Origin: Gammaproteobacteria bacterium
GTDB lineage: Bacteria > Pseudomonadota > Gammaproteobacteria > GCA-001735895
Assembly: GCA_030066085.1 (NCBI GenBank)
Contig: JASJCI010000034.1
Span: 1-63,212, forward strand
DNA: 63,212 nucleotides
Direction: 5' to 3'
Part shown: piece by piece, positions 1 to 63,212 of the stretch
How positions within the stretch are numbered: position 1 is the first letter of the stretch
Layout: every line of letters begins with the position of its first letter
Made by a program: the position numbers and the translations under genes
Notes under the pieces: generated by a model
The model's input: the letters and a program-made list of their open reading frames with translations, nothing else
Told to the model about the DNA's origin: nothing
The model's database searches: none

Positions 1-743
1 TACATGTCCGCGTTCACGGTCACCTGGTGCAGACCCTGCAGGTAGTAGTGCTTCAGTACTTTCTGGAAACCGAATACCGAATCCGGCTTCGGGCAGCACC
101 ACTCGGCCGCGTCGATCGTGCCTTTTTCGAGTGCCGGCAGGATGTCGCCGCCACCCATCGCAACCGCCGGGACGCCGACTTCGGCGTAGGCGGCACCCAC
201 CATGCCCGGAGGTGCACGGAAGCGCATTTGACGGAAGTCATCCATCGACTTGATCGGCTCGGGGAACCAGCCGAGCGCCTCGGGGCCTACCGGCTGCAAC
301 ATGAAACCCTTGACGTTCACGCCCATCTCGTCCCACAGGCGGTCATACAGCTCCTTGCCGCCGCCGTACTGGAACCAGCTCAGGAACGCGATGTTATCGA
401 GACCTACGCCGGCACCCGCAACAGGCGCGCCGAACAGGTTGGCCGCGACATGCTTGCCACCCCAGTAGTGGGTCCAGGCAAAGCCGCCCTCAACGAGACC
501 CGCATCGACCGCATCCATGATGTCGCGTGGGCCGACAACGGCGCCAGCCGGCAGCACTTCGATGGTGAGCGACCCGTTGGTCAGGGCTGCGACGTCGTTA
601 CCGAACTCCTTCAGCATAACGACTTCATCAGCTGACGTCGGTAGCACCGACTGAATCCGCAAGACCTTCTTGGCCGCCATGGCTGGAGGTGCCATGATTG
701 CCAAGGCTGCCGCAAAGGCAACTACATATTTTATTTTTAACAT
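1..743 (-). CDS. TRAP transporter solute-binding protein, DctP family (3' end outside window)
   Basis: This is the periplasmic receptor of a TRAP transporter. About 247 codons are visible before the gene runs off the window edge; DctP proteins are usually 330-370 residues. The ATG at 743 follows a good ribosome site (GAGGAG). The first 24 residues form a signal peptide ending in AMA. The body shows the family pattern, including the MRFRAPPGM stretch around the conserved ligand-binding arginine and the DAAEW segment. The permease genes (DctQ, DctM) should lie beyond position 1. The gene is divergent from a GMC dehydrogenase and shares a palindromic operator with the hpsN and xsc promoters, so a sulfonate such as DHPS or isethionate is the likely ligand. 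That substrate is inferred from context; the family assignment is firm. Confidence 0.88.
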   Translation of the reverse strand, partial: MLKIKYVVAFAAALAIMAPPAMAAKKVLRIQSVLPTSADEVVMLKEFGNDVAALTNGSLTIEVLPAGAVVGPRDIMDAVDAGLVEGGFAWTHYWGGKHVAANLFGAPVAGAGVGLDNIAFLSWFQYGGGKELYDRLWDEMGVNVKGFMLQPVGPEALGWFPEPIKSMDDFRQMRFRAPPGMVGAAYAEVGVPAVAMGGGDILPALEKGTIDAAEWCCPKPDSVFGFQKVLKHYYLQGLHQVTVNADM

Positions 744-874
744 ATCAACTCCTCTGGTTGAGAAAGCCTTCGCAATGATATGCGTCGCGAGGCTGAAGGC
801 AGCGCCCCGGAGCTTGTTGGGCCGGTAGTCTGGCCCGAGTTCAATGCCGAATATCCGGCAAGACTTTAGATTAT

Positions 875-895
875 AATGAGACTATTGGTCTCGAT
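875..895. promoter_or_regulatory. Candidate operator 1 of the sulfonate regulon
   Basis: A near-palindrome of about 21 bp (position good to about 1 bp) reads AATGAGACT, three bases, then GGTCTCGAT. Its core is a perfect GAGAC/GTCTC inverted repeat. It matches, with two or three changes, the sites at 2717 and 5248 (half-sites AATGANACT and AGTNTCATT). It lies about 130 bp upstream of the TRAP receptor start and 200 bp upstream of the GMC gene start, in their shared 349-bp divergent intergenic region. No other feature was seen in that region. The regulator is not encoded next to it in this window. Confidence 0.5.
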
Positions 896-1092
896 ATTAC
901 AGCTTTTGGCGGCTCAGTAACAGAGCTAATAGTTATTATTTTGTCCCGCTATCCCAAAAACGGAACTTGATGAAGCTGTGCAGGGTAAAACCGCCCGACA
1001 GTTTCGTCAATAGGGCTTAAACGAGAATATTCGTTCCATTTTAGCGGTAATTGTTGTATTGTCGCGCCGAAACGCTAAACGACAAGGGGCTC

Positions 1093-2685
1093 GTGGATCA
1101 ATTCGATTACATCGTCGTCGGCGCCGGATCGGCTGGCTGCGTGCTTGCCAATCGGCTGTCGGCGAATCCGGCGCACAAGGTGCTGCTGGTCGAGGCCGGG
1201 GGCAGGGATCTGAGTCCATGGCTGCACATTCCGGTCGGTTATTTCAAGACCATGCACAACCCGCGCTACGACTGGTGTTACCTGACCGAACCGGATCCCG
1301 GTATTGCCGGCCGCCGCCTGCAGTGGCCGCGCGGCAAGGTGCTCGGTGGGTCGAGCGCGCTTAACGGCCTGCTGTATGTACGCGGTCAGCCCGCGGACTA
1401 CGATCGCTGGGCGGAACTTGGCAACAGCGGCTGGAGTTTCGACGAGGTTCTGCCGTACTTCAAGAAATCGGAAGACAACTCGCGCGGCGCGGATGCGTTC
1501 CACGCTGTCGGCGGGCCGCAAAAAGTCTCGGACCTGCGTTTACGCCGCCCGATCGCGGAACACTTCATCCAGGCGGCGACCGAAATCGGCATCCCGTTCA
1601 ACGAGGATTACAACGGCGAGCAGCAGGAAGGCGTCGGGTATTTCCAGCAAACCGCGTTCAAGGGCTTCCGCTGGAGCACCGCCAAGAGTTTCCTCCGACC
1701 TGCCAGAAAGCGCCCGAATCTGCGGGTGGTCACCAACGCCCAGGCAACCGGGCTGATCATGGACGGCAAACGGGTAACCGGGCTCGAGTATCGGCAGGGT
1801 GGCCAGCAACGCTCGGCGATGGCCGCTGCCGAAGTCATCCTCAGCGCCGGTGCGATCAACTCGCCGCAGATCCTGCAGCTGTCCGGCATCGGCGACCCGC
1901 AGGAGCTGAAGGCGGCGGGTGTCGAGGTTCGCCATGCCCTGCCCGGGGTTGGCAAGAATCTGCAGGACCACCTGCAGATTCGGCTGGTCTACAAGACCAA
2001 CAAGCGCACGCTCAACGACGAGCTGAACAGCTGGTTCAAGCAGATGCTGGTCGGCACGCAGTACCTGTTGACGCGTACCGGCCCATTGACGCTGGCCGCG
2101 AGCCAGGTCGCCATCTTTACCCGCTCGAGCGAGGCGGTTACGCGGCCGGATATCCAGTTTCACATGCAGCCGCTGTCGGCGGACAAGCCCGGTGACGGCG
2201 TGCATCCGTTTTCGGCGTTTACCTCGTCGGTGTGCCAGCTGCGTCCCTGGAGCCGCGGGCAGGTCGTGATCCGCTCGCCCGACCCGCTCGAGGCGCCGGC
2301 CATGATGCCGAATTACCTGTCCGACGAGCGCGACTGCGCGGTTGCGATCGGCGGCATCAAGGTCGCGCGCCGGATCTGCGAAGCGCCGTCGCTGCGCAAC
2401 TGCGTGATCGACGAACACGTACCCGGGCGCGAATTCCAGACCGACGAGGAATTACTCGACGCCGCGCGCCGCTACAGCCAGACGATTTATCACCCGACCA
2501 GCACCTGCAAGATGGGTGTGGACGACCAGGCCGTGGTCGATCCGAGCCTGCGCGTGCACGGCATCGAGGGCCTGCGCGTGGCCGACGCATCGATCATGCC
2601 GGAGATCGTTTCCGGTAATACCAACGCGCCGACCATCATGATCGGCGAAAAGGCCGCCGACATGATTCTGGGGCAAAAAATGTAA
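1093..2685 (+). CDS. GMC-family FAD-dependent alcohol dehydrogenase; candidate isethionate dehydrogenase
   Basis: A 530-residue flavoprotein of the glucose-methanol-choline family. The N-terminus carries the FAD dinucleotide motif VVGAGSAG, followed by the GMC signatures [14 protein letters not shown] (near residue 85) and [17 protein letters not shown] (near 260). The C-terminus has the catalytic histidine region [10 protein letters not shown] and the closing [17 protein letters not shown] motif. I chose the GTG at 1093 because AAGGGG lies at correct spacing and the FAD motif then starts at the usual depth; an earlier start at 1051 is possible. The closest named relatives are choline dehydrogenases. 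Isethionate dehydrogenase (IseJ) also belongs to this family and feeds sulfoacetaldehyde to Xsc, which is encoded nearby. The substrate is inferred from context only. Confidence 0.85.
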
Positions 2686-2716
2686 TTTGGTTGCAATGCC
2701 CCGCAACAATTGCAAA

Positions 2717-2737
2717 AATGAGACTTTAAGTACCATT
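2717..2737. promoter_or_regulatory. Candidate operator 2, directly upstream of hpsN
   Basis: A 21-bp imperfect palindrome with half-sites AATGAGACT and AGTACCATT separated by TTA. It is one of three related sites in the sulfonate cluster. It ends only 11 bp before the hpsN ATG and overlaps a plausible promoter (TTGCAA at 2710, and ATTATA or TATAAC near 2734-2741), so a protein bound here would be expected to block transcription. No Shine-Dalgarno sequence is visible between the site and the ATG, which suggests a very short or absent leader. Confidence 0.55.
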
Positions 2738-2748
2738 ATAACAAGCTA

Positions 2749-4050
2749 ATGACTATCGAATATTTAAAGAAAGCAGAGAAAACCGCGGCGACCGGCGAGG
2801 ACGATACGCGCAAAATTGTCGCTGACATGCTTGGTGCGATCGAGGCCGGTGGCGAAGAGAAAGCGATCGAGTACAACCACAAGCTGGATAATTTTACCGG
2901 TAACGTGATCGTTACCCCGGAAGAGATCGAGGCTGCCGCAGCCGAGGTGCCGCAGCAGGTAAAGGACGATATCCAGTTTGCCTACGAACGCGTGCGCCGC
3001 TTCGCGGAAAAGCAGCGGGAAGCCCTGATCGATTTCGAAGTGGAGCTGTCGCCGGGCCTGTTTGCGGGGCAACGTCAGATTCCAGTGACTACCGCGGGTT
3101 GTTATGTCCCTGGCGGCCGGTATTCCCACGTCGCGTCCGCGATCATGTCGGTCGGGACGGCCAAGGCGGCCGGCGTCGATCACGTCATTGCCTGCTCGCC
3201 GCCGAAGCCTGACCAGGGCGTCAACCCGGCGATCATTTATACCGCGAATCTCTGCGGCGCGGATACCATACTAGCGATGGGCGGCGTGCAGGGCATTGCC
3301 GCGATGGCCTTCGGCCTGTTTACCGGGCACAAGGCGGATATCCTGGTCGGCCCGGGCAATCGTTTCGTGGCCGAAGCCAAGCGTATGCTCTACGGCCGCG
3401 TGGGTATCGACCTGTTCGCGGGTCCGACCGAAATCGCGATTATCGCGGACAAGACCGCGGACCCGCATATCGTCACCAGCGACCTGGTCGGCCAGGGCGA
3501 GCATGGTCCGGACAGCCCCTGCTGGCTGGTCACCACGGATCGCGAACTGGGTGAAAAGGTGCTGGAACTGATGCCCGGGTACATCGAGAAACTGCCCGAT
3601 ACCGCGCGCAACGCGGCCGAGGCTTCCTGGCGCGATTACGGTGAAGTGGTATTGTGTTCGACGGCCGAAGAAGCCGCCCGGGTCAGCGATGATTATGCCG
3701 CCGAGCACCTCGAAGTGCAGGCCGAGGATCTCGACTGGTGGGTGCAGCGACTGCGCAATTACGGCTCCCTGTTCGTCGGCGAGGAAACGACCGTCGCATT
3801 CGGCGACAAGTGCTCCGGTACCAACCATATTCTGCCGACCAAGGGTGCCGGTCGTTACACCGGCGGGTTGTCGGTAGGGAAATTTATCAAGACCGTGACT
3901 ACCCAGCGCATGTCGCGCGAAGCCAACCGCGAGGTTGCAGCCGCCTGTGCGCGTATTTCCCGACTGGAAGGGATGGAAGCGCATGCGCGTACGGGAGATG
4001 ACCGTCTGAGCAAGTACTTCCCCGATGAAACGTTTCGCCTGCAGCCCTAG
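2749..4050 (+). CDS. hpsN: Sulfopropanediol 3-dehydrogenase (histidinol-dehydrogenase family)
   Basis: HpsN oxidises the C3 alcohol of (R)-2,3-dihydroxypropane-1-sulfonate (DHPS) to (R)-sulfolactate with NAD+, in two steps like histidinol dehydrogenase. The protein is 433 residues, a normal length. The start MTIEYLKKA matches what I recall of marine HpsN proteins and differs from biosynthetic HisD. HisD-fold signatures are present: CYVPGGRYSH near 120, ILVGPGNRFVAEAKR near 198, AGPTEIAIIAD near 227, SDLVGQGEHGPDS near 246 and CSGTNHILPT near 360. No other his genes are nearby, and xsc, an SDR and a zinc dehydrogenase follow, which supports sulfonate breakdown over histidine synthesis. No clear ribosome site precedes the ATG, and an operator lies 11 bp upstream. 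Confidence 0.9.
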   Translation: MTIEYLKKAEKTAATGEDDTRKIVADMLGAIEAGGEEKAIEYNHKLDNFTGNVIVTPEEIEAAAAEVPQQVKDDIQFAYERVRRFAEKQREALIDFEVELSPGLFAGQRQIPVTTAGCYVPGGRYSHVASAIMSVGTAKAAGVDHVIACSPPKPDQGVNPAIIYTANLCGADTILAMGGVQGIAAMAFGLFTGHKADILVGPGNRFVAEAKRMLYGRVGIDLFAGPTEIAIIADKTADPHIVTSDLVGQGEHGPDSPCWLVTTDRELGEKVLELMPGYIEKLPDTARNAAEASWRDYGEVVLCSTAEEAARVSDDYAAEHLEVQAEDLDWWVQRLRNYGSLFVGEETTVAFGDKCSGTNHILPTKGAGRYTGGLSVGKFIKTVTTQRMSREANREVAAACARISRLEGMEAHARTGDDRLSKYFPDETFRLQP

Positions 4051-4151
4051 GGACGACCGGTTGTATAACTATATTCCCGGAGAGGAATCCGACCTTGGCC
4101 TGTAGCACGCCAACGTCGCGTGCATCTGCCTGACCGTTACGGGAGTCCGAC

Positions 4152-5180
4152 GTGTTGATGTCGATTGCCGCCGTCGTGATCGGGCTGGCGGTACTGGTCT
4201 GGAGCGCCGATCGTTTTGTCGACGGCGCCGCCGCGATCGCCAGGCATCTCGGTGTGTCGAACCTGATCATCGGTATCACGATTATCGGCTTCGGCACCTC
4301 GGCGCCGGAGATCGCCGTTTCGATCATCGCGGTGCTCGAGGAAGTGCCCGGCATCGCGATCGGTAACGCGATCGGTTCCAATATTGCCAACATCGGCCTG
4401 ATTCTCGGTGTAACCGCGCTACTCGCGCCGATCCCCGTGGCGCGCGGTCTCATGCGCAAGGAATACCCGTTGCTCGCGATCGCGACCCTGGTGCTGGTAG
4501 CCTGCCTGTACGATCTCTGGCTCGGCTGGTTCGAGGGCGTGATCCTGGTATCACTGCTGGCCGCAACCCTGTCCTACATGGTCTACCTGCATCGTCACGG
4601 CGGTGTGGTCGACGCCGCGATGGCGGCCGAGGTCGAAGAGATTGTTGCCGAAGAGATTATCGGTGAAGACGACGAAGACGAGGAACCGATGTCGAGCGGC
4701 GCGGCCTGGTTATGGGTCGTGCTCGGCCTGGTGCTGCTGGTCGCGAGTTCGCGTGCGCTGGTCTGGGGTGCGTCGAATATTGCCACCAGTCTCGGCGTCA
4801 GCGATCTGGTGATCGGCCTGACCATCGTTGCGCTGGGTACCAGTCTGCCGGAGCTGGCGGCCTCGATCGCCAGCCTTAAAAAGTCGGTACCCGATCTCGC
4901 GGTCGGTAACATCATCGGCTCCAACCTGTTCAATTCGCTGGCGGTGGTCGGTATTCCGCCGCTGCTGGGCGGCTTCGCGGTCGACGCCGCGGTTTTGTAT
5001 CGCGACCTGCCGGTGATGGTCGGGCTGACGCTGGCACTGTTCGTGATGTCCTGGGGCCTCAAGGGCGGCACCGCCACGCTCGCGCGCGGCAAGGGAATCC
5101 TGCTGACGCTGACCTTCGTCGGCTACCAGTACTATCTCTATCACCAGGTGGTCTACGGTACGCCGCAGTGGTTCGGCTGA
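4152..5180 (+). CDS. Calcium/sodium antiporter family membrane protein (YrbG type)
   Basis: A 342-residue inner-membrane protein of the CaCA cation/Ca2+ exchanger family. Two homologous five-helix halves are joined by an acidic loop at about residues 155-178 that is rich in Glu and Asp. Each half has the family ion-binding repeat: GFGTSAPEIAVS near 47 with GNAIGSNIAN near 70, and ALGTSLPELAAS near 231 with GNIIGSNLFNS near 252. The GTG at 4152 is preceded by GGGAG at good spacing; an ATG follows two codons later. It lies 101 bp after hpsN and before the xsc operator. Its place inside a sulfonate cluster is unusual; it may manage cation balance during uptake of an anionic substrate or sulfite release, but nothing in the sequence shows this. 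Confidence 0.88.
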   Translation: MLMSIAAVVIGLAVLVWSADRFVDGAAAIARHLGVSNLIIGITIIGFGTSAPEIAVSIIAVLEEVPGIAIGNAIGSNIANIGLILGVTALLAPIPVARGLMRKEYPLLAIATLVLVACLYDLWLGWFEGVILVSLLAATLSYMVYLHRHGGVVDAAMAAEVEEIVAEEIIGEDDEDEEPMSSGAAWLWVVLGLVLLVASSRALVWGASNIATSLGVSDLVIGLTIVALGTSLPELAASIASLKKSVPDLAVGNIIGSNLFNSLAVVGIPPLLGGFAVDAAVLYRDLPVMVGLTLALFVMSWGLKGGTATLARGKGILLTLTFVGYQYYLYHQVVYGTPQWFG

Positions 5181-5247
5181 CCCGCCCGCGCTAAAACCAG
5201 GTTTGCATCCGGGCTTCTACCGGTTTTGGGCCAACTAAAAATATTAT

Positions 5248-5268
5248 AATGAGACTATAAGTATCATT
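5248..5268. promoter_or_regulatory. Candidate operator 3, upstream of xsc
   Basis: The best of the three related palindromes: half-sites AATGAGACT and AGTATCATT around ATA, matching at 16 of 18 half-site positions when compared with its own reverse complement. It sits in an AT-rich patch of the 345-bp gap between the antiporter gene and xsc, 257 bp before the xsc ATG. Apart from this site the gap is a GC-rich untranslated leader in which I see no gene. Confidence 0.6.
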
Positions 5269-5525
5269 TTATTGATATTTATTTAATTTTCTGGTTCACT
5301 GCGCGCATGTTGGCGTAAATTCGCGCAATTCCGGGGCGGTGTTCCGGTCCCCGGGATTCGTCAGGATGGCGTTTGGCCTCATCTGTAGTCGGGATCTGGT
5401 CCTAACCCGGATCCGGGCCGGTCCGCAAAATGTGCGATCCCGCGCGCTGAGCGCTCGAATACAGGCGGCGTTGCTGAAACGGCAGCGCGCGCCGGAACGC
5501 AAGATTGAACAGTTCAGGAGAAGAC

Positions 5526-7310
5526 ATGATGAAAATGACCACCGAAGAAGCCTTCATCAAGGTTTTGCAGATGCACGGTATCGAGCACGCGTTCGGTATT
5601 ATCGGCTCGGCCATGATGCCGATTTCGGACCTGTTTCCGCAGGCCGGGATCAAGTTCTGGGATTGTGCCCACGAATGTAACGCCGGCATGAGCGCCGACG
5701 GCTACACCCGCGCCAGCGGCAAGATGTCGATGGCGATCGCGCAAAACGGCCCGGGCATCACCAACTTCGTGACCCCGATCATGACCGCGTACTGGAACCA
5801 CACGCCGCTGTTGCTGGTCACCCCGCAGGCGGCCAACAAGACCATCGAGCAGGGCGGTTTCCAGGAAGTGAAGCAGATGGAAATTTTCGAAAACTGCGTC
5901 TGCTACCAGGAAGAAGTGCGTGACCCGACGCGTATCGCCGAGGTCCTGAACCGCGTCATCCAGAATGCCTGGGCCGGCTCGGCGCCGGCGCAGATCAACA
6001 TCCCGCGCGACTACTGGACCCAGGTCATCGATATCGAGCTGCCGCAGATGCTCGACATCGAGCGCTCGCCGGGCGGCCCGCGGGCCATCGCCGATGCCGC
6101 GGCCATGCTGTCGGCAGCCGAGTTCCCGGTCATCCTGAACGGCGCCGGCGTTATCCTCAGCGGCGGCATCGATGCGTCGGTCGCGCTCGCCGAACGCCTC
6201 GACGCGCCGGTGTGCTGCAACTACCAGCACAACGACGCGTTCCCCGGCTCGCACCCGCTGTCCGCCGGTCCGCTGGGTTACAACGGCTCCAAGGCCGGTA
6301 TGGAACTGATCTCGAAGGCCGACGTTATCCTCGCGCTCGGCACGCGTCTGAACCCGTTCTCGACGCTGCCGGGCTACGGCATCGATTACTGGCCGAAGGA
6401 TGCGAAGATCATCCAGGTCGACATCAACGGCGGCCGCATCGGCCGCACCAAGAAGGTCGACGTGCCGATCCAGGGCGACGCCAAACTGGTAGCCGAACAG
6501 ATCCTGGCCCAGCTGGCCGACAACGCCGGCGACAAGGGCCGCGACGCGCGCAAGGCGCTGATTGCCGAGACCAAGGACAACTGGTCGCGCGAACTGGCCG
6601 AGATGATTTACGAGGAAGATAGCGACGAAGGTATTACCTGGAACGAGCGCGCACGCAATCGCGAGCCCGAGCGCATGTCACCGCGCCAGGCCTGGCAGGC
6701 GATCATGAAGGCGATGCCCGACAACGCGATGATGTCATCCGACATCGGTAACAACTGCGCCATCGGTAACGCTTACCCGGCTTTCGAAAAGGGCCGCAAG
6801 TACCTGGCACCGGGCCTGTTCGGTCCCTGCGGGTACGGCCTGCCGGCCATTCTCGGCGCCAAGATCGCGCGTCCTGACGTGCCCGCGATCGGTTTTGCCG
6901 GCGACGGCGCCTTCGGTATCTCGATGAACGAAATGACCGCCTGTGGCCGCAACGACTGGCCGGCGATCACGATGATCATCTTCCGCAACTACCAGTGGGG
7001 CGCGGAGAAGCGCAACACCACGCTGTGGTTCGACGATAACTTCGTCGGTACCGAGCTCAACGTTGGCGTCGAGTATGCCAAGATTGCCGAAGCCTGCGGC
7101 GTCAAGGGCGTCAAGGCCGAAACCATGGACGGCCTGACCGAGGCGCTCGCGACCGCGGTAAAAGAGCAGATGGAAAACAACGTCACCACCTACATCGAAG
7201 TCGTGCTGAACCAGGAACTGGGCGAGCCCTTCCGTCGCGACGCGATGAAGGCCCCGGTGGCGGTGGCCGGCATCGATCCCAACGATATGCGCCCGCAGCA
7301 AGGCAGCTGA
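5526..7310 (+). CDS. xsc: Sulfoacetaldehyde acetyltransferase
   Basis: Xsc is a thiamine-diphosphate enzyme that splits sulfoacetaldehyde with phosphate into acetyl phosphate and sulfite, the desulfonation step for taurine, isethionate and related sulfonates. The protein is 594 residues, a normal size. The opening (KMTTEEAFIKVLQMHG, IGSAMMPISDLFPQAG) and the stretches YWNHTPLLLVTPQAANKTI and GGFQEVKQ are characteristic of Xsc and not of acetolactate synthase. The ThDP/Mg2+ motif GDGAFGIS lies near residue 460. AGGAG stands 5 bp before the ATG at 5526, which decides the start. An operator shared with hpsN lies upstream and a strong hairpin terminator follows. No phosphate acetyltransferase or sulfite-handling gene is visible in this window. 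Confidence 0.96.
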   Translation: MMKMTTEEAFIKVLQMHGIEHAFGIIGSAMMPISDLFPQAGIKFWDCAHECNAGMSADGYTRASGKMSMAIAQNGPGITNFVTPIMTAYWNHTPLLLVTPQAANKTIEQGGFQEVKQMEIFENCVCYQEEVRDPTRIAEVLNRVIQNAWAGSAPAQINIPRDYWTQVIDIELPQMLDIERSPGGPRAIADAAAMLSAAEFPVILNGAGVILSGGIDASVALAERLDAPVCCNYQHNDAFPGSHPLSAGPLGYNGSKAGMELISKADVILALGTRLNPFSTLPGYGIDYWPKDAKIIQVDINGGRIGRTKKVDVPIQGDAKLVAEQILAQLADNAGDKGRDARKALIAETKDNWSRELAEMIYEEDSDEGITWNERARNREPERMSPRQAWQAIMKAMPDNAMMSSDIGNNCAIGNAYPAFEKGRKYLAPGLFGPCGYGLPAILGAKIARPDVPAIGFAGDGAFGISMNEMTACGRNDWPAITMIIFRNYQWGAEKRNTTLWFDDNFVGTELNVGVEYAKIAEACGVKGVKAETMDGLTEALATAVKEQMENNVTTYIEVVLNQELGEPFRRDAMKAPVAVAGIDPNDMRPQQGS

Positions 7311-7370
7311 TGATGGTGGCTGCGCCGCACCCGGCAGGGCTGTCGGTGTTCGGCAAGCTCGAAAAACCGG

Positions 7371-7399
7371 CCGGGGAGCGTTGGCTCCCCGGCTTTTTT
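7371..7399 (+). terminator. Rho-independent terminator after xsc
   Basis: A 9-bp GC-rich perfect stem (CCGGGGAGC and its complement) with a 4-base loop, followed by C and six T residues, begins 61 bp after the xsc stop. It separates xsc from the SDR gene. Confidence 0.88.
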
Positions 7400-7449
7400 G
7401 TCACCGCGCGCGGTTTTGCCTGGGCACGCTGACGCGGTAGTATCCGGAC

Positions 7450-8229
7450 ATGGACAGGTACTCGACTCTCGATCAATTTGCCCTCGACGGCCGCCGTTTC
7501 GTCGTCACCGGCGCCAGCTCCGGCATCGGTCGTGCGATGGCGGGATTTCTCGCCGAGGCCGGTGCTTGCGTGGTGCTGGTGGCGCGTCGCGAGGATCAAC
7601 TGACCGCAGCCGTTGCGGAGCTGGAGCAGGCCGGTCATGCCGCCGGATTTGTCGCCGCTGATCTGCTCGACCGGGAAGGTCTCGGCGAACTGGCTGACCG
7701 CTGTCGTGAATGTGCCGGCGGCGATATCGACGGCGTGATCAATGCCGCCGGTCTCAACCCTCGTCAGCCGGCGGAAGAAGTGTCGATCGAAACCTGGGAT
7801 GCGACCCTGAACCTCAACCTGTCGACGCCGTTTTTCTTCACCCGCGAATTTGTGCCCGCGATGCGAGCCAACGGCTACGGGCGCGTGCTCAACATTGCCT
7901 CGCTGCAGTCGTACCGCGCATTCCCCAACGGTTTGCCCTACGGTGCGTCCAAGGGCGGCGTGTGCCAGCTGACGCGCGCGATGGCGGAAGCCTGGTCGCG
8001 TTACGGCATCTGTGCGAATGCCATCGCCCCCGGATTTTTCCCGACCGAACTGACCGCGGCCGTATTCGGCGATGACGACACCCGCGACCGGGCCGCCGCG
8101 CAGACCGCCATGGGACGCAACGGCGAACTTGAAGATCTGCGCGGCGTGACCATCTTTTTTGCGTCGCCGGCGAGCGGCTATATCACCGGCCAGACCCTGG
8201 CCGTCGACGGAGGATTTACCGCCAAATGA
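7450..8229 (+). CDS. Short-chain dehydrogenase/reductase, likely a DHPS 2-dehydrogenase (HpsO/HpsP-type)
   Basis: A 259-residue classical SDR. It has the cofactor motif TGASSGIG (residues 20-27), NAAG near 100, the active-site serine in NIASLQSY near 152, and the catalytic YGASKG (Tyr-x3-Lys) near 165. The closing GQTLAVDGGF is typical. The stop overlaps the start of the zinc dehydrogenase by 4 bp (ATGA), so the two are translationally coupled. In known DHPS pathways a pair of 2-dehydrogenases (HpsO and HpsP) interconverts the DHPS enantiomers before HpsN acts; this coupled pair beside hpsN and xsc fits that role. Which protein corresponds to which name cannot be told from sequence here, and another polyol substrate is possible. 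Confidence 0.85.
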   Translation: MDRYSTLDQFALDGRRFVVTGASSGIGRAMAGFLAEAGACVVLVARREDQLTAAVAELEQAGHAAGFVAADLLDREGLGELADRCRECAGGDIDGVINAAGLNPRQPAEEVSIETWDATLNLNLSTPFFFTREFVPAMRANGYGRVLNIASLQSYRAFPNGLPYGASKGGVCQLTRAMAEAWSRYGICANAIAPGFFPTELTAAVFGDDDTRDRAAAQTAMGRNGELEDLRGVTIFFASPASGYITGQTLAVDGGFTAK

Positions 8230-9221
8230 AAGCGCTTGTATACACCGCCAACGAGGAAATGACTTATCGCGAAGAGCCCGCGCCGTCAGCGGCCGATGGC
8301 GACGCGCTGATCTCGATCGATTCGGTCGGTATCTGCGGTTCCGACATGCACGCCTATCTCGGCCATGACGAGCGCCGGGTGCCGCCGCTGATTCTCGGCC
8401 ACGAGGCGGTAGGCACCGTGCTCGAGGGTGCGCAGCCGGGCCAGCGCGTCGTGTTGAACCCGCTGATCACCTGCGGCGTCTGCGACCACTGCCACGGCGG
8501 GCGCCAGAATCTGTGCGCCGAGCGCGACCTGATCGGTATGTACCGCGCCGGCGCCTTCGCCGAACAGATCGCGATTCCGGAGCGCAACCTGATCCCGGTA
8601 CCGGACGGCATGCCGGCGGAACACGCGGCGCTGACCGAGCCCGGCGCTACCGGTCTGCACGCGGTCCTGCTCGCCGAGCGGATCGTCAGCCGGCCGCTGA
8701 GCGAGTCGAACGCGCTCGTGATCGGGGCCGGTTCCGTGGGTCTGCTGACCGCGCTGCTGTTGCGCGACAAGGGCGTCGAGCAAGTGGTAATCGCCGACAC
8801 CAATCCCCTGCGCCGGGAGCTGGTGGCCAGGTATACCGACCTGCAGCTGCTGGACCCGCTCGAAACCGCGCCGGCCGAGCAATCGTTCGACTGTGTATTC
8901 GACGCGGTTGGCGGCGCGCCGACCCGGCAGCAATCGATCGCGGCGGTGCGTTCCGGCGGCGTGATCGTGCATATCGGCCTGATGGATAACCAGGGCAGCA
9001 TGGACGTGCGCGCGATGACCCTGCGCGAAATTACCTTCGTCGGTACCTACACTTACACGCCGGTCGACCTGCGGGCAACCCTGGCCAAGCTGGCCAGCGG
9101 TGCGCTCGGAGATCTCGGCTGGATCGAGCAGCGGTCGCTGGCCGACGGCGCGGCCGCCTTCGCCGACTTGCTCGCGGGTCGTTGCCCGGCACCCAAGATA
9201 GTCCTCCGCACCGGCAGCTAA
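8226..9221 (+). CDS. Zinc-dependent medium-chain alcohol dehydrogenase, likely partner DHPS 2-dehydrogenase
   Basis: A 331-residue MDR-family dehydrogenase. The catalytic zinc ligands are seen in CGSDMH (near residue 37) and the GHE motif (near 59). Structural-zinc cysteines lie in a Cys-x2-Cys-x2-Cys-x7-Cys cluster around residues 83-97. The Rossmann motif is GAGSVG near 167, and the Asp of IADTN near 190 favours NAD+. The protein is slightly shorter than most family members (about 340-350). It overlaps the SDR gene by 4 bp and so is cotranscribed with it. Together they could equilibrate the C2 hydroxyl of DHPS; sorbitol- or threonine-type dehydrogenation is the alternative. Confidence 0.85.
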   Translation: MKALVYTANEEMTYREEPAPSAADGDALISIDSVGICGSDMHAYLGHDERRVPPLILGHEAVGTVLEGAQPGQRVVLNPLITCGVCDHCHGGRQNLCAERDLIGMYRAGAFAEQIAIPERNLIPVPDGMPAEHAALTEPGATGLHAVLLAERIVSRPLSESNALVIGAGSVGLLTALLLRDKGVEQVVIADTNPLRRELVARYTDLQLLDPLETAPAEQSFDCVFDAVGGAPTRQQSIAAVRSGGVIVHIGLMDNQGSMDVRAMTLREITFVGTYTYTPVDLRATLAKLASGALGDLGWIEQRSLADGAAAFADLLAGRCPAPKIVLRTGS

Positions 9222-9360
9222 CCCCCAAAACGGCAAAACGGGGTCCGTCCCCGATTGCTGACCGATTCGATCCGCCGATAAGCGTAATCGGATAATTTCC
9301 CTGTTCGGCCTGTGGTGATTGGCATAGGATGCCGAGGAACTGTAACAACCGGGATATCGC

Positions 9361-10548
9361 TTGTTCGAACGACGGCCGACGGGTCTGCAGGCTTTCGGCG
9401 GCAATGCTGGCGAGCCGATTGCCCGCCTGTGCTCGATCGAGGGTTTCGGCCGTTCGCTGATCATCGGTATCATTCCGCTGCTCGCGCTCGAGGTGCTGGG
9501 TTCGAAGGAACTCGTTACCCGTGCCTACCTGTTCGCTTCCCTGCTGACACTGACGGTCACGCTCAACTTTGCCACCCTGGAGCGACTGCTGCATCGCCGC
9601 TGGGTGATCTCGCTGGGTGTCGCCTGCACCCTGATCGCGGTGCTGGTTTTCCTGCTCGTGGACAACATGGCGGTGGCTTTCGGGATCGGTCTCGCGGCCG
9701 CCGCCTCGTCGTTGTTTTCGGTCAGTATTTCGCTCTACATCATGGACTACGTCGGCAAGAAGGAGCTGATATTTACCGAGTCCAGGCGCCTGCTGTACGT
9801 GGGTGTCGCGTGGATGATCGGGCCGCCGCTGGGTCTGTGGCTGTGGGACGAGGTTTCCCACCGGGCACCGTTCCTGCTGGCGCTGGCGGCCGGATTCGCC
9901 ATGCTGGGCTACTTCTGGTACCTGCGCCTGGGGCACAGCCAGGTCATCCAGCCGGCCAAACAACCAGCGGCCAACCTGCTGCGGATCATTCCCCGTTTCT
10001 TCAGCCAGCCCGGTCTGCGGATCGCATACTCGGTGACGCTCACGCGCGCGATCTTCTGGACTTCGGTTTTCATTTACGGGCCGATCTACGTGGTCGAAGC
10101 CGATTTGCCGACCTGGATTGCCGGCGGCCTGCTGTCCATCGTCAGCGGCCTGCTGCTGGCAAGCCCGCTGATCCGCCGCCTCGCGAGCCGTTACGGCACG
10201 CGTTTCATGATCATCGTGTCGATGCTGCTGATCGGCAGCTCGGTGGCGATGCTGTACGTCATCGGCGAGCCGCAGCCGCTGGGGCTGGTGTTCTGGATCA
10301 GCGCGTCCCTGGGCGGGGTGACCGTGGACGTGCTCGCCAACATCCCGTTCATGCGCCTGGTCAAGCCGCGCGAGCGGACCGAAATGACGATGATCTACTC
10401 GACCTGGCGCGACGGTGCCCAGTTGCTCACGCCGTTGCTGGTCTCCACGCTGCTGCTATTCGCGCCTTTCGAGGTTTTTTACCTGCTGCTTGCGGCACTG
10501 TTGTTCGGCGCCGCCTGGGCCGCCAGTTTCCTGCCCGGACGCATCTGA
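9361..10548 (+). CDS. Major facilitator superfamily transporter
   Basis: A 395-residue integral membrane protein with about 12 hydrophobic segments spread over the whole length, as in MFS carriers. A basic cytoplasmic stretch at the middle (residues about 197-220) separates the two six-helix halves. The start is uncertain: I used the TTG at 9361 because no ATG or GTG occurs before the first helix, but no strong ribosome site precedes it. It lies 139 bp after the zinc dehydrogenase on the same strand and may belong to the sulfonate group as a carrier for substrate or a product. The 139-bp gap holds only a short GGGG/CCCC inverted repeat. Confidence 0.78.
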   Translation: MFERRPTGLQAFGGNAGEPIARLCSIEGFGRSLIIGIIPLLALEVLGSKELVTRAYLFASLLTLTVTLNFATLERLLHRRWVISLGVACTLIAVLVFLLVDNMAVAFGIGLAAAASSLFSVSISLYIMDYVGKKELIFTESRRLLYVGVAWMIGPPLGLWLWDEVSHRAPFLLALAAGFAMLGYFWYLRLGHSQVIQPAKQPAANLLRIIPRFFSQPGLRIAYSVTLTRAIFWTSVFIYGPIYVVEADLPTWIAGGLLSIVSGLLLASPLIRRLASRYGTRFMIIVSMLLIGSSVAMLYVIGEPQPLGLVFWISASLGGVTVDVLANIPFMRLVKPRERTEMTMIYSTWRDGAQLLTPLLVSTLLLFAPFEVFYLLLAALLFGAAWAASFLPGRI

Positions 10549-10554
10549 CTGCGC

Positions 10555-11004
10555 TCAGCGGTAGCGGTGACAGGCAACGCAGCTGCCCGCGAGCCTGCCG
10601 AGGCTGTAGTAGTTCGGAGGGTCGGCGCGGGCCTTGCGCAGGGCGTCGTTGACGTCGGCCTTGAACTCGTCGATGTGGTCGTCGATCACCAGGTGGCTGG
10701 TCTGGGCTTCACCGGCGCCGAGCCGGTTGGTCACGTCGTCGATCGAGACCAGGATCCGCACCAGGCGGGCCTGCTGCTCGCTGCTGATGGTGGAACTGTC
10801 CGCCAGGATATCGTCGATCTGGCTCATGTAGAGCGACATCAGCGCCATCTCGCTGCGAACCTGTTTCGGTTCGAGGTACACGAAATCCTGCGGATAGGTA
10901 GCTTTGCGAAGCTGGGCACAGCCGCCGGCGAGCGCCGCCGCGGCTAACAGTGCGAGCAGTACCCGGAGCGCCGGGCGGGAGCTGACAAAAGCGTAAAACG
11001 ACAC
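10555..11004 (-). CDS. Small lipoprotein with a single C-terminal heme c motif
   Basis: A 149-residue predicted lipoprotein. The signal peptide ends in the lipobox LAGGC (Cys29), and the mature part is helical with a single CVACH heme-attachment motif five residues before the C-terminus. That layout (helical bundle, heme at the far C-terminus) recalls cytochrome c'/c556-type folds. The GTG start at 11004 has GGAGG six bases upstream. It is convergent with the MFS gene, leaving only 6 bp between the stops. Periplasmic electron carriage or ligand sensing is plausible; I do not recognise a named family. Confidence 0.75.
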   Translation of the reverse strand: MSFYAFVSSRPALRVLLALLAAAALAGGCAQLRKATYPQDFVYLEPKQVRSEMALMSLYMSQIDDILADSSTISSEQQARLVRILVSIDDVTNRLGAGEAQTSHLVIDDHIDEFKADVNDALRKARADPPNYYSLGRLAGSCVACHRYR

Positions 11005-11085
11005 GGAATCCTCCGACAGTGAAAGCCTGATAACATCAGTTAAGCACGTCGTGGGAAGTTCGAGTTGACCTGTATCAGGATCGTC

Positions 11086-12573
11086 TCAGGCGCTGCCGGT
11101 GCGAACCTTGATCACCGCTTCGTGCCAGTCGGCGAGCAGCAGGTTGCGTGCAGGTGAAGACATGCGCGGCGAGAACTCGGCTTCGTGTTGCCAGCGGCCG
11201 GCGATGTCCTCGATCGAGTCGAAAATGCCGACCTGCAGGCCGGCCAGGTAAGCCGCGCCGAGCGCGGTGGTTTCGGTTTCGACCGGTCGTTCTACCGTCG
11301 TATCGAGCACATCGGCGAGAAAGCCGCACAGCCAGTTGTTCTGCACCATGCCGCCGTCGACCCGCAGGCGCGTCGGTGCGAGTCCGTCGCGACGCTTGGC
11401 CTCGAGCAGATCGAAAGTCTGGTAACACACCGACTCCAGCGTTGCCCGCACCAGTTCCGCCGGCCCGGTATCGCGGGTAATACCGAAGATGGCGCCGCGG
11501 GCATCCGGATCCCAGTGCGGCGCACCCAGTCCGGTAAAGGCCGGTACCAGGTAGACGCCGGAATTGGAGTCGAGCGATGCGGCCATGGCCTCGGTCTGGT
11601 GGGCGGAATCGATGATGCCGATACCGTCGCGCAACCACTGCACCGCCGCGCCGGCGACGAAAATCGAACCCTCGAGCGCATAGGTCGTCTTGCCGTGCAG
11701 ACGATAACCGACCGTGGTCAGCAGCTTGTTATTCGATTGCAGTGCCTGCTCGCCGGTGTTCAGCATCATGAAACAGCCCGTGCCGTAGGTGCTCTTGATC
11801 ATGCCGGGCTCGAAACAGGCCTGGCCGAACAGCGCCGCCTGCTGGTCTCCCGCCACCCCGGCGATCGGTATCTCCGCGCCGAGCAGCGCTGCATCGCTGT
11901 GGCCGTAATCGGCGGCGCAGTCGCGCACATCGGGCAACAGCGTGTGCGGCACCTCGAGCATGCCGAGCAGCTCGTCGTCCCAGGCCTGCCTGTGGATGTC
12001 GAACATCAGCGTGCGTGACGCGTTGGTGGCATCGGTGGCGTGTACGCGGCCGCCGGTCAGGCGCCACACCAGGAAACAGTCGATCGTGCCGAAGGCGAGT
12101 TCGCCGCGGTCGGCGCGTTCCCGTGCGCCGTCGACGTTGTCCAGCAACCAGTTGACCTTGGTGCCGGAAAAGTACGGGTCGAGCAGTAAACCGGTCCTGG
12201 CCGTGACCGATGCTTCCGCGCCCAGCGCGCGCAGGCGTTCGCAGTATTCAGCGGTGCGCCGATCCTGCCAGACGATAGCATGGTAGATGGGTCGACCAGT
12301 GGCGCGGTCCCAGATGACGGTGGTCTCGCGCTGGTTGGTAATACCGATCGCGGCGACCTCGATGGCGTCGGCCTGCGCTTGCTGCAATGCCTCGCGCACG
12401 ACCCGCAGGGTCGTTTGCCAGATTTCCTCGGCGTCGTGTTCGACCCAGCCGTCTTTCGGAAAATGCTGGGTAAACTCCTGCTGCGCGGTAAACACCGCAT
12501 GCCCCTGTTCGTTGAACAGCATGGCGCGCGAGCTGGTGGTGCCCTGGTCGATACTGAGAATGTACTGACTCAT
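11086..12573 (-). CDS. glpK: Glycerol kinase
   Basis: GlpK phosphorylates glycerol with ATP to sn-glycerol 3-phosphate. The protein is 495 residues, the normal length. It shows the FGGY-kinase start [11 protein letters not shown], the phosphate motif region with WQDRRT, the catalytic-region [13 protein letters not shown] near residue 243, [14 protein letters not shown] near 268, and the nucleotide-binding [10 protein letters not shown] near 407. It is the last gene of a malQ-glpD-glpK run on this strand, 85 bp after glpD, with a perfect 15-bp palindrome in that gap. No glycerol facilitator or glpR regulator is visible, so uptake must be encoded elsewhere or occur by diffusion. Confidence 0.97.
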
Positions 12574-12604
12574 CGATGTCTCTCGCTGGTGGCCAAGAAC
12601 GGGG

Positions 12605-12643
12605 ACAGTTTACTTAATTCGCGCCGCTAATTAAGTAAACTGT
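12605..12643. repeat. REP-like perfect 15-bp inverted repeat between glpD and glpK
   Basis: The arms (ACAGTTTACTTAATT and its exact complement) flank a 9-base GC-rich loop and are preceded by GGGG. Similar GGGGACAGTTTAC-type palindromes are common dispersed elements in gammaproteobacterial genomes, often linked to REP-associated tyrosine transposases. Lying inside an operon, it could attenuate or stabilise the glpK part of the transcript. Confidence 0.8.
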
Positions 12644-12658
12644 CGCCGAAACTGGTGA

Positions 12659-14263
12659 TCAGGTGTGGTTGAAATATTCAGTAAACTTCTGCGGTGCCTG
12701 GTCGCCGAACAGGACTTCACAGGCTTCGCGCAGGCCGGTCGAGTTGCGCAGCTGGTCGCGCGCCATCAACAGTTCGATCTTGGAGCGGCGGCGCAGGTAG
12801 TCCTCGAGGTAAACGATCATTTCATTGTGCGCGATATAGTCTATCTCGCAGCGCCGAAAGCCGGTATTTTCGATCAGGGGTTCGGCCATTGCCGGATCCG
12901 CTTCGATCGCGTCCAGCATGGTTGATGCCTGTCCGCCGTAACGTCGCCAGAGGCGTACGTCGAGGGTTTCGCCGGTGTCTTGCGCTGCCTGGCGATCCAG
13001 CCCCAGTTTCGCCGCGCGTTCGAAGTAGGCCCGGCGATCGGTTGCCGCCGGCTCGCCGAACCACCGGCAGGGCGGTTGCAGCTCGACGCCGAGCTTGCCG
13101 ACTTCGGCGCAGATTTCGTCGCCGACGTTGATACAGTCCGTCAGCTTGCCGCCGAAGATGCTGATGTGTTGCTGGCTTGCGCAGGTCTCGACGATATGTT
13201 TGCGCGAGAGTTTGCGAAAGTCGCCGAGGCTTGCGTCGTCGCGCCTTATTGCCAGCGGTCGGACGCCGCAGCGTTCGGCGATGATGTCCTGTTCGCTCAA
13301 CGGCTGCGCCAGGTCGAGACGAGCATTGATATTGGACAGGACAAAATCGCGGTCGCCCGGATCGACCGTGGTCAACGGATCGTCAACAAGTTTATCGGTA
13401 GTGCCGATGCAGGTCCGGTTGGCCATCGGGATAGCGAAAAAAAGACGTTCGTCGTCGGCGAAAAACGCCAGCACCCGATGTCCCCTGGACAGTCGGGGCA
13501 CGATCAGGTGGATACCCTTGGAGAACAGGTGGCGATGCACGGTCTCGATGTCGGCAGCCGTATTCAGGCGGTCGACGAATGCGCCGGCGGCATTGATCAG
13601 TACCCGGCTGCGAATGCTGAACTGGCTACCGTCGACGCTATCGCGAGCCTGCGTGATCCAGTGGCCCTGGTCGCCGCGGCTAAAGTCGACCGCTTCGACA
13701 TAGTTGACCGCGGCGCAGCCGCTGTCCATCGCGCTGCGCACGAAATTGAATACGAAACGAGCGTCGTTGTCGTGCAGGAACGCGTCGGAGTATTCCACCC
13801 CCGCGGTGCTGATCGCGGCATCGATCACCGGTTCGAGTTCACGGATACCCGCCGGTGACAGCAGGCGTGGGGTGCGGGTCTTGCCGCGACCGAACAGCCA
13901 GTAGAGCCAGGTACTCGCGAGGATGATCCACGGATGAAAACGGAACTGGCGGTTGATCGTCAGCAGGAAACGGATTTCCTTGACCGTCGACGGGAAGCTG
14001 TCCAGCAGTTCGTTGCGTGACCGGCACAGTCCGTTGACCAGGCCGAACTCGTAACCCTCCATGTACTTGATCCCGCCCCAGACCAGGTTGGACGATTGCT
14101 GGCTGGTAAAGCCGGCAAAATCGCGCGCATCGATCAGGCCGACCCGTGCCCCGCGGGCTGCCAGGGCTGCCGCGGATACGCTGCCGTTGATACCGCCGCC
14201 AACGATCAATACGTCGAGATCCTGGCCCTGCAGCCGCGCAAGGTTTTGCTGACGAAGATTCAT
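12659..14263 (-). CDS. glpD: Aerobic glycerol-3-phosphate dehydrogenase (FAD, quinone-linked)
   Basis: GlpD oxidises glycerol 3-phosphate to dihydroxyacetone phosphate at the membrane and passes electrons to quinone. The protein is 534 residues. The N-terminal FAD motif is VLIVGGGINGSVSA, and the family signature SSNLVWGGIKYMEG is near residue 57 (usual form SSKLIHGGLRYLE). The C-terminal DAO-C region contains the RRYG pattern. The ATG at 14263 lies 9 bp after the malQ stop, so the two are cotranscribed; glpK follows. Pairing with glpK gives a complete glycerol-to-DHAP route, and its link to malQ and the divergent glycogen operon puts polyol and glucan metabolism together. Confidence 0.95.
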   Translation of the reverse strand: MNLRQQNLARLQGQDLDVLIVGGGINGSVSAAALAARGARVGLIDARDFAGFTSQQSSNLVWGGIKYMEGYEFGLVNGLCRSRNELLDSFPSTVKEIRFLLTINRQFRFHPWIILASTWLYWLFGRGKTRTPRLLSPAGIRELEPVIDAAISTAGVEYSDAFLHDNDARFVFNFVRSAMDSGCAAVNYVEAVDFSRGDQGHWITQARDSVDGSQFSIRSRVLINAAGAFVDRLNTAADIETVHRHLFSKGIHLIVPRLSRGHRVLAFFADDERLFFAIPMANRTCIGTTDKLVDDPLTTVDPGDRDFVLSNINARLDLAQPLSEQDIIAERCGVRPLAIRRDDASLGDFRKLSRKHIVETCASQQHISIFGGKLTDCINVGDEICAEVGKLGVELQPPCRWFGEPAATDRRAYFERAAKLGLDRQAAQDTGETLDVRLWRRYGGQASTMLDAIEADPAMAEPLIENTGFRRCEIDYIAHNEMIVYLEDYLRRRSKIELLMARDQLRNSTGLREACEVLFGDQAPQKFTEYFNHT

Positions 14264-14272
14264 AGTCGCAGT

Positions 14273-15763
14273 TTAAATGCGATCGTGCGCGGCCGCGAGT
14301 GCCGCTATCTCGTCTGCGAGCGAATCCGGTATATCGTCCCAGCCAAAGCGCCAGCGCCAGTTGTCGCTGGCCACGCCGGGAACGTTGAAACGATGTTCGC
14401 TGCCGAGTCCGAGGTAGTCCTGCAGCGGTGCGATCGCGGTGTGCGCCGGGCTGGCATAGGCTGCGCGTACCAGGCCCATGTGCGGCCGGGTTCCGTCGAT
14501 GCCGAAGTAGTCACGGACCTGGTGACGCACGGCGTCGTCCAGGGTCGACCACCAGCCAGCCGTGGTGTCGTTGTCGTGCGTGCCGCTGTAAACCACCTGG
14601 TCAGGCACCTGGTTGTGCGGCAGGTGCGGGTTGGCGTCGTCGCCCGACCAGGCGAACTGCAGTACCGCCATGCCGGGATAGCCGAAGCGCGTGCGCAGGT
14701 CCTCGACCGCGGGCGTTATGGTGCCGAGGTTTTCGGCGACGATCGGCAACTTTCCGAGTTCGGCCGAAAGCTGTTCGAACAGGTCGCCGTCCGGACCCGG
14801 CAGCCAGCGACCCTCGACCGCGGATTCGGCCTCGGCCGGTACCTCCCAGTAGTTGACGAAGCCGAGAAAATGGTCGATGCGCAACAGGTCGCAGAGCGCA
14901 AAGGCATGGCGAATGCGCGCGCTCCACCAGGCGTAGTTGTCCGCCTTGTGCCGCTCCCAGCGATACAGGGGATTCCCCCATAACTGGCCGGTCTCGCTGA
15001 AATAATCGGGTGGTACGCCGGCCACGACCCGCATCCTGCCGTTGTCGTCGAGATCGAACAGTTCGCGCCGGGCCCAGACATCGGCACTGTGGTAAGCGAC
15101 GAAGATCGGCGCGTCGCCGAACAATCGAATACCTCGTTCGTTGGCATAGCCGCGCAACCTGTTCCACTGGCGAAAAAAACACCACTGGTAAAATTTCCAG
15201 GCTTCGATCTCGTCGGCAAGTCGGCGTGTCGCGGCGGCCAGCGCGCCCGCTTTGCGTGCGGCAAGCTCCGCGTCCCAGTCGCACCAGTCGCGGCCCGGAA
15301 AGAGGTCCGCCAGCGCGCGAAACAGCGCATAGTCAACGAGCCAGTACTCCTGCTCGGCGCAAAACTGCTCGTAATCCTGGCGCACGGCCGGTGTTGCGCG
15401 CGCGGCAAAACGCGCCGCCGCCGCCGCCAGGCGACTCTTGCGGTAGGTGGTCATGCGCGCAAAGTCGATATAACGCTCGCTGCCGTCGGCAACGGGTTCG
15501 ATTGCGTCGCAATCGAGCCAGCCCTCGCGCCGCAACTCGACGAGATCGATCAGCAACGGGTTGCCGGCGAAGGCCGACGGGCTCATGTAAGGCGAGTTTC
15601 CGCGGCCGATTTCGCCGAGTGGCAGGATCTGCCACAGGCGCTGCCCGGCGGCCTCGAGCCAGTCGACGAAGCGGTAGGCGTCGACGCCGAAATCGCCCGA
15701 GCCCGAAGGACCGGGCAGTGCGGTCGGGTGCAGCAGGCAGCCACAGCTGCGCGGAAATCGCAT
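14273..15763 (-). CDS. malQ: 4-alpha-glucanotransferase (amylomaltase)
   Basis: MalQ transfers glucan segments between maltodextrins and frees glucose, recycling the short chains left by glycogen debranching. The protein is 496 residues from the ATG at 15763, where the GH77 fold begins directly (GCLLHPTALPGPSGSGDFG). Further marks are GRGNSPYMSPSAFAGNP, IRLFGDAPIFVA, LLRIDHFLGF (catalytic Asp), VAENLGTI (acid/base Glu) and YSGTHDNDTTAGWW. A longer frame opens at 15892, but its extra 43 residues do not resemble the family. The gene is divergent from the glg operon and first in malQ-glpD-glpK. Confidence 0.94.
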   Translation of the reverse strand: MRFPRSCGCLLHPTALPGPSGSGDFGVDAYRFVDWLEAAGQRLWQILPLGEIGRGNSPYMSPSAFAGNPLLIDLVELRREGWLDCDAIEPVADGSERYIDFARMTTYRKSRLAAAAARFAARATPAVRQDYEQFCAEQEYWLVDYALFRALADLFPGRDWCDWDAELAARKAGALAAATRRLADEIEAWKFYQWCFFRQWNRLRGYANERGIRLFGDAPIFVAYHSADVWARRELFDLDDNGRMRVVAGVPPDYFSETGQLWGNPLYRWERHKADNYAWWSARIRHAFALCDLLRIDHFLGFVNYWEVPAEAESAVEGRWLPGPDGDLFEQLSAELGKLPIVAENLGTITPAVEDLRTRFGYPGMAVLQFAWSGDDANPHLPHNQVPDQVVYSGTHDNDTTAGWWSTLDDAVRHQVRDYFGIDGTRPHMGLVRAAYASPAHTAIAPLQDYLGLGSEHRFNVPGVASDNWRWRFGWDDIPDSLADEIAALAAAHDRI

Positions 15764-16189
15764 GTCGCCAGGGTCCGTGTTCAAAGCTTGCTCGTGCGCA
15801 GGAATCAACCGCTGTCGGCGGGTAGACGGTGCGGAACCGAAACACCAGCTAAACACAGATCGCCATTGGTAGCAATTGAGTATTGCCGGCACATACCCCG
15901 CGTCGGCGGTATCCTGCGGTTCATATGCTGTTCAGGACCTCGGGGGCGCTGCGAGTGGCATGCCCGGGTACGATCCGGAGCGCGTATTGCACTATAATCG
16001 TGCCGCTCGAATCGTTTCAGGTTGATGACAATCCGGGCTGCGGGCGGGCCGCCGCGCAACCGTGCATGCAGGCCAGGGCTGTGGTCGGCGATCGAATGCG
16101 CGGGATTGCATGCGGCGGCGAAACGAATAAAAATAAACGGCTGTCGACCCGGGTCGACCACTGATTTGGTAATCCACGAGGAACCTAGC
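15764..16189. promoter_or_regulatory. Divergent promoter region between malQ and glgB
   Basis: This 426-bp stretch holds no convincing gene. It contains a consensus -10 element TATAAT at 15993-15998 on the plus strand, although the matching -35 is weak. A short GTCGACCCGGGTCGAC palindrome near 16143-16158 lies just before glgB. Transcription of the glg operon probably begins here, and the malQ promoter must also lie here. No carbon-regulator site could be named. Confidence 0.45.
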
Positions 16190-18409
<2,220 letters not shown>

Positions 18410-18416
18410 CAGCGCT

Positions 18417-20516
18417 ATGCGTGTCGAACCAGGTTTTGCCCATCGGCTCGGCGCCGTTTGCGACGAGGACGGCACCAACTTCGCGCTGTTTTCGCAGCAC
18501 GCGGAACGTGTCGAGCTGTGTCTCTACGATCCGAGCGGCCGTCACGAAACGGCGCGCGTGGATCTCGACCAGACCCACGATATCTGGCACGGTTACCTGC
18601 CCGGGGTTGGCGCGGGTACACCCTACGGCTATCGCGTGCACGGGCCTTACCAGGTCCACGCCGGGCACCGTTTCAACCCGCACAAGCTGCTGCTCGATCC
18701 GTACGCGCGAGAGCTGACCGGCGATTTCGAGTGGAACGAAGCGCACTACGGTTACTACCGCGGCGCGCGCGCGCAGGACCTGTCGTTCGATCAGCGCGAC
18801 AACGCGGAGTTTGTACCCAAGTCGGTGGTCAAGCCCGACGGCCGCCCGCTGAATGCGTTGCGCAGGCCGCGCGTGGCCTGGCCGGAAACGACGATCTACG
18901 AGCTGCACGTGCGCGGTTTCACGATGCGCCATCCGGAGGTGCCCGAAGTGCAGCGCGGCACTTTTGCCGGGCTCGCGCATCCCGCCGTGATCGATTACCT
19001 GCGCGACCTGGGCGTCACCAGTATCGAGCTGCTGCCGATACATGCCTTCATCGACGAGCCCTTCCTGGTCGAGCGCAACCTGACCAACTACTGGGGTTAC
19101 AACACGCTGGGTTATTTCCTGCTGCACCGGGCTTATCTCGGTGGCGCCGATCCGGAGTCGTTTCGCGAGTTTGTCGCCCGCTACCACGATGCCGGGCTCG
19201 AGGTCATACTCGACGTGGTCTACAACCATACCGCGGAAGGCAATCATCTCGGCCCGACGCTCGGTTTTCGCGGTATCGACAACAGCGCGTACTACCAGCT
19301 GTCGGCGCGTGATCCCCGCTACTACGTCAACGACAGCGGTTGCGGCAACACGCTCAACCTGCGCCATCCGCGGGTGCTGCAGCTGGTGCTCGACAGCCTG
19401 CGTTACTGGGCCGGCGAATTCGACGTCGACGGCTTCCGCTTCGATCTGGCGACCGTGCTCGGCCGCGACGAGCGCGGGTTTGGTACCGGCTCGGCGTTTT
19501 TCCAGGCAATCGCGCAGGATCCGCTGCTGGCGACCCGCAAGATGATTGCCGAGCCCTGGGACCTGGGTCCCGGCGGCTACCAGCTTGGCGGTTTTCCGGC
19601 CGGCTTCGCCGAATGGAACGACCGCTACCGAGACACGGTACGGCGCTTCTGGCGCGGCGAATCGGGCCAGTTGCCCGAACTGGCTCGCCGCCTGCACGGC
19701 TCGGGCGACCTGTTCGAACACCACGGTCGCAAGCCCTGGGCCAGCATCAATTACTTCGCCTGCCACGACGGTTTTACCCTGCGCGACCTGGTCAGCTACG
19801 AACGACGTGACAACGGCGCCAACCGCGAGGACAACAACGACGGCCACCGCGAAAACCTGAGCTGCAACCACGGCATCGAGGGCCCCAGCGACGATCCGGA
19901 AATCGACGCGCTGCGCTGGCGCCAGCAACGCAACTTCATCGCCACGCTGCTGGTATCGCAGGGGGTGCCAATGCTGCAGGCGGGCGACGAGTTCGGCCGC
20001 AGCCAGCGCGGAAACAACAATGCCTATTGCCAGGACAACGAGCTCGGCTGGATCGACTGGGACGCACTCGACGGCGAGGGTGGCGCATTGCTCGAGTTTA
20101 CTCGGCGCCTGATCGAGCTGCGTGCGGACAGCCCGGTGCTGCGGGCGGACCGCTTTCGCCACCAGGCGGGCGACCTCGACGACGACAGCATCTACTGGGT
20201 CAACAACGACGGTAAACCCATGCTCGACCCGCACTGGCACGAACGCGACAACCGGACCCTGGGTTACCTGCTCAGCACGACCGACGACAACGGCGATAGC
20301 CAGGCGAGCAAGCTGCTGGTATTGTTCAACGCATCGCTGCAGGCCGAGACCTTTTGCCTGCCGCGCGACGAGGCAGAGGCCTGGCTCGTGCTGATCGATA
20401 CCGCCGACCCCGCCAGGGGCGAGAAAACAATCGCGGCCGGTGCCCGCCTGAAGATGGCGGGTCGGTCGCTGCAGATTCTCCGCGCCGCGCCATCGCGGCC
20501 CGATGATCACGTGTAA
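18417..20516 (+). CDS. glgX: Glycogen debranching enzyme
   Basis: GlgX hydrolyses the alpha-1,6 linkages of phosphorylase-limit glycogen. The protein is 699 residues from the ATG at 18417, where the family opening (PGFAHRLGAVCDEDGTNFALFS) begins; an ATG at 18396 would add seven residues and overlap glgB. Barrel motifs are LDVVYNHTAEGN, GFRFDLATVLG (nucleophile Asp), MIAEPWD (Glu) and NYFACHDGFTLRDLVSY. It sits between glgB and glgP, so branching, debranching and phosphorolysis are transcribed together. Confidence 0.96.
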   Translation: MRVEPGFAHRLGAVCDEDGTNFALFSQHAERVELCLYDPSGRHETARVDLDQTHDIWHGYLPGVGAGTPYGYRVHGPYQVHAGHRFNPHKLLLDPYARELTGDFEWNEAHYGYYRGARAQDLSFDQRDNAEFVPKSVVKPDGRPLNALRRPRVAWPETTIYELHVRGFTMRHPEVPEVQRGTFAGLAHPAVIDYLRDLGVTSIELLPIHAFIDEPFLVERNLTNYWGYNTLGYFLLHRAYLGGADPESFREFVARYHDAGLEVILDVVYNHTAEGNHLGPTLGFRGIDNSAYYQLSARDPRYYVNDSGCGNTLNLRHPRVLQLVLDSLRYWAGEFDVDGFRFDLATVLGRDERGFGTGSAFFQAIAQDPLLATRKMIAEPWDLGPGGYQLGGFPAGFAEWNDRYRDTVRRFWRGESGQLPELARRLHGSGDLFEHHGRKPWASINYFACHDGFTLRDLVSYERRDNGANREDNNDGHRENLSCNHGIEGPSDDPEIDALRWRQQRNFIATLLVSQGVPMLQAGDEFGRSQRGNNNAYCQDNELGWIDWDALDGEGGALLEFTRRLIELRADSPVLRADRFRHQAGDLDDDSIYWVNNDGKPMLDPHWHERDNRTLGYLLSTTDDNGDSQASKLLVLFNASLQAETFCLPRDEAEAWLVLIDTADPARGEKTIAAGARLKMAGRSLQILRAAPSRPDDHV

Positions 20517-20529
20517 AACAGGGCATACG

Positions 20530-22974
20530 ATGGAGTCACGAAAGCTATCCACCAGCGGCACCCGGGTACAGGTCGACGTCGACCTGCAGCGTCACTTCGA
20601 GCTGACGCTGGGCCGCGACGAGCCGGGTTCGTCGCACCATTACCTCTACCAGGCGATGGTGCTGACCTTGCGCGACCGCATGGTCGAGCACTGGCGCGGC
20701 ACGCGTGAGCGCTACCAGCGGGAGCAGCCCCGGCGGATCAACTACCTGTCGCTCGAGTTCCTGATCGGGCGCAGTCTGAATAATGCCCTGCTCAACCTCG
20801 ATCTCGAGGAGCAGGTGCGCGCGGCGCTGATTCCGTTTGCCTGCGGCCTCGAAACCCTGGAGGAAGAGGAGCCGGACGCCGGGCTCGGCAACGGCGGCCT
20901 CGGCCGGCTCGCCGCCTGTTTTCTCGACAGCTGCGCAAGCCTGGAGATCCCGGTGACCGGTTACGGCATCCGTTACCAGTACGGCATGTTTCACCAGCGC
21001 ATCGAAAACGGTTACCAGGTCGAGCAGCCCGACAGCTGGCTGCGTAACGGCAATCCCTGGGAAATCGAAAGCCCGGAAAATGCGCGCCGGATTCATTTTT
21101 TCGGTCGCACCGAGCACTACAACGCCGGTAACGGTCACCCGCGCGCGCGCTGGGTCGATACCCACGACGTGCTCGCCATACCCTACGATACGCCGGTGCC
21201 GGGGTACCGCAACGACACGGTCAACACGCTGCGGTTGTGGAAAGCCGAGGCCACCGATGAATTCGACCTCGACGAATTCAACGCCGGCAGTTACATCGAC
21301 GCGGTTGCCGCCAAGAACCGCGCCGAGCAGATCACGATGGTGCTCTATCCCAACGACGCCAGCGAGGCGGGCAAGGAGCTGCGCCTGCGCCAGCAGTATT
21401 TCCTGGTTTCGGCCAGCCTGCAGGATGTACTGCATCGATGGGTCGAACGCAACAGCCGAGACTTCAACGAATTCGTTGCCAAGAACGGCTTTCAACTCAA
21501 CGATACGCACCCGACGGTGGCGATCGCGGAACTCATGCGCCTGTTGATCGACGATTACGACATACCCTGGGATCGCGCCTGGGAGATGACCACCGCGACC
21601 ATGGCCTACACCAACCACACGCTGCTGCCCGAGGCGCTCGAGGTCTGGCCGCTGCACCTGTTCGGTGAACTGCTGCCACGCCCGCTGGAAATCATTCGCG
21701 AAATCGATGCCTGGTTCGGCGCCGAAATCGAACGTCGCTGGCCGGGCGACCACCAACGCCGCGAGCGCATGGCGATCATCAGCGGCGGTGATTACCCGGT
21801 CGTGCGCATGGCTTACCTCGGCATCGTCGGCAGTCACTCGGTCAACGGGGTTGCCGCGCTGCACACCAGCCTGCTCAAGCAGGGACTGTTCCACGATTTC
21901 TACGAGCTCTGGCCGGAGAAATTCAACAACGTCACCAACGGCGTGTCGCCGCGGCGCTGGCTCGCGCACTGCAACCCGGGTCTGCGCGAGCTGTTGACCG
22001 AGACCATCGGCGACGGCTGGATTCGCGACCTCGACCTGCTGCAACAGCTGCGCCCACACGCCAAAGACAGCGGTTTTCGCGAGCGCTTCATGCGGGTCAA
22101 GCGGCACAACAAGGAGCGCCTGGCGAGCATGGTCGAGCGCGAATGCCGGGTCGAATTCGATCCCGACATGCTGTTCGACGTGCAGGTAAAACGGATCCAT
22201 GAATACAAGCGCCAGCTGCTCAACGTGCTGCACCTGATTCACCTCTACGATCGCATCCGCGACGGAGACACCGACGGGCTGGTGCCGCGCTGTGCGTTGA
22301 TCGGCGGCAAGGCCGCGCCCGGCTACGACATGGCCAAGCGCATCGTCAAGATGATCAACAACGTCGCCGCGGTGATCAACGCCGACGAGCGCGTGCGGCC
22401 CTGGCTGCGGCTGGCCTTCATCCCCGATTACCGCGTATCGGCGATGGAGTTCATCTGCCCCGGTACCGACCTGTCGGAGCAGATTTCGACCGCGGGCAAG
22501 GAAGCTTCCGGCACCGGCAACATGAAGTTCATGATGAACGGCGCGGTTACCATCGGCACTCTCGACGGCGCCAATATCGAGATTCGCGAAGCCGTCGGCG
22601 CGGATAATTTTTTCCTCTTCGGCCTGACCGCCGACGAAGTCGCGGAACAGGCGCGCGACTACAATCCGGGGGCGTTCATCGAGGCCGACGAAGCCCTGTC
22701 CCGCGTCATGAGCCTGTTGCAGAGCGGCCATTTCAATCGCTTCGAGCACGGTATCTTCGACCCGATCATGGATGCCATTCGCAGTCCGCACGATCCGTGG
22801 ATGACCGCGGCCGATTTTCGCGCCTACGTCGACGCCCAGCAGCGGGTCGCCGCGGCCTGGCATGACCACGAGCGCTGGGCGACGATGGCGGTACTCAATA
22901 CCGCCGCCAGCGGACGTTTTTCCAGCGATCGTTCGATTCGCGATTACCGCGACCTGATCTGGGACAGGAATTGA
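20530..22974 (+). CDS. glgP: Glycogen phosphorylase
   Basis: GlgP releases glucose 1-phosphate from glycogen ends using phosphate and PLP. From the ATG at 20530 the protein is 814 residues, the usual bacterial size; an ATG at 20503 would overlap glgX. Landmarks are RINYLSLEFLIGRSL near 70, the LGNGGLGRLAACFLDS segment near 118, KNGFQLNDTHPT near 318, QVKRIHEYKRQLLNVL near 548, and the PLP-lysine motif EASGTGNMKFMMNG near 657. Its product can be used by pgm and pgi of the same operon or returned to synthesis by glgC. Confidence 0.97.
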   Translation: MESRKLSTSGTRVQVDVDLQRHFELTLGRDEPGSSHHYLYQAMVLTLRDRMVEHWRGTRERYQREQPRRINYLSLEFLIGRSLNNALLNLDLEEQVRAALIPFACGLETLEEEEPDAGLGNGGLGRLAACFLDSCASLEIPVTGYGIRYQYGMFHQRIENGYQVEQPDSWLRNGNPWEIESPENARRIHFFGRTEHYNAGNGHPRARWVDTHDVLAIPYDTPVPGYRNDTVNTLRLWKAEATDEFDLDEFNAGSYIDAVAAKNRAEQITMVLYPNDASEAGKELRLRQQYFLVSASLQDVLHRWVERNSRDFNEFVAKNGFQLNDTHPTVAIAELMRLLIDDYDIPWDRAWEMTTATMAYTNHTLLPEALEVWPLHLFGELLPRPLEIIREIDAWFGAEIERRWPGDHQRRERMAIISGGDYPVVRMAYLGIVGSHSVNGVAALHTSLLKQGLFHDFYELWPEKFNNVTNGVSPRRWLAHCNPGLRELLTETIGDGWIRDLDLLQQLRPHAKDSGFRERFMRVKRHNKERLASMVERECRVEFDPDMLFDVQVKRIHEYKRQLLNVLHLIHLYDRIRDGDTDGLVPRCALIGGKAAPGYDMAKRIVKMINNVAAVINADERVRPWLRLAFIPDYRVSAMEFICPGTDLSEQISTAGKEASGTGNMKFMMNGAVTIGTLDGANIEIREAVGADNFFLFGLTADEVAEQARDYNPGAFIEADEALSRVMSLLQSGHFNRFEHGIFDPIMDAIRSPHDPWMTAADFRAYVDAQQRVAAAWHDHERWATMAVLNTAASGRFSSDRSIRDYRDLIWDRN

Positions 22975-23109
22975 TGCGTCCGCGGGCGCGGTGAAGGCGC
23001 CCGCTTCTGTTAACATGGGACGCCCGTCGGCAGCCGTCCGGCGGGTGTCGCTCGCCACCGGCGCGTGCGCGGCACAGGCGCCGACATGGAACGGCGCAAA
23101 GGAGGAGAC

Positions 23110-24381
23110 ATGACCAGACCCGTCGATCGGCACATCAGCCAGATCACACGCAAGACGCTCGCGCTCGTGCTCGCTGGCGGACAGGGATCGCGCCTGAAGG
23201 AACTGACCGAGTGGCGCGCCAAGCCGGCGGTGCCGTTCGGCGGCAAGTTTCGCATCATCGACTTTCCGCTGTCGAACTCCGTCAATTCGGGAATCCGGCG
23301 CATCGGCGTGCTGACGCAGTACAAGGCGCACTCGCTGGTACGCCACCTGATGCAGGGCTGGAGTTATTTCAAGCCCGAACTGGGGGAGTTCCTCGAAATC
23401 CTGCCGGCTTCCCAGCGTCTCGGCGGCGAGTGGTACCGGGGCACCGCCGACGCGCTGTACCAGAATATCGATATCATCGACACCCACCGGCCCGACTACG
23501 TGCTGATCCTGTCCGGCGACCACATTTACAAGATGGATTACGGCCCGTTGCTGGCGGCACACGTGGAGCGTGACGCCGACCTGACGATATCCTGTCTCGA
23601 AGTGCCGGTGGCCGAGGCGGCCAACACCTTCGGCGTCATGCAGGTCGACAAGAGCCTGCGCATCCAGGGATTCGAGGAAAAGCCGGCCGAGCCGGCGCCG
23701 CTGCCCGGTCAGCCGGATTACTGCCTGGCATCGATGGGCAACTACGTCTTCAATACCAGGTTCCTGTTCGACGTGCTCAAACGCGACGCCAGCCTCGAGG
23801 GCTCGCACCACGATTTCGGCAAGGACATCATCCCGTCGCTGATCGGCCAGCACACGCTGTACGCCTACCCGTTCCGCGACCCGGTCACGCGCAAGCGCGC
23901 CTACTGGCGCGACGTGGGTAACCTCGATGCTTTTTGGGATGCCAACATGGAACTGCTCGGCATCACGCCGGAACTCAATCTTTACGACCTGGACTGGCCG
24001 ATCCTGACCGCCCAGGCACAGCTGCCGCCGGCCAAGTTCGTGTTCGACGATGAACACCGGCGCGGCATGGCCACCGATTCGATGGTTTCGGGCGGCTGCC
24101 TGATCTCGGGCGCGCGGCTCAATCGCTCGCTGCTGTTTTCCAACGTGCACGTGCACTCCTACGCCGAAATCGAAGACAGCGTGATCATGCCGGAAGCCGA
24201 TATCGGCCGCGGCGCGCGCATCCGGCGCGCGATCATCGATCGCGGCTGCCGCGTACCCGAGGGCATGCAGATCGGGTTCGACAGCGAGCAGGACCGCGCT
24301 GCCGGTTTTACCGTCAGCGAGGGCGGCATCGTGCTGGTGACGCCGACGATGCTGCAGCAGAACGTGCACTACTGGGACTGA
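23110..24381 (+). CDS. glgC: Glucose-1-phosphate adenylyltransferase
   Basis: GlgC makes ADP-glucose from glucose 1-phosphate and ATP, the committed and usually allosteric step of bacterial glycogen synthesis. The start at 23110 is set by a strong AAGGAGGAG site 3-6 bases upstream, giving 423 residues, a normal length. The N-terminus has the nucleotidyltransferase signature [13 protein letters not shown] with [15 protein letters not shown]. Further motifs are [12 protein letters not shown] near 115, [12 protein letters not shown] near 136 and GFEEKP near 194. The C-terminal part is a left-handed beta helix with hexapeptide-like repeats. It is 135 bp after glgP, the largest gap in the operon. 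Confidence 0.97.
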
Positions 24382-26022
<1,641 letters not shown>

Positions 26023-26026
26023 AACG

Positions 26027-27442
26027 ATGAAAATCCTGCACGTCGCGGCGGAAGTCCTTCCGCTGGTCAAGACCGGCGGGCTGGCCGACGTCGTCGGTGC
26101 GCTACCGGCGGCGCAGCGCGCGCTGGGTCACGAGGTGTCGGTGCTGGTGCCGGGTTACCCGGCGATCCTCGAGGGTGCGGGTAAACTCTCGCCGGTCGAA
26201 GGTTTTGCCGTACCCGGCGGCCGCTTGTTACGCGGCCGGCTCGCCGGCGACGTCGAACTGCTGGTCATCGAGCAGGCCGCGCGTTACGCTCGTCCCGGCA
26301 ATCCCTATGTCGATGCCAGCGGGCAGGACTGGCCGGATAACCTGCAACGCTTCGTGCTGCTCGGCCGCGTCGCGGCCGATCTCTGCCTGTGGGATCCGCA
26401 AATCGACCTGCTGCACGCGCACGACTGGCACGCGGGGCTCGCGCCGGCCTACCTGCGGGCCGACGGTACCCGCTGCGCGAGCTGTTTCACGATTCACAAC
26501 CTTGCCTTCCAGGGTATCTACGCCTACTACGAATACGCCTTCACCGGCCTGCCGGAAGCCTTTTACCGCTTCGACGGCCTCGAGTTCCACGGCGACTGGT
26601 CTTTCATGAAGGCCGCGCTGTCCTACAGCGACGCGATTACCACCGTCAGCCCGACCTATGCGCGCGAAATCCTGCGCCCCGATCTCGGCATGCAGCTCGA
26701 TGGCGTGCTCAACTATCGCCGTGCCGATCTGCGCGGAATTCTGAACGGCGTCGATTACGCTATCTGGAACCCGGAAACCGATCGCGCGCTCGCGCGGACT
26801 TATGGCATCGACAAGCTGGCGGCCAAGACGCACAACAAGCGTGCGCTGCAGCAAGACATGGGCCTGGCGGTCGCGCCCGCTCGACCGCTGGTCGGCGTGG
26901 TCAGCCGCCTGACCCTGCAAAAGGGCATGGACCTGGTACCCGGCGCGATCGAAAGCCTGCTGGCTGCCGATCAGATTCAACTGGCCCTGCTCGGCAGCGG
27001 CGACCGCGAGCTGGAGCAGGCGTTCGCCGAGCTGGCCGAGCGTCACGCGGGCAATTGCGCGGTCAGCCTGGCCTACGACGAGTCGCTGGCGCATCGCATC
27101 GTCGGCGGTGCCGATGCGATCCTGGTACCTTCTCGCTTCGAACCCTGCGGGCTGACCCAGCTCTACGGACTGCGTTATGGCACCCTGCCGATCGTGCGCC
27201 GCACCGGCGGCCTCGCCGATACGGTTGCCGGCTACCGCGCGCAGGCGAAGCAGCCGACCGGCTTCGTGTTCGAGACCGCCAGCAGCCGCGCGCTCAAGCG
27301 CGTGCTGGGCAGGGTGGTCGAGGTTTATCGCGACGGACCGACCTGGCGCGGGCTGATGCAAAACGCGATGCGCTGCGAGTTCGGCTGGGACCGCGCGGCC
27401 AGGGACTACGACAAACTATACGCGCGAATCCGCAGGGGATGA
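26027..27442 (+). CDS. glgA: Glycogen synthase (ADP-glucose)
   Basis: GlgA elongates glycogen from ADP-glucose. It is a GT5 retaining glycosyltransferase of 471 residues. The N-terminus has the ADP-glucose site [23 protein letters not shown] lies near 126, [10 protein letters not shown] near 148, the second-domain VSRLTLQKG near 289, and the catalytic [17 protein letters not shown] near 365. The stop lies 4 bp before the pgi start. With glgB and glgC it completes the synthesis branch. Confidence 0.97.
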
Positions 27443-27446
27443 ACCG

Positions 27447-29087
27447 ATGGTACTGAATCAACTGCCCGAATGGCATGCGCTCGAGCAACGGCGCGACGCG
27501 CTCGATGGCCAACATCTGCGCGAGCTGTTCGCGGCCGATCCCGATCGTTTCGCGCAGTTTTCCCTGCGCCACGAAAACATCCTGCTGGATTACTCGAAAA
27601 ACCGCGTCGACGCGGCCACCATGGAGGCACTGCGGGCGTTGGCCGGGGCCTGCGATCTCGAGGGCTGGATCGCGCGCATGTTTGCCGGCGAAGCGATCAA
27701 CCTGACCGAGGGGCGGGCAGTGCTGCACGTGGCGCTGCGTAACCGCGCCAATACGTCGATCCTGGTCGATGGCGAGGACGTGATGCCGGGGGTCAACAGC
27801 GTGCTGGCGCGGATGCGCGATTTCGTCGCGCGCGTGCATGACGGCAACTGGACCGGCTTCACCGGCGCCAGCATACGTGATGTCGTCAATATCGGCATTG
27901 GCGGTTCGGATCTCGGGCCGGTCATGGTTACCGAGGCGCTGAAGGCTTACCGGCAGGCGAACATCAACGTGCATTTCGTGTCCAACGTGGACGCCGCGCA
28001 CCTGCACGAGACGCTGGCCGGGCTCGATCCGGCGCGCACGCTGTTCATCGTCGCGAGCAAAACCTTCACCACCCAGGAGACCATGGCCAACGCGCGCGCC
28101 GCGCGTGCATGGCTGCTGCAGACGCTCGGCGACGAGGCGGCCGTGGCGCGTCACTTCGTCGCGCTGTCGACCAATGCCGCGGCGGTCGGGGACTTCGGCA
28201 TCGATGCCGCCAACATGTTCGAATTCTGGGACTGGGTCGGCGGGCGTTACTCGCTGTGGTCGGCCATCGGCCTGTCGATTGCGCTCGCGCTCGGCATGGA
28301 TCGATTCGAGGAGCTGCTCGACGGCGCTCATGCAATGGACCGGCATTTCCGCGAGGCGCCGCTGGAGGGCAACCTGCCGGTTACGCTGGCGCTGCTCGGT
28401 ATCTGGCACGTCAACTTCCTCGGCGCCGAGAGCCAGGCGGTGGTGCCTTATGCGCAAAACCTGCACCGCCTGCCGGCATACCTGCAGCAGGCCGACATGG
28501 AAAGCAACGGCAAGAGCGCCACTCGTGACGGCGACTTCGTCGCCTGGGACACCGGCCCGGTGATCTGGGGTGAACCCGGGACCAACGGCCAGCACGCGTT
28601 TTTCCAGCTGCTGCACCAGGGCAGCCGGCTGGTGCCGGTGGACTTCATCGTTGCCGCCAACAGTACCTATCCGAACGATGCGCAGCACGAGATGTTGCTG
28701 GCCAACTGCCTCGCGCAAAGCGCGGCGCTGATGACGGGTAAAACCGGCGACGAAGCGCGCGCGGAAATGGCCGCCGCCGGCCTCGACGCGAGCGAAATCG
28801 AGCGCCTGCTGCCGCATCGCACCTACCGCGGCAACCAGCCCAGTAACACGCTGCTGGTCGAAACGCTCGACCCGCGTACGCTGGGAGCGCTGATCGCGCT
28901 CTACGAGCACAAGATCTTTTGCCAGGGCATCATCTGGCAGGTCTGCTCTTACGACCAGTGGGGCGTCGAGCTCGGCAAGCAGCTCGCGGGACAGCTGCTG
29001 CCGCGCGTGCGCGGCGAGACGGCGGATGGGACCGTGGACGCGTCGACCGCCGGTTTGCTGGCACAGCTGCGGCACTGGCGCGGCTGA
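27447..29087 (+). CDS. pgi: Glucose-6-phosphate isomerase
   Basis: Pgi interconverts glucose 6-phosphate and fructose 6-phosphate, joining the glycogen operon to glycolysis. The protein is 546 residues. Recognised motifs are [14 protein letters not shown] near 149, [14 protein letters not shown] near 204, [13 protein letters not shown] near 265, ESNGKSA near 351, [19 protein letters not shown] near 373 and the C-terminal [13 protein letters not shown]. It is the last gene of the operon; downstream is a large palindromic element that likely ends transcription. Confidence 0.97.
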
Positions 29088-29140
29088 TTGTCGCAGTTTT
29101 ATTCAAATGAAACCCAGGGAGCAAAATCGTGCCGGGGCCG

Positions 29141-29268
29141 CGCTGTCGCGGTAAAGCCCGCGGGAAGCGCTCCGACTCTCGCTGCGCTCGAGTCGGCACA
29201 TCCCTGTGCCGCTCTCGCCGGGCCATCCATGGCCCGGCTAGGTTCCCGCAGACTTTACCCCGACAGCG
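29141..29268. repeat. 128-bp nested palindromic element (cloverleaf-like) between pgi and galU
   Basis: The outer arms at 29141-29166 and 29243-29268 are inverted copies matching at 23 of 26 positions. Inside lie three smaller perfect hairpins: CCGACTC/GAGTCGG, GCACA/TGTGC, and GCCGGGCCAT/ATGGCCCGGC. On paper this folds as a three-lobed cloverleaf on a long stem. The right arm ends at the base before the galU stop codon, and the pgi stop is 53 bp to the left, so it lies exactly between convergent genes and could act as a two-way terminator. Such an organised structure suggests a dispersed mobile palindrome. Confidence 0.75.
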
Positions 29269-30165
29269 CTATCTGGTTTCGTGTACGAATTCCTCGAAGA
29301 TTTCGCGGAACGCGGTGCCGAGCTCTGGGTGGCTCAGGCCGAAACGGACGTTGGCGCGCAGGAAGCCGAGCTTGTCACCGCAGTCGTAGGTTTTTCCCTT
29401 CAGGCTGTAGGCCTTGACCGGCGCCTCCTGCAGCAGCTTCTGCAGCGCGTCGGTCAGCTGGATTTCGCCGCCGGCACCGGGTTCGGTCTCGCGCAACAGT
29501 TCGAGCGTGCGCGCGGGCAGGATGTAGCGGCCGATGATGGACAGGTTGGACGGCGCTTCGGATATCTTCGGTTTCTCGACCATGCCGACGATATCGGCGG
29601 TCTGGCCGGGATCGGCGGTGGCGCCGCCGCAGTCGACGATACCGTAGCTGCTGACGTTTTCCCGCGGCACCGGCTCGACCATGAACAGGGCCGACCCATC
29701 CTCGTAGGCCGCGACCAGCGATTTCAGGTCGAGCGCGTGGTCGCCGTCGGGATGGTGCAGCAGCACGTCCGGCAGGCTGACCGCAAATGCCTCTGCGCCG
29801 ATCAACGGCGCCGCGCACAATACCGCGTGGCCGAGTCCGAGCGGATGATGCTGGCGCACGCTCGAAATCGTGACTTCGGGCGGCACGATATCGCGAATCG
29901 AGTCGATCAGCTGCGACTTGCCCTTGCGCTCCAGCGTGACCTCGAGCTCGAAGTGGGCGTCGAAATGATCCTCGATGGCCGACTTGCCGTCGCTGGTAAC
30001 GAGAATGATATGCGTGAAGCCGGCGGCCACGGCTTCCTCGACCACGTACTGGATGACCGGGCGATCCACCACGGTCAGCATTTCCTTCGGAATGACCTTG
30101 CTCGCGGGTAGCACCCGGGTGCCCAGGCCAGCCACGGGGATCACGATTTTGCTCAGCGGTTGCAT
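29269..30165 (-). CDS. galU: UTP-glucose-1-phosphate uridylyltransferase
   Basis: GalU makes UDP-glucose from glucose 1-phosphate and UTP for surface polysaccharides. From the ATG at 30165 the protein is 298 residues, starting just before the signature KIVIPVAGLGTRVLPASKVIPKEML written here only in part (VAGLGTRVLPASK, IPKEMLTVVD). It also shows VVEEAVAAG, RQHHPLGLGHAVLCA, the LPDVLL metal region near 118, and GGEIQLTDAL near 224. A longer frame to 30201 adds 12 atypical residues. It is convergent with the glycogen operon and draws on the same glucose 1-phosphate pool. Confidence 0.96.
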   Translation of the reverse strand: MQPLSKIVIPVAGLGTRVLPASKVIPKEMLTVVDRPVIQYVVEEAVAAGFTHIILVTSDGKSAIEDHFDAHFELEVTLERKGKSQLIDSIRDIVPPEVTISSVRQHHPLGLGHAVLCAAPLIGAEAFAVSLPDVLLHHPDGDHALDLKSLVAAYEDGSALFMVEPVPRENVSSYGIVDCGGATADPGQTADIVGMVEKPKISEAPSNLSIIGRYILPARTLELLRETEPGAGGEIQLTDALQKLLQEAPVKAYSLKGKTYDCGDKLGFLRANVRFGLSHPELGTAFREIFEEFVHETR

Positions 30166-30290
30166 ACGGTTTCCAGGGGTTCGTGCGGCGAGAGAGCGCA
30201 TTCTAGCCCAAAACCGGGCAAGCCTGCGTTACCGACTTCACGTAAAGCGGATTTTCCCCGCAAGGGTGCGTTGTCGCTATAATGCCGCGC

Positions 30291-30761
30291 ATGTCCGAAA
30301 CCCGAAACCTGCTGGTCGTCGCGCACAACCCGTCACCGAACACGCGGAAACTCGTCGATGCGACGCTGCGCGGTGCGCGCCACGAAGATATTGCCGGCGT
30401 CGACACGCGCTACCTGCCGCCGCTGGAGGCAGGGTCCGACGACGTGTTGTGGGCGGACGCGATCATCCTCGGCACCACCGAAAATTTCGGCTACATGAGC
30501 GGCGCATTGAAAGACTTTTTCGATCGCATCTATTATCCCTGCCTCGAACGCACCGAGGCGCTGCCGTTCGCGTGCTGGATTCGCGCCGGCCTCGACGGCA
30601 CCGGCACGCGGATCGCGATCGGCAAGATCACCACCGGGCTCAAGTGGAAGCCGGTGCAGGAGACGATGATCCTGCACGGCGACTACCGCGACGAGTTCGA
30701 GGAGCAGTGCGAGGAACTCGGCATGCTGATGGCGGCGAGTCTCGAGGCGCGCATCATTTGA
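30291..30761 (+). CDS. Flavodoxin-like / NADPH-dependent FMN reductase family protein
   Basis: A 156-residue protein of flavodoxin-like fold. The FMN phosphate loop is seen as AHNPSPNTRKLVD near residue 10, and the second loop as GTTENFGYMSGALKDFFDR near 62, which is typical of this group. A consensus -10 element TATAAT ends 7 bp before the ATG at 30291, so transcription would start at or next to the start codon and the message may be leaderless. An ATG at 30282 lies inside that promoter and is unlikely. Electron donor, acceptor and physiological role are unknown. It stands alone, divergent from galU. Confidence 0.78.
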   Translation: MSETRNLLVVAHNPSPNTRKLVDATLRGARHEDIAGVDTRYLPPLEAGSDDVLWADAIILGTTENFGYMSGALKDFFDRIYYPCLERTEALPFACWIRAGLDGTGTRIAIGKITTGLKWKPVQETMILHGDYRDEFEEQCEELGMLMAASLEARII

Positions 30762-30880
30762 TCCCGGTCTCATTCCAGCGCAGGCGCGAATCCATTACCA
30801 TGCCGGGATGCTGGCGATAAGGCCGGGGCCGGGGGCAATGAGCCTCGCCGGTCCGGGCAGGAATTTTACGAGGGGAAACG

Positions 30881-31576
30881 ATGACAGACTTTGACGGCAA
30901 GAAAGCAATCGTACTGGGCGGGACATCGGGCATTGGCCTCGCGACCGCGGAAATGCTGCGCGACGGCGGTGCGGAGGTCATCGTCGGCAGTCGCCGCGAA
31001 TGCGAGCTCGACGGCATGGAGTGTGTACAGGTCGACGTGCTCGACCGTGACGGGCTCGCCGTGCTGTTCGAAAAACACGCCGGCTTCGACTATCTCGTCA
31101 ATGCCGCGACCGGCGGTCCCCGCGCGATTGGACCGTTTCTCGATATGGATCTCGACGGTTTCCAGGGCTCTTTCGCCAAGCTATGGGGTTATACCAACAG
31201 CGTGCGCCTCGGCGCACCGCACATGGCCGCTAACGGGGCCGTCCTGCTCTACAGCGGTTACCCCGCGCGCAAGTGGCGCAGCGGGACCATCGCGATCGGT
31301 ACGGTCGGCGGCGCGGTCGAGGCATTCATCCGGCTGGTGGCCAACGAAATCAGCCCGATCCGGATCAACGGCGTGTGCCCGGGCCTGATCGATACGCCGA
31401 TGTCGCCGCTCGAGGGCGAGGCGCGCGACAACTATTACCGCGACGGGACTGCCGCGCACCTGATTCCGCGCGCCGGGACCGCCGGGGAAGTTGCCAGCGC
31501 CGGTATCTTCGTGCTCGCCAATGAATTTGTTACCGGCACCATCGTCGACGTCGACGGCGGTGCGCTGGCGACATGA
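30881..31576 (+). CDS. SDR-fold protein without the catalytic Tyr-x3-Lys
   Basis: A 231-residue protein of the short-chain dehydrogenase fold. The cofactor motif GGTSGIG (residues 13-19), a NAATGG version of the NAG motif and the closing TGTIVDVDGGAL are present. Where classical SDRs have Tyr-x3-Lys, this one reads IAIGTVGGAVEAF: Tyr becomes Ile and Lys becomes Gly. It may therefore use another mechanism, bind a ligand without turnover, or act with a partner. GAGGGG precedes the ATG. The stop overlaps the next gene by 4 bp, so it is coupled to an AstE/AspA-like hydrolase. The 119-bp gap upstream holds a GCGCAGGCGCGAATC-type repeat fragment. Confidence 0.82.
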   Translation: MTDFDGKKAIVLGGTSGIGLATAEMLRDGGAEVIVGSRRECELDGMECVQVDVLDRDGLAVLFEKHAGFDYLVNAATGGPRAIGPFLDMDLDGFQGSFAKLWGYTNSVRLGAPHMAANGAVLLYSGYPARKWRSGTIAIGTVGGAVEAFIRLVANEISPIRINGVCPGLIDTPMSPLEGEARDNYYRDGTAAHLIPRAGTAGEVASAGIFVLANEFVTGTIVDVDGGALAT

Positions 31577-32712
31577 GCTTCGAGCGGATCTGCAAAACGC
31601 TGGTTGGCGACGCGCCCGGCCGCAGTACCGAGCTCAACTATTATCGCGTCGGACCCGACGCGCCGGGCAAAAAGGTTTACCTGCAGGGCGCGATCCACGC
31701 CGACGAACAGCCGGGTATCCTGGTCCTGCACCACCTGCTCGCGCTGCTGCGCGCGGCCGATAGCGCGGGTGAACTCGAGGCCGAGTTCGTCGTGCTGCCG
31801 ATGGTCAATCCGCTCGGTATGGGTGACATCGAGTTCGGCAAACACCAGGGGCGTTACAACCGCGCCAGCGGCGTCAACTACAACCGCGGCTGGCTCGAGC
31901 TGTACGATTTGCTGGAGCCGAACTTCGCCGACACGCTCGCTGACGATGCCGGTGAAAATGTTGCCCGCGTGCGCGCCGCGCTGCGCCTGGGCGCGGCAGC
32001 CCTGCCGGAAAATACCGCCTTCGAGCAATGGCAAAAAACGCTCATCAGCGAAGCCTGCGACGCCGACTACGTGTTCGACCTGCACTGCGACGACGATGCG
32101 TTGATGTATATCTATTCGCTGCCGCAGATGCGTGACGACATCCAGCAGCTCGCCGACTGGACCGGCGCGGCGGCCACGCTGCTGGCAGAGGAGGGCGGTG
32201 GCAACTCCTTCGACGAGGTCTGGCCGGCGGTCTGGCTGCGCCTCGCGCGCGAGAACCCGCAACGTCCGCTGCCGCTGCCGTTGCTGTCCTGCACCCTCGA
32301 GTATCGCGGGCAAATCGATACCTTCGACGAGCTCAACCAGCGCGACGCGCGCAACCTGTTCGGTTTTTTCCAGCAGCGCGGCTTGATCGGCGGTCAGCCG
32401 ATCGGTTCCCGGGGCAGCGCGGCGGCCGCGACAGACCTGCGCGCCACCGAGTTCGTACGCGCGCCTGGCGCCGGCCTGGTTGCATTTTGTATCGAGCTCG
32501 GCGATCGCGTCGAGCGCGGCGAGCGTATCGCCGACCTGCTGCTGCTCGACGGTGACGGTGCCTTCGTCGAGCGCCGGCCGATCCTGGCGGGTACCTCGGG
32601 GCTGGTGCTGTCGCGCACGGTCAACAAGTACGTCTGGAGCAACGCCAACGTCGCCAAGATCGTTGGCGAGGAAATCCTCGAATCGCGCAGCGGCAACCTG
32701 CTGAGCGACTGA
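31573..32712 (+). CDS. Succinylglutamate desuccinylase/aspartoacylase-family metallohydrolase
   Basis: A 379-residue M14-related zinc amidohydrolase. The metal ligands are visible in GAIHADEQPG (His and Glu near 42-45) and DLHCDDDA (His near 167), with the substrate-binding arginine region GRYNRASGVNYNRGW between them. The C-terminal domain (about 290-370) resembles the beta-rich tail of this family, with a lipoyl-like turn around the GAGLVAF and GDRVERGERIADL stretches. It overlaps the SDR-like gene by 4 bp. Members deacylate N-acyl amino acids or ectoine intermediates, but no ectoine or arginine genes are nearby, so the substrate is unknown. Confidence 0.85.
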   Translation: MSFERICKTLVGDAPGRSTELNYYRVGPDAPGKKVYLQGAIHADEQPGILVLHHLLALLRAADSAGELEAEFVVLPMVNPLGMGDIEFGKHQGRYNRASGVNYNRGWLELYDLLEPNFADTLADDAGENVARVRAALRLGAAALPENTAFEQWQKTLISEACDADYVFDLHCDDDALMYIYSLPQMRDDIQQLADWTGAAATLLAEEGGGNSFDEVWPAVWLRLARENPQRPLPLPLLSCTLEYRGQIDTFDELNQRDARNLFGFFQQRGLIGGQPIGSRGSAAAATDLRATEFVRAPGAGLVAFCIELGDRVERGERIADLLLLDGDGAFVERRPILAGTSGLVLSRTVNKYVWSNANVAKIVGEEILESRSGNLLSD

Positions 32713-32721
32713 GGCCCCGCT

Positions 32722-33126
32722 TTAGTCCGGCTTGACCCAGCCCGAGTCGGGCAGCTGTTCGTCGGCGCGCAGCCAGCTCGCTTTTTCATTGCGAAAACTG
32801 TGATCGGCCGGCGGCAGTGCCTCGAGATCGTCGAACAGGCCCAGCTGCAGGTGAATATCGTCGGGCGTATCGGCATTCCGGTAAGCGATGGGTGATCCGC
32901 AGCGATTGCAGAAGCTGCGCGTGACGCCGTCGTCGGTCGCGTAGGCAGAAGGCCGCGCACCGGTGAAACGAACCTGGTCGAGTTTGAAACCGGCGAAGGT
33001 CGTCATCACCGAGCCGCTCGCGCGGCGACAGGACTCGCAGTGACAGTGCCCGACCCAGTCCGATGTGCCGTCGATCTCGAAGCTGATCGCGCCGCAGTAA
33101 CAGTGTCCGCTCAGGGATTTGCTCAT
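32722..33126 (-). CDS. GFA/CENP-V family zinc protein
   Basis: A 134-residue protein of the glutathione-dependent formaldehyde-activating (GFA) family. The zinc cysteines follow the family layout: Cys-x-Cys in GHCYCGAISFEI (near 8-10), Cys-x-Cys-x2-Cys in CHCESCRRASG (near 29-34) and Cys-x2-Cys in FCNRCGSPI (near 74-77). The ATG at 33126 has GGAGG nine bases upstream; the open frame continues to 33297 without family-like sequence. Most family members have no proven reaction, so this may be a glutathione-adduct enzyme or simply a zinc-binding protein. It is convergent with the hydrolase gene. Confidence 0.88.
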   Translation of the reverse strand: MSKSLSGHCYCGAISFEIDGTSDWVGHCHCESCRRASGSVMTTFAGFKLDQVRFTGARPSAYATDDGVTRSFCNRCGSPIAYRNADTPDDIHLQLGLFDDLEALPPADHSFRNEKASWLRADEQLPDSGWVKPD

Positions 33127-33428
33127 GGTCCATACCTCCACTAGCCATGATACCCGTGCAGACGCCCGGAAATAAATGCTGGGCGATACTAAACCGTTAC
33201 CGGCGTCCTCTCGCATTGGCGTAACCCTGTGAGAGTTACTGATATATACCTCCGCTGGTTCTAAGCGGATTCGGGGGGGTACGCCGTCAATCGACATTCA
33301 GGTTATGGAAGCTGTTTTTTCGGCCGGGAATAAGAAGCTGACTTTCGCGCCCGCCTGCTATTATCTGTTTCCTGGCGCGAGATATTTTTGCTGGACTGGT
33401 TTGTGTCTGTTACCGCGCCACCGAATTG

Positions 33429-33602
33429 ATGGGGATTTATGTGAAAAGAAAATTGTTCCTGGCTCTTCTGCTAATCCAGTTGGTGGCCTGCTCTGCGGAA
33501 GTGGGCAGTGAAAGGTGGTGTGAGAATCTCAAACAAAAACCAAAAGGAGAGTGGACTGCAAACGAAGCGAAGGACTTCGCGAAACACTGCCTGTTCAACT
33601 AG
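33429..33602 (+). CDS. Small lipoprotein, DUF3012-like
   Basis: A 57-residue protein. Residues 1-20 form a lipoprotein signal (basic MGIYVKRK, hydrophobic core, lipobox LVAC at Cys21). The mature part contains EVGSERWCENLKQKPKGEW and TANEAKDFAKHC, which I recognise as the DUF3012 pattern of small gammaproteobacterial lipoproteins, with two cysteines that could pair. A GTG at 33441 is an alternative start four codons in. Its function is unknown. It begins the AT-richer accessory stretch. Confidence 0.72.
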   Translation: MGIYVKRKLFLALLLIQLVACSAEVGSERWCENLKQKPKGEWTANEAKDFAKHCLFN

Positions 33603-34039
33603 TTAAATCTATAAGTCAGTAAAAAAAACAGAATTCAGAAAAAACACACATAGCAAATGCTTACGGTTGCGAACGACTCGTTCCTCGCCGGCAATTCCAA
33701 TAACGGGCGCTCATGAACTATCAACAGGCGACGATCTTCGGCCACTTCCCGCCGCCCAACGCCGTCATCCCCGCGCACGCGGGGATCTTGCAATGGCGGC
33801 GCGTTACCAGATTCCCGCTTTCGCGGCGGTCCGCCGAAGCGGAATGATGCTTTATCGGTAGCGCGAGAGACGTATTCGGGTCGATCTTAGCCGCCTGTTT
33901 CACTAGTCTAAGCGTCAGCTTTTCCGATAGCAGACGCCCGGGCATAAAGGCCAGCAGGCGACTTTCGGCCAACGGCGGGAGCCCGGCATCAGATAAAATA
34001 TTCTCGAGTCACTAACTCTATGATCACGCTGTCGGCGAT
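33603..34039. other. Intergenic stretch with a gene-remnant candidate and a palindromic repeat
   Basis: This 437-bp region has no intact gene. On the minus strand at about 33846-33972 an open stretch (LTLRLVKQAAKIDPNTSLALP) looks like the tail of a lost protein, but it is too short to name. A 25-bp palindromic repeat lies at 33764. The rest shows nothing I can interpret. Confidence 0.4.
33764..33788. repeat. GTCATCCCCGCG-type palindromic repeat
   Basis: A 25-bp element with CCCCGCG/CGCGGGG arms around CA. The same family occurs at 62401, 62505, 62941 and 63077. It is a dispersed repeat common in proteobacterial intergenic DNA. Confidence 0.8.
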
Positions 34040-34870
34040 CTAGAACACGTATATGAATCCGATACCTACTTCGGCTTCATAGTCCTCGCGTGCGATTGGG
34101 CTATCCCGAACGTCGCTACTGTAATGCTCATAAACCGCCTCGCCGAAAATCTGCCAATTCCTGTCGATGTTATGCCGGTAAATGTAGTTGAACCCAACCG
34201 AACGAAATCCGCTATCCACGTCGGTCTCCTCCAGTCCCGAATTAGCTGACTGCTCTGCGTCTATGCCAAAATCATTATTGGCATGATCGCTATCGTGAAA
34301 GACTACAGCGACCGCAATTTCATGACCGGTTCCGTCCTTCTGCTCGCCAAAGCGGCGCCCCACTGCCAAAAGACCAAGACTGCCGTTATCTTCGGTTACG
34401 ACTACTCGACCGTCCAGCCAATAACGCCAGTCAGCATCGAAAGCACGTCGTGCCTGCAGTGCGAATTCAAATTCCTCATCTTAATCGCCGAGACCATCCA
34501 GACGATCGTCATCGGAATCGTCTTCTTCACGGCCCTCATCGAAGGCCACGGCGGCGTCAAATAGCCAGATATCAGAACGAAGACCACGCCACCCCAGCGC
34601 CTCACCCGCCCAGTAGAAAATATCATCACCGCTGCGCCATTGAACCGCACCGGCAGGATCGACTTCGAAGTCGTATTCATCCGACCCTTCGTACGCAGCC
34701 TCGTATTCAACACCAAGGCCCAGCCCGAATGCCCAGCCATCGTTACCCCTGGTGAAGTCGCCGATCGAGGGTAGAGGCACCAAAGCCGTGTTTCCATCTT
34801 GTGCTAATGCGGTTTGAAAGAATAAAGCATGTATGAACACTGCCAACAGTAAACCTGTAAACGTTTTCAT
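34040..34870 (-). pseudogene. OmpV/MipA-like outer-membrane barrel protein, interrupted by one in-frame TAA
   Basis: The reading frame runs from the ATG at 34870 to a stop at 34040, 276 codons, and is open except for a single TAA at 34481-34483 after codon 129. Upstream are a signal peptide (residues 1-23, ending ALAQ) and barrel-like sequence GLGLGVEYEAAYEGSDEYDF; downstream the frame continues with DEEFEFALQARRAFDADWRYWL and ends in an aromatic residue after beta-strand repeats (EDYEAEVGIGFIYVF), as porins do. Family members I recall read RLDGLGDxDE with a polar residue at the stop position, so CAA to TAA is the likely change. It could be a recent pseudogene, a readthrough gene or a base error. 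Confidence 0.75.
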
Positions 34871-34930
34871 CTAAATTCCGCTCCAGTATGTGAAGGGGCA
34901 AAATAAAACCACAAGTTATGTGGAAATAGG

Positions 34931-34957
34931 GTGAACTATACGTGAAGCTTTTGTGAA
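34931..34957 (-). promoter_or_regulatory. Three GTGAA direct repeats at exact 11-bp spacing
   Basis: GTGAA begins at 34931, 34942 and 34953, one helical turn apart, and lies 61-87 bp upstream of the OmpV/MipA-like start. In the gene's own sense the units read TTCAC. Tandem half-sites at 11-bp steps are the usual binding pattern of OmpR/PhoB-type response regulators. The cognate regulator is unknown. Confidence 0.45.
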
Positions 34958-34991
34958 GAAACCAAAAAATTGACACTTTACTTTTTGGTGT

Positions 34992-35005
34992 TTGATCCTC
35001 ATCAA
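34992..35005. promoter_or_regulatory. Consensus FNR/Anr box
   Basis: TTGATCCTCATCAA matches the FNR consensus (TTGAT, four bases, ATCAA) exactly. It lies 122 bp upstream of the OmpV/MipA-like start and 285 bp upstream of the membrane-protein gene on the other strand. The remaining AT-rich sequence between 34871 and 35289 holds the 11-bp repeats and no convincing gene. Confidence 0.6.
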
Positions 35006-35289
35006 TTTCCTACGCCTACTCTGGAAAGAAGAAACTCCAATTTGAACAAATTACAGTCTCCCACCATTAATTGCAGGACATCGACTCACAATCGCATGCA
35101 GTCAGTCCAGGCCGCTCACTTTCCAGCCGGGGTGAGCGTCTCAAACGGCTCGAGTCCGGAAGATCATCAATATCTACCCGGATATCGGAGGCTGCTATAA
35201 ATCTCACCAGGGGCGAACCGCGGCCTTAGACGGATTCTCGATTTTTGACGGCAAGTGCGTAAATTAGGGATAAAAAGCAGGCTTGAAAC

Positions 35290-35784
35290 ATGTATTTCTG
35301 GAATATCAGACAGTTGGCGCAGGAACTCGCAAACAATCGCATATCAGAACGGAAAGGTATGCATTATTTTCTGGCTTCTACACTTCTCGTGCTGCTGGCG
35401 ACCTACTACTCCCTATGGTGGGGTGTTGCTCGAACATGGTTATTTTATTTTGAGCTGGTTGTCTTGATCGTGATAGCCGTGTTCGGCACGCTCAGGGCTT
35501 TTGCGGCAAATGGTGGAGATTCAGGAAAATCTTTTGTTCTGCGAGCAATCTGTTTGTCTGTTCCGGCAGGAATTCGCGTCAACGTGCTGAGTATCGGATT
35601 TGGACTGGTCCTCTATTTCAACGCGGAACAGATTTTTTATTCACTTTCCTTCGGCGACCCCAACAGGGCATTTGGAATAGTCACCTACGCAGGCTTTGTG
35701 GGTTTCAGCATTTATTACTGGTGGTTATTGGTGCGTGGCATGAGACATGTTGTTGGCACGCAATCCGCTAAATCGAATAGCTGA
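35290..35784 (+). CDS. Hypothetical four-helix membrane protein
   Basis: A 164-residue protein with four predicted membrane helices at about residues 26-45, 48-68, 85-110 and 122-147, a basic N-terminal cytoplasmic segment and a short polar tail. I do not recognise the family. Codon use and base composition are more AT-rich than in the metabolic operons, as in its neighbours. A CRP/FNR-type site lies upstream at 34992 but is 285 bp away. No operon partner is present on this strand. Confidence 0.6.
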   Translation: MYFWNIRQLAQELANNRISERKGMHYFLASTLLVLLATYYSLWWGVARTWLFYFELVVLIVIAVFGTLRAFAANGGDSGKSFVLRAICLSVPAGIRVNVLSIGFGLVLYFNAEQIFYSLSFGDPNRAFGIVTYAGFVGFSIYYWWLLVRGMRHVVGTQSAKSNS

Positions 35785-35793
35785 ACCGGGCCA

Positions 35794-35849
35794 GGGGTCA
35801 CTTAATCGGGTAAAGCAAGAATGAGCATTACTTGCCCGAATGTGACCTC
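35794..35849. repeat. Imperfect REP-like palindrome
   Basis: GGGGTCAC and GTGACCTC arms with further partial pairing (AATCGGGTAA against TTACTTGCCCGAAT) form a long imperfect hairpin of about 56 bp just after the membrane-protein gene. It resembles the GGGGTCA-type dispersed elements of gammaproteobacteria. The rest of 35785-36201 shows the short tandem repeat listed separately and no gene. Confidence 0.6.
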
Positions 35850-35899
35850 GAATATGGTCTGTTGCAGACCAGCAAACACATGGTAGGTAAATCCTGCGG

Positions 35900-35930
35900 G
35901 TCGAACCTGAAGTCGAACCTGAAGTCGAAC
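35900..35930. repeat. Short tandem repeat, 12-bp unit
   Basis: The unit GTCGAACCTGAA is present twice in full and once as its first seven bases, in non-coding sequence. The unit count may vary between strains. Confidence 0.7.
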
Positions 35931-36201
35931 ATCATTTAAACCTGGCATGTGGGTCCGGTGATTGGAACATCACCCACAAAACTGCCACTCATGAAGGCAG
36001 AATCAACAGATTCGTCCAGTTGCTGAATACCGAATGCTCGCCCAGGGTCGATCCGAGTCATCCATCTGCTCGATTACAACGTAGTCTTTGCTTATCTCGT
36101 AACCCTGCCCCTTATCGACCGAGGTAATCTATGCCCTGTGGCGAATTGACACGGGAATTTTTATCAAGACGTCAGTCTTGCTTTCTACAAAGGTTCAAAA
36201 G

Positions 36202-36558
36202 ATGAAAAAATTACTCCTGGCTTCTGTTGTTTTATTTGGTATCGGTAGTGCCGCGGCTGGTGGTCATGCCATGTTGACCGGAGACCAGATCCAGCAAAAG
36301 ATCGGTGGCAATACGGTTCAGGGATCAATGGCTGATGGTAGTCGTTACACGGAGTTTTACGCGGCCGACGGCACCATTCGCGGGGCCGGATATACCGGCA
36401 GCTGGCGTGTCAATGACAACCAGATGTGCTTTAAATATGGCGAAGACCCCGAGAATTGCTGGTCCGTCGAAATTACGGGTGACCAGGTGCACTGGATCGT
36501 CGATGGCAAAAAAGACGGTTCGGGAACGCTCGTGACTGGCAATCCGAACGAATTCTGA
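36202..36558 (+). CDS. Small secreted protein of unknown function
   Basis: A 118-residue protein with a clear signal peptide (MKKLLLASVVLFGIGSAAAGG, cleavage near residue 19-21). The mature domain of about 97 residues begins MLTGDQIQQKIGGNTV and contains a DGSRYTEFYAADGTIRG stretch, a GSWRV turn and a CFKYGEDPENCW pair of cysteines that could form a disulfide. This pattern of G-N-T-V, D-G-T-I-R-G and C-W is shared by small periplasmic proteins I have seen in proteobacteria without assigned function. It is monocistronic, with its own strong terminator 23 bp after the stop. Confidence 0.78.
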   Translation: MKKLLLASVVLFGIGSAAAGGHAMLTGDQIQQKIGGNTVQGSMADGSRYTEFYAADGTIRGAGYTGSWRVNDNQMCFKYGEDPENCWSVEITGDQVHWIVDGKKDGSGTLVTGNPNEF

Positions 36559-36580
36559 TATTCGAGGTTCGAGAGCAAAA

Positions 36581-36617
36581 GCCGTCCAGTCGGTTGTTCG
36601 ACTGGACGGCTTTTTTT
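36581..36617 (+). terminator. Rho-independent terminator
   Basis: A perfect 12-bp stem (GCCGTCCAGTCG and its complement) with a 6-base loop is followed by seven T residues. It ends the secreted-protein gene. Confidence 0.93.
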
Positions 36618-36767
36618 ATGCATCCGTGTTGCACATCGAAAACCGATGGTACGATGGTCGTCTTCAGGCGTGGTTGAAACGACGCTTCTGTGAGTGGTGG
36701 TCAGAGGTCTGTCGTGGGAAAAGCCGCCAGCGAGCCAGCTCTGCCAGGCGGAATCAGGGTGATCAAG

Positions 36768-37004
36768 ATGGGTCAGATAGAGGGAGTAGTGGAAAACTTC
36801 GACTGGCATCGTGGAATCATCACAACAAATACCCCCATCGATCGTGAATATAGAAATACGCAAAACGTACGACGCTTCTTCAAAGCGAACTGCGGCAGGG
36901 ATTTCAAATTCGACCGCGAATTTATGGGCTGGATGAAAAGTAATGTTGGATTGACGATGGGAGAGGCGGTGGATGAATGGTTGAGGAGACGATCAAACGA
37001 GTAG
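36768..37004 (+). CDS. DUF6434-like small protein
   Basis: A 78-residue cytosolic protein. The stretches FDWHRGIITTNTPID, YRNTQNVRRFFKANCG, FKFDREFMGWMKSN and GEAVDEWLRRR match the pattern I associate with DUF6434, a small domain of unknown role sometimes found with SAP domains. The frame is open back to 36690, but the extra residues are low-complexity and unlike the family, so I used the ATG at 36768; a GTG at 36759 is also possible. The gene stands alone. Confidence 0.62.
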   Translation: MGQIEGVVENFDWHRGIITTNTPIDREYRNTQNVRRFFKANCGRDFKFDREFMGWMKSNVGLTMGEAVDEWLRRRSNE

Positions 37005-37225
37005 AGCAATAGAAGTCTGCCCGGGGCCGAGATCGGTAATTCTTGATTTTTCCTGTCACGCTTTGACGTCGACTAGAGCTCGTAGCGGATGTTCCCTGGG
37101 GGTGTCATCGATCGACGTTAGTGTGAAACGCATCGCAGAAGGCGGCATCGAGCAGCCTGTGTCAACGAAAAATACCGGAAACAAACTAAACTAGGTATAA
37201 CTAATGCTGTAGTTGACGAGGCGTT

Positions 37226-38230
37226 ATGCGCAATTTATTAGTCTCGCTCGGGCTTTTTCTTGCCGCCTTCAATCTCACTTCCCCGCTTCAGGCCGATTCG
37301 CTGAAATTTTTTCGCATTGGTACCGGGGGAGTTGGCGGGACCTACTACCCGATCGGTGGAATGATAGCCCACGCGATCAGCAATCCTCCCGGTGCGCGTC
37401 CCTGCGATCAGGGCGGGAGTTGCGGGCCGCCGGGCCTGGTCGTCATTGCCCAGTCTGCAAACGGCTCGGTCGCCAATGTCAGGGACATCCAGCGGGGCAG
37501 CCTCGAGTCGGGATTCGTTCAATCCGATGTAGCCCACTGGGCCTACACGGGTACAGGTACCTTTGCCGGGAACCCGCCCACTCACAAACTTCGCGCAATC
37601 GCGAACCTGTATCCCGAGAGTGTCCATATCGTGGTGCGCAGGGATTCCGGCATCAAAAACATCAGGGACTTGATCGGCCGACGCATATCGCTGGACGAAC
37701 CAGGATCGGGAACGCTGATAGATGCCGAGATCGTGCTGCGGGAGTACGGAATTACCAAGGCCGATATCGAGGTGGAATACACGAAACCGGATCTCGCCAT
37801 TGAGCGAATCAAGGATAACAAGCTGGATGCATTCTTTATCGTCGCCGGTTATCCGGCGCTGGCCGTTTCTGAACTGGCGGAGGATACCGATATCATCTTG
37901 CTTCCCATCGAGGGTCCGGAAGCGGATCGACTGGTCGAGCGACACGGTTTCTTTTCTCACCACCAGATTCCGCATGACGTCTATTCAGGGGTAGCGGAAA
38001 CCAGCACGATCAGCGTGGGGGCACAGTGGCTGGTTTCGTCGTCCGTTGATAGCGAAACGGTCTACCTGATTACCAGGACACTGTGGAACCAGAACTCTCG
38101 AAAACTGCTCGACGGGGGCCATGCCAAGGGACGGAGTATCAGGCTGGAAACCGCTTTGAACGGTATTGCCGTGCCCTTGCATCCGGGTGCCGAGAGATAT
38201 TACAAGGAGATTGGCCTGTCCCTGGAATAA
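37226..38230 (+). CDS. TAXI-family TRAP solute-binding protein (orphan)
   Basis: A 334-residue periplasmic binding protein of the TAXI group. After a signal peptide (residues 1-23) comes the family start FRIGTGGVGGTYYPIGGMIAHAI, then AQSANGSVANVRDIQRG, ESGFVQSDVAHWAYTGTG and SLDEPGSGTLIDAEIVL. GAGG stands seven bases before the ATG, and a TATAAC-type -10 lies near 37196. No TRAP permease gene is nearby. Instead a GGDEF-EAL membrane protein follows after 44 bp on the same strand, so this receptor may deliver a ligand signal to that sensor and not feed a transporter. An insertion with two cysteines (CDQGGSCG, near 58-66) may form a disulfide. Confidence 0.9.
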   Translation: MRNLLVSLGLFLAAFNLTSPLQADSLKFFRIGTGGVGGTYYPIGGMIAHAISNPPGARPCDQGGSCGPPGLVVIAQSANGSVANVRDIQRGSLESGFVQSDVAHWAYTGTGTFAGNPPTHKLRAIANLYPESVHIVVRRDSGIKNIRDLIGRRISLDEPGSGTLIDAEIVLREYGITKADIEVEYTKPDLAIERIKDNKLDAFFIVAGYPALAVSELAEDTDIILLPIEGPEADRLVERHGFFSHHQIPHDVYSGVAETSTISVGAQWLVSSSVDSETVYLITRTLWNQNSRKLLDGGHAKGRSIRLETALNGIAVPLHPGAERYYKEIGLSLE

Positions 38231-38274
38231 CAGGCCTTGCTCGATTCGGCTCTTAATTCCAGCGCTTCCCTGAA

Positions 38275-40269
38275 ATGAAAACCCTGGCGGCTAAAATTCT
38301 GGCAAGACCGGCGATTCCGTTCGCCCTGGTCGGATTGCTCCTGGTGGGCACCCTCAGCGTTATCTATTACGTGCAGCGAACGCTGTCCGAGATCGAAGAA
38401 GCGTTGCCGATCACGCTGTCGAAACAGGAGCGTGACATTCGCGTGCTGGTCAATGACATGGGCAGGCTGGTCCAGGATATCGAATTCGCCCGTTCGGACC
38501 CGTCAGACAAGAAATTCAGCGTGATTCTCAGGCAGACACATAAAGTTGAGCTGCTCCTGGAAAAGATCCGCGAAACATACCAATTCAGCGATGTACTGGG
38601 GATTTCGGCTATACACGCCAAACTCAATCCCGCTATTTTCGACATAAAAACCTGGCTGACAAACGGGCTTTATGATTTCGAACCCACGTCGGACTATACC
38701 CTGAAACTGGCGGAACTGCGGGCCAAGAATGCGCACCAGGAAGCCGAGATCCTGCTGTTACGGGTTGGTAAAACAGCGATCAACGTATTAACCGAACAGG
38801 CACAAAGAATTAAGGCCTTTCGAAACATCATGATCGTTAAGCTGATAGTGCTTACCGTGATGACGATTGGCCTGGTGTTGCTCGGGTTTCGCCTGCAAAA
38901 AATTGTGTTTGCGCTGAAGGATAGTGAGGAACAAATACGCTATCGGGCGAATTACGATTCGCTGACAGACTTGCCGAACCGGCCGAATTTTGTCGAGCAT
39001 CTCGGCGAAGCGATTACACGGGGCCGACGTAGTCCCGGCAAGACAGCGCTGATGTTCATCGATCTCGATCGGTTTAAAACGATCAACGATACCCTGGGGC
39101 ATGACTACGGTGACGAGCTGATCAAGCAGGTGGGTTTGCGCATTCGCGATACGATTCGGGATACCGATTTGGTCGCGCGGCTGGGTGGGGACGAATTTAC
39201 CGTCCTCCTGACCGACCTGTCGGATGTCATCCACGCATCCATTATCGCCAAGGATATCATTGCGCAACTGTCCCTGCCGTTCGTATTGCATGGCCATGAA
39301 ATCTATACCGGTGCGAGTATCGGCATCACGGTTTGCCCGGAGGATGGCGAAGATGCGAATACCCTGTTGAAAAATGCCGACATGGCAATGTACGAGGCGA
39401 AGAAGCAAGGTGGTAATACTTTCCGCTTTTTTACCTCGCAAATGACCGAGCGCGCCAAGCAGTTTCTCGACCTTGACAAGGACCTCAGGAGAGCGATGGC
39501 TCAAGATGAGCTCCTGCTCGACTTTCAACCGATTTATGACCTGGCCAGTTCGGAGTTGATGGGCGCGGAAGTGCTGTTGCGTTGGCAGCATCCCGATCGT
39601 GGCCTGATCATGCCGGACGAGTTCATCACCGTTGCGGAGGAAACCGGGCTGATCGATGAAATCGGGCTCTGGGTGTTACACCGGGCATGCGCAGAAGCGC
39701 GGCCCTGGCTGCAATACGAACTGCACGAAAAATTTTACATGTCGGTCAATGTCTCGATACGCCAGTTCAAGGGTGGTTTTCGCAAAAAGCACCTGGCCGC
39801 TGTTTTCGAGGAAACCGGGTTTCCGAGCAAGCATCTGGTGCTCGAGATTACCGAATCGCTCTTGATGGACGACGATGTGCGTTTCAGGGATGCGTTGAAC
39901 GATTTTCGCGATTTGGGGGTCAGGTTAGCGGTTGACGATTTTGGAACCGGATATTCGGCGCTCAGTTATTTGCGCGAATTCCCGGTAGACACGTTGAAAA
40001 TAGACCGCTCGTTTATTCAGGATATAGTCGAAAGCAGCAACGATCGTCGCCTGGTAGAAGCGATTGTCGTGATGGCGCATGGTCTCGACCTGGTCGTGGT
40101 CGCCGAGGGGGTTGAAACGGCCGAGCAGGATGTCCTGTTGCGTGGCCTGAATTGCGATATGGTGCAGGGATACTTCTACGGCATGCCGGTCTCGGCGGCA
40201 GCAATTACCGACCTGCTCGAATCGAACAGTCTGCAAGCCGGGGCCAAGAAATCGGCGAAAACGGCATAG
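38275..40269 (+). CDS. Membrane GGDEF-EAL cyclic-di-GMP signalling protein
   Basis: A 664-residue protein with membrane helices at about 13-33 and 185-205 that enclose a helical periplasmic sensor domain of about 150 residues. The GGDEF domain has an intact GGDEF active site (304-308) and the RxxD inhibitory site RDTD (295-298). The EAL domain follows from about 415: the signature is EVL in GAEVLLRWQHP, a tolerated variant, and later metal-site stretches NVSIRQF, LEITES, DDFGTGYSALSYL, LKIDRSFIQDI and EGVET are present. It may be bifunctional. It follows the TAXI receptor by 44 bp, which suggests that ligand-loaded receptor controls c-di-GMP turnover. Confidence 0.93.
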   Translation: MKTLAAKILARPAIPFALVGLLLVGTLSVIYYVQRTLSEIEEALPITLSKQERDIRVLVNDMGRLVQDIEFARSDPSDKKFSVILRQTHKVELLLEKIRETYQFSDVLGISAIHAKLNPAIFDIKTWLTNGLYDFEPTSDYTLKLAELRAKNAHQEAEILLLRVGKTAINVLTEQAQRIKAFRNIMIVKLIVLTVMTIGLVLLGFRLQKIVFALKDSEEQIRYRANYDSLTDLPNRPNFVEHLGEAITRGRRSPGKTALMFIDLDRFKTINDTLGHDYGDELIKQVGLRIRDTIRDTDLVARLGGDEFTVLLTDLSDVIHASIIAKDIIAQLSLPFVLHGHEIYTGASIGITVCPEDGEDANTLLKNADMAMYEAKKQGGNTFRFFTSQMTERAKQFLDLDKDLRRAMAQDELLLDFQPIYDLASSELMGAEVLLRWQHPDRGLIMPDEFITVAEETGLIDEIGLWVLHRACAEARPWLQYELHEKFYMSVNVSIRQFKGGFRKKHLAAVFEETGFPSKHLVLEITESLLMDDDVRFRDALNDFRDLGVRLAVDDFGTGYSALSYLREFPVDTLKIDRSFIQDIVESSNDRRLVEAIVVMAHGLDLVVVAEGVETAEQDVLLRGLNCDMVQGYFYGMPVSAAAITDLLESNSLQAGAKKSAKTA

Positions 40270-40408
40270 GTTGATCCGATCCCCGGAGATGCCATAGGTT
40301 CCCATACTGCTCTCACCGGGTAACACTCTGAACTGAACGTCAGGCTGAAGGTCGAGCGTTTTATGTAAGTCGATTCCTGCTTAGGGCTACTGGTCACCAG
40401 CCGAACGC

Positions 40409-40882
40409 TCAGGCAAAGCCCGGCGGATTCCACTGGTCCATCATTTTCTGACGCGCGGCATCGAGCCGCTCGGACATCAGCGCCGCGAACCGTTTCAGCA
40501 GCTCGTAACCGAACTTCGGGTCTTCCGCGCAACGCGCCAGTATGGCGGTGCCGTCAAATTCGAGCAGCTCCGAGTCGGCCATCGCCCGGGCCATGAAGCT
40601 CCAGCGATAAGGCTGAATCAGCCAGGACCACCCGAGGATTTGATCTTTACCCAGGTTCTGGACTTCGAGCACGGGTCCCATCAGTGCCGGCACCTGGACT
40701 GATACCTGTCCATCCAGTAACAAAAAAAACCTGTCCGCACGTTCACCCTGTTTGAACAGGACATCGCCCTTTTCGACCTTGCGTTCGCTGGCGGAACTCG
40801 CCAGGAACTCCAGGGAATCTTTATCAAGCCCGGCAAAAAATTCATGCGCAGACAGATATTCTTCGATCGACGGTTGAGTCAT
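40409..40882 (-). CDS. Cyclic-nucleotide-binding-domain protein without a DNA-binding domain
   Basis: A 157-residue protein formed almost only of a CRP-type nucleotide-binding beta roll: FFAGLDKDSLEFLASSAS, the GDVLFKQGERADRFFLLLDG turn pattern and a helix rich in Arg and Met at the end. The usual phosphate-cassette arginine-serine pair is not obvious (the segment reads LGWSWLIQPYRWSFMARAM), so ligand binding is uncertain. There is no helix-turn-helix, so it cannot act as a normal CRP/FNR regulator. The start at 40882 (MTQPSIEE) is preferred over 40906. It is divergent from the por operon. Confidence 0.8.
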   Translation of the reverse strand: MTQPSIEEYLSAHEFFAGLDKDSLEFLASSASERKVEKGDVLFKQGERADRFFLLLDGQVSVQVPALMGPVLEVQNLGKDQILGWSWLIQPYRWSFMARAMADSELLEFDGTAILARCAEDPKFGYELLKRFAALMSERLDAARQKMMDQWNPPGFA

Positions 40883-41178
40883 TCTTTTACCATCTATGTT
40901 ATGCAAGAGGATTCATCCTAGGCCTCGCTGCGATTCATTTTATTGATCCCCAACAATTCGAAGATCATTTATTGGCAGCAAAACTGATTCGATAGAGCAG
41001 ATGAGCTGCAACCGATTTGTCGCGTGTTTGCAGGGGTGGCATGTAATCGACCGGATGGCAGGCCCGACGAACCTTGTTGCGTAACAGTTCCGGCAGCGCA
41101 TTGCCGCGCAGGCTGAGCGTTCGACCGACATGGGTTGTTCACCAAATTCGTGCATACGCCGCGGCCGTGCCCGTGATA

Positions 41179-41192
41179 TTGATTTACGTCAA
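41179..41192. promoter_or_regulatory. FNR/Anr box upstream of the por operon
   Basis: TTGATTTACGTCAA matches the Anr/FNR consensus with one change (GTCAA for ATCAA), a common variant. It is 131 bp before the first por gene. The rest of 40883-41323 is GC-rich, has no convincing gene and probably holds the promoters of both divergent genes. Confidence 0.6.
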
Positions 41193-41323
41193 ATGGGCCG
41201 GGCTGCGCGTATGGCAGTGTTACCCGGCAGATAACAGGCAAGAAAAAACCCGGTAATTTCTCGCGCCGAGCCGCGCGCAGGCGCGGGAAGTTACGCATCA
41301 ATCTCGTGGGGGATACTGGATTA

Positions 41324-41884
41324 ATGTTCCAGGTACGCATACATGGGCGTGGCGGCCAGGGAGTGGTGACGGCAGCGGAGATGCTGTCGATCGCGGCTTT
41401 CGAGGAGGGTAAGCACGCGCAGGCAATCCCGAGCTTCGGCTCGGAACGCATGGGCGCGCCGGTCGTGGCGTTCGTGCGCATCGACGACGATCCCATCGAG
41501 CTGACCGAGCCGGTAGCGCGCCCCGATTTGCTGATTATCCAGGATCCGACCCTGTTTCACGCGGTCGATGTATTCAGTGGGCTGGCCGACGACGGTTTCC
41601 TGTTGATCAATACCGCGCGTGAGCTAACCGAGCTGCATATCGACGAAGCCCTGGGCCGCTTACCCGATCACCATGTCTACACGGTTGCCGCAACCGAACT
41701 CGCGGTAAAACACCTCGGGCGAGCGACACCGAATACGGCGTTGCTGGGGGCATTGACGGCCTTGTCCGGCGTACTGCAGCTGGAGTCCGTCATCACCGCG
41801 ATCAACGACAAGTTTTCCGGTGAGGTTGCCGAGCGCAACGTCACCGTGGCGCGTGCCGCGCACGGCGCGGCGCACGCGGACTGA
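41324..41884 (+). CDS. porC: Pyruvate/2-oxoacid:ferredoxin oxidoreductase, gamma subunit
   Basis: A 186-residue gamma subunit of a four-part oxidoreductase that turns a 2-oxoacid and CoA into acyl-CoA, CO2 and reduced ferredoxin. The opening IHGRGGQGVVTAAEML, then QAIPSFGSERMGAPVVAFVRI and the closing NTALLGAL are the family marks. The ATG at 41324 (MFQVRIHG) is the natural start; the frame opens 18 bases earlier. The order gamma, alpha, beta, GltD/ferredoxin, with 4-bp overlaps later in the run, shows one operon. Pyruvate is the default substrate; other 2-oxoacids cannot be excluded. Confidence 0.93.
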   Translation: MFQVRIHGRGGQGVVTAAEMLSIAAFEEGKHAQAIPSFGSERMGAPVVAFVRIDDDPIELTEPVARPDLLIIQDPTLFHAVDVFSGLADDGFLLINTARELTELHIDEALGRLPDHHVYTVAATELAVKHLGRATPNTALLGALTALSGVLQLESVITAINDKFSGEVAERNVTVARAAHGAAHAD

Positions 41885-41899
41885 CAAGGAGGCAGGCAG

Positions 41900-43162
41900 A
41901 TGCTGCAACAGATCGAGGGTTCGGCGGCGGTTGCGCAGGCGGTGGCGACCTGTCGCCCGCAGGTGATCGCGGCCTATCCGATTACGCCGCAGACGCATAT
42001 CGTCGAAGGGCTCGGCGACATGGTCAGGCGTGGCGAGGTCGGTAACTGCGAGTTTCTCAACGTCGAATCCGAGTTCGGTGCGATGAGCGTCTGCATCGGT
42101 TCATCGGCCGCCGGAGCGCGTACTTACACCGCGACCTCGAGCCAGGGCATGCTGTTCATGATGGAAGCGGTCTACAACGCCTCGGGCATGGGTCTGCCGA
42201 TCGTGATGACCGTGGGTAACCGGGCAATCGGCCCACCGATCAATATCTGGAACGACTGGAGCGATTCGATGGCGGCGCGCGATGCGGCCTGGATCCAGCT
42301 GTTCGTCGAGAACAATCAGCAGGCCGCGGACGTGCACGTGCAGGCCTTCCGGCTCGCCGAAGCGGTGAGCCTGCCGGTCATGGTCTGTATGGACGGTTTT
42401 ATCCTGACGCATGCCTACACCCGCGTCGACGTGCCGGAACAGGCCGACGTCGATCGTTTCCTGCCCGCGTTCGAGCCTCGCCAGGTGCTCGACCCGGCCG
42501 CGCCGATTACCATGGGGGCTATGGTCGGGCCGGAAGCCTTTGCCGAGGTGCGTTTCCTGGCGCACTACAAGCAACTCGAGGCGCTCGACCTGATCCCGGC
42601 GCATGCCGCCGAATTCGGGCAAATCTTCGGCCGCGATTCCGGCGGCCTGCTCAAGTCGTTCGCGGCGGAGGACAAGGATACGGTGGTGGTAACCATGGGA
42701 TCGGTGGTCGGTACGCTGAAGTCTGTGCTGGCCGAGATGCGCGCCGACGGCAATTCGATCGGCTTGTTGTCGATTCGCAGCTATCGCCCGTTCCCGAAGC
42801 AGCAGCTATGCGATGCGCTGGCCGGGGCGAAGCGGGTGGTCGTGTTCGAGAAGAGCCTCGCGGTCGGCATGGGCGGTATTCTCGCCGCCGACGTGCGCAT
42901 GGCGCTGGCCAACCTGTCGATCCCGGTCTACTCGGTGATCGGTGGCCTCGGCGGGCGGCCGATTACCAGCGTGAACCTGCGCCGCATGCTCGACAAGGGC
43001 GTGGCCGACGAACTCGAGGAGCCGCATTTCCACGATCTCGATGTCGACGTCGTGCATCGCGAACTCGAGCGGCTGCGCGACATCCAGCGACCCGGCCCGA
43101 GTGCCGAGAGCATACTGCGCGACGTAGCCGGCGCCCATGGCGCCACGGGGAAATCAGCATGA
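41900..43162 (+). CDS. porA: Pyruvate/2-oxoacid:ferredoxin oxidoreductase, alpha subunit
   Basis: A 420-residue alpha subunit. It begins LQQIEGSAAVAQAVATCRPQ and has the AAYPITPQTHIVEGL motif near 25, the EFLNVESEFGAM stretch near 50, SQGMLFMMEA near 87 and the acyl-CoA-region NVLGPHGSxx-equivalent IWNDWSDSMAARDA near 118. A transketolase C-like domain follows from about 250. AAGGAGG precedes the ATG 15 bp after porC. The stop overlaps the porB start by 4 bp. It binds substrate with the beta subunit, which carries thiamine diphosphate. Confidence 0.93.
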   Translation: MLQQIEGSAAVAQAVATCRPQVIAAYPITPQTHIVEGLGDMVRRGEVGNCEFLNVESEFGAMSVCIGSSAAGARTYTATSSQGMLFMMEAVYNASGMGLPIVMTVGNRAIGPPINIWNDWSDSMAARDAAWIQLFVENNQQAADVHVQAFRLAEAVSLPVMVCMDGFILTHAYTRVDVPEQADVDRFLPAFEPRQVLDPAAPITMGAMVGPEAFAEVRFLAHYKQLEALDLIPAHAAEFGQIFGRDSGGLLKSFAAEDKDTVVVTMGSVVGTLKSVLAEMRADGNSIGLLSIRSYRPFPKQQLCDALAGAKRVVVFEKSLAVGMGGILAADVRMALANLSIPVYSVIGGLGGRPITSVNLRRMLDKGVADELEEPHFHDLDVDVVHRELERLRDIQRPGPSAESILRDVAGAHGATGKSA

Positions 43163-44178
43163 GCCGGACTCCCGATTCACAACAGCGGGTCAAGTTTTAC
43201 CAGACCGGCACTTTCACCGTCGGCAACCGCCTGCTCGACGACGCGCAGCGTACCGTGCAGGCCAGCGTCGAGCGCGCCAACTCGCTCGATTCCGGGCACC
43301 GCGCCTGCCAGGGCTGCGGCGAGGCACTCGGCGCGCGCTACGTCGTCGATGCGGCCCTGCGCGCGGCCGACGACAAGCTCGTTGCCGCTAATGCCACCGG
43401 CTGTCTCGAGGTTTTTACCACGCCATACCCGGAGTCGGCCTGGCGGCTGCCCTGGATCCATTCACTGTTCGGCAACGCGCCCGCGGTTGGCGCCGGTATC
43501 GCCGCGGGCCTGCGTGCCCGTGGCATCGACGATGTGCGCGTGCTTGCGCAGGGTGGCGACGGCGGTACCACCGATATCGGCATGGGTTGCCTGTCGGGCA
43601 TGTTCGACCGCAACGACGACGTGTTCTACGTCTGTTACAACAACCAGGCCTACATGAATACCGGCGTGCAGCGCTCCAGCCAGACACCGCCGGCGGCGCG
43701 CACCGCGACCACGACCGTGGCCGGCAGCGAACCCGGTAACGAGCTCGGTACCGGCAAGAGCGTGCCCCTGATAGCAATGGCGCACGGTATTCCGTACGTC
43801 GCGACCGCGTCGGTACACGATCTGCACGACCTCGAACTCAAGGTGGCCAGGGCGATGGAGTTTCATGGCGCCCGCTATCTCGAGGTTTTCGTGCCCTGCC
43901 CGCTGGGTTGGGGGTCGAAGCCCGCTGACACGATCAAGGTCGCCCGCCTGGCGACGCAGAGCGGCATGTTTCCGCTATTCGAGGCGGAGTATGGCGAGAT
44001 CACCGCGACCACGAAAATACGCACCCGCAGCCCGGTCGACGAGTACCTGAAGCTGCAGCGCCGCTTCGCGCACGTGTTCCAGCCCGGTAACGAACACCAG
44101 CTCGAGGCGCTGCGGCAGGTTGCCGAGCGCAACATCCGCCGCTTCGACCTTGTGGCGGACACGGAGGATTCGGCATGA
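43159..44178 (+). CDS. porB: Pyruvate/2-oxoacid:ferredoxin oxidoreductase, beta subunit
   Basis: A 339-residue beta subunit with thiamine diphosphate. The cysteines CQGCGE near 50 and the Cys at position about 220 match the layout that holds a [4Fe-4S] cluster in PorB. The ThDP region shows AQGGDGGTTDIGMGCLSG near 131 and CYNNQAYMNTGVQRS near 158, the classic PorB motif. The start ATG overlaps the porA stop (ATGA) and was chosen over a longer frame that reads through porA. It is coupled to the GltD/ferredoxin gene by another 4-bp overlap. Confidence 0.93.
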   Translation: MSRTPDSQQRVKFYQTGTFTVGNRLLDDAQRTVQASVERANSLDSGHRACQGCGEALGARYVVDAALRAADDKLVAANATGCLEVFTTPYPESAWRLPWIHSLFGNAPAVGAGIAAGLRARGIDDVRVLAQGGDGGTTDIGMGCLSGMFDRNDDVFYVCYNNQAYMNTGVQRSSQTPPAARTATTTVAGSEPGNELGTGKSVPLIAMAHGIPYVATASVHDLHDLELKVARAMEFHGARYLEVFVPCPLGWGSKPADTIKVARLATQSGMFPLFEAEYGEITATTKIRTRSPVDEYLKLQRRFAHVFQPGNEHQLEALRQVAERNIRRFDLVADTEDSA

Positions 44179-45818
44179 GCGAAGACATCGCGACCAAACC
44201 GTTCGCGGTTTCCCTCGACGTCGGCGGCAGCCTGCTCAACAAGACCGGCAGCTGGCGCAGCGAACGCCCGGTTTATGTCGACCGCCTGCCGCCGTGTAAC
44301 CACGCCTGCCCGGCCGGGGAAGATATCCAGGGCTGGCTGTATCACGCCGAGGAAGGTGACTATCGCGCCGCCTGGGAAGCGTTGATCGCCAACAACCCGC
44401 TGCCGGCGATCATGGGGCGCGCCTGCTATCACCCCTGCCAGGACGCCTGTAACCGCGCGCAGCTCGACCAGGCGGTCAACATCCACGCGGTCGAGCGTTT
44501 TCTCGGCGACCTGGCGCTCGCCGAACAGTGGCCGGCGCCGATCCCGGGATCACCCAGCGGCAAACGGGTGCTCGTGATCGGCGCGGGGCCGAGCGGTCTG
44601 TCCGCCGCCTACCACCTGGCGCGCCTCGGCCACGCGGTCGAAATTCACGAGGCCGGCCCGCTGCCGGGCGGTATGATGCGCTTCGGTATACCCCGCTACC
44701 GTTTGCCACGCGAAGTGGTCGACGGCGAAGTCCGGCGCATCGTCGACATGGGAGTCAAGCTGCATCTCGACAGCCGCGTCGACGACATCCCGGCGCTGCT
44801 CGAAGCAGGCCGGTTCGACGCCTGTTTCGTCGCCATCGGCGCGCACGTGGCCAAACGTGTCGATATACCCGGGCGGGACGCCGCCCGTATCGTCGACGCG
44901 GTCAGCTTCCTGCGCGACATGGAAACCGGCGATGCACCGCTGCAGCTTGGCCGGCGCGTCGTGGTTTACGGCGGTGGCAACACCGCGGTCGATGTCGCGC
45001 GCACCGCGAAGCGGCTCGGCGCGGAGCCGGTGATCGTCTACCGTCGCGGTCGCGAGCAAGCGCCGGCCCATGATTTCGAGATCGACGAGGCGCTCGAGGA
45101 AGGCGTGGTGGTCAACTGGCTGCGCACGATTACCGAGACCGACGAACAGGGTTTCAAGATCGAGAAAATGGAGCTGGACGAGAACGGCTGGCCGCAGCCG
45201 ACGGGTGAATTCGAGACCATCGAGGCGGACAGCCTGGTGCTGGCGCTCGGGCAGAACGTCGACCAGGGCATACTGACCAACCTGCCCGGGGTCGCGCTCA
45301 ACAGCAGCGGCGTGGTCGAGGTCGGCAATGACATGGCCACGGCTTACCCGGGCGTGTTTGCCGGTGGCGACATGGTGCCGGCCGAGCGCACGGTGACGGT
45401 CGCGGTTGGCCACGGTAAAAAAGCCGCGCGCAACATCGACGCTTTCCTGCGCGGCGAAACTTACACGCCACCGCCGAAGCCAGAGATAGCGGTATACGAC
45501 CTGTTGAACACCTGGTATTACAGCGACGCCGAGCAAAAAGTACAGCCCGTGCTCGATGCCGCGCGCCGCACGACAACCTTCGACGAGGTATTGAGCGGGC
45601 TCGATGCGAGTAACGCGCTGTTCGAGGCGCGCCGCTGCCTGTCCTGCGGCAACTGCTTCGAGTGCGATAACTGTTACGGGATTTGCCCCGACAACGCGAT
45701 CACCAAGCTCGGTCCCGGCCGGCGCTTCGAGTTCAAGTACGACTACTGCAAGGGCTGCGGCATGTGCGCGGCCGAATGTCCCTGCGGCGCGATCCTGATG
45801 ACACCCGAGTCGACCTGA
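44175..45818 (+). CDS. GltD-like NAD(P)H oxidoreductase fused to a two-cluster ferredoxin
   Basis: A 547-residue fusion. Residues about 30-110 hold the GltD N-terminal cysteine region (CNHACPAGEDI, CYHPCQDACNR). An FAD site VLVIGAGPSGLSAAYHLA follows near 132, and a pyridine-nucleotide site VVVYGGGNTAVDVA near 260. The last 60 residues are a ferredoxin with two [4Fe-4S] motifs: CLSCGNCFECDNCYGICP and CKGCGMCAAECPCG. This replaces the small PorD ferredoxin subunit of other systems and adds a route between NAD(P)H and the oxidoreductase's ferredoxin sites. The start overlaps porB by 4 bp. It resembles NADPH-linked subunits of sulfide- or 2-oxoacid-linked complexes. Confidence 0.9.
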   Translation: MSEDIATKPFAVSLDVGGSLLNKTGSWRSERPVYVDRLPPCNHACPAGEDIQGWLYHAEEGDYRAAWEALIANNPLPAIMGRACYHPCQDACNRAQLDQAVNIHAVERFLGDLALAEQWPAPIPGSPSGKRVLVIGAGPSGLSAAYHLARLGHAVEIHEAGPLPGGMMRFGIPRYRLPREVVDGEVRRIVDMGVKLHLDSRVDDIPALLEAGRFDACFVAIGAHVAKRVDIPGRDAARIVDAVSFLRDMETGDAPLQLGRRVVVYGGGNTAVDVARTAKRLGAEPVIVYRRGREQAPAHDFEIDEALEEGVVVNWLRTITETDEQGFKIEKMELDENGWPQPTGEFETIEADSLVLALGQNVDQGILTNLPGVALNSSGVVEVGNDMATAYPGVFAGGDMVPAERTVTVAVGHGKKAARNIDAFLRGETYTPPPKPEIAVYDLLNTWYYSDAEQKVQPVLDAARRTTTFDEVLSGLDASNALFEARRCLSCGNCFECDNCYGICPDNAITKLGPGRRFEFKYDYCKGCGMCAAECPCGAILMTPEST

Positions 45819-45842
45819 CGAGTCACCTCGGCTGCGGTCGAT

Positions 45843-46703
45843 TCAGGTCTTGCGGGCGTAATACTGCCGGCATTCCGCTTCGCGCCCACGCACCACGCGT
45901 TGTCCCCGCAGCCTGCCATGGGTCTCGGTAACCACGGTGTGCTGGCCCTCGCGATGGTGATCGTCGTAAAAGTAAATAACAACCCAGTCCGCGGTGCGCC
46001 CGAGCTGGTGCGCGCGCGCTGAATTGGAATAGAGCGCGGTAAAATGCCAGTGATCGCGGGTTGCGTGCATGATCGGTAACCAGGCCCTGTTTTCGGGATT
46101 GAAACGTTTCGGCGAGATCCGCGGCAGCTTGCCGTCCGCCGCTTTTTGCCGGTAGTCGCGATCCACGCGCAACACCAGCTGAATCGACGGCGCGCCGTGG
46201 GCCCCGTGCGCCTGCGGCCTGCCTTGCCGACGCTGCTCGTCGAGATGCTGCTGTAGCCAGGCCTCGATCGCTTCGCGACGCTTGTCGCCGAGACCCTCGA
46301 CCTCGTGCAGGCGGCCCGCATGGACAACGTTTTCGAGCGCCTCGAGGCTGTCGACGTGCAGCTGATCGTGAATGCGTTCGGCCAGCGCGCGGCCGATGGT
46401 GGGAATCGAGCGAAACAGCGCCACCGGGTCGGCGGCACCGCGCAGGTTCTCCAGGCGCGACATGCGGCCGGTAGCAACATACTCGTAGATCGAGTGTGCG
46501 ATACCTTCGCCGATTCCGGGAAGCGCGACCAGGCCACTGGTGCCCCTGGCGCGCAGGATATCCGCAACGCTGCGATCCAGGCCTTCGAGGGTATCGGCGG
46601 CGTGGAGATAGGCGTTGACGCGGAACGGATTGGCCTTTTGCGCCCGTAACAGCCGCGCAATTTCACGCAGGCTGCTGGCGACCTCGTGGTTGAAATCCGC
46701 CAT
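45843..46703 (-). CDS. Helix-hairpin-helix DNA-binding protein related to PolX N-termini
   Basis: A 286-residue protein. Residues about 1-75 look like the pol-beta 8-kDa domain (ARLLRAQKANPFRVNAYLHAADTLE, with the HhH LPGIGEGIAHSIYEY), followed by two more HhH motifs (IPTIGRALAERIHDQL and VEGLGDKRREAIEAWL). The C-terminal 125 residues do not show polymerase, nuclease or PHP motifs, so this is not a full PolX. DNA binding at gaps or ends is likely; catalytic activity is not shown. The ATG at 46703 starts the first helix; a longer frame to 46907 is unlikely. It is divergent from the YbaK-like gene. Confidence 0.8.
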   Translation of the reverse strand: MADFNHEVASSLREIARLLRAQKANPFRVNAYLHAADTLEGLDRSVADILRARGTSGLVALPGIGEGIAHSIYEYVATGRMSRLENLRGAADPVALFRSIPTIGRALAERIHDQLHVDSLEALENVVHAGRLHEVEGLGDKRREAIEAWLQQHLDEQRRQGRPQAHGAHGAPSIQLVLRVDRDYRQKAADGKLPRISPKRFNPENRAWLPIMHATRDHWHFTALYSNSARAHQLGRTADWVVIYFYDDHHREGQHTVVTETHGRLRGQRVVRGREAECRQYYARKT

Positions 46704-46827
46704 TGTTTTGCCGTCGACTCGCCGCAGTGCATGAATTATACGGCATAGGCAGGCCGCGGGTAGCTGGTCGAAATGCCTTCCCGGGCCCGCGCCCGCCGGC
46801 CTGGATCTGGTCGAGTTCGGGCTCCTC

Positions 46828-46841
46828 TGATCTGAATCAAT
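46828..46841. promoter_or_regulatory. FNR-like box between HhH and YbaK-like genes
   Basis: CTGATCTGAATCAA differs from the FNR consensus at one position. It lies 89 bp before the YbaK-like ATG and 124 bp before the HhH gene start, so either or both could be controlled. Confidence 0.45.
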
Positions 46842-46930
46842 GCCGAATCGCGACAACCCTGTAGTCTGGTAGTCAGACTTGAACGGACAGACGTTCGTAG
46901 TATTCAACGATACGAAATCAGGTGGATATC

Positions 46931-47407
46931 ATGGCAATCGCAGCAAAACTGGAAAAATATCTGAAGAACCTTGGCGTCAAGTACAAGGTGGTGACCCATC
47001 CGCACAGCAGCTACAGCATGGATACCGCCGAGAAGGCCCATGTGCCCGGCGATGCGCTGGCCAAGGGCGTATTGGTGGTGGACGAGGCGGGCTACCTGCT
47101 CATGGTGTTACCGGCCGACTACGAGATCGAGCTGGATACCCTGCAAAAAATGCTAAAGCAGGAAGTGACGATGGTGAACGAGGCTACCCTGGCGGACGTT
47201 TTCGACGACTGCGAAACGGGCGCGGTGCCGCCTGTCGGCATGGCCTACGGCATCAAGACGATCTGGGATCCCGGGTCCAGTCTCGGTAGCCAGGACGAAG
47301 TCTACTTCGAGGCGGGGGATCACCAGAGCCTGGTGCGGGTAAGCGGCGAGCAGTTCCACGAACTGATGGCACCGGCCGAACGCGGCGAGTTCAGTCACCA
47401 CATCTGA
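46931..47407 (+). CDS. YbaK/EbsC-family aminoacyl-tRNA deacylase-like protein
   Basis: A 158-residue protein of the YbaK/ProX fold, which usually hydrolyses wrongly charged aminoacyl-tRNA in trans. The family-like features are THPHSSYSMDTAEKAHVPGDALAKGVLV, a catalytic-region lysine in LAKGV, the VLPADYEIEL stretch and the GAVPPVGMAYGIKTIWDP segment. AGGTGG lies 5-10 bases before the ATG at 46931; a GTG at 46922 is possible. It stands alone after an FNR-like box. Free-standing members have varied specificity (Cys-tRNA-Pro, Ala-tRNA), which cannot be settled here. Confidence 0.85.
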   Translation: MAIAAKLEKYLKNLGVKYKVVTHPHSSYSMDTAEKAHVPGDALAKGVLVVDEAGYLLMVLPADYEIELDTLQKMLKQEVTMVNEATLADVFDDCETGAVPPVGMAYGIKTIWDPGSSLGSQDEVYFEAGDHQSLVRVSGEQFHELMAPAERGEFSHHI

Positions 47408-47933
47408 GCGCGCCAGCGGCGAGTCCGGGTTATCGGTGCGCTAGTCGGGATCGGCTCGAGGCATGCGGGCTTTAGCGTGGCTGGCTGGATGACGTAATCG
47501 ACCGTAGCGGGGCCAGGGATAAATTTATAGCCCGGTAAGAAAACAGCCCGGTTTGCTCTTCAAAGCCGTTGCGGCAATCTATACTCTGTTGCAAGTTGTC
47601 GGGGTGTCCGGCTATTGATCCGTAAACGTGACCAGGGGGGCTGAGCCCAGGTGAGATTCGTCGTGCCTTTTGTGTGGCTGCGGACCGCGACTGCCACCAT
47701 TGCAGCCGATCCGCTGTGGGAGGGTTACGCCTTCGGCTTTTTTACTCGTGTGGCGGCGACAAGAACGCACTTGTTACGGTTGTCTGCGCGCACAAGGCGT
47801 TCGACAAAAAATGCAGGTCACACCGGTAAGGGTACCGGAATCACCCGGCGTTTCCTGCCCGCCGTCGATGCCGAGTACGACCCTGTGCGTACCTACCTGC
47901 GCGAAATCGATTCCAACGGTAGCTAGCCAGGTC
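47408..47933. other. Intergenic leader region before the histidine kinase
   Basis: The 526-bp stretch holds no gene I would accept. It contains a GTG-initiated open frame of 91 codons (47651-47926) whose last part reads DPVRTYLREI, recalling sigma-factor region 1.2, but its first half has no protein character. Two GCCCGG repeats occur near 47530 and 47547. A long untranslated leader or a missed small gene is possible. Confidence 0.3.
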
Positions 47934-49364
<1,431 letters not shown>

Positions 49365-49472
49365 TCATCGATTGGCTCGTTCCCGCCCCATGGGATAGTA
49401 TTCCGGTATCAAGCACGCCGTTTTGCAGCACCGGGATAAAGCGGGCTGGTTTCCTCCTGGTGTTTGCTCGGG

Positions 49473-50759
49473 ATGGTAGATGTGTCGAAATCCATTGACC
49501 GCAATCTGATCCACTATGGGCGAGACTTCGTCGACGAGTTGATTGTTCGCGCCAGCGGCTCGTATCTCTATACCGAGAACAATCGCGCGATCCTCGATTT
49601 CTCCTCCGGCCAGATGTGCGCCACGATCGGCCACAACCATCCGAAAATTCTCGAGGCCATGCGACAGGCGGGCGAGACGGTGATTCATCTCGACAGCACG
49701 ATGCTGTCGCCCGAAGTCGTGGAGCTCGCTGCCCGGCTGTGCGGACTGCTGCCCGAACCGCTCGCCAAGGTACAGCTGCTGAACACCGGCGGCGAGGCCA
49801 ACGAGGCCGCATTGAGACTCGCGAAAATTTCAACCAGCCGTTTCGAAGTGATCGGTATGGCCGGATCCTGGCATGGTACGACCACGGGCGCGGCCTCGAC
49901 GACTTATGCTCACGGGCGCAAGAAGTACGGGCCGGTGATGCCCGGCTCGCTCGCGATCCCGGCACCCAATTGTTACCGTTGTCCCATTCGTCATTGTGCC
50001 GATCGATGCAGCATGGCCTGCCTCGAGGTCGGTTTCGAGATGATCGACGCGACATCCGTCGGCGAAGAGGCCGCGATCATCGCCGAACCGATTCAGAGTG
50101 CCGGCGGCATCATCGTGCCGCCGAAGGGATATTTCCGCCGCCTGCGGGAACTCTGCGACCAGCGCGGGATCTTGCTGGTCTTCGACGAGGCCCAGACCGG
50201 GCTTGGGCGAACCGGGGCGCTTTTCGGGTTGAGCGAAGAAGGCATAGTGCCCGACATCCTGACGCTTTCGAAAACGCTGGGTGGCGGATTGCCGCTATCG
50301 GCCGTGGTCGCGTCGGAAGCTATCGCGACTGCCGCCAGGGAAAGGGGGTTCTCGCATTATACCTCGCATGCTTCCGATCCCCTGACGGCCCGTGTCGGGC
50401 TTGCGGTCATCGATGCCATTATTGCCGACGGGCTGGTCGAGCGTGCCGCGTCCATGGGCCAGTACCTGCGGGATCACCTGCTAGAGTTACAGCGTCGCTA
50501 CGAGGTGATCGGCGATATTCGGGGACGGGGCCTGCTGCTGGGCGTCGAGGTCGTCACCGATCGCGAGAACCGTGAGCCAGGGCATGAATTGATCCGGCAA
50601 CTCAGCGAGCGTTGTTTCAAGCTCGGTCTGAATATCAATCGCGTTGGCGGGGTCCACTCGGTCTGGAGGCTCGCACCGCCACTCACCGTGTCGCGCGAGG
50701 AAGTCGATCAGGCCATCGACATACTGGACCAGGCCTTGCGGGAGATTCGAGCGAACTGA
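49473..50759 (+). CDS. Class III aminotransferase resembling 2,2-dialkylglycine decarboxylase
   Basis: A 428-residue PLP enzyme of the class III (omega) group. It shows SSGQMCATIGHNHPKI near 46, NTGGEANEAALRLAK near 108, AGSWHGTTTGAASTTYAHGRK near 132, the DEAQTGLGRTG motif near 238 and the PLP lysine in LTLSKTLGGGLPL near 262. These stretches match dialkylglycine decarboxylase more closely than GABA or ornithine transaminases. A five-cysteine insert (CYRCPIRHCADRCSMAC, near 173-189) could bind metal or form disulfides. The ATG at 49473 is preferred; a TTG lies three codons earlier. Substrate unknown. Confidence 0.85.
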   Translation: MVDVSKSIDRNLIHYGRDFVDELIVRASGSYLYTENNRAILDFSSGQMCATIGHNHPKILEAMRQAGETVIHLDSTMLSPEVVELAARLCGLLPEPLAKVQLLNTGGEANEAALRLAKISTSRFEVIGMAGSWHGTTTGAASTTYAHGRKKYGPVMPGSLAIPAPNCYRCPIRHCADRCSMACLEVGFEMIDATSVGEEAAIIAEPIQSAGGIIVPPKGYFRRLRELCDQRGILLVFDEAQTGLGRTGALFGLSEEGIVPDILTLSKTLGGGLPLSAVVASEAIATAARERGFSHYTSHASDPLTARVGLAVIDAIIADGLVERAASMGQYLRDHLLELQRRYEVIGDIRGRGLLLGVEVVTDRENREPGHELIRQLSERCFKLGLNINRVGGVHSVWRLAPPLTVSREEVDQAIDILDQALREIRAN

Positions 50760-50791
50760 TTCGTCGCCGGATATCGGCAACGACCGGTGCT

Positions 50792-51790
50792 TCATTCGGT
50801 GACCTTGCTCCTGCCGATCCAGGTATCCGCAATGCCGTGTTTGCCGACAATTGCCGCGGAGTAATCCCGCGCTGCCTGGCGCGATGAAAATCCCGACACG
50901 GCAATCCGGTAGCGCGTGGATCCCTGCTCATCACTCGAAACAATCAGGGTTTGATGACCCGCGTCGCGCAGTTTTTGGTTCACTTCGCTGGCGACTTCTT
51001 CGGAGCGGGTCGAAAACAGGTAAACCGTGTAAACGAACGCGGATGAAATGTCGCCGGTTACCGGGGTAGACTGCCGCGCAGTATCTTCCTGCTCCGTCCC
51101 GGTCTCCGGGCTGGCGACCGCTTCTGGCTGGCTGCCGCTCGTTCCGTTGTCGGTGTCTGCTTCGCGCACGGCAGTCGCATCGTTACCGAACTCGATTCGG
51201 ATCTCGGCTTGCATTCTGCCCAGCTCGAAAAAACCGGTGTTGTCGAAACGGTATACGCTTCCCGCTTCGCCCAGGACGACCATGCTGGATTCGATGGTAT
51301 TGGTGATTTGCACGGTGCCGCTGACAAGCACGATGCGGGATAGATCGGTGGAATACTCGGCACAGACATGTCCCTTTTCGTGGATGATCATAATGATCGC
51401 GTCCCCGAACTGCAGATTGAGCTGTTTGGCCGCTTCCGCTTGAGCGTGAAACCGTACACAAGTCCTGCCGCCGTGGAACCTGGCGCTTGCTTGCGCCCCG
51501 GTGATTGCTGTTTCGGTCTCGGCAGACCCGGTGAACTCGATTTCCGAGTTGGCGTCGAGCTGCAGGTCAATCCCGGAATCCAGATGCAGGGCAAGCCTGC
51601 CGGAATCGCCGGTTATCAACCGGTCGTCGATACGAATCGCGTCGGCCGCGGAAATCCTGCTCCTGGTACCGTCACGCTGCACCCAGACCGGCGCTTCGAG
51701 CGCGGTAATCGTGACGCTGGCGGCGGTAAATGCCGCGGAACTCCAGAGTATGCCGGATAACAGGATCAAGCCGATCACTGATGTGCGCAT
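50792..51790 (-). CDS. Secreted FecR-like protein with a C-terminal SPOR domain
   Basis: A 332-residue exported protein. A signal peptide (residues 1-23, MRTSVIGLILLSG onward) precedes a FecR-like beta domain (VTITALEAPVWVQRDG, DRLITGDSGRLALHLDSG, about 25-190), an acidic, low-complexity linker (about 200-250), and a SPOR domain of about 80 residues (YTVYLFSTRSEEVASEV, RYRIAVSGFSSRQAARDY). SPOR domains bind denuded peptidoglycan at division sites. Combining it with a FecR-like domain places this protein at the cell wall, but no sigma/anti-sigma partner is adjacent. Two cysteines (near 135 and 162) may form a disulfide. Confidence 0.8.
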   Translation of the reverse strand: MRTSVIGLILLSGILWSSAAFTAASVTITALEAPVWVQRDGTRSRISAADAIRIDDRLITGDSGRLALHLDSGIDLQLDANSEIEFTGSAETETAITGAQASARFHGGRTCVRFHAQAEAAKQLNLQFGDAIIMIIHEKGHVCAEYSTDLSRIVLVSGTVQITNTIESSMVVLGEAGSVYRFDNTGFFELGRMQAEIRIEFGNDATAVREADTDNGTSGSQPEAVASPETGTEQEDTARQSTPVTGDISSAFVYTVYLFSTRSEEVASEVNQKLRDAGHQTLIVSSDEQGSTRYRIAVSGFSSRQAARDYSAAIVGKHGIADTWIGRSKVTE

Positions 51791-51933
51791 GGGCGGGCGT
51801 TCACGGATCCTCGAAAGTGCCACTATCATAGCCAATCTCGTGGCGGTGCGATATTCGCCGGTGGTCGAATCCCGGCGGCCGATGATTACCCGGGCGCCCG
51901 GCTTTACGTATTTTGCGCGATTGCCGCCGCAAC

Positions 51934-52299
51934 TCACTTGGACCTGGACTTGAGAATGAAATCCTCGAGTTTCTTGTCGATGCCGAGTACGTGCAGCTTG
52001 AGCCACTTGTAGAGAAAATCGGACAGCGATACCTGCAGCGCCGGGTGCATGGTCGGGTCGGTTTGCATCATCGCCGCGAGCTCTTCGCGGAAACGATTGT
52101 GGGCCTCCAGGTGGGCCTCGAAGCCGGGATAATCCAGCTGCCGCATGTAGGTTTCCTCGAGGATGAAGTGGTGTTCGGCGTATAGCTTGAGGCGCACCAG
52201 CACATCGGGATCGAACGGGGTTTCCTTGATGCGATCGATCAGGTCGAAAAGAGCCTGGTGCTGGGTATCCTGCCAGATCAGGTCGCTGGTTTTCTGCAT
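51934..52299 (-). CDS. Bacteriohemerythrin
   Basis: A 121-residue single-domain hemerythrin, which binds O2 (or senses it) at a di-iron centre. The iron ligands fit the pattern: His in DTQHQALFDLID near 14, His-x3-Glu in HHFILEETYM near 45-50, His in HLEAHNRF near 65-69, and His-x4-Asp in HVLGID near 105-110. The ATG at 52299 has GGAGGGGG upstream. An FNR-type box lies 60 bp before the start, consistent with a protein made when oxygen is scarce. It may deliver oxygen or protect oxygen-labile enzymes such as Por. Confidence 0.92.
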   Translation of the reverse strand: MQKTSDLIWQDTQHQALFDLIDRIKETPFDPDVLVRLKLYAEHHFILEETYMRQLDYPGFEAHLEAHNRFREELAAMMQTDPTMHPALQVSLSDFLYKWLKLHVLGIDKKLEDFILKSRSK

Positions 52300-52358
52300 G
52301 ACGCGAACCCCCTCCCGGTGGCGTCGTCCCACCTTAGCGGAAATGCCCGGTTCCCCGT

Positions 52359-52372
52359 TTGACTTCGATCAA
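52359..52372. promoter_or_regulatory. FNR/Anr box upstream of the hemerythrin gene
   Basis: TTGACTTCGATCAA differs from consensus by one base (TTGAC for TTGAT). It is centred about 66 bp before the hemerythrin ATG, a distance suited to activation. It also lies 33 bp after the stop of the secreted-protein gene. Confidence 0.6.
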
Positions 52373-52404
52373 GGGCGCCGGCCTGGAAGCGCGGATGGCT
52401 GGAT

Positions 52405-53001
52405 TCAGTCGGCCTCGGGTACGAACGACATCAACGACAGCGAGCTGTCGATCAGCGGTTTGGCGAACGCGTGGTTGTTGTACAGCAGCAGTGCGTAGGC
52501 GTCGGCGGCATCGTTGCGATGCATCGCGACCAGGATGGCGTTGCTGTAATCGGCCGAGTAGTCCGGATCGATTTCGAACACCGATACCGCGGCCCAGTCG
52601 GCGTTGAAATTCTGCGCGGCTTCTTCCTCGGTCATGGTAGTGCTCGGCGTATCGCCGCCGCGCACGGCGAGCTGATTGGTCAGCGATTCGAACAGCAGCG
52701 GGAACAGGTGGTTGGGTTCGGGCGCGGCATTGTGCGGGTCGTTGTACTCGATCTGGATCCGGCTCAACGGCCGCACGATGTAGCGGATTTCGAGCGCGCC
52801 GGAAGCGTGACGAATCGCGTGTTCGTAGGGTATGCCGCCGGTATCGCCGGCCGGCACCGGGCTGAACCCGGGGGCTGTCGCCAGCCTCAGGCTGGACTCT
52901 TCGAGGAGATCGGAGAATGCGGCTGGCAGGTCGCGACCGATCGCCAGCGCCGACGAGCAGCCCAGCAACAGGGCCAGCAGCCAGGCGGGGAAGCGGATCA
53001 T
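52405..53001 (-). CDS. Secreted protein of unknown function, last gene of the multiheme operon
   Basis: A 198-residue exported protein. A signal peptide (MIRFPAWLLALLLG, cleavage after about 20 residues, ALA) precedes a domain that begins with a helical EESSLRLATAPGF stretch and a strand-rich core (GALEIRYIVRPLSRIQIEYND). The start ATG overlaps the stop of the TPR gene by 4 bp, so it is cotranslated with the lipoprotein and cytochrome. The opening cysteine near residue 21 is not in a good lipobox. I do not recognise the family. A role in assembly or docking of the cytochrome is an inference from the operon only. Confidence 0.72.
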   Translation of the reverse strand: MIRFPAWLLALLLGCSSALAIGRDLPAAFSDLLEESSLRLATAPGFSPVPAGDTGGIPYEHAIRHASGALEIRYIVRPLSRIQIEYNDPHNAAPEPNHLFPLLFESLTNQLAVRGGDTPSTTMTEEEAAQNFNADWAAVSVFEIDPDYSADYSNAILVAMHRNDAADAYALLLYNNHAFAKPLIDSSLSLMSFVPEAD

Positions 53002-53783
53002 GAATGACTCTCCTGCCACTGGTTCAGCAGTTCCTGCGCCATCTCCACCCAGCCGGGCTCGGTTTCGAGGCCCAGGAAGTGCTCGAGATCCTTGATCGCG
53101 AGCTCGCGGTTGCCCATGGCCTCGTGCGTCGATGCGCGATTGAACCAGGCCGCGGCGACCCCTGGCTCGATCTCGATGCAGCGGTTGAAATCGGCCAACG
53201 CGGCCGGGTAGTCCTCGGCCTCGAACGACAGGCTGCCGCGGTTGAAGTAGGCCGCGACGAAGCGATCGTCGAGTTCGATGGCACCATCGAGGTCCTTGCG
53301 TGCATCCTGGTCGCGGCCGAACTGGCGCAGCGCCTGCGCGCGGTTGGTCAGCAGCACCGGGTCGTGCGGGTTGGCGTCGATCGCCTGGTTAAGGTCCGAC
53401 AGCGCCAGGCTGGTCTGGCCGCTTTGCAGGTAGATACTGGCCCTGAGGCTCAGCAGCATGGCGTTACCGGGGAAGCGGCGCAGGCCTTCATCGAGGGTTT
53501 CGACCGCCAGCTGCGCGCGCGATTCGTCGAGATGCTGCAGCGCTACCCGCGCCAGCTGGTCGACGTCGAGTTTGGCATGCGGATCGCCGGACCTGTGCGC
53601 GCCGCCGGTCTGCGTGCGCAGGTCCGAGCGGGGCGGGTCCTGCAGGAATGCCTGCATACTTGCGCTTTGCCCGGTCTCGTCCTCGACCGAAGCGACCTTG
53701 TCGCTGTCGCATGCCGCCAGCATGATGACCAGCGTCCCTGCCGCCATCCAGGCGCCGGGCGCCCGCGTGTTTCGCCGAATCAT
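52998..53783 (-). CDS. TPR-repeat lipoprotein
   Basis: A 261-residue protein with lipobox LAAC (Cys25, signal MIRRNTRAPGAWMAAGTLV). After a polar linker (about 30-75) come five or more tetratricopeptide repeats, recognisable by ARVALQHLDES, LRASIYLQSGQTSLALSDLNQAI, LTNRAQALRQFGRDQDARKDLDGAI, FNRGSLSFEAEDYPAALADFNRCI and WFNRASTHEAMGNRELAIKDLEH. TPR lipoproteins often serve as docking scaffolds in the periplasm. The start overlaps the 12-heme cytochrome stop by 4 bp, so this protein is likely to bind or mature that cytochrome. Confidence 0.9.
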   Translation of the reverse strand: MIRRNTRAPGAWMAAGTLVIMLAACDSDKVASVEDETGQSASMQAFLQDPPRSDLRTQTGGAHRSGDPHAKLDVDQLARVALQHLDESRAQLAVETLDEGLRRFPGNAMLLSLRASIYLQSGQTSLALSDLNQAIDANPHDPVLLTNRAQALRQFGRDQDARKDLDGAIELDDRFVAAYFNRGSLSFEAEDYPAALADFNRCIEIEPGVAAAWFNRASTHEAMGNRELAIKDLEHFLGLETEPGWVEMAQELLNQWQESHS

Positions 53784-56161
53784 TGTTGCTTGGCGTAAGC
53801 CTTGAGCATCTTGTTCATGAGCTCGATATGCTCGGCGTCGTTGAGGCTGCCGGGCTCGGAGACCTTGGCCCAGAGTTCGGCGTTGGTCATCTCGCGGTGG
53901 CAGCCCATGCACAGGCCGGTGCGATCCATCGCGTCGCGCATCTCCTTGGTCAGCGAGCGCGACAGGGGCCAGTGACTGCCGACCGTCTGGGTCTGCTGGT
54001 CGTCTACCACGATCGTGGACAGGTCGAAGTCGAGTTTCGGAATCGACGTGATCTGGATCTGGTAATTCTCCGGGATCGGTTTGCCGGTGGTCTGGTCGAT
54101 CAGGTCCTCGACCACGTTTTCGACGTAGCGCAGCTGGAACACGTTGCCGGAGATGCCGTAACCCTGGGCCTTGGGGTTGTCGTGGCAGCTCTCGCAGGTG
54201 CGCGCCTTGCGTTGCGCGGAGTGTGGCTGCACCGGCGCCATGTCGATGCCGAGCGGCGTGCGCTCCTGCCCGAGCTGCTCCTGCTCGTCGTAGGCCAGCG
54301 CGATCTCGTTGGCGGCAAGCGTCTTGCCGTCGCGCGAGCGCACGGTCCAGATGACCTGGCAACCCGGCATCAGCGGGGTCACGCGACCTTCGCCGTTGAT
54401 ACCCAGGACCGGCTCTTCCCAGCGCAGGTAAGAGCGGGTTTCGGAGACCTTGCCCGGGCTCTGGATTCCCTTGACACCCAGCGGCGACTCGGCGGTGGAG
54501 CCGTCGGGGTTGCGCGCGGTACCGGAGGCGATCCAGTCGGTGTCCTGCTTGGGCTTGCCGTTCTTGTCCGGGCCATAGTCGACGTCGACGTGGCAGCCGT
54601 AACACTGCGGTACCCAGGAAGCGTGGCAGGCGTAACACTCGAGGCTTTCGGCGTGCTTCTTGACGCTCGCCATCGCGACCATGGCCTGTGAATTGCGCCA
54701 GGCGTCGTCCTCGGCCAGTTTCTTCAGCAGCGGTACCTTGAAGTCGTTGCCGGTGGCCGAGTGCATGATGACGGTATCGCCATCCTTGACCACGTTGCCG
54801 TACGGGTTGCCACGCGCACTCAGCAGGTAGCCGTCGCGCTTGTCGTACATGGTTGCGAACTGCGCGGTTTCGCGCAGTACGTTGTCGGCCAGGCCACGCG
54901 GGGTGTCACCGATATCCTTGGCGAATTCCTCGCCGTGACCGAGCGGCAGCTCCCACGGATACTGTTCCGGCGTGCCGTGGCAATCCTGGCACTCGACCTC
55001 GACCTGGGCCAGCGTGGTGCCGGGGATGTTACCGTCACCGTGCATGTCGATCGTGGTATGGCAGTCCTGGCACAGCAGGCCGCCCTGCGGGTTCTCCGGC
55101 CGGCTCTTGATCTGGTGGTGCAGGTCGTCGGAGATGAACAGGTAGTTCTTGGTGTGCAGCTTGGGCTGCTTGCCGCCGGTCGGGGTCCACGGCGAACCGT
55201 AGGGGAATTCCATCAGGCCCTGGTAGGTTACGCCAATGCGCTTGCCGCGGTTATGGCAGGAATTACAGGTCTCGACCGGGATACCGGAGTAAGTGGTGTC
55301 GCCGACGGTGACCTTGGACTTGCGCGTGGCCTGGATCTGGTGCGTCAGCATGTGGCCCTTCTGCGCCTTGTCGATAGTCGGGTCGTTGCCCTCGTAGATA
55401 CCCTCGTTGCCGTAGGGGATGTGGCAGGACGAGCAGCCCTGGCCGCGGTAGTCGCCGCGCTTTTCGCGACCCTTGACCGTCACGTGGCAGCGCTGGCACT
55501 GCTGGCGCTGGTAGGTGAAGCCGGCCAGCTTGGGATCAGCCTCGATCTCGTCGACGCTCGGCAACGGGATCTGGTCCAGCTTGCTCGGGAACTGTTCCTT
55601 GTGCGCGGCCATCATGTCCTTCATGTAGGCCTTGTAGGCATCGGTGCCGACCGAGGGGACCGGGCCGTCGCCGTCGACCACGTCGTAGTTGCCCCACGGA
55701 ACCTTGTGGTACATGACCTCGGGAATACCCCAGGTGTGCAGGTTGCCCTGGATCTTGCCGGCCTCGGTGTTCATCAGCGACTTTTCGACGCGCTCCTCGT
55801 AGCCCTTGTGGCAGGCTGCCTGGCCGCAGGTGAACTTGTTGATGTCCATCGCGCCCGGGTCCGGGTAAAAGGTCTGCGGGCCCATGGCGTCGACCAGCGA
55901 CTTGGGCGAACTCGCGTGTGCCGCCTCGGCCTCGGTTGCGGTCGGATCGCCGCCGTGACACAGAATACAGCCGTTGCTGTCGCCGTGTTGCGCCGACAGC
56001 GCGTTGATCAGCGCCATCATGCCGCTCTTCTGGTCGCGGATGTCCTCGATGCCGTTGTGGCAGGACAGGCAGCCGGTGTTGGCCTGGACGGTCGCGAGCG
56101 GAGAAACAACGAGAAGAGCCAGCGCGATCAGGGCCCCGGTGAGATTTCTGCACGTTTTCAT
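53780..56161 (-). CDS. Periplasmic 12-heme c-type cytochrome
   Basis: A 793-residue exported cytochrome with a signal peptide ending near residue 28. I count twelve heme motifs: CLSCH 31, CILCH 65, CGQAACH 112 (a Cys-x4-Cys-His form), CQRCH 222, CSSCH 243, CNSCH 299, CQDCH 364, CQDCH 391, CYACH 509, CYGCH 520, CESCH 656 and CMGCH 751. The wide spacing and long beta-rich stretches after 525 suggest a folded domain with only two hemes at the C-terminus. AAGGAA precedes the ATG. It heads an overlapping operon with a TPR lipoprotein and a secreted protein, preceded by an FNR-type box. I do not recognise a named enzyme; electron transfer to a periplasmic acceptor or a reductase role are both possible. 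Confidence 0.92.
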   Translation of the reverse strand: MKTCRNLTGALIALALLVVSPLATVQANTGCLSCHNGIEDIRDQKSGMMALINALSAQHGDSNGCILCHGGDPTATEAEAAHASSPKSLVDAMGPQTFYPDPGAMDINKFTCGQAACHKGYEERVEKSLMNTEAGKIQGNLHTWGIPEVMYHKVPWGNYDVVDGDGPVPSVGTDAYKAYMKDMMAAHKEQFPSKLDQIPLPSVDEIEADPKLAGFTYQRQQCQRCHVTVKGREKRGDYRGQGCSSCHIPYGNEGIYEGNDPTIDKAQKGHMLTHQIQATRKSKVTVGDTTYSGIPVETCNSCHNRGKRIGVTYQGLMEFPYGSPWTPTGGKQPKLHTKNYLFISDDLHHQIKSRPENPQGGLLCQDCHTTIDMHGDGNIPGTTLAQVEVECQDCHGTPEQYPWELPLGHGEEFAKDIGDTPRGLADNVLRETAQFATMYDKRDGYLLSARGNPYGNVVKDGDTVIMHSATGNDFKVPLLKKLAEDDAWRNSQAMVAMASVKKHAESLECYACHASWVPQCYGCHVDVDYGPDKNGKPKQDTDWIASGTARNPDGSTAESPLGVKGIQSPGKVSETRSYLRWEEPVLGINGEGRVTPLMPGCQVIWTVRSRDGKTLAANEIALAYDEQEQLGQERTPLGIDMAPVQPHSAQRKARTCESCHDNPKAQGYGISGNVFQLRYVENVVEDLIDQTTGKPIPENYQIQITSIPKLDFDLSTIVVDDQQTQTVGSHWPLSRSLTKEMRDAMDRTGLCMGCHREMTNAELWAKVSEPGSLNDAEHIELMNKMLKAYAKQQ

Positions 56162-56275
56162 GTCGGTTCCTTATTAGGCTTTATTGTTCCGCCGTCTGCG
56201 CTTCGATTACCCCCAACGCAGACGGTGGGTACACTGACAGTTACGGCAAGGCTAGGGCATTGGTCAATGTGAAAA

Positions 56276-56289
56276 TTGACCTAGATCAA
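56276..56289. promoter_or_regulatory. FNR/Anr box upstream of the 12-heme cytochrome operon
   Basis: TTGACCTAGATCAA differs from consensus by one base. It is centred about 121 bp before the cytochrome ATG. The 327-bp gap 56162-56488 holds this box, the palindromes at 56301-56350 and no gene. Confidence 0.65.
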
Positions 56290-56300
56290 GTCGCGGCAAG

Positions 56301-56350
56301 TACCCCCACATAATGTGGGGCGATGGGAATCCTTCTCATTTATGGGGGTA
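56301..56350. promoter_or_regulatory. Paired dyads in the cytochrome promoter region
   Basis: A perfect CCCCACA/TGTGGGG hairpin with a 3-base loop (56304-56320) sits inside a wider dyad, TACCCCCA at 56301 and TGGGGGTA at 56343. The TACCCCC element resembles a NarL-type heptamer. It could be a second operator for the cytochrome operon or a terminator for the Rieske operon arriving from the right. Confidence 0.4.
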
Positions 56351-56488
56351 TAAAAGTTTCCGATAAGCGCCGTCAACCGGTTAGTGAATAACAGTACGGT
56401 GCACTCGGATATGCACCGGTTTGCGGCATTGCCGGTGCCGCCGGAACCGGGTCCGGCGGCGCAACTGGTAGAGGTAAACCCGGGCGGG

Positions 56489-57580
56489 CTAGTCGACCGC
56501 GGCGCGCAGCCACTCGTGCAGTTTCATCACCGGCAGCTCGTTGTTGATCCCGCCTTCGGGATTGACCACCAGCGGACCCGGCACGTAACCGCGTGAATTG
56601 ATCCCGCGCTGGACTTGCTTGACGATGTCGAGGTCTTCCTGGAAAGTCGTATCGCGATCGTTGTCGATGACGGTTTGCAGGGTTTCGTCGACCGCGCCAT
56701 CGTTGGAGTAAAAGGTCCGAAACACGCGCACGTCGTCGACCTCGAGCGGTCGCCAGGAAAAGCTGTTGACCACGCCGCCGGGGTAAAACTGGATCGACGA
56801 CGCCGGCCAGAAGAAAAAGCTGCCGTAGTCGGCGCCGCTGGTGTCGTACCAGCTGTCCTGGTTCTGCGGTGGCAGCGAGGTATGGTGCAGCACCTGCAGG
56901 TCGCCGTAGGGTGCAATGTTGTAGGTCGCCGGATCGATCACGCCCTTGGCGAACGACGGGTGACAGTGACCGCAGTGGTAACACTCGTTGTAATTCTCGA
57001 CCGCGACGAACCAGTTGCAGCCCTCGTCGGCGGTATGGTGATAGGCGTACTTGCGCTCCTCCACATCCGGGCACAGGGTCATGATTTCCTCGCGGATGCC
57101 GGGGAAGGTTTCATCCATCGTTTTCGCCTCGGGGTCGAGGTTGATGAAGATGAAACCGAGAAAGTTTTCCACGCGGATGCGGGTCAGGCAGATCTTCGAA
57201 GCATCGAAACCGGGCACCTTGTTCGCATGCGGCGCGCCACGGAGCTGGCCTTTCAGGTCGTAGGACCAGGCGTGGTAGGGGCAGACCAGCAGTTTGCGGT
57301 TGCCGCTGCCCTGGGCCAGCTTGTGGCCGCGATGCTGGCAAACGTTGTAGAACGCGCGGATGCCTTCGTCCTTGTCGTTGGCGACGATGACGTCCTGGTC
57401 GTAGATCGACAGCGTGAGGTAATCGCCGGGTTTGCTGACCTGGCTCGAATGGCAGGCGAGCAGCCACGACTTGTAGAACACCTCGTCCATGGTGCGCTCG
57501 AAAACGTCGCGATCGTTGAAGTAGCGGGCGTCGAGTCCCATGACCGGCGCCTGCTCCTGGATAACATCATGACTCGTCAT
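56489..57580 (-). CDS. Rieske non-heme iron oxygenase, alpha subunit (quaternary-amine demethylase type)
   Basis: A 363-residue oxygenase. The Rieske [2Fe-2S] ligands are CQH (81-83) and CPYH (100-103) in the usual spacing. The mononuclear iron region reads ENYNECYHCGHCHPSF near 195-210 with His202 and His207. This ECYHC form is typical of glycine betaine, carnitine and stachydrine oxygenases, which take one methyl group from a quaternary amine as formaldehyde. GAGG stands nine bases before the ATG at 57580. The start overlaps the RpiR gene by 14 bp, so both are one transcript. No reductase partner is visible in this window. Confidence 0.9.
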   Translation of the reverse strand: MTSHDVIQEQAPVMGLDARYFNDRDVFERTMDEVFYKSWLLACHSSQVSKPGDYLTLSIYDQDVIVANDKDEGIRAFYNVCQHRGHKLAQGSGNRKLLVCPYHAWSYDLKGQLRGAPHANKVPGFDASKICLTRIRVENFLGFIFINLDPEAKTMDETFPGIREEIMTLCPDVEERKYAYHHTADEGCNWFVAVENYNECYHCGHCHPSFAKGVIDPATYNIAPYGDLQVLHHTSLPPQNQDSWYDTSGADYGSFFFWPASSIQFYPGGVVNSFSWRPLEVDDVRVFRTFYSNDGAVDETLQTVIDNDRDTTFQEDLDIVKQVQRGINSRGYVPGPLVVNPEGGINNELPVMKLHEWLRAAVD

Positions 57581-58484
57581 AGATATTGGCCTCCCAACGG
57601 GCAGAGTGGAACGCCTCGACGGCCGCGCTCGCCTTGTCGCCGCCGCGCGCCACGAGCAGGGCACAGAGACATTCGAGCAGCGCGGTGACCGCCGAGTTGG
57701 AATGGAAAAACTGTGGCGTGTGGGTCGGTGACACCAGGCCGAGATCGGCTTCGCGGCACAGCGATGCGGCGCTGCTGTCGGTCACGCCGATGACCCGCGC
57801 ACCCGCCTCCCTGGCCAGCTGCACCGCCGCCAGCGTATCGCGGCGATAGGGCTGAAAAGTCATCGCCACGAGGCAGTCGTCGGCGGATATGCGGATCAGG
57901 TCGTCCGACGGCAGGCTGCCGTGGGGCGGCGTCAGCACGAAGTGGTCGAAGCCCATGCGCGCGACATACCAGAAGTTGTACGCCAGCGGGTAGGCGAGCC
58001 CCAGGCCGAGCACGTAGACGCGCCGCGCCTCGAGCATCCACTCGGCGGCCCGGTCCAGGTCCTCGATCGACTGCTGCGCGAACATCTTCTCGATATTGTC
58101 GATCCCGGCCTCGGCCATGTTGGCGAACACGCGCGTGCTGCCGCCCTGGCGATGCATTTCCTTGAGCCAGTGCACGCGATCGGGATACGACCCGGTGCCG
58201 CTGCGCACGTAGTCGCGAAAACGTTCGCGCATCGCCTCGTAGCCGTCGAAGCCGAGCTGGCGCGCGAGACGCACGAAACTGTTGGGGTGCACGTCGGCGT
58301 CCTGCGCCAGCGTACGCATCGACTGCAGGCCGACCTCGTGCGGGTGGTCGATGATGTAGCGCGCGCACAGCTGCAGCTGGCCGGGCAGTTCGTCGAACTC
58401 GGCCAGCAAGCGCTCGATCACTTCTTCCTGCGAACGCGGCAGGGGTGGTGACGCAAGCTGCAAAGTTTTGTCGTTTTGAGACAT
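57567..58484 (-). CDS. RpiR/MurR-family transcriptional regulator
   Basis: A 305-residue regulator. Residues about 20-95 form the winged HTH (LPGQLQLCARYIIDHPHEVG, then DADVHPNSFVRLARQLGFDGY, the recognition helix). Residues about 140-280 form a SIS sugar-phosphate-type ligand domain (VYVLGLGLAYPLAYNFWYV, DDCLVAMTFQPYRRDT, VIGVTDSSAASL). It is cotranscribed with the Rieske gene and divergent from the FAD/GcvT gene, with a 20-bp palindrome in the shared 83-bp region, which is the natural operator. It probably represses both sides until its ligand appears. Confidence 0.9.
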   Translation of the reverse strand: MSQNDKTLQLASPPLPRSQEEVIERLLAEFDELPGQLQLCARYIIDHPHEVGLQSMRTLAQDADVHPNSFVRLARQLGFDGYEAMRERFRDYVRSGTGSYPDRVHWLKEMHRQGGSTRVFANMAEAGIDNIEKMFAQQSIEDLDRAAEWMLEARRVYVLGLGLAYPLAYNFWYVARMGFDHFVLTPPHGSLPSDDLIRISADDCLVAMTFQPYRRDTLAAVQLAREAGARVIGVTDSSAASLCREADLGLVSPTHTPQFFHSNSAVTALLECLCALLVARGGDKASAAVEAFHSARWEANIYDES

Positions 58485-58503
58485 TTGTGCACTTGATTTA
58501 GTT

Positions 58504-58523
58504 AATGGTACAAGTGTATCATT
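58504..58523. promoter_or_regulatory. Candidate RpiR operator
   Basis: A 20-bp palindrome with half-sites AATGGTAC and GTATCATT around AAGT, matching at 14 of 16 half-site positions. It lies in the 83-bp gap between the divergent RpiR and FAD/GcvT starts. Its half-site is close to that of the three sulfonate-cluster operators (AATGAGAC and GTATCATT), but the spacer is one base shorter. Confidence 0.55.
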
Positions 58524-58567
58524 CGCCGAAGTTTAAACGCAATAACATTTTTGCGGAGTCAATCACG

Positions 58568-61000
58568 ATGCAATCCAAGGCGAAAATCGTCATCATCGGC
58601 GGCGGCGTAATGGGCTGTTCGCTCGCTTATCATCTGTGCAAGGAAGGCGAGAGCGACGTCGTTCTGCTGGAAAAAGCCGAGCTGACCAGCGGTTCGACCT
58701 GGCATGCGGCCGGCCAGATCACGCACTCGGTCAGCCACTGGAGCCTGGCCAAGATGGCGGCCTACGGCACCGAGCTGTATCCGCGCCTCGAGGACGAAAC
58801 CGGTCAGTCATGTACCTGGCACGGCAGCGGTTCGCTGCGCATTGCCTACACCCAGGACGAGGTCGACTGGATCAAGTACACGCTGTCGGTCGGCAAGGGC
58901 CTGGGCCACGAGATGGAAATTGTCGACCCGGCGCGCATCGCCGAGCTGCACCCCTTCTACAACCTCGACGGCGTCAAGGCCGCGCTGTATACCCCGCACG
59001 ACGGGCACGTCGACCCGGCCGGCGTGGCCTTCGCGATGGCCAAGGGTGCGCGCATGATGGGCGGCACGGTGATTCGCCATAACCGGGTCACGGGCATTAC
59101 CCGTGCCGGCGAGGGTTTTGTCGTGCACACGGAGAAAGGCGATATCGAAGCCGACATCGTGGTCAATTCCGGCGGCACCTACGCGCGCCAGATCGGCGAG
59201 TGGGTCGGGCTCGACCTGCCGATCGCCAACATGCTGCACCATTACCTCATTACCGAGAACGTGCCCGAGTTCGAGGCGCTGGACAAGGAGCTGCCGGTCA
59301 TCCGCGACGATTCGCAGGTTTCCGGTTACATCCGCATGGAGCAGAAGTCAGGACTGATCGGCATCTACGAGAAAGCCAATGCAGCCTCGGTGTGGGATGA
59401 CGGTACCCCCTGGGAATCCGAGAACGAACTGTTCGAACCCGACTTCGATCGTATCGAGCCGTGGCTGATCAACGCGCTGGAGCGCATGCCGATCCTCGCC
59501 GACAAGGGTATCAAGAGCGTCGTGCACGGCGCGATCACGCATCCGCCGGACGGCAACATGCTGCTGGGGCCGTCGGGGCTGAAAAACTTCTGGTTGTGCT
59601 GCGGTTCGCAGGTCGGCATCGCCTGGGGGCCGGGTGCCGGCAAGTACCTCGCGCAGTGGATGGTGCACGGCGCGGCCGACGTGTCGATGCGCAGTTTCGA
59701 TCCCCGTCGTTTCGGCGCGCGCATCGACGACGAATACCGTATCGACAAGGCCAAGGAAGATTACCTGCTGCGGCACGAAATCCCGTTTCCGCACCTGGAC
59801 CGGCCGGCGCTGCGGCCGTCACACTCGAAGCTGTCGCCGCTGTATCAAACCCTGCTCGACAAGGGTGCGGTTTACGAAGACGTCTACGGCTGGGAGCGGC
59901 CTTACTGGTACGCGGTCGGCGGGGTCGAGCAAAAGCACATCGAGAGCTTCCGCCGCAGCGAGCTGTTCGACGTCATCGGCAACGAGGTGCGCGGCATGCG
60001 CGCGCACGCCGGCATTGCCGATCTCACCGCATTTGCCAAGATCGAGATTTCCGGTGCCGGCGCGGAAGCTTTCCTCGAGCGCGTGCAGTCGAACAAGGTG
60101 CCGCAAAAAGTCGGCAGCGTGACGCTGACCTACCTGATGCTGGACAACGGCCGGATCGAGGGCGAGGCCACCATCATCAAGCTCGACGATAACCGCTACT
60201 ACATGGTTTATGCCGCGGTGCGCGAAGCGGCCCTGCTCAACTGGATGGAAGAAGAAGTCCGCACTGGCGAAGACGTCGTGTTCGAAAACGTTTCCGAAGC
60301 CTACGGCGTCATCATGCTGGCCGGTCCGGCCGCGCGCCGCATCCTCGCGCACTGCACCGACGCCGCGCTCGATAACGCGAGCTTTCGCTGGCTGTCGACG
60401 CAGCACATCACCGTCGCCGGGGTCGACGCCGTGCGCGCGCTGCGCGTGACCTACACCGGCGAGCTCGGCTGGGAGCTGCACGTGCCGATCAACGGCATGC
60501 TCGACGTCTACCAGGCGCTGGTCAACACGCCTGACAGCAACGGGCTGGTGCACGTGGGTTCGGCGACGCTAAACGCGGTGCGGATGGAAAAAGCTTACCG
60601 TTCCGGACACGAGATCACCAACGAAGTCACGATCACCGAGGCGGACGTCGCGCGTTTCTCCCGTGACGGCGGCTTCCAGGGCGCCGGGGCGTCGCTCGAG
60701 CCGGCGAGTCGCTGGGTACTGACCTACCTGCAGCTCGATGAGCCGGCGGCCGACGCGGTGCAGTGCGACCCGCTCGGCTCCGAGTCGGTCTGGCGTGACG
60801 GCAAAGCCGTTGGCCAGATCTCGTCGGGCGGTTACGGGTACGCAATCGGTGCCTACCTGGCTTATGCCTACATCAAGCCCGAGCTGAACCATGTCGGCAA
60901 CGAGTTCGAGCTCATGGTCATGGGTGAATCCCGGCGCGCGGTGATCGTCGAGCAGTGCGTTTACGACCCCGATAATCTTTTGCCGCGCAGCGAGGACTGA
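58568..61000 (+). CDS. FAD-dependent dehydrogenase with a GcvT-type folate domain (dimethylglycine/sarcosine dehydrogenase family)
   Basis: An 810-residue two-part demethylase. The N-terminal DAO domain has KIVIIGGGVMGCSLAYHL and the STWHAAG motif (near residue 47), whose histidine carries covalent FAD in dimethylglycine and sarcosine dehydrogenases. The middle (about 370-425) is the FAO_M segment. The C-terminal half (about 430-800) is a GcvT/aminomethyltransferase fold with YGWERPYWY, ADLTAFAKIEISG and GELGWELHVP, which passes the methyl carbon to tetrahydrofolate. The ATG at 58568 follows GGAG. It is separated from the next gene by 2 bp. It probably removes the later methyl groups after the Rieske enzyme. 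Confidence 0.92.
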   Translation: MQSKAKIVIIGGGVMGCSLAYHLCKEGESDVVLLEKAELTSGSTWHAAGQITHSVSHWSLAKMAAYGTELYPRLEDETGQSCTWHGSGSLRIAYTQDEVDWIKYTLSVGKGLGHEMEIVDPARIAELHPFYNLDGVKAALYTPHDGHVDPAGVAFAMAKGARMMGGTVIRHNRVTGITRAGEGFVVHTEKGDIEADIVVNSGGTYARQIGEWVGLDLPIANMLHHYLITENVPEFEALDKELPVIRDDSQVSGYIRMEQKSGLIGIYEKANAASVWDDGTPWESENELFEPDFDRIEPWLINALERMPILADKGIKSVVHGAITHPPDGNMLLGPSGLKNFWLCCGSQVGIAWGPGAGKYLAQWMVHGAADVSMRSFDPRRFGARIDDEYRIDKAKEDYLLRHEIPFPHLDRPALRPSHSKLSPLYQTLLDKGAVYEDVYGWERPYWYAVGGVEQKHIESFRRSELFDVIGNEVRGMRAHAGIADLTAFAKIEISGAGAEAFLERVQSNKVPQKVGSVTLTYLMLDNGRIEGEATIIKLDDNRYYMVYAAVREAALLNWMEEEVRTGEDVVFENVSEAYGVIMLAGPAARRILAHCTDAALDNASFRWLSTQHITVAGVDAVRALRVTYTGELGWELHVPINGMLDVYQALVNTPDSNGLVHVGSATLNAVRMEKAYRSGHEITNEVTITEADVARFSRDGGFQGAGASLEPASRWVLTYLQLDEPAADAVQCDPLGSESVWRDGKAVGQISSGGYGYAIGAYLAYAYIKPELNHVGNEFELMVMGESRRAVIVEQCVYDPDNLLPRSED

Positions 61001-61002
61001 GC

Positions 61003-62391
61003 ATGGCCGCGATCATCAACCAGGAAAACACCATGTCACTGGCAGAGTCTTACCCGAGTCACGATCCCGAATGGGTCGCGCAGGTGCACGCGACCCAGTA
61101 CCTGCAGAGCTGGTCGAAGCAGGGTGGCAAGCCGCGCGTCATCACCGGCGGAGAGGGCAGCTGGTTCTGGGACAACCACGGCAAGCGTTACCTCGACTTC
61201 GAGTCGCAGCTGGTGAACCTGAACATGGGCCACCAGCACCCGAAGATCGTCGAGGCGATCAAGCAGCAGGCCGATCGCCTGTGTTACATCGGTCCCGCGA
61301 TGGGTTCGGACGTGCGCAGCGAGCTGGCGGCCATGATCGCCGACATCACGCCGGGTAATATCGTATCGACCTTTTTCACCACCGGCGGCGCGGCCGCCAA
61401 CGAAACCGCGATCCGCATCGCACGGCATTTCACCGGGCGCAGCAAGATCGTTGCGCGCTATCGCAGCTACCACGGCGCCACCGGCGGTACCCTGAGCCTG
61501 ACCGGCGACCCGCGCCACCACCTGACGCGCGCCGACATGCCCGGCGTGGTGCGCATGCTCGATCCCTACGTCTACCGATTACCGACCGGCCATCGCGATC
61601 CGGCCGATTGCCCGGTGTGCCAGGGTGGACCGCACCTCGAAGAAATCCTGATGTACGAAAATCCGAACACGGTGGCGGCGGTGATCCTCGAGCCCGTGGT
61701 GGGCACCAACGGCATCATCGTGCCGCCCGACGGTTACCTGCAGTCGATCGCGGAGACCTGCCGCAAGCACGGTATCCTGCTGATCGTGGACGAGGTCATG
61801 GCCGGCTTCGGCCGCACCGGCAAGTGGTTCGCGGTCGATCACTGGGGCGTCGAGCCCGATATCATTACCGCGGCCAAGGGTATCAACTCCGGCTACGTGC
61901 CGCTCGGTACCATGAGCGTATCGCAGGAGCTCGCCGACTGGCTGGTGGATTACCCGCTGCCGGGCGGGCTCACCTACGCCGGCCACCCGCTGGCCTGCGC
62001 GTCCGGCATCGCCGCGATCCGCGCGATGGCAGAAGAGGATGCGCTCGGCAACGCGACCCGGCTGGGCGAAGCCATGCGCGACGAGCTGTGGACCATGGCC
62101 GAGCGTCATCCCTGTCTCGGCGACGTGCGCGGCCTGGGCATGTTCAACGGTATCGAGCTGGTGAAAGATCGCGAAACCCGCGAGCCGCTGGTGCCGTTCG
62201 CGGCCAAGGGTGACGCCGCCGCGCCGATGAACGCGATGATGAAAGCCGGCATGGAGAAGGGCCTCTACCTGTCGTTCTTCTCCAACGTCATTCGCCTGAC
62301 GCCGCCGCTGAACATCAGCGAGGAAGACATGTTTCACGGCCTGAAGGTACTCGACGAGTTACTGGAAATCGGCGACGCCGCCTGCGCCTGA
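61003..62391 (+). CDS. Class III aminotransferase resembling taurine:2-oxoglutarate transaminase
   Basis: A 462-residue PLP enzyme. SWSKQGGKPRVITGGEGSWFW, FESQLVNLNMGHQHPKIVEAI, RSYHGATGGTLSLTGDPRHH, DEVMAGFGRTGKWFAVDHWGV and the PLP lysine in TAAKGINSGYVPLG follow proteins that I recall as taurine:2-oxoglutarate transaminases more closely than GABA or ornithine types. It would turn a primary amine into an aldehyde or oxo acid. It starts 2 bp after the FAD/GcvT gene; an internal ATG at 61033 is an alternative start. In context it would act on the fully demethylated amine. The taurine assignment is by memory of the family only. Confidence 0.85.
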   Translation: MAAIINQENTMSLAESYPSHDPEWVAQVHATQYLQSWSKQGGKPRVITGGEGSWFWDNHGKRYLDFESQLVNLNMGHQHPKIVEAIKQQADRLCYIGPAMGSDVRSELAAMIADITPGNIVSTFFTTGGAAANETAIRIARHFTGRSKIVARYRSYHGATGGTLSLTGDPRHHLTRADMPGVVRMLDPYVYRLPTGHRDPADCPVCQGGPHLEEILMYENPNTVAAVILEPVVGTNGIIVPPDGYLQSIAETCRKHGILLIVDEVMAGFGRTGKWFAVDHWGVEPDIITAAKGINSGYVPLGTMSVSQELADWLVDYPLPGGLTYAGHPLACASGIAAIRAMAEEDALGNATRLGEAMRDELWTMAERHPCLGDVRGLGMFNGIELVKDRETREPLVPFAAKGDAAAPMNAMMKAGMEKGLYLSFFSNVIRLTPPLNISEEDMFHGLKVLDELLEIGDAACA

Positions 62392-62400
62392 ACAATTGAC

Positions 62401-62529
62401 GTCGTCCCCGCGCAAGCGGGGACCTTGCAGACACGCCACAATCCCGGAAACCCCGCACCGGGCCGTCGGCTCGGCCGGGAACCACAAGCACTACACCATT
62501 CATGAGGTCCCCGCTTGCGCGGGGACGAC
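62401..62529. repeat. Large inverted repeat made of two palindromic repeats
   Basis: A 25-bp arm at 62401-62425 is perfectly inverted at 62505-62529, with 79 bp between. Each arm is itself a CCCCGCG/CGCGGGG-type palindrome. It lies between the aminotransferase and CMD genes and may reduce transcription into the latter. Confidence 0.85.
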
Positions 62530-62550
62530 GAGAAGCAAGAGGAATAAAAA

Positions 62551-62931
62551 ATGGATCAAGATCTGTTTGAAAAAGGGCTGGCGCAGCGCAAGGCCACGCT
62601 CGGCGCCGAGTACGTCGAGAAAAACCTGGCCGCGGCCGATGAGTTTACCCGCCCGTTCCAGGAGGCGATGACCGCCTGGTGCTGGGGTTTCGGCTGGGGT
62701 GACGACGTGATCGAGCCGAAGACGCGCTCGATGATGAACCTGGCGATGATCGGTGCGCTGGGCAAGATGCACGAGTGGGAGATCCACTGCCGTGGCGCGC
62801 TCAATAATGGCGTCAGCAAGGAAGAAATCCGCGCGATCATTCACGTCGTCGGAATCTACTGCGGCGTGCCGCAGTCGCTGGAGTGTTTCCGCGTCGCGCG
62901 CAAGGTGCTCGAGGAAGCCGGCGAACTCTAG
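62551..62931 (+). CDS. Carboxymuconolactone decarboxylase family protein
   Basis: A 126-residue CMD-fold protein. The sequence KTRSMMNLAMIGALGKMHEWEIHCRGALNNGVSKEEIRAIIHVVGIYCGVP follows the family helix pattern (here in part: TRSMMNLAMIGALGK, HCRGALNNGVSKEEI, VVGIYCGVPQS). It has no Cys-x2-Cys peroxidase pair as in AhpD, so it belongs with the gamma-carboxymuconolactone type. GCAAGAGGAA precedes the ATG. It follows the Rieske/FAD module on the same strand after the inverted repeat. A lactone or acid decarboxylation step in that pathway is possible, not shown. Confidence 0.85.
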   Translation: MDQDLFEKGLAQRKATLGAEYVEKNLAAADEFTRPFQEAMTAWCWGFGWGDDVIEPKTRSMMNLAMIGALGKMHEWEIHCRGALNNGVSKEEIRAIIHVVGIYCGVPQSLECFRVARKVLEEAGEL

Positions 62932-62940
62932 CCGTCCCCC

Positions 62941-63212
62941 GTCATCCCCGCGCAAGCGGGGATCTCGTTGTGACCGCACAATAACTACTACCGGCTCATC
63001 GTCATCCCGCATCGGCGGACCGCCGCGCAAGCCTGCGCGGCTCGGCGGGGATCCTGGGACGGTGTCACCGAATCAGGAGATCCCCGCTTGCGCGCACTGC
63101 TGTCCGGAATAATTTTTTACAGCACTGTTAACACCTGTCACCCCGCGGCTTGACCGCGGGGTCCAGTGATGAGCCAAGGTTTTCTGGATCCCGCGGTCGA
63201 GCCGCGGGATGA
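62941..63212. repeat. Cluster of palindromic CCCCGC-type repeats to the window end
   Basis: Copies occur at 62941-62965, 63001-63055 (longer, with inner arms), 63077-63095 (partial), 63139-63163 and 63190-63212, in both orientations, with two sub-types (GTCATCCCCGCGCAAGC and CACCCCGCGGCTTGACC). No gene is visible in this 272-bp stretch. It may be a repeat-rich boundary, and the last copies continue past the window. Confidence 0.75.

Follow-up and report, generated by a model that had tools for sequence, protein, structure and literature searches.

The window, that is the whole stretch of 63,212 nucleotides of a gammaproteobacterial contig that was analysed, contains on its reverse strand a gene encoding a multiheme c-type cytochrome, followed by the genes of a TPR lipoprotein, a secreted protein and a hemerythrin-domain protein. 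The features are listed in the direction of transcription:

56276..56289, reverse strand: FNR/DNR-type box TTGATCTAGGTCAA, located before the cytochrome gene, ~115-128 nt from its start
53780..56161, reverse strand: 12-heme c-type cytochrome, 793 aa, exported, assigned by sequence to the ExtM superfamily
55808..55828, reverse strand: codons of the heme motif CGQAACH (Cx4CH), residues 112-118 of the cytochrome
54359..54361, reverse strand: codon of the invariant lone Cys601, inside the block YLRWEEPVLGINGEGRVTPLMPGCQ
52998..53783, reverse strand: TPR lipoprotein, 261 aa, lipobox LAAC with Asp at +2
52405..53001, reverse strand: secreted protein, 198 aa, predicted PsbP/LpqN/Mog1-like fold
51934..52299, reverse strand: hemerythrin-domain protein, 121 aa, possible fourth gene (+3) of the local unit

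According to sequence analysis, the cytochrome has an N-terminal signal peptide, and the twelve heme motifs that the sequence-only reading had counted in one exported protein are confirmed, eleven of them CxxCH and one Cx4CH. The only cysteines outside these motifs are Cys4, inside the signal peptide, and Cys601. The AlphaFold model of the protein contains no hemes, is weak around the heme sites (pLDDT 66), and shows a beta-rich region at residues ~440-640 and a predicted helix at the C-terminal end (residues 775-792). A beta-rich part, as proposed earlier, is present, but it does not correspond to a clean C-terminal half.

Operon partners and gene order

The most likely starts of the TPR and secreted-protein genes are the ATG codons at 53783 and 53001, respectively, and ATGA is found at both junctions of the three genes, in agreement with the 4-bp overlaps noticed before. 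Genes in the related loci were predicted with an in-house codon-usage caller, so starts, gaps and lipobox counts in these loci are approximate. On this basis, the cytochrome gene ends in ATGA in only 2 of 60 family genes, which makes the cytochrome/TPR overlap unusual, and the TPR gene has this ending in 30 of 49 loci. A simple lipobox test, which misses some genuine-looking boxes, was positive in 18 of 60 TPR proteins, short of a universal lipoprotein anchor.

The three-gene order is conserved: among 81 loci surveyed, several of which stop at contig edges, the cytochrome gene is directly followed by a TPR gene of the same strand in 60, and in 49 the secreted-protein gene comes next. Since close homologues with identical gene order are found in many genomes, chance is excluded. 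Furthermore, the hemerythrin gene is located after the secreted-protein gene in all eight near loci (the window counted among them), therefore the local unit may comprise four genes.

Among 274 genomes sampled evenly from the class to which the window belongs, 18 (about 7%) encode the cytochrome and 11 the secreted protein, all of these 11 being cytochrome carriers; with the exception of one apparent assembly break, both genes share a contig in these 11 genomes. Since no sampled genome of the class has it without the cytochrome, the secreted protein is dedicated to the cytochrome system. This restriction and the conserved gene order support the initial impression that the partners are purpose-built. 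The model of the secreted protein (pLDDT 90.6) matches LpqN/MTC28 and PsbP above background, with Z scores of 9-11 over ~130-145 residues. The predicted fold is thus like that of PsbP, LpqN and Mog1; however, sequence identity is ~10% and no known function is transferable.

A small Rap1a-domain protein replaces both the TPR and the secreted partner in 14 loci, mostly alphaproteobacterial, and this swap corresponds to one change on the tree. The partners can therefore be exchanged around the cytochrome, which forms the core, so that the TPR and secreted proteins look accessory. The earlier proposal of a complete periplasmic unit for electron transfer or reduction stands as far as a periplasmic redox unit is concerned, which is likely, but the Rap1a-type loci make its completeness doubtful.

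Family placement and distribution of the cytochrome

The best NCBIfam match of the cytochrome is ExtM (NF040943), with 214 bits and an E value of 2.8e-63 against a cut-off of 800 bits; three distant members of the family reach 206-227 bits and are also under this cut-off. The alignment covers two stretches (model positions 9-108 and 131-517), over which the cytochrome is homologous to ExtM of the Geobacter sulfurreducens cluster extHIJKLMNOPQS. ExtM is reported with 12 hemes (PMC5877670), the same count as the window cytochrome. Homology within a wider ExtM superfamily was found as well, the first 11 heme sites being in the same order as in the ExtM-like protein L120. Nevertheless, the L120/L122 protein (555 aa, from another genome) lacks the DDLHHQ block, the Cys601 block and the C-terminal heme. 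Because of these differences and of the score below the cut-off, sequence comparison indicates that the window cytochrome is a separate family within the ExtM superfamily and not ExtM. No true ExtM was over the cut-off among 369 genomes of the class. A second type of relative, the LVIVD-tailed multiheme proteins of ~1250 aa (L011, L014 and L016), shows a profile match at residues 21-531 (E 8e-31); these proteins have an extra half of LVIVD-like repeats and lack Cys601, and no operon with TPR and secreted-protein genes was seen for them.

The cytochrome could be the gammaproteobacterial counterpart of ExtM and act in selenite/tellurite reduction, as its best match would suggest, and a porin gene adjoins the cytochrome gene in 12 loci, like ExtI in Geobacter (PMC5877670). 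We consider this improbable, however, given that every member tested is far under the cut-off and that the operon partners differ: the window has no ext cluster, none of ExtN, ExtO, ExtP, ExtI or ExtKL is among the neighbours examined, and the only match of the ExtN model in the whole window genome is the window cytochrome itself. In addition, the porin belongs to PF16930, while the description of ExtI likens it to phosphate-selective porins, and ExtM's own role is putative, as the evidence on the Geobacter selenite/tellurite cluster concerns ExtI, the mutant characterised (PMC5877670). The adjoining PF16930 porin could also form, together with the cytochrome, a conduit by which electrons cross the outer membrane and reach minerals. 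Such a conduit is very unlikely, since the window operon and most loci have no porin, no outer-surface cytochrome was seen alongside, and the porin is outside the MtrB/PioB family.

Pfam matches of the cytochrome are to general multiheme domains only, among them PF22113 (MtrC/MtrF domain II/IV), which is above its cut-off at residues 219-397. No Pfam or NCBIfam match at E<1 was obtained for NrfA, HAO or octaheme tetrathionate reductase, and the last two were not matched among PDB sequences either. The decaheme MtrC/OmcA-type model TIGR03507 gave 14 bits against a cut-off of 209, and MtrA/DmsE gave no match. A PDB sequence search with the single cytochrome found no matches, a PDB profile search with the family found only chance-level matches to cytochromes and alcohol dehydrogenases, and Foldseek and VIA-align with the weak structural model found no match to PDB folds. 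A new fold was considered and dropped, the model being too weak. The cytochrome belongs, as first suspected, to no enzyme family that can be named, and no search placed it firmly in a known multiheme reductase family with the same neighbours.

Relatives are encoded in at least 201 stretches of GTDB genomes, of which the best 80 were retained for analysis. Their hosts belong to Gamma- and Alphaproteobacteria, Planctomycetota, Bacteroidota, a Dadabacteria MAG and MAGs labelled Thermaceae (Deinococcota), and include cultured Aliiruegeria, cultured Tropicimonas and the Olavius algarvensis Gamma 3 symbiont. Occurrence is patchy even across the genomes of the same genus that were searched. This patchiness, together with an identity between phyla of about 60% or more, suggests that the family has spread horizontally, although the tree alone is no proof of transfer. 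The plasmid collection showed only weak Sphingobium matches, in the stretch common to LVIVD-type proteins.

Heme ligands and candidate active site

Across 51 sequences, the 24 Cys and 12 His of the heme motifs, eleven other His (residues 82, 274, 336, 348, 349, 374, 467, 503, 647, 730 and 778) and Cys601 are invariant; position 270 is a His in many family sequences, although not in all. As there are twelve hemes and eleven invariant candidate distal His, one heme could be open or Cys-ligated, or its ligand could be just a Met or a His that is not conserved. The CGQAACH motif had been proposed to bind the active-site heme, but this did not hold: Cx4CH is a two-residue insertion whose state changes at least seven times on the tree, many relatives show a plain CxxCH at this position (e.g., CGQCH in L012), and the motif was rejected as a mark of the active site.

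Strong purifying selection acts on the cytochrome across phyla, and 35% of its positions are near-invariant, among them long stretches that contain no heme motif. Conservation over blocks of 25 residues is highest at 373-397, 578-602 and 302-326. Block 578-602 has no heme motif and is 76% invariant; it contains Cys601, which is missing from the ExtM-like and LVIVD relatives. Block 302-326 consists of heme 6 followed by NRGKRIGV. Such conservation speaks more for an enzyme than for a plain carrier. Candidate active-site residues are Cys601 and, beside heme 6, the invariant Arg/Lys cluster N304-R305-G306-K307-R308.

The main rival to a reductase is a pure electron carrier, a non-catalytic periplasmic protein that would store electrons or transfer them from inner-membrane quinol dehydrogenases to other reductases or to the outer membrane. 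The conservation of twelve hemes fits such a carrier equally well, up to twelve bis-His hemes are possible, the PF22113 match points to the same role, and no catalytic multiheme family is matched. Simple electron carriers are usually tolerant of sequence change, whereas here the near-invariant positions extend to the motif-free stretches and the lone Cys, and we regard a pure carrier as possible but rather unlikely.

Regulation, proposed function and known systems

Upstream regions of 75 loci were scanned with the 14-nt pattern TTGATnnnnATCAA, allowing at most one mismatch, with shuffled sequences as control. FNR/DNR-type boxes were found in 34 of the 75 against 1.3 expected from the shuffles, an excess that is somewhat overstated, as shuffling preserves nothing but base composition and the loci are in part related and thus not independent of each other. 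At 12 of the Rap1a-type loci there are divergent Crp/FNR genes, some of them with an N-terminal Cys cluster. Furthermore, genes read from sequence by eye as encoding CcmC/E/F/G/H/I adjoin the cytochrome in about 20 loci; at L074 and L075, ResB/CcsA-like genes were recognised in the same way.

We interpret the operon as encoding a multiheme reductase of the periplasm, induced under anaerobic conditions, together with accessory proteins dedicated to it, an interpretation for which we judge the chances to be about even. An FNR/DNR regulator would turn on the operon as oxygen drops, and Ccm (or CcsBA) would insert heme into the apoprotein. The TPR protein could hold the apocytochrome like NrfG/CcmI, perhaps through the C-terminal helix, or else tether the enzyme to the membrane, and the PsbP-like protein could assist in folding or stabilisation. 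The quinol pool would then supply electrons that pass along a chain of bis-His hemes to one special heme, and Cys601 with the Arg/Lys cluster beside heme 6 would form an active site suited to an oxyanion.

A nitrogen-oxide reductase that, like NrfA or HAO-type enzymes, acts on nitrite, NO or hydroxylamine would be consistent with the upstream boxes and with the local hemerythrin, which could bind NO or O2. In the class sample, genes of the cytochrome cd1 family are slightly over-represented, with 7 of 18 carriers against 47 of 256 other genomes (p 0.06, kinship ignored), but are absent from most sampled carriers. FNR boxes do not indicate a substrate, and the cytochrome matches neither the NrfA nor the HAO family and has no CxxCK, the usual active-site motif of NrfA. 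A role of this kind is therefore unlikely. SoxB is over-represented among carriers, with 13 of 18 over the cut-off against 99 of 256 others (Fisher p 0.006, kinship ignored), which speaks for the reductase interpretation. For the reductase that we favour, a sulfur oxyanion or selenite/tellurite is the leading guess as substrate, and a weak one.

A more specific form of this reductase is an FNR-controlled terminal reductase family of sediment and vent bacteria from several phyla, in which the lone invariant Cys, at or near one heme, would reduce a sulfur or a selenium/tellurium oxyanion. We hold this tentative proposal to be doubtful. Open-licence PMC papers that deal with dodecaheme cytochromes, Woeseia, Olavius or ExtKL do not describe the cytochrome family, and no expression, mutant or biochemical data on it were found in this literature; the gene, although present in about 7% of the class-sample genomes and in other phyla, is not named there. 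Were the cytochrome a terminal reductase, an anaerobic respiration that is common in marine sediments and vents would so far have escaped notice. The family offers both an active-site proposal (Cys601 and Arg305/Lys307/Arg308) and cultured hosts, Aliiruegeria and Tropicimonas.

Among known systems, that of NrfA shows a similar layout, with a periplasmic multiheme enzyme, Crp/FNR control, and TPR and Ccm-type genes nearby. NrfA is under Crp/FNR control and has NrfEFG, and its apocytochrome is bound at the C-terminal helix by the TPR proteins NrfG and CcmI (PMC12285233). NrfA has five hemes whereas the window cytochrome has twelve, lacks CxxCK and shows no sequence match to NrfA; the likeness is in the way of working and not in family membership. 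Although no sequence relation between the window cytochrome and TsdA or SoxA was found, these Cys-ligated cytochromes have a conserved Cys which would be the parallel of a possibly heme-facing Cys601, whose ligation is putative, and in TsdA the heme-ligating Cys is able to carry a sulfur intermediate (PMC4423706).

Flanking sequences of the cytochrome operon

Immediately upstream of the FNR-type box, the window shows an inverted repeat without mismatch (CCCCACA-TTA-TGTGGGG, 56304-56320), which could either serve as an operator or terminate transcription of the gene upstream. Downstream of the secreted-protein gene, a gene with a hemerythrin domain (51934-52299) is conserved in fourth position solely among loci of the window's group, and its product is a possible O2 or NO binder. 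Downstream of the hemerythrin gene lies a gene (50792-51799) whose product is secreted and combines a SPOR domain with a weak FecR domain.

Other regions of the window

A gene cluster for glycogen metabolism was assigned by eye at 14273-29087, with genes of the branching, debranching, GlgC, GlgA and phosphoglucose isomerase types. The region 33300-37200 is A+T-richer (GC 49-53% vs about 64%) and has few convincing genes; it contains a minus-strand outer-membrane-type protein, which seems to be broken near 34040-34870.

Related loci in other genomes

Two loci encoding relatives of the cytochrome, L051 and L061, show membrane-molybdoenzyme-like genes (4187-9054 and 20210-22274, respectively) close to the cytochrome operon; these resemble large, ferredoxin and membrane subunits and are a possible electron donor system. 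Open frames of about 1250 residues in L011, L014 and L016 are homologous to the window cytochrome, and join a half with at least 10 hemes to a half with LVIVD-like repeats. Furthermore, locus L122 contains a solitary ExtM-like 11-heme gene (9939-11606), located outside any ext cluster, whose product scores 211 bits against ExtM, the Geobacter 12-heme cytochrome.
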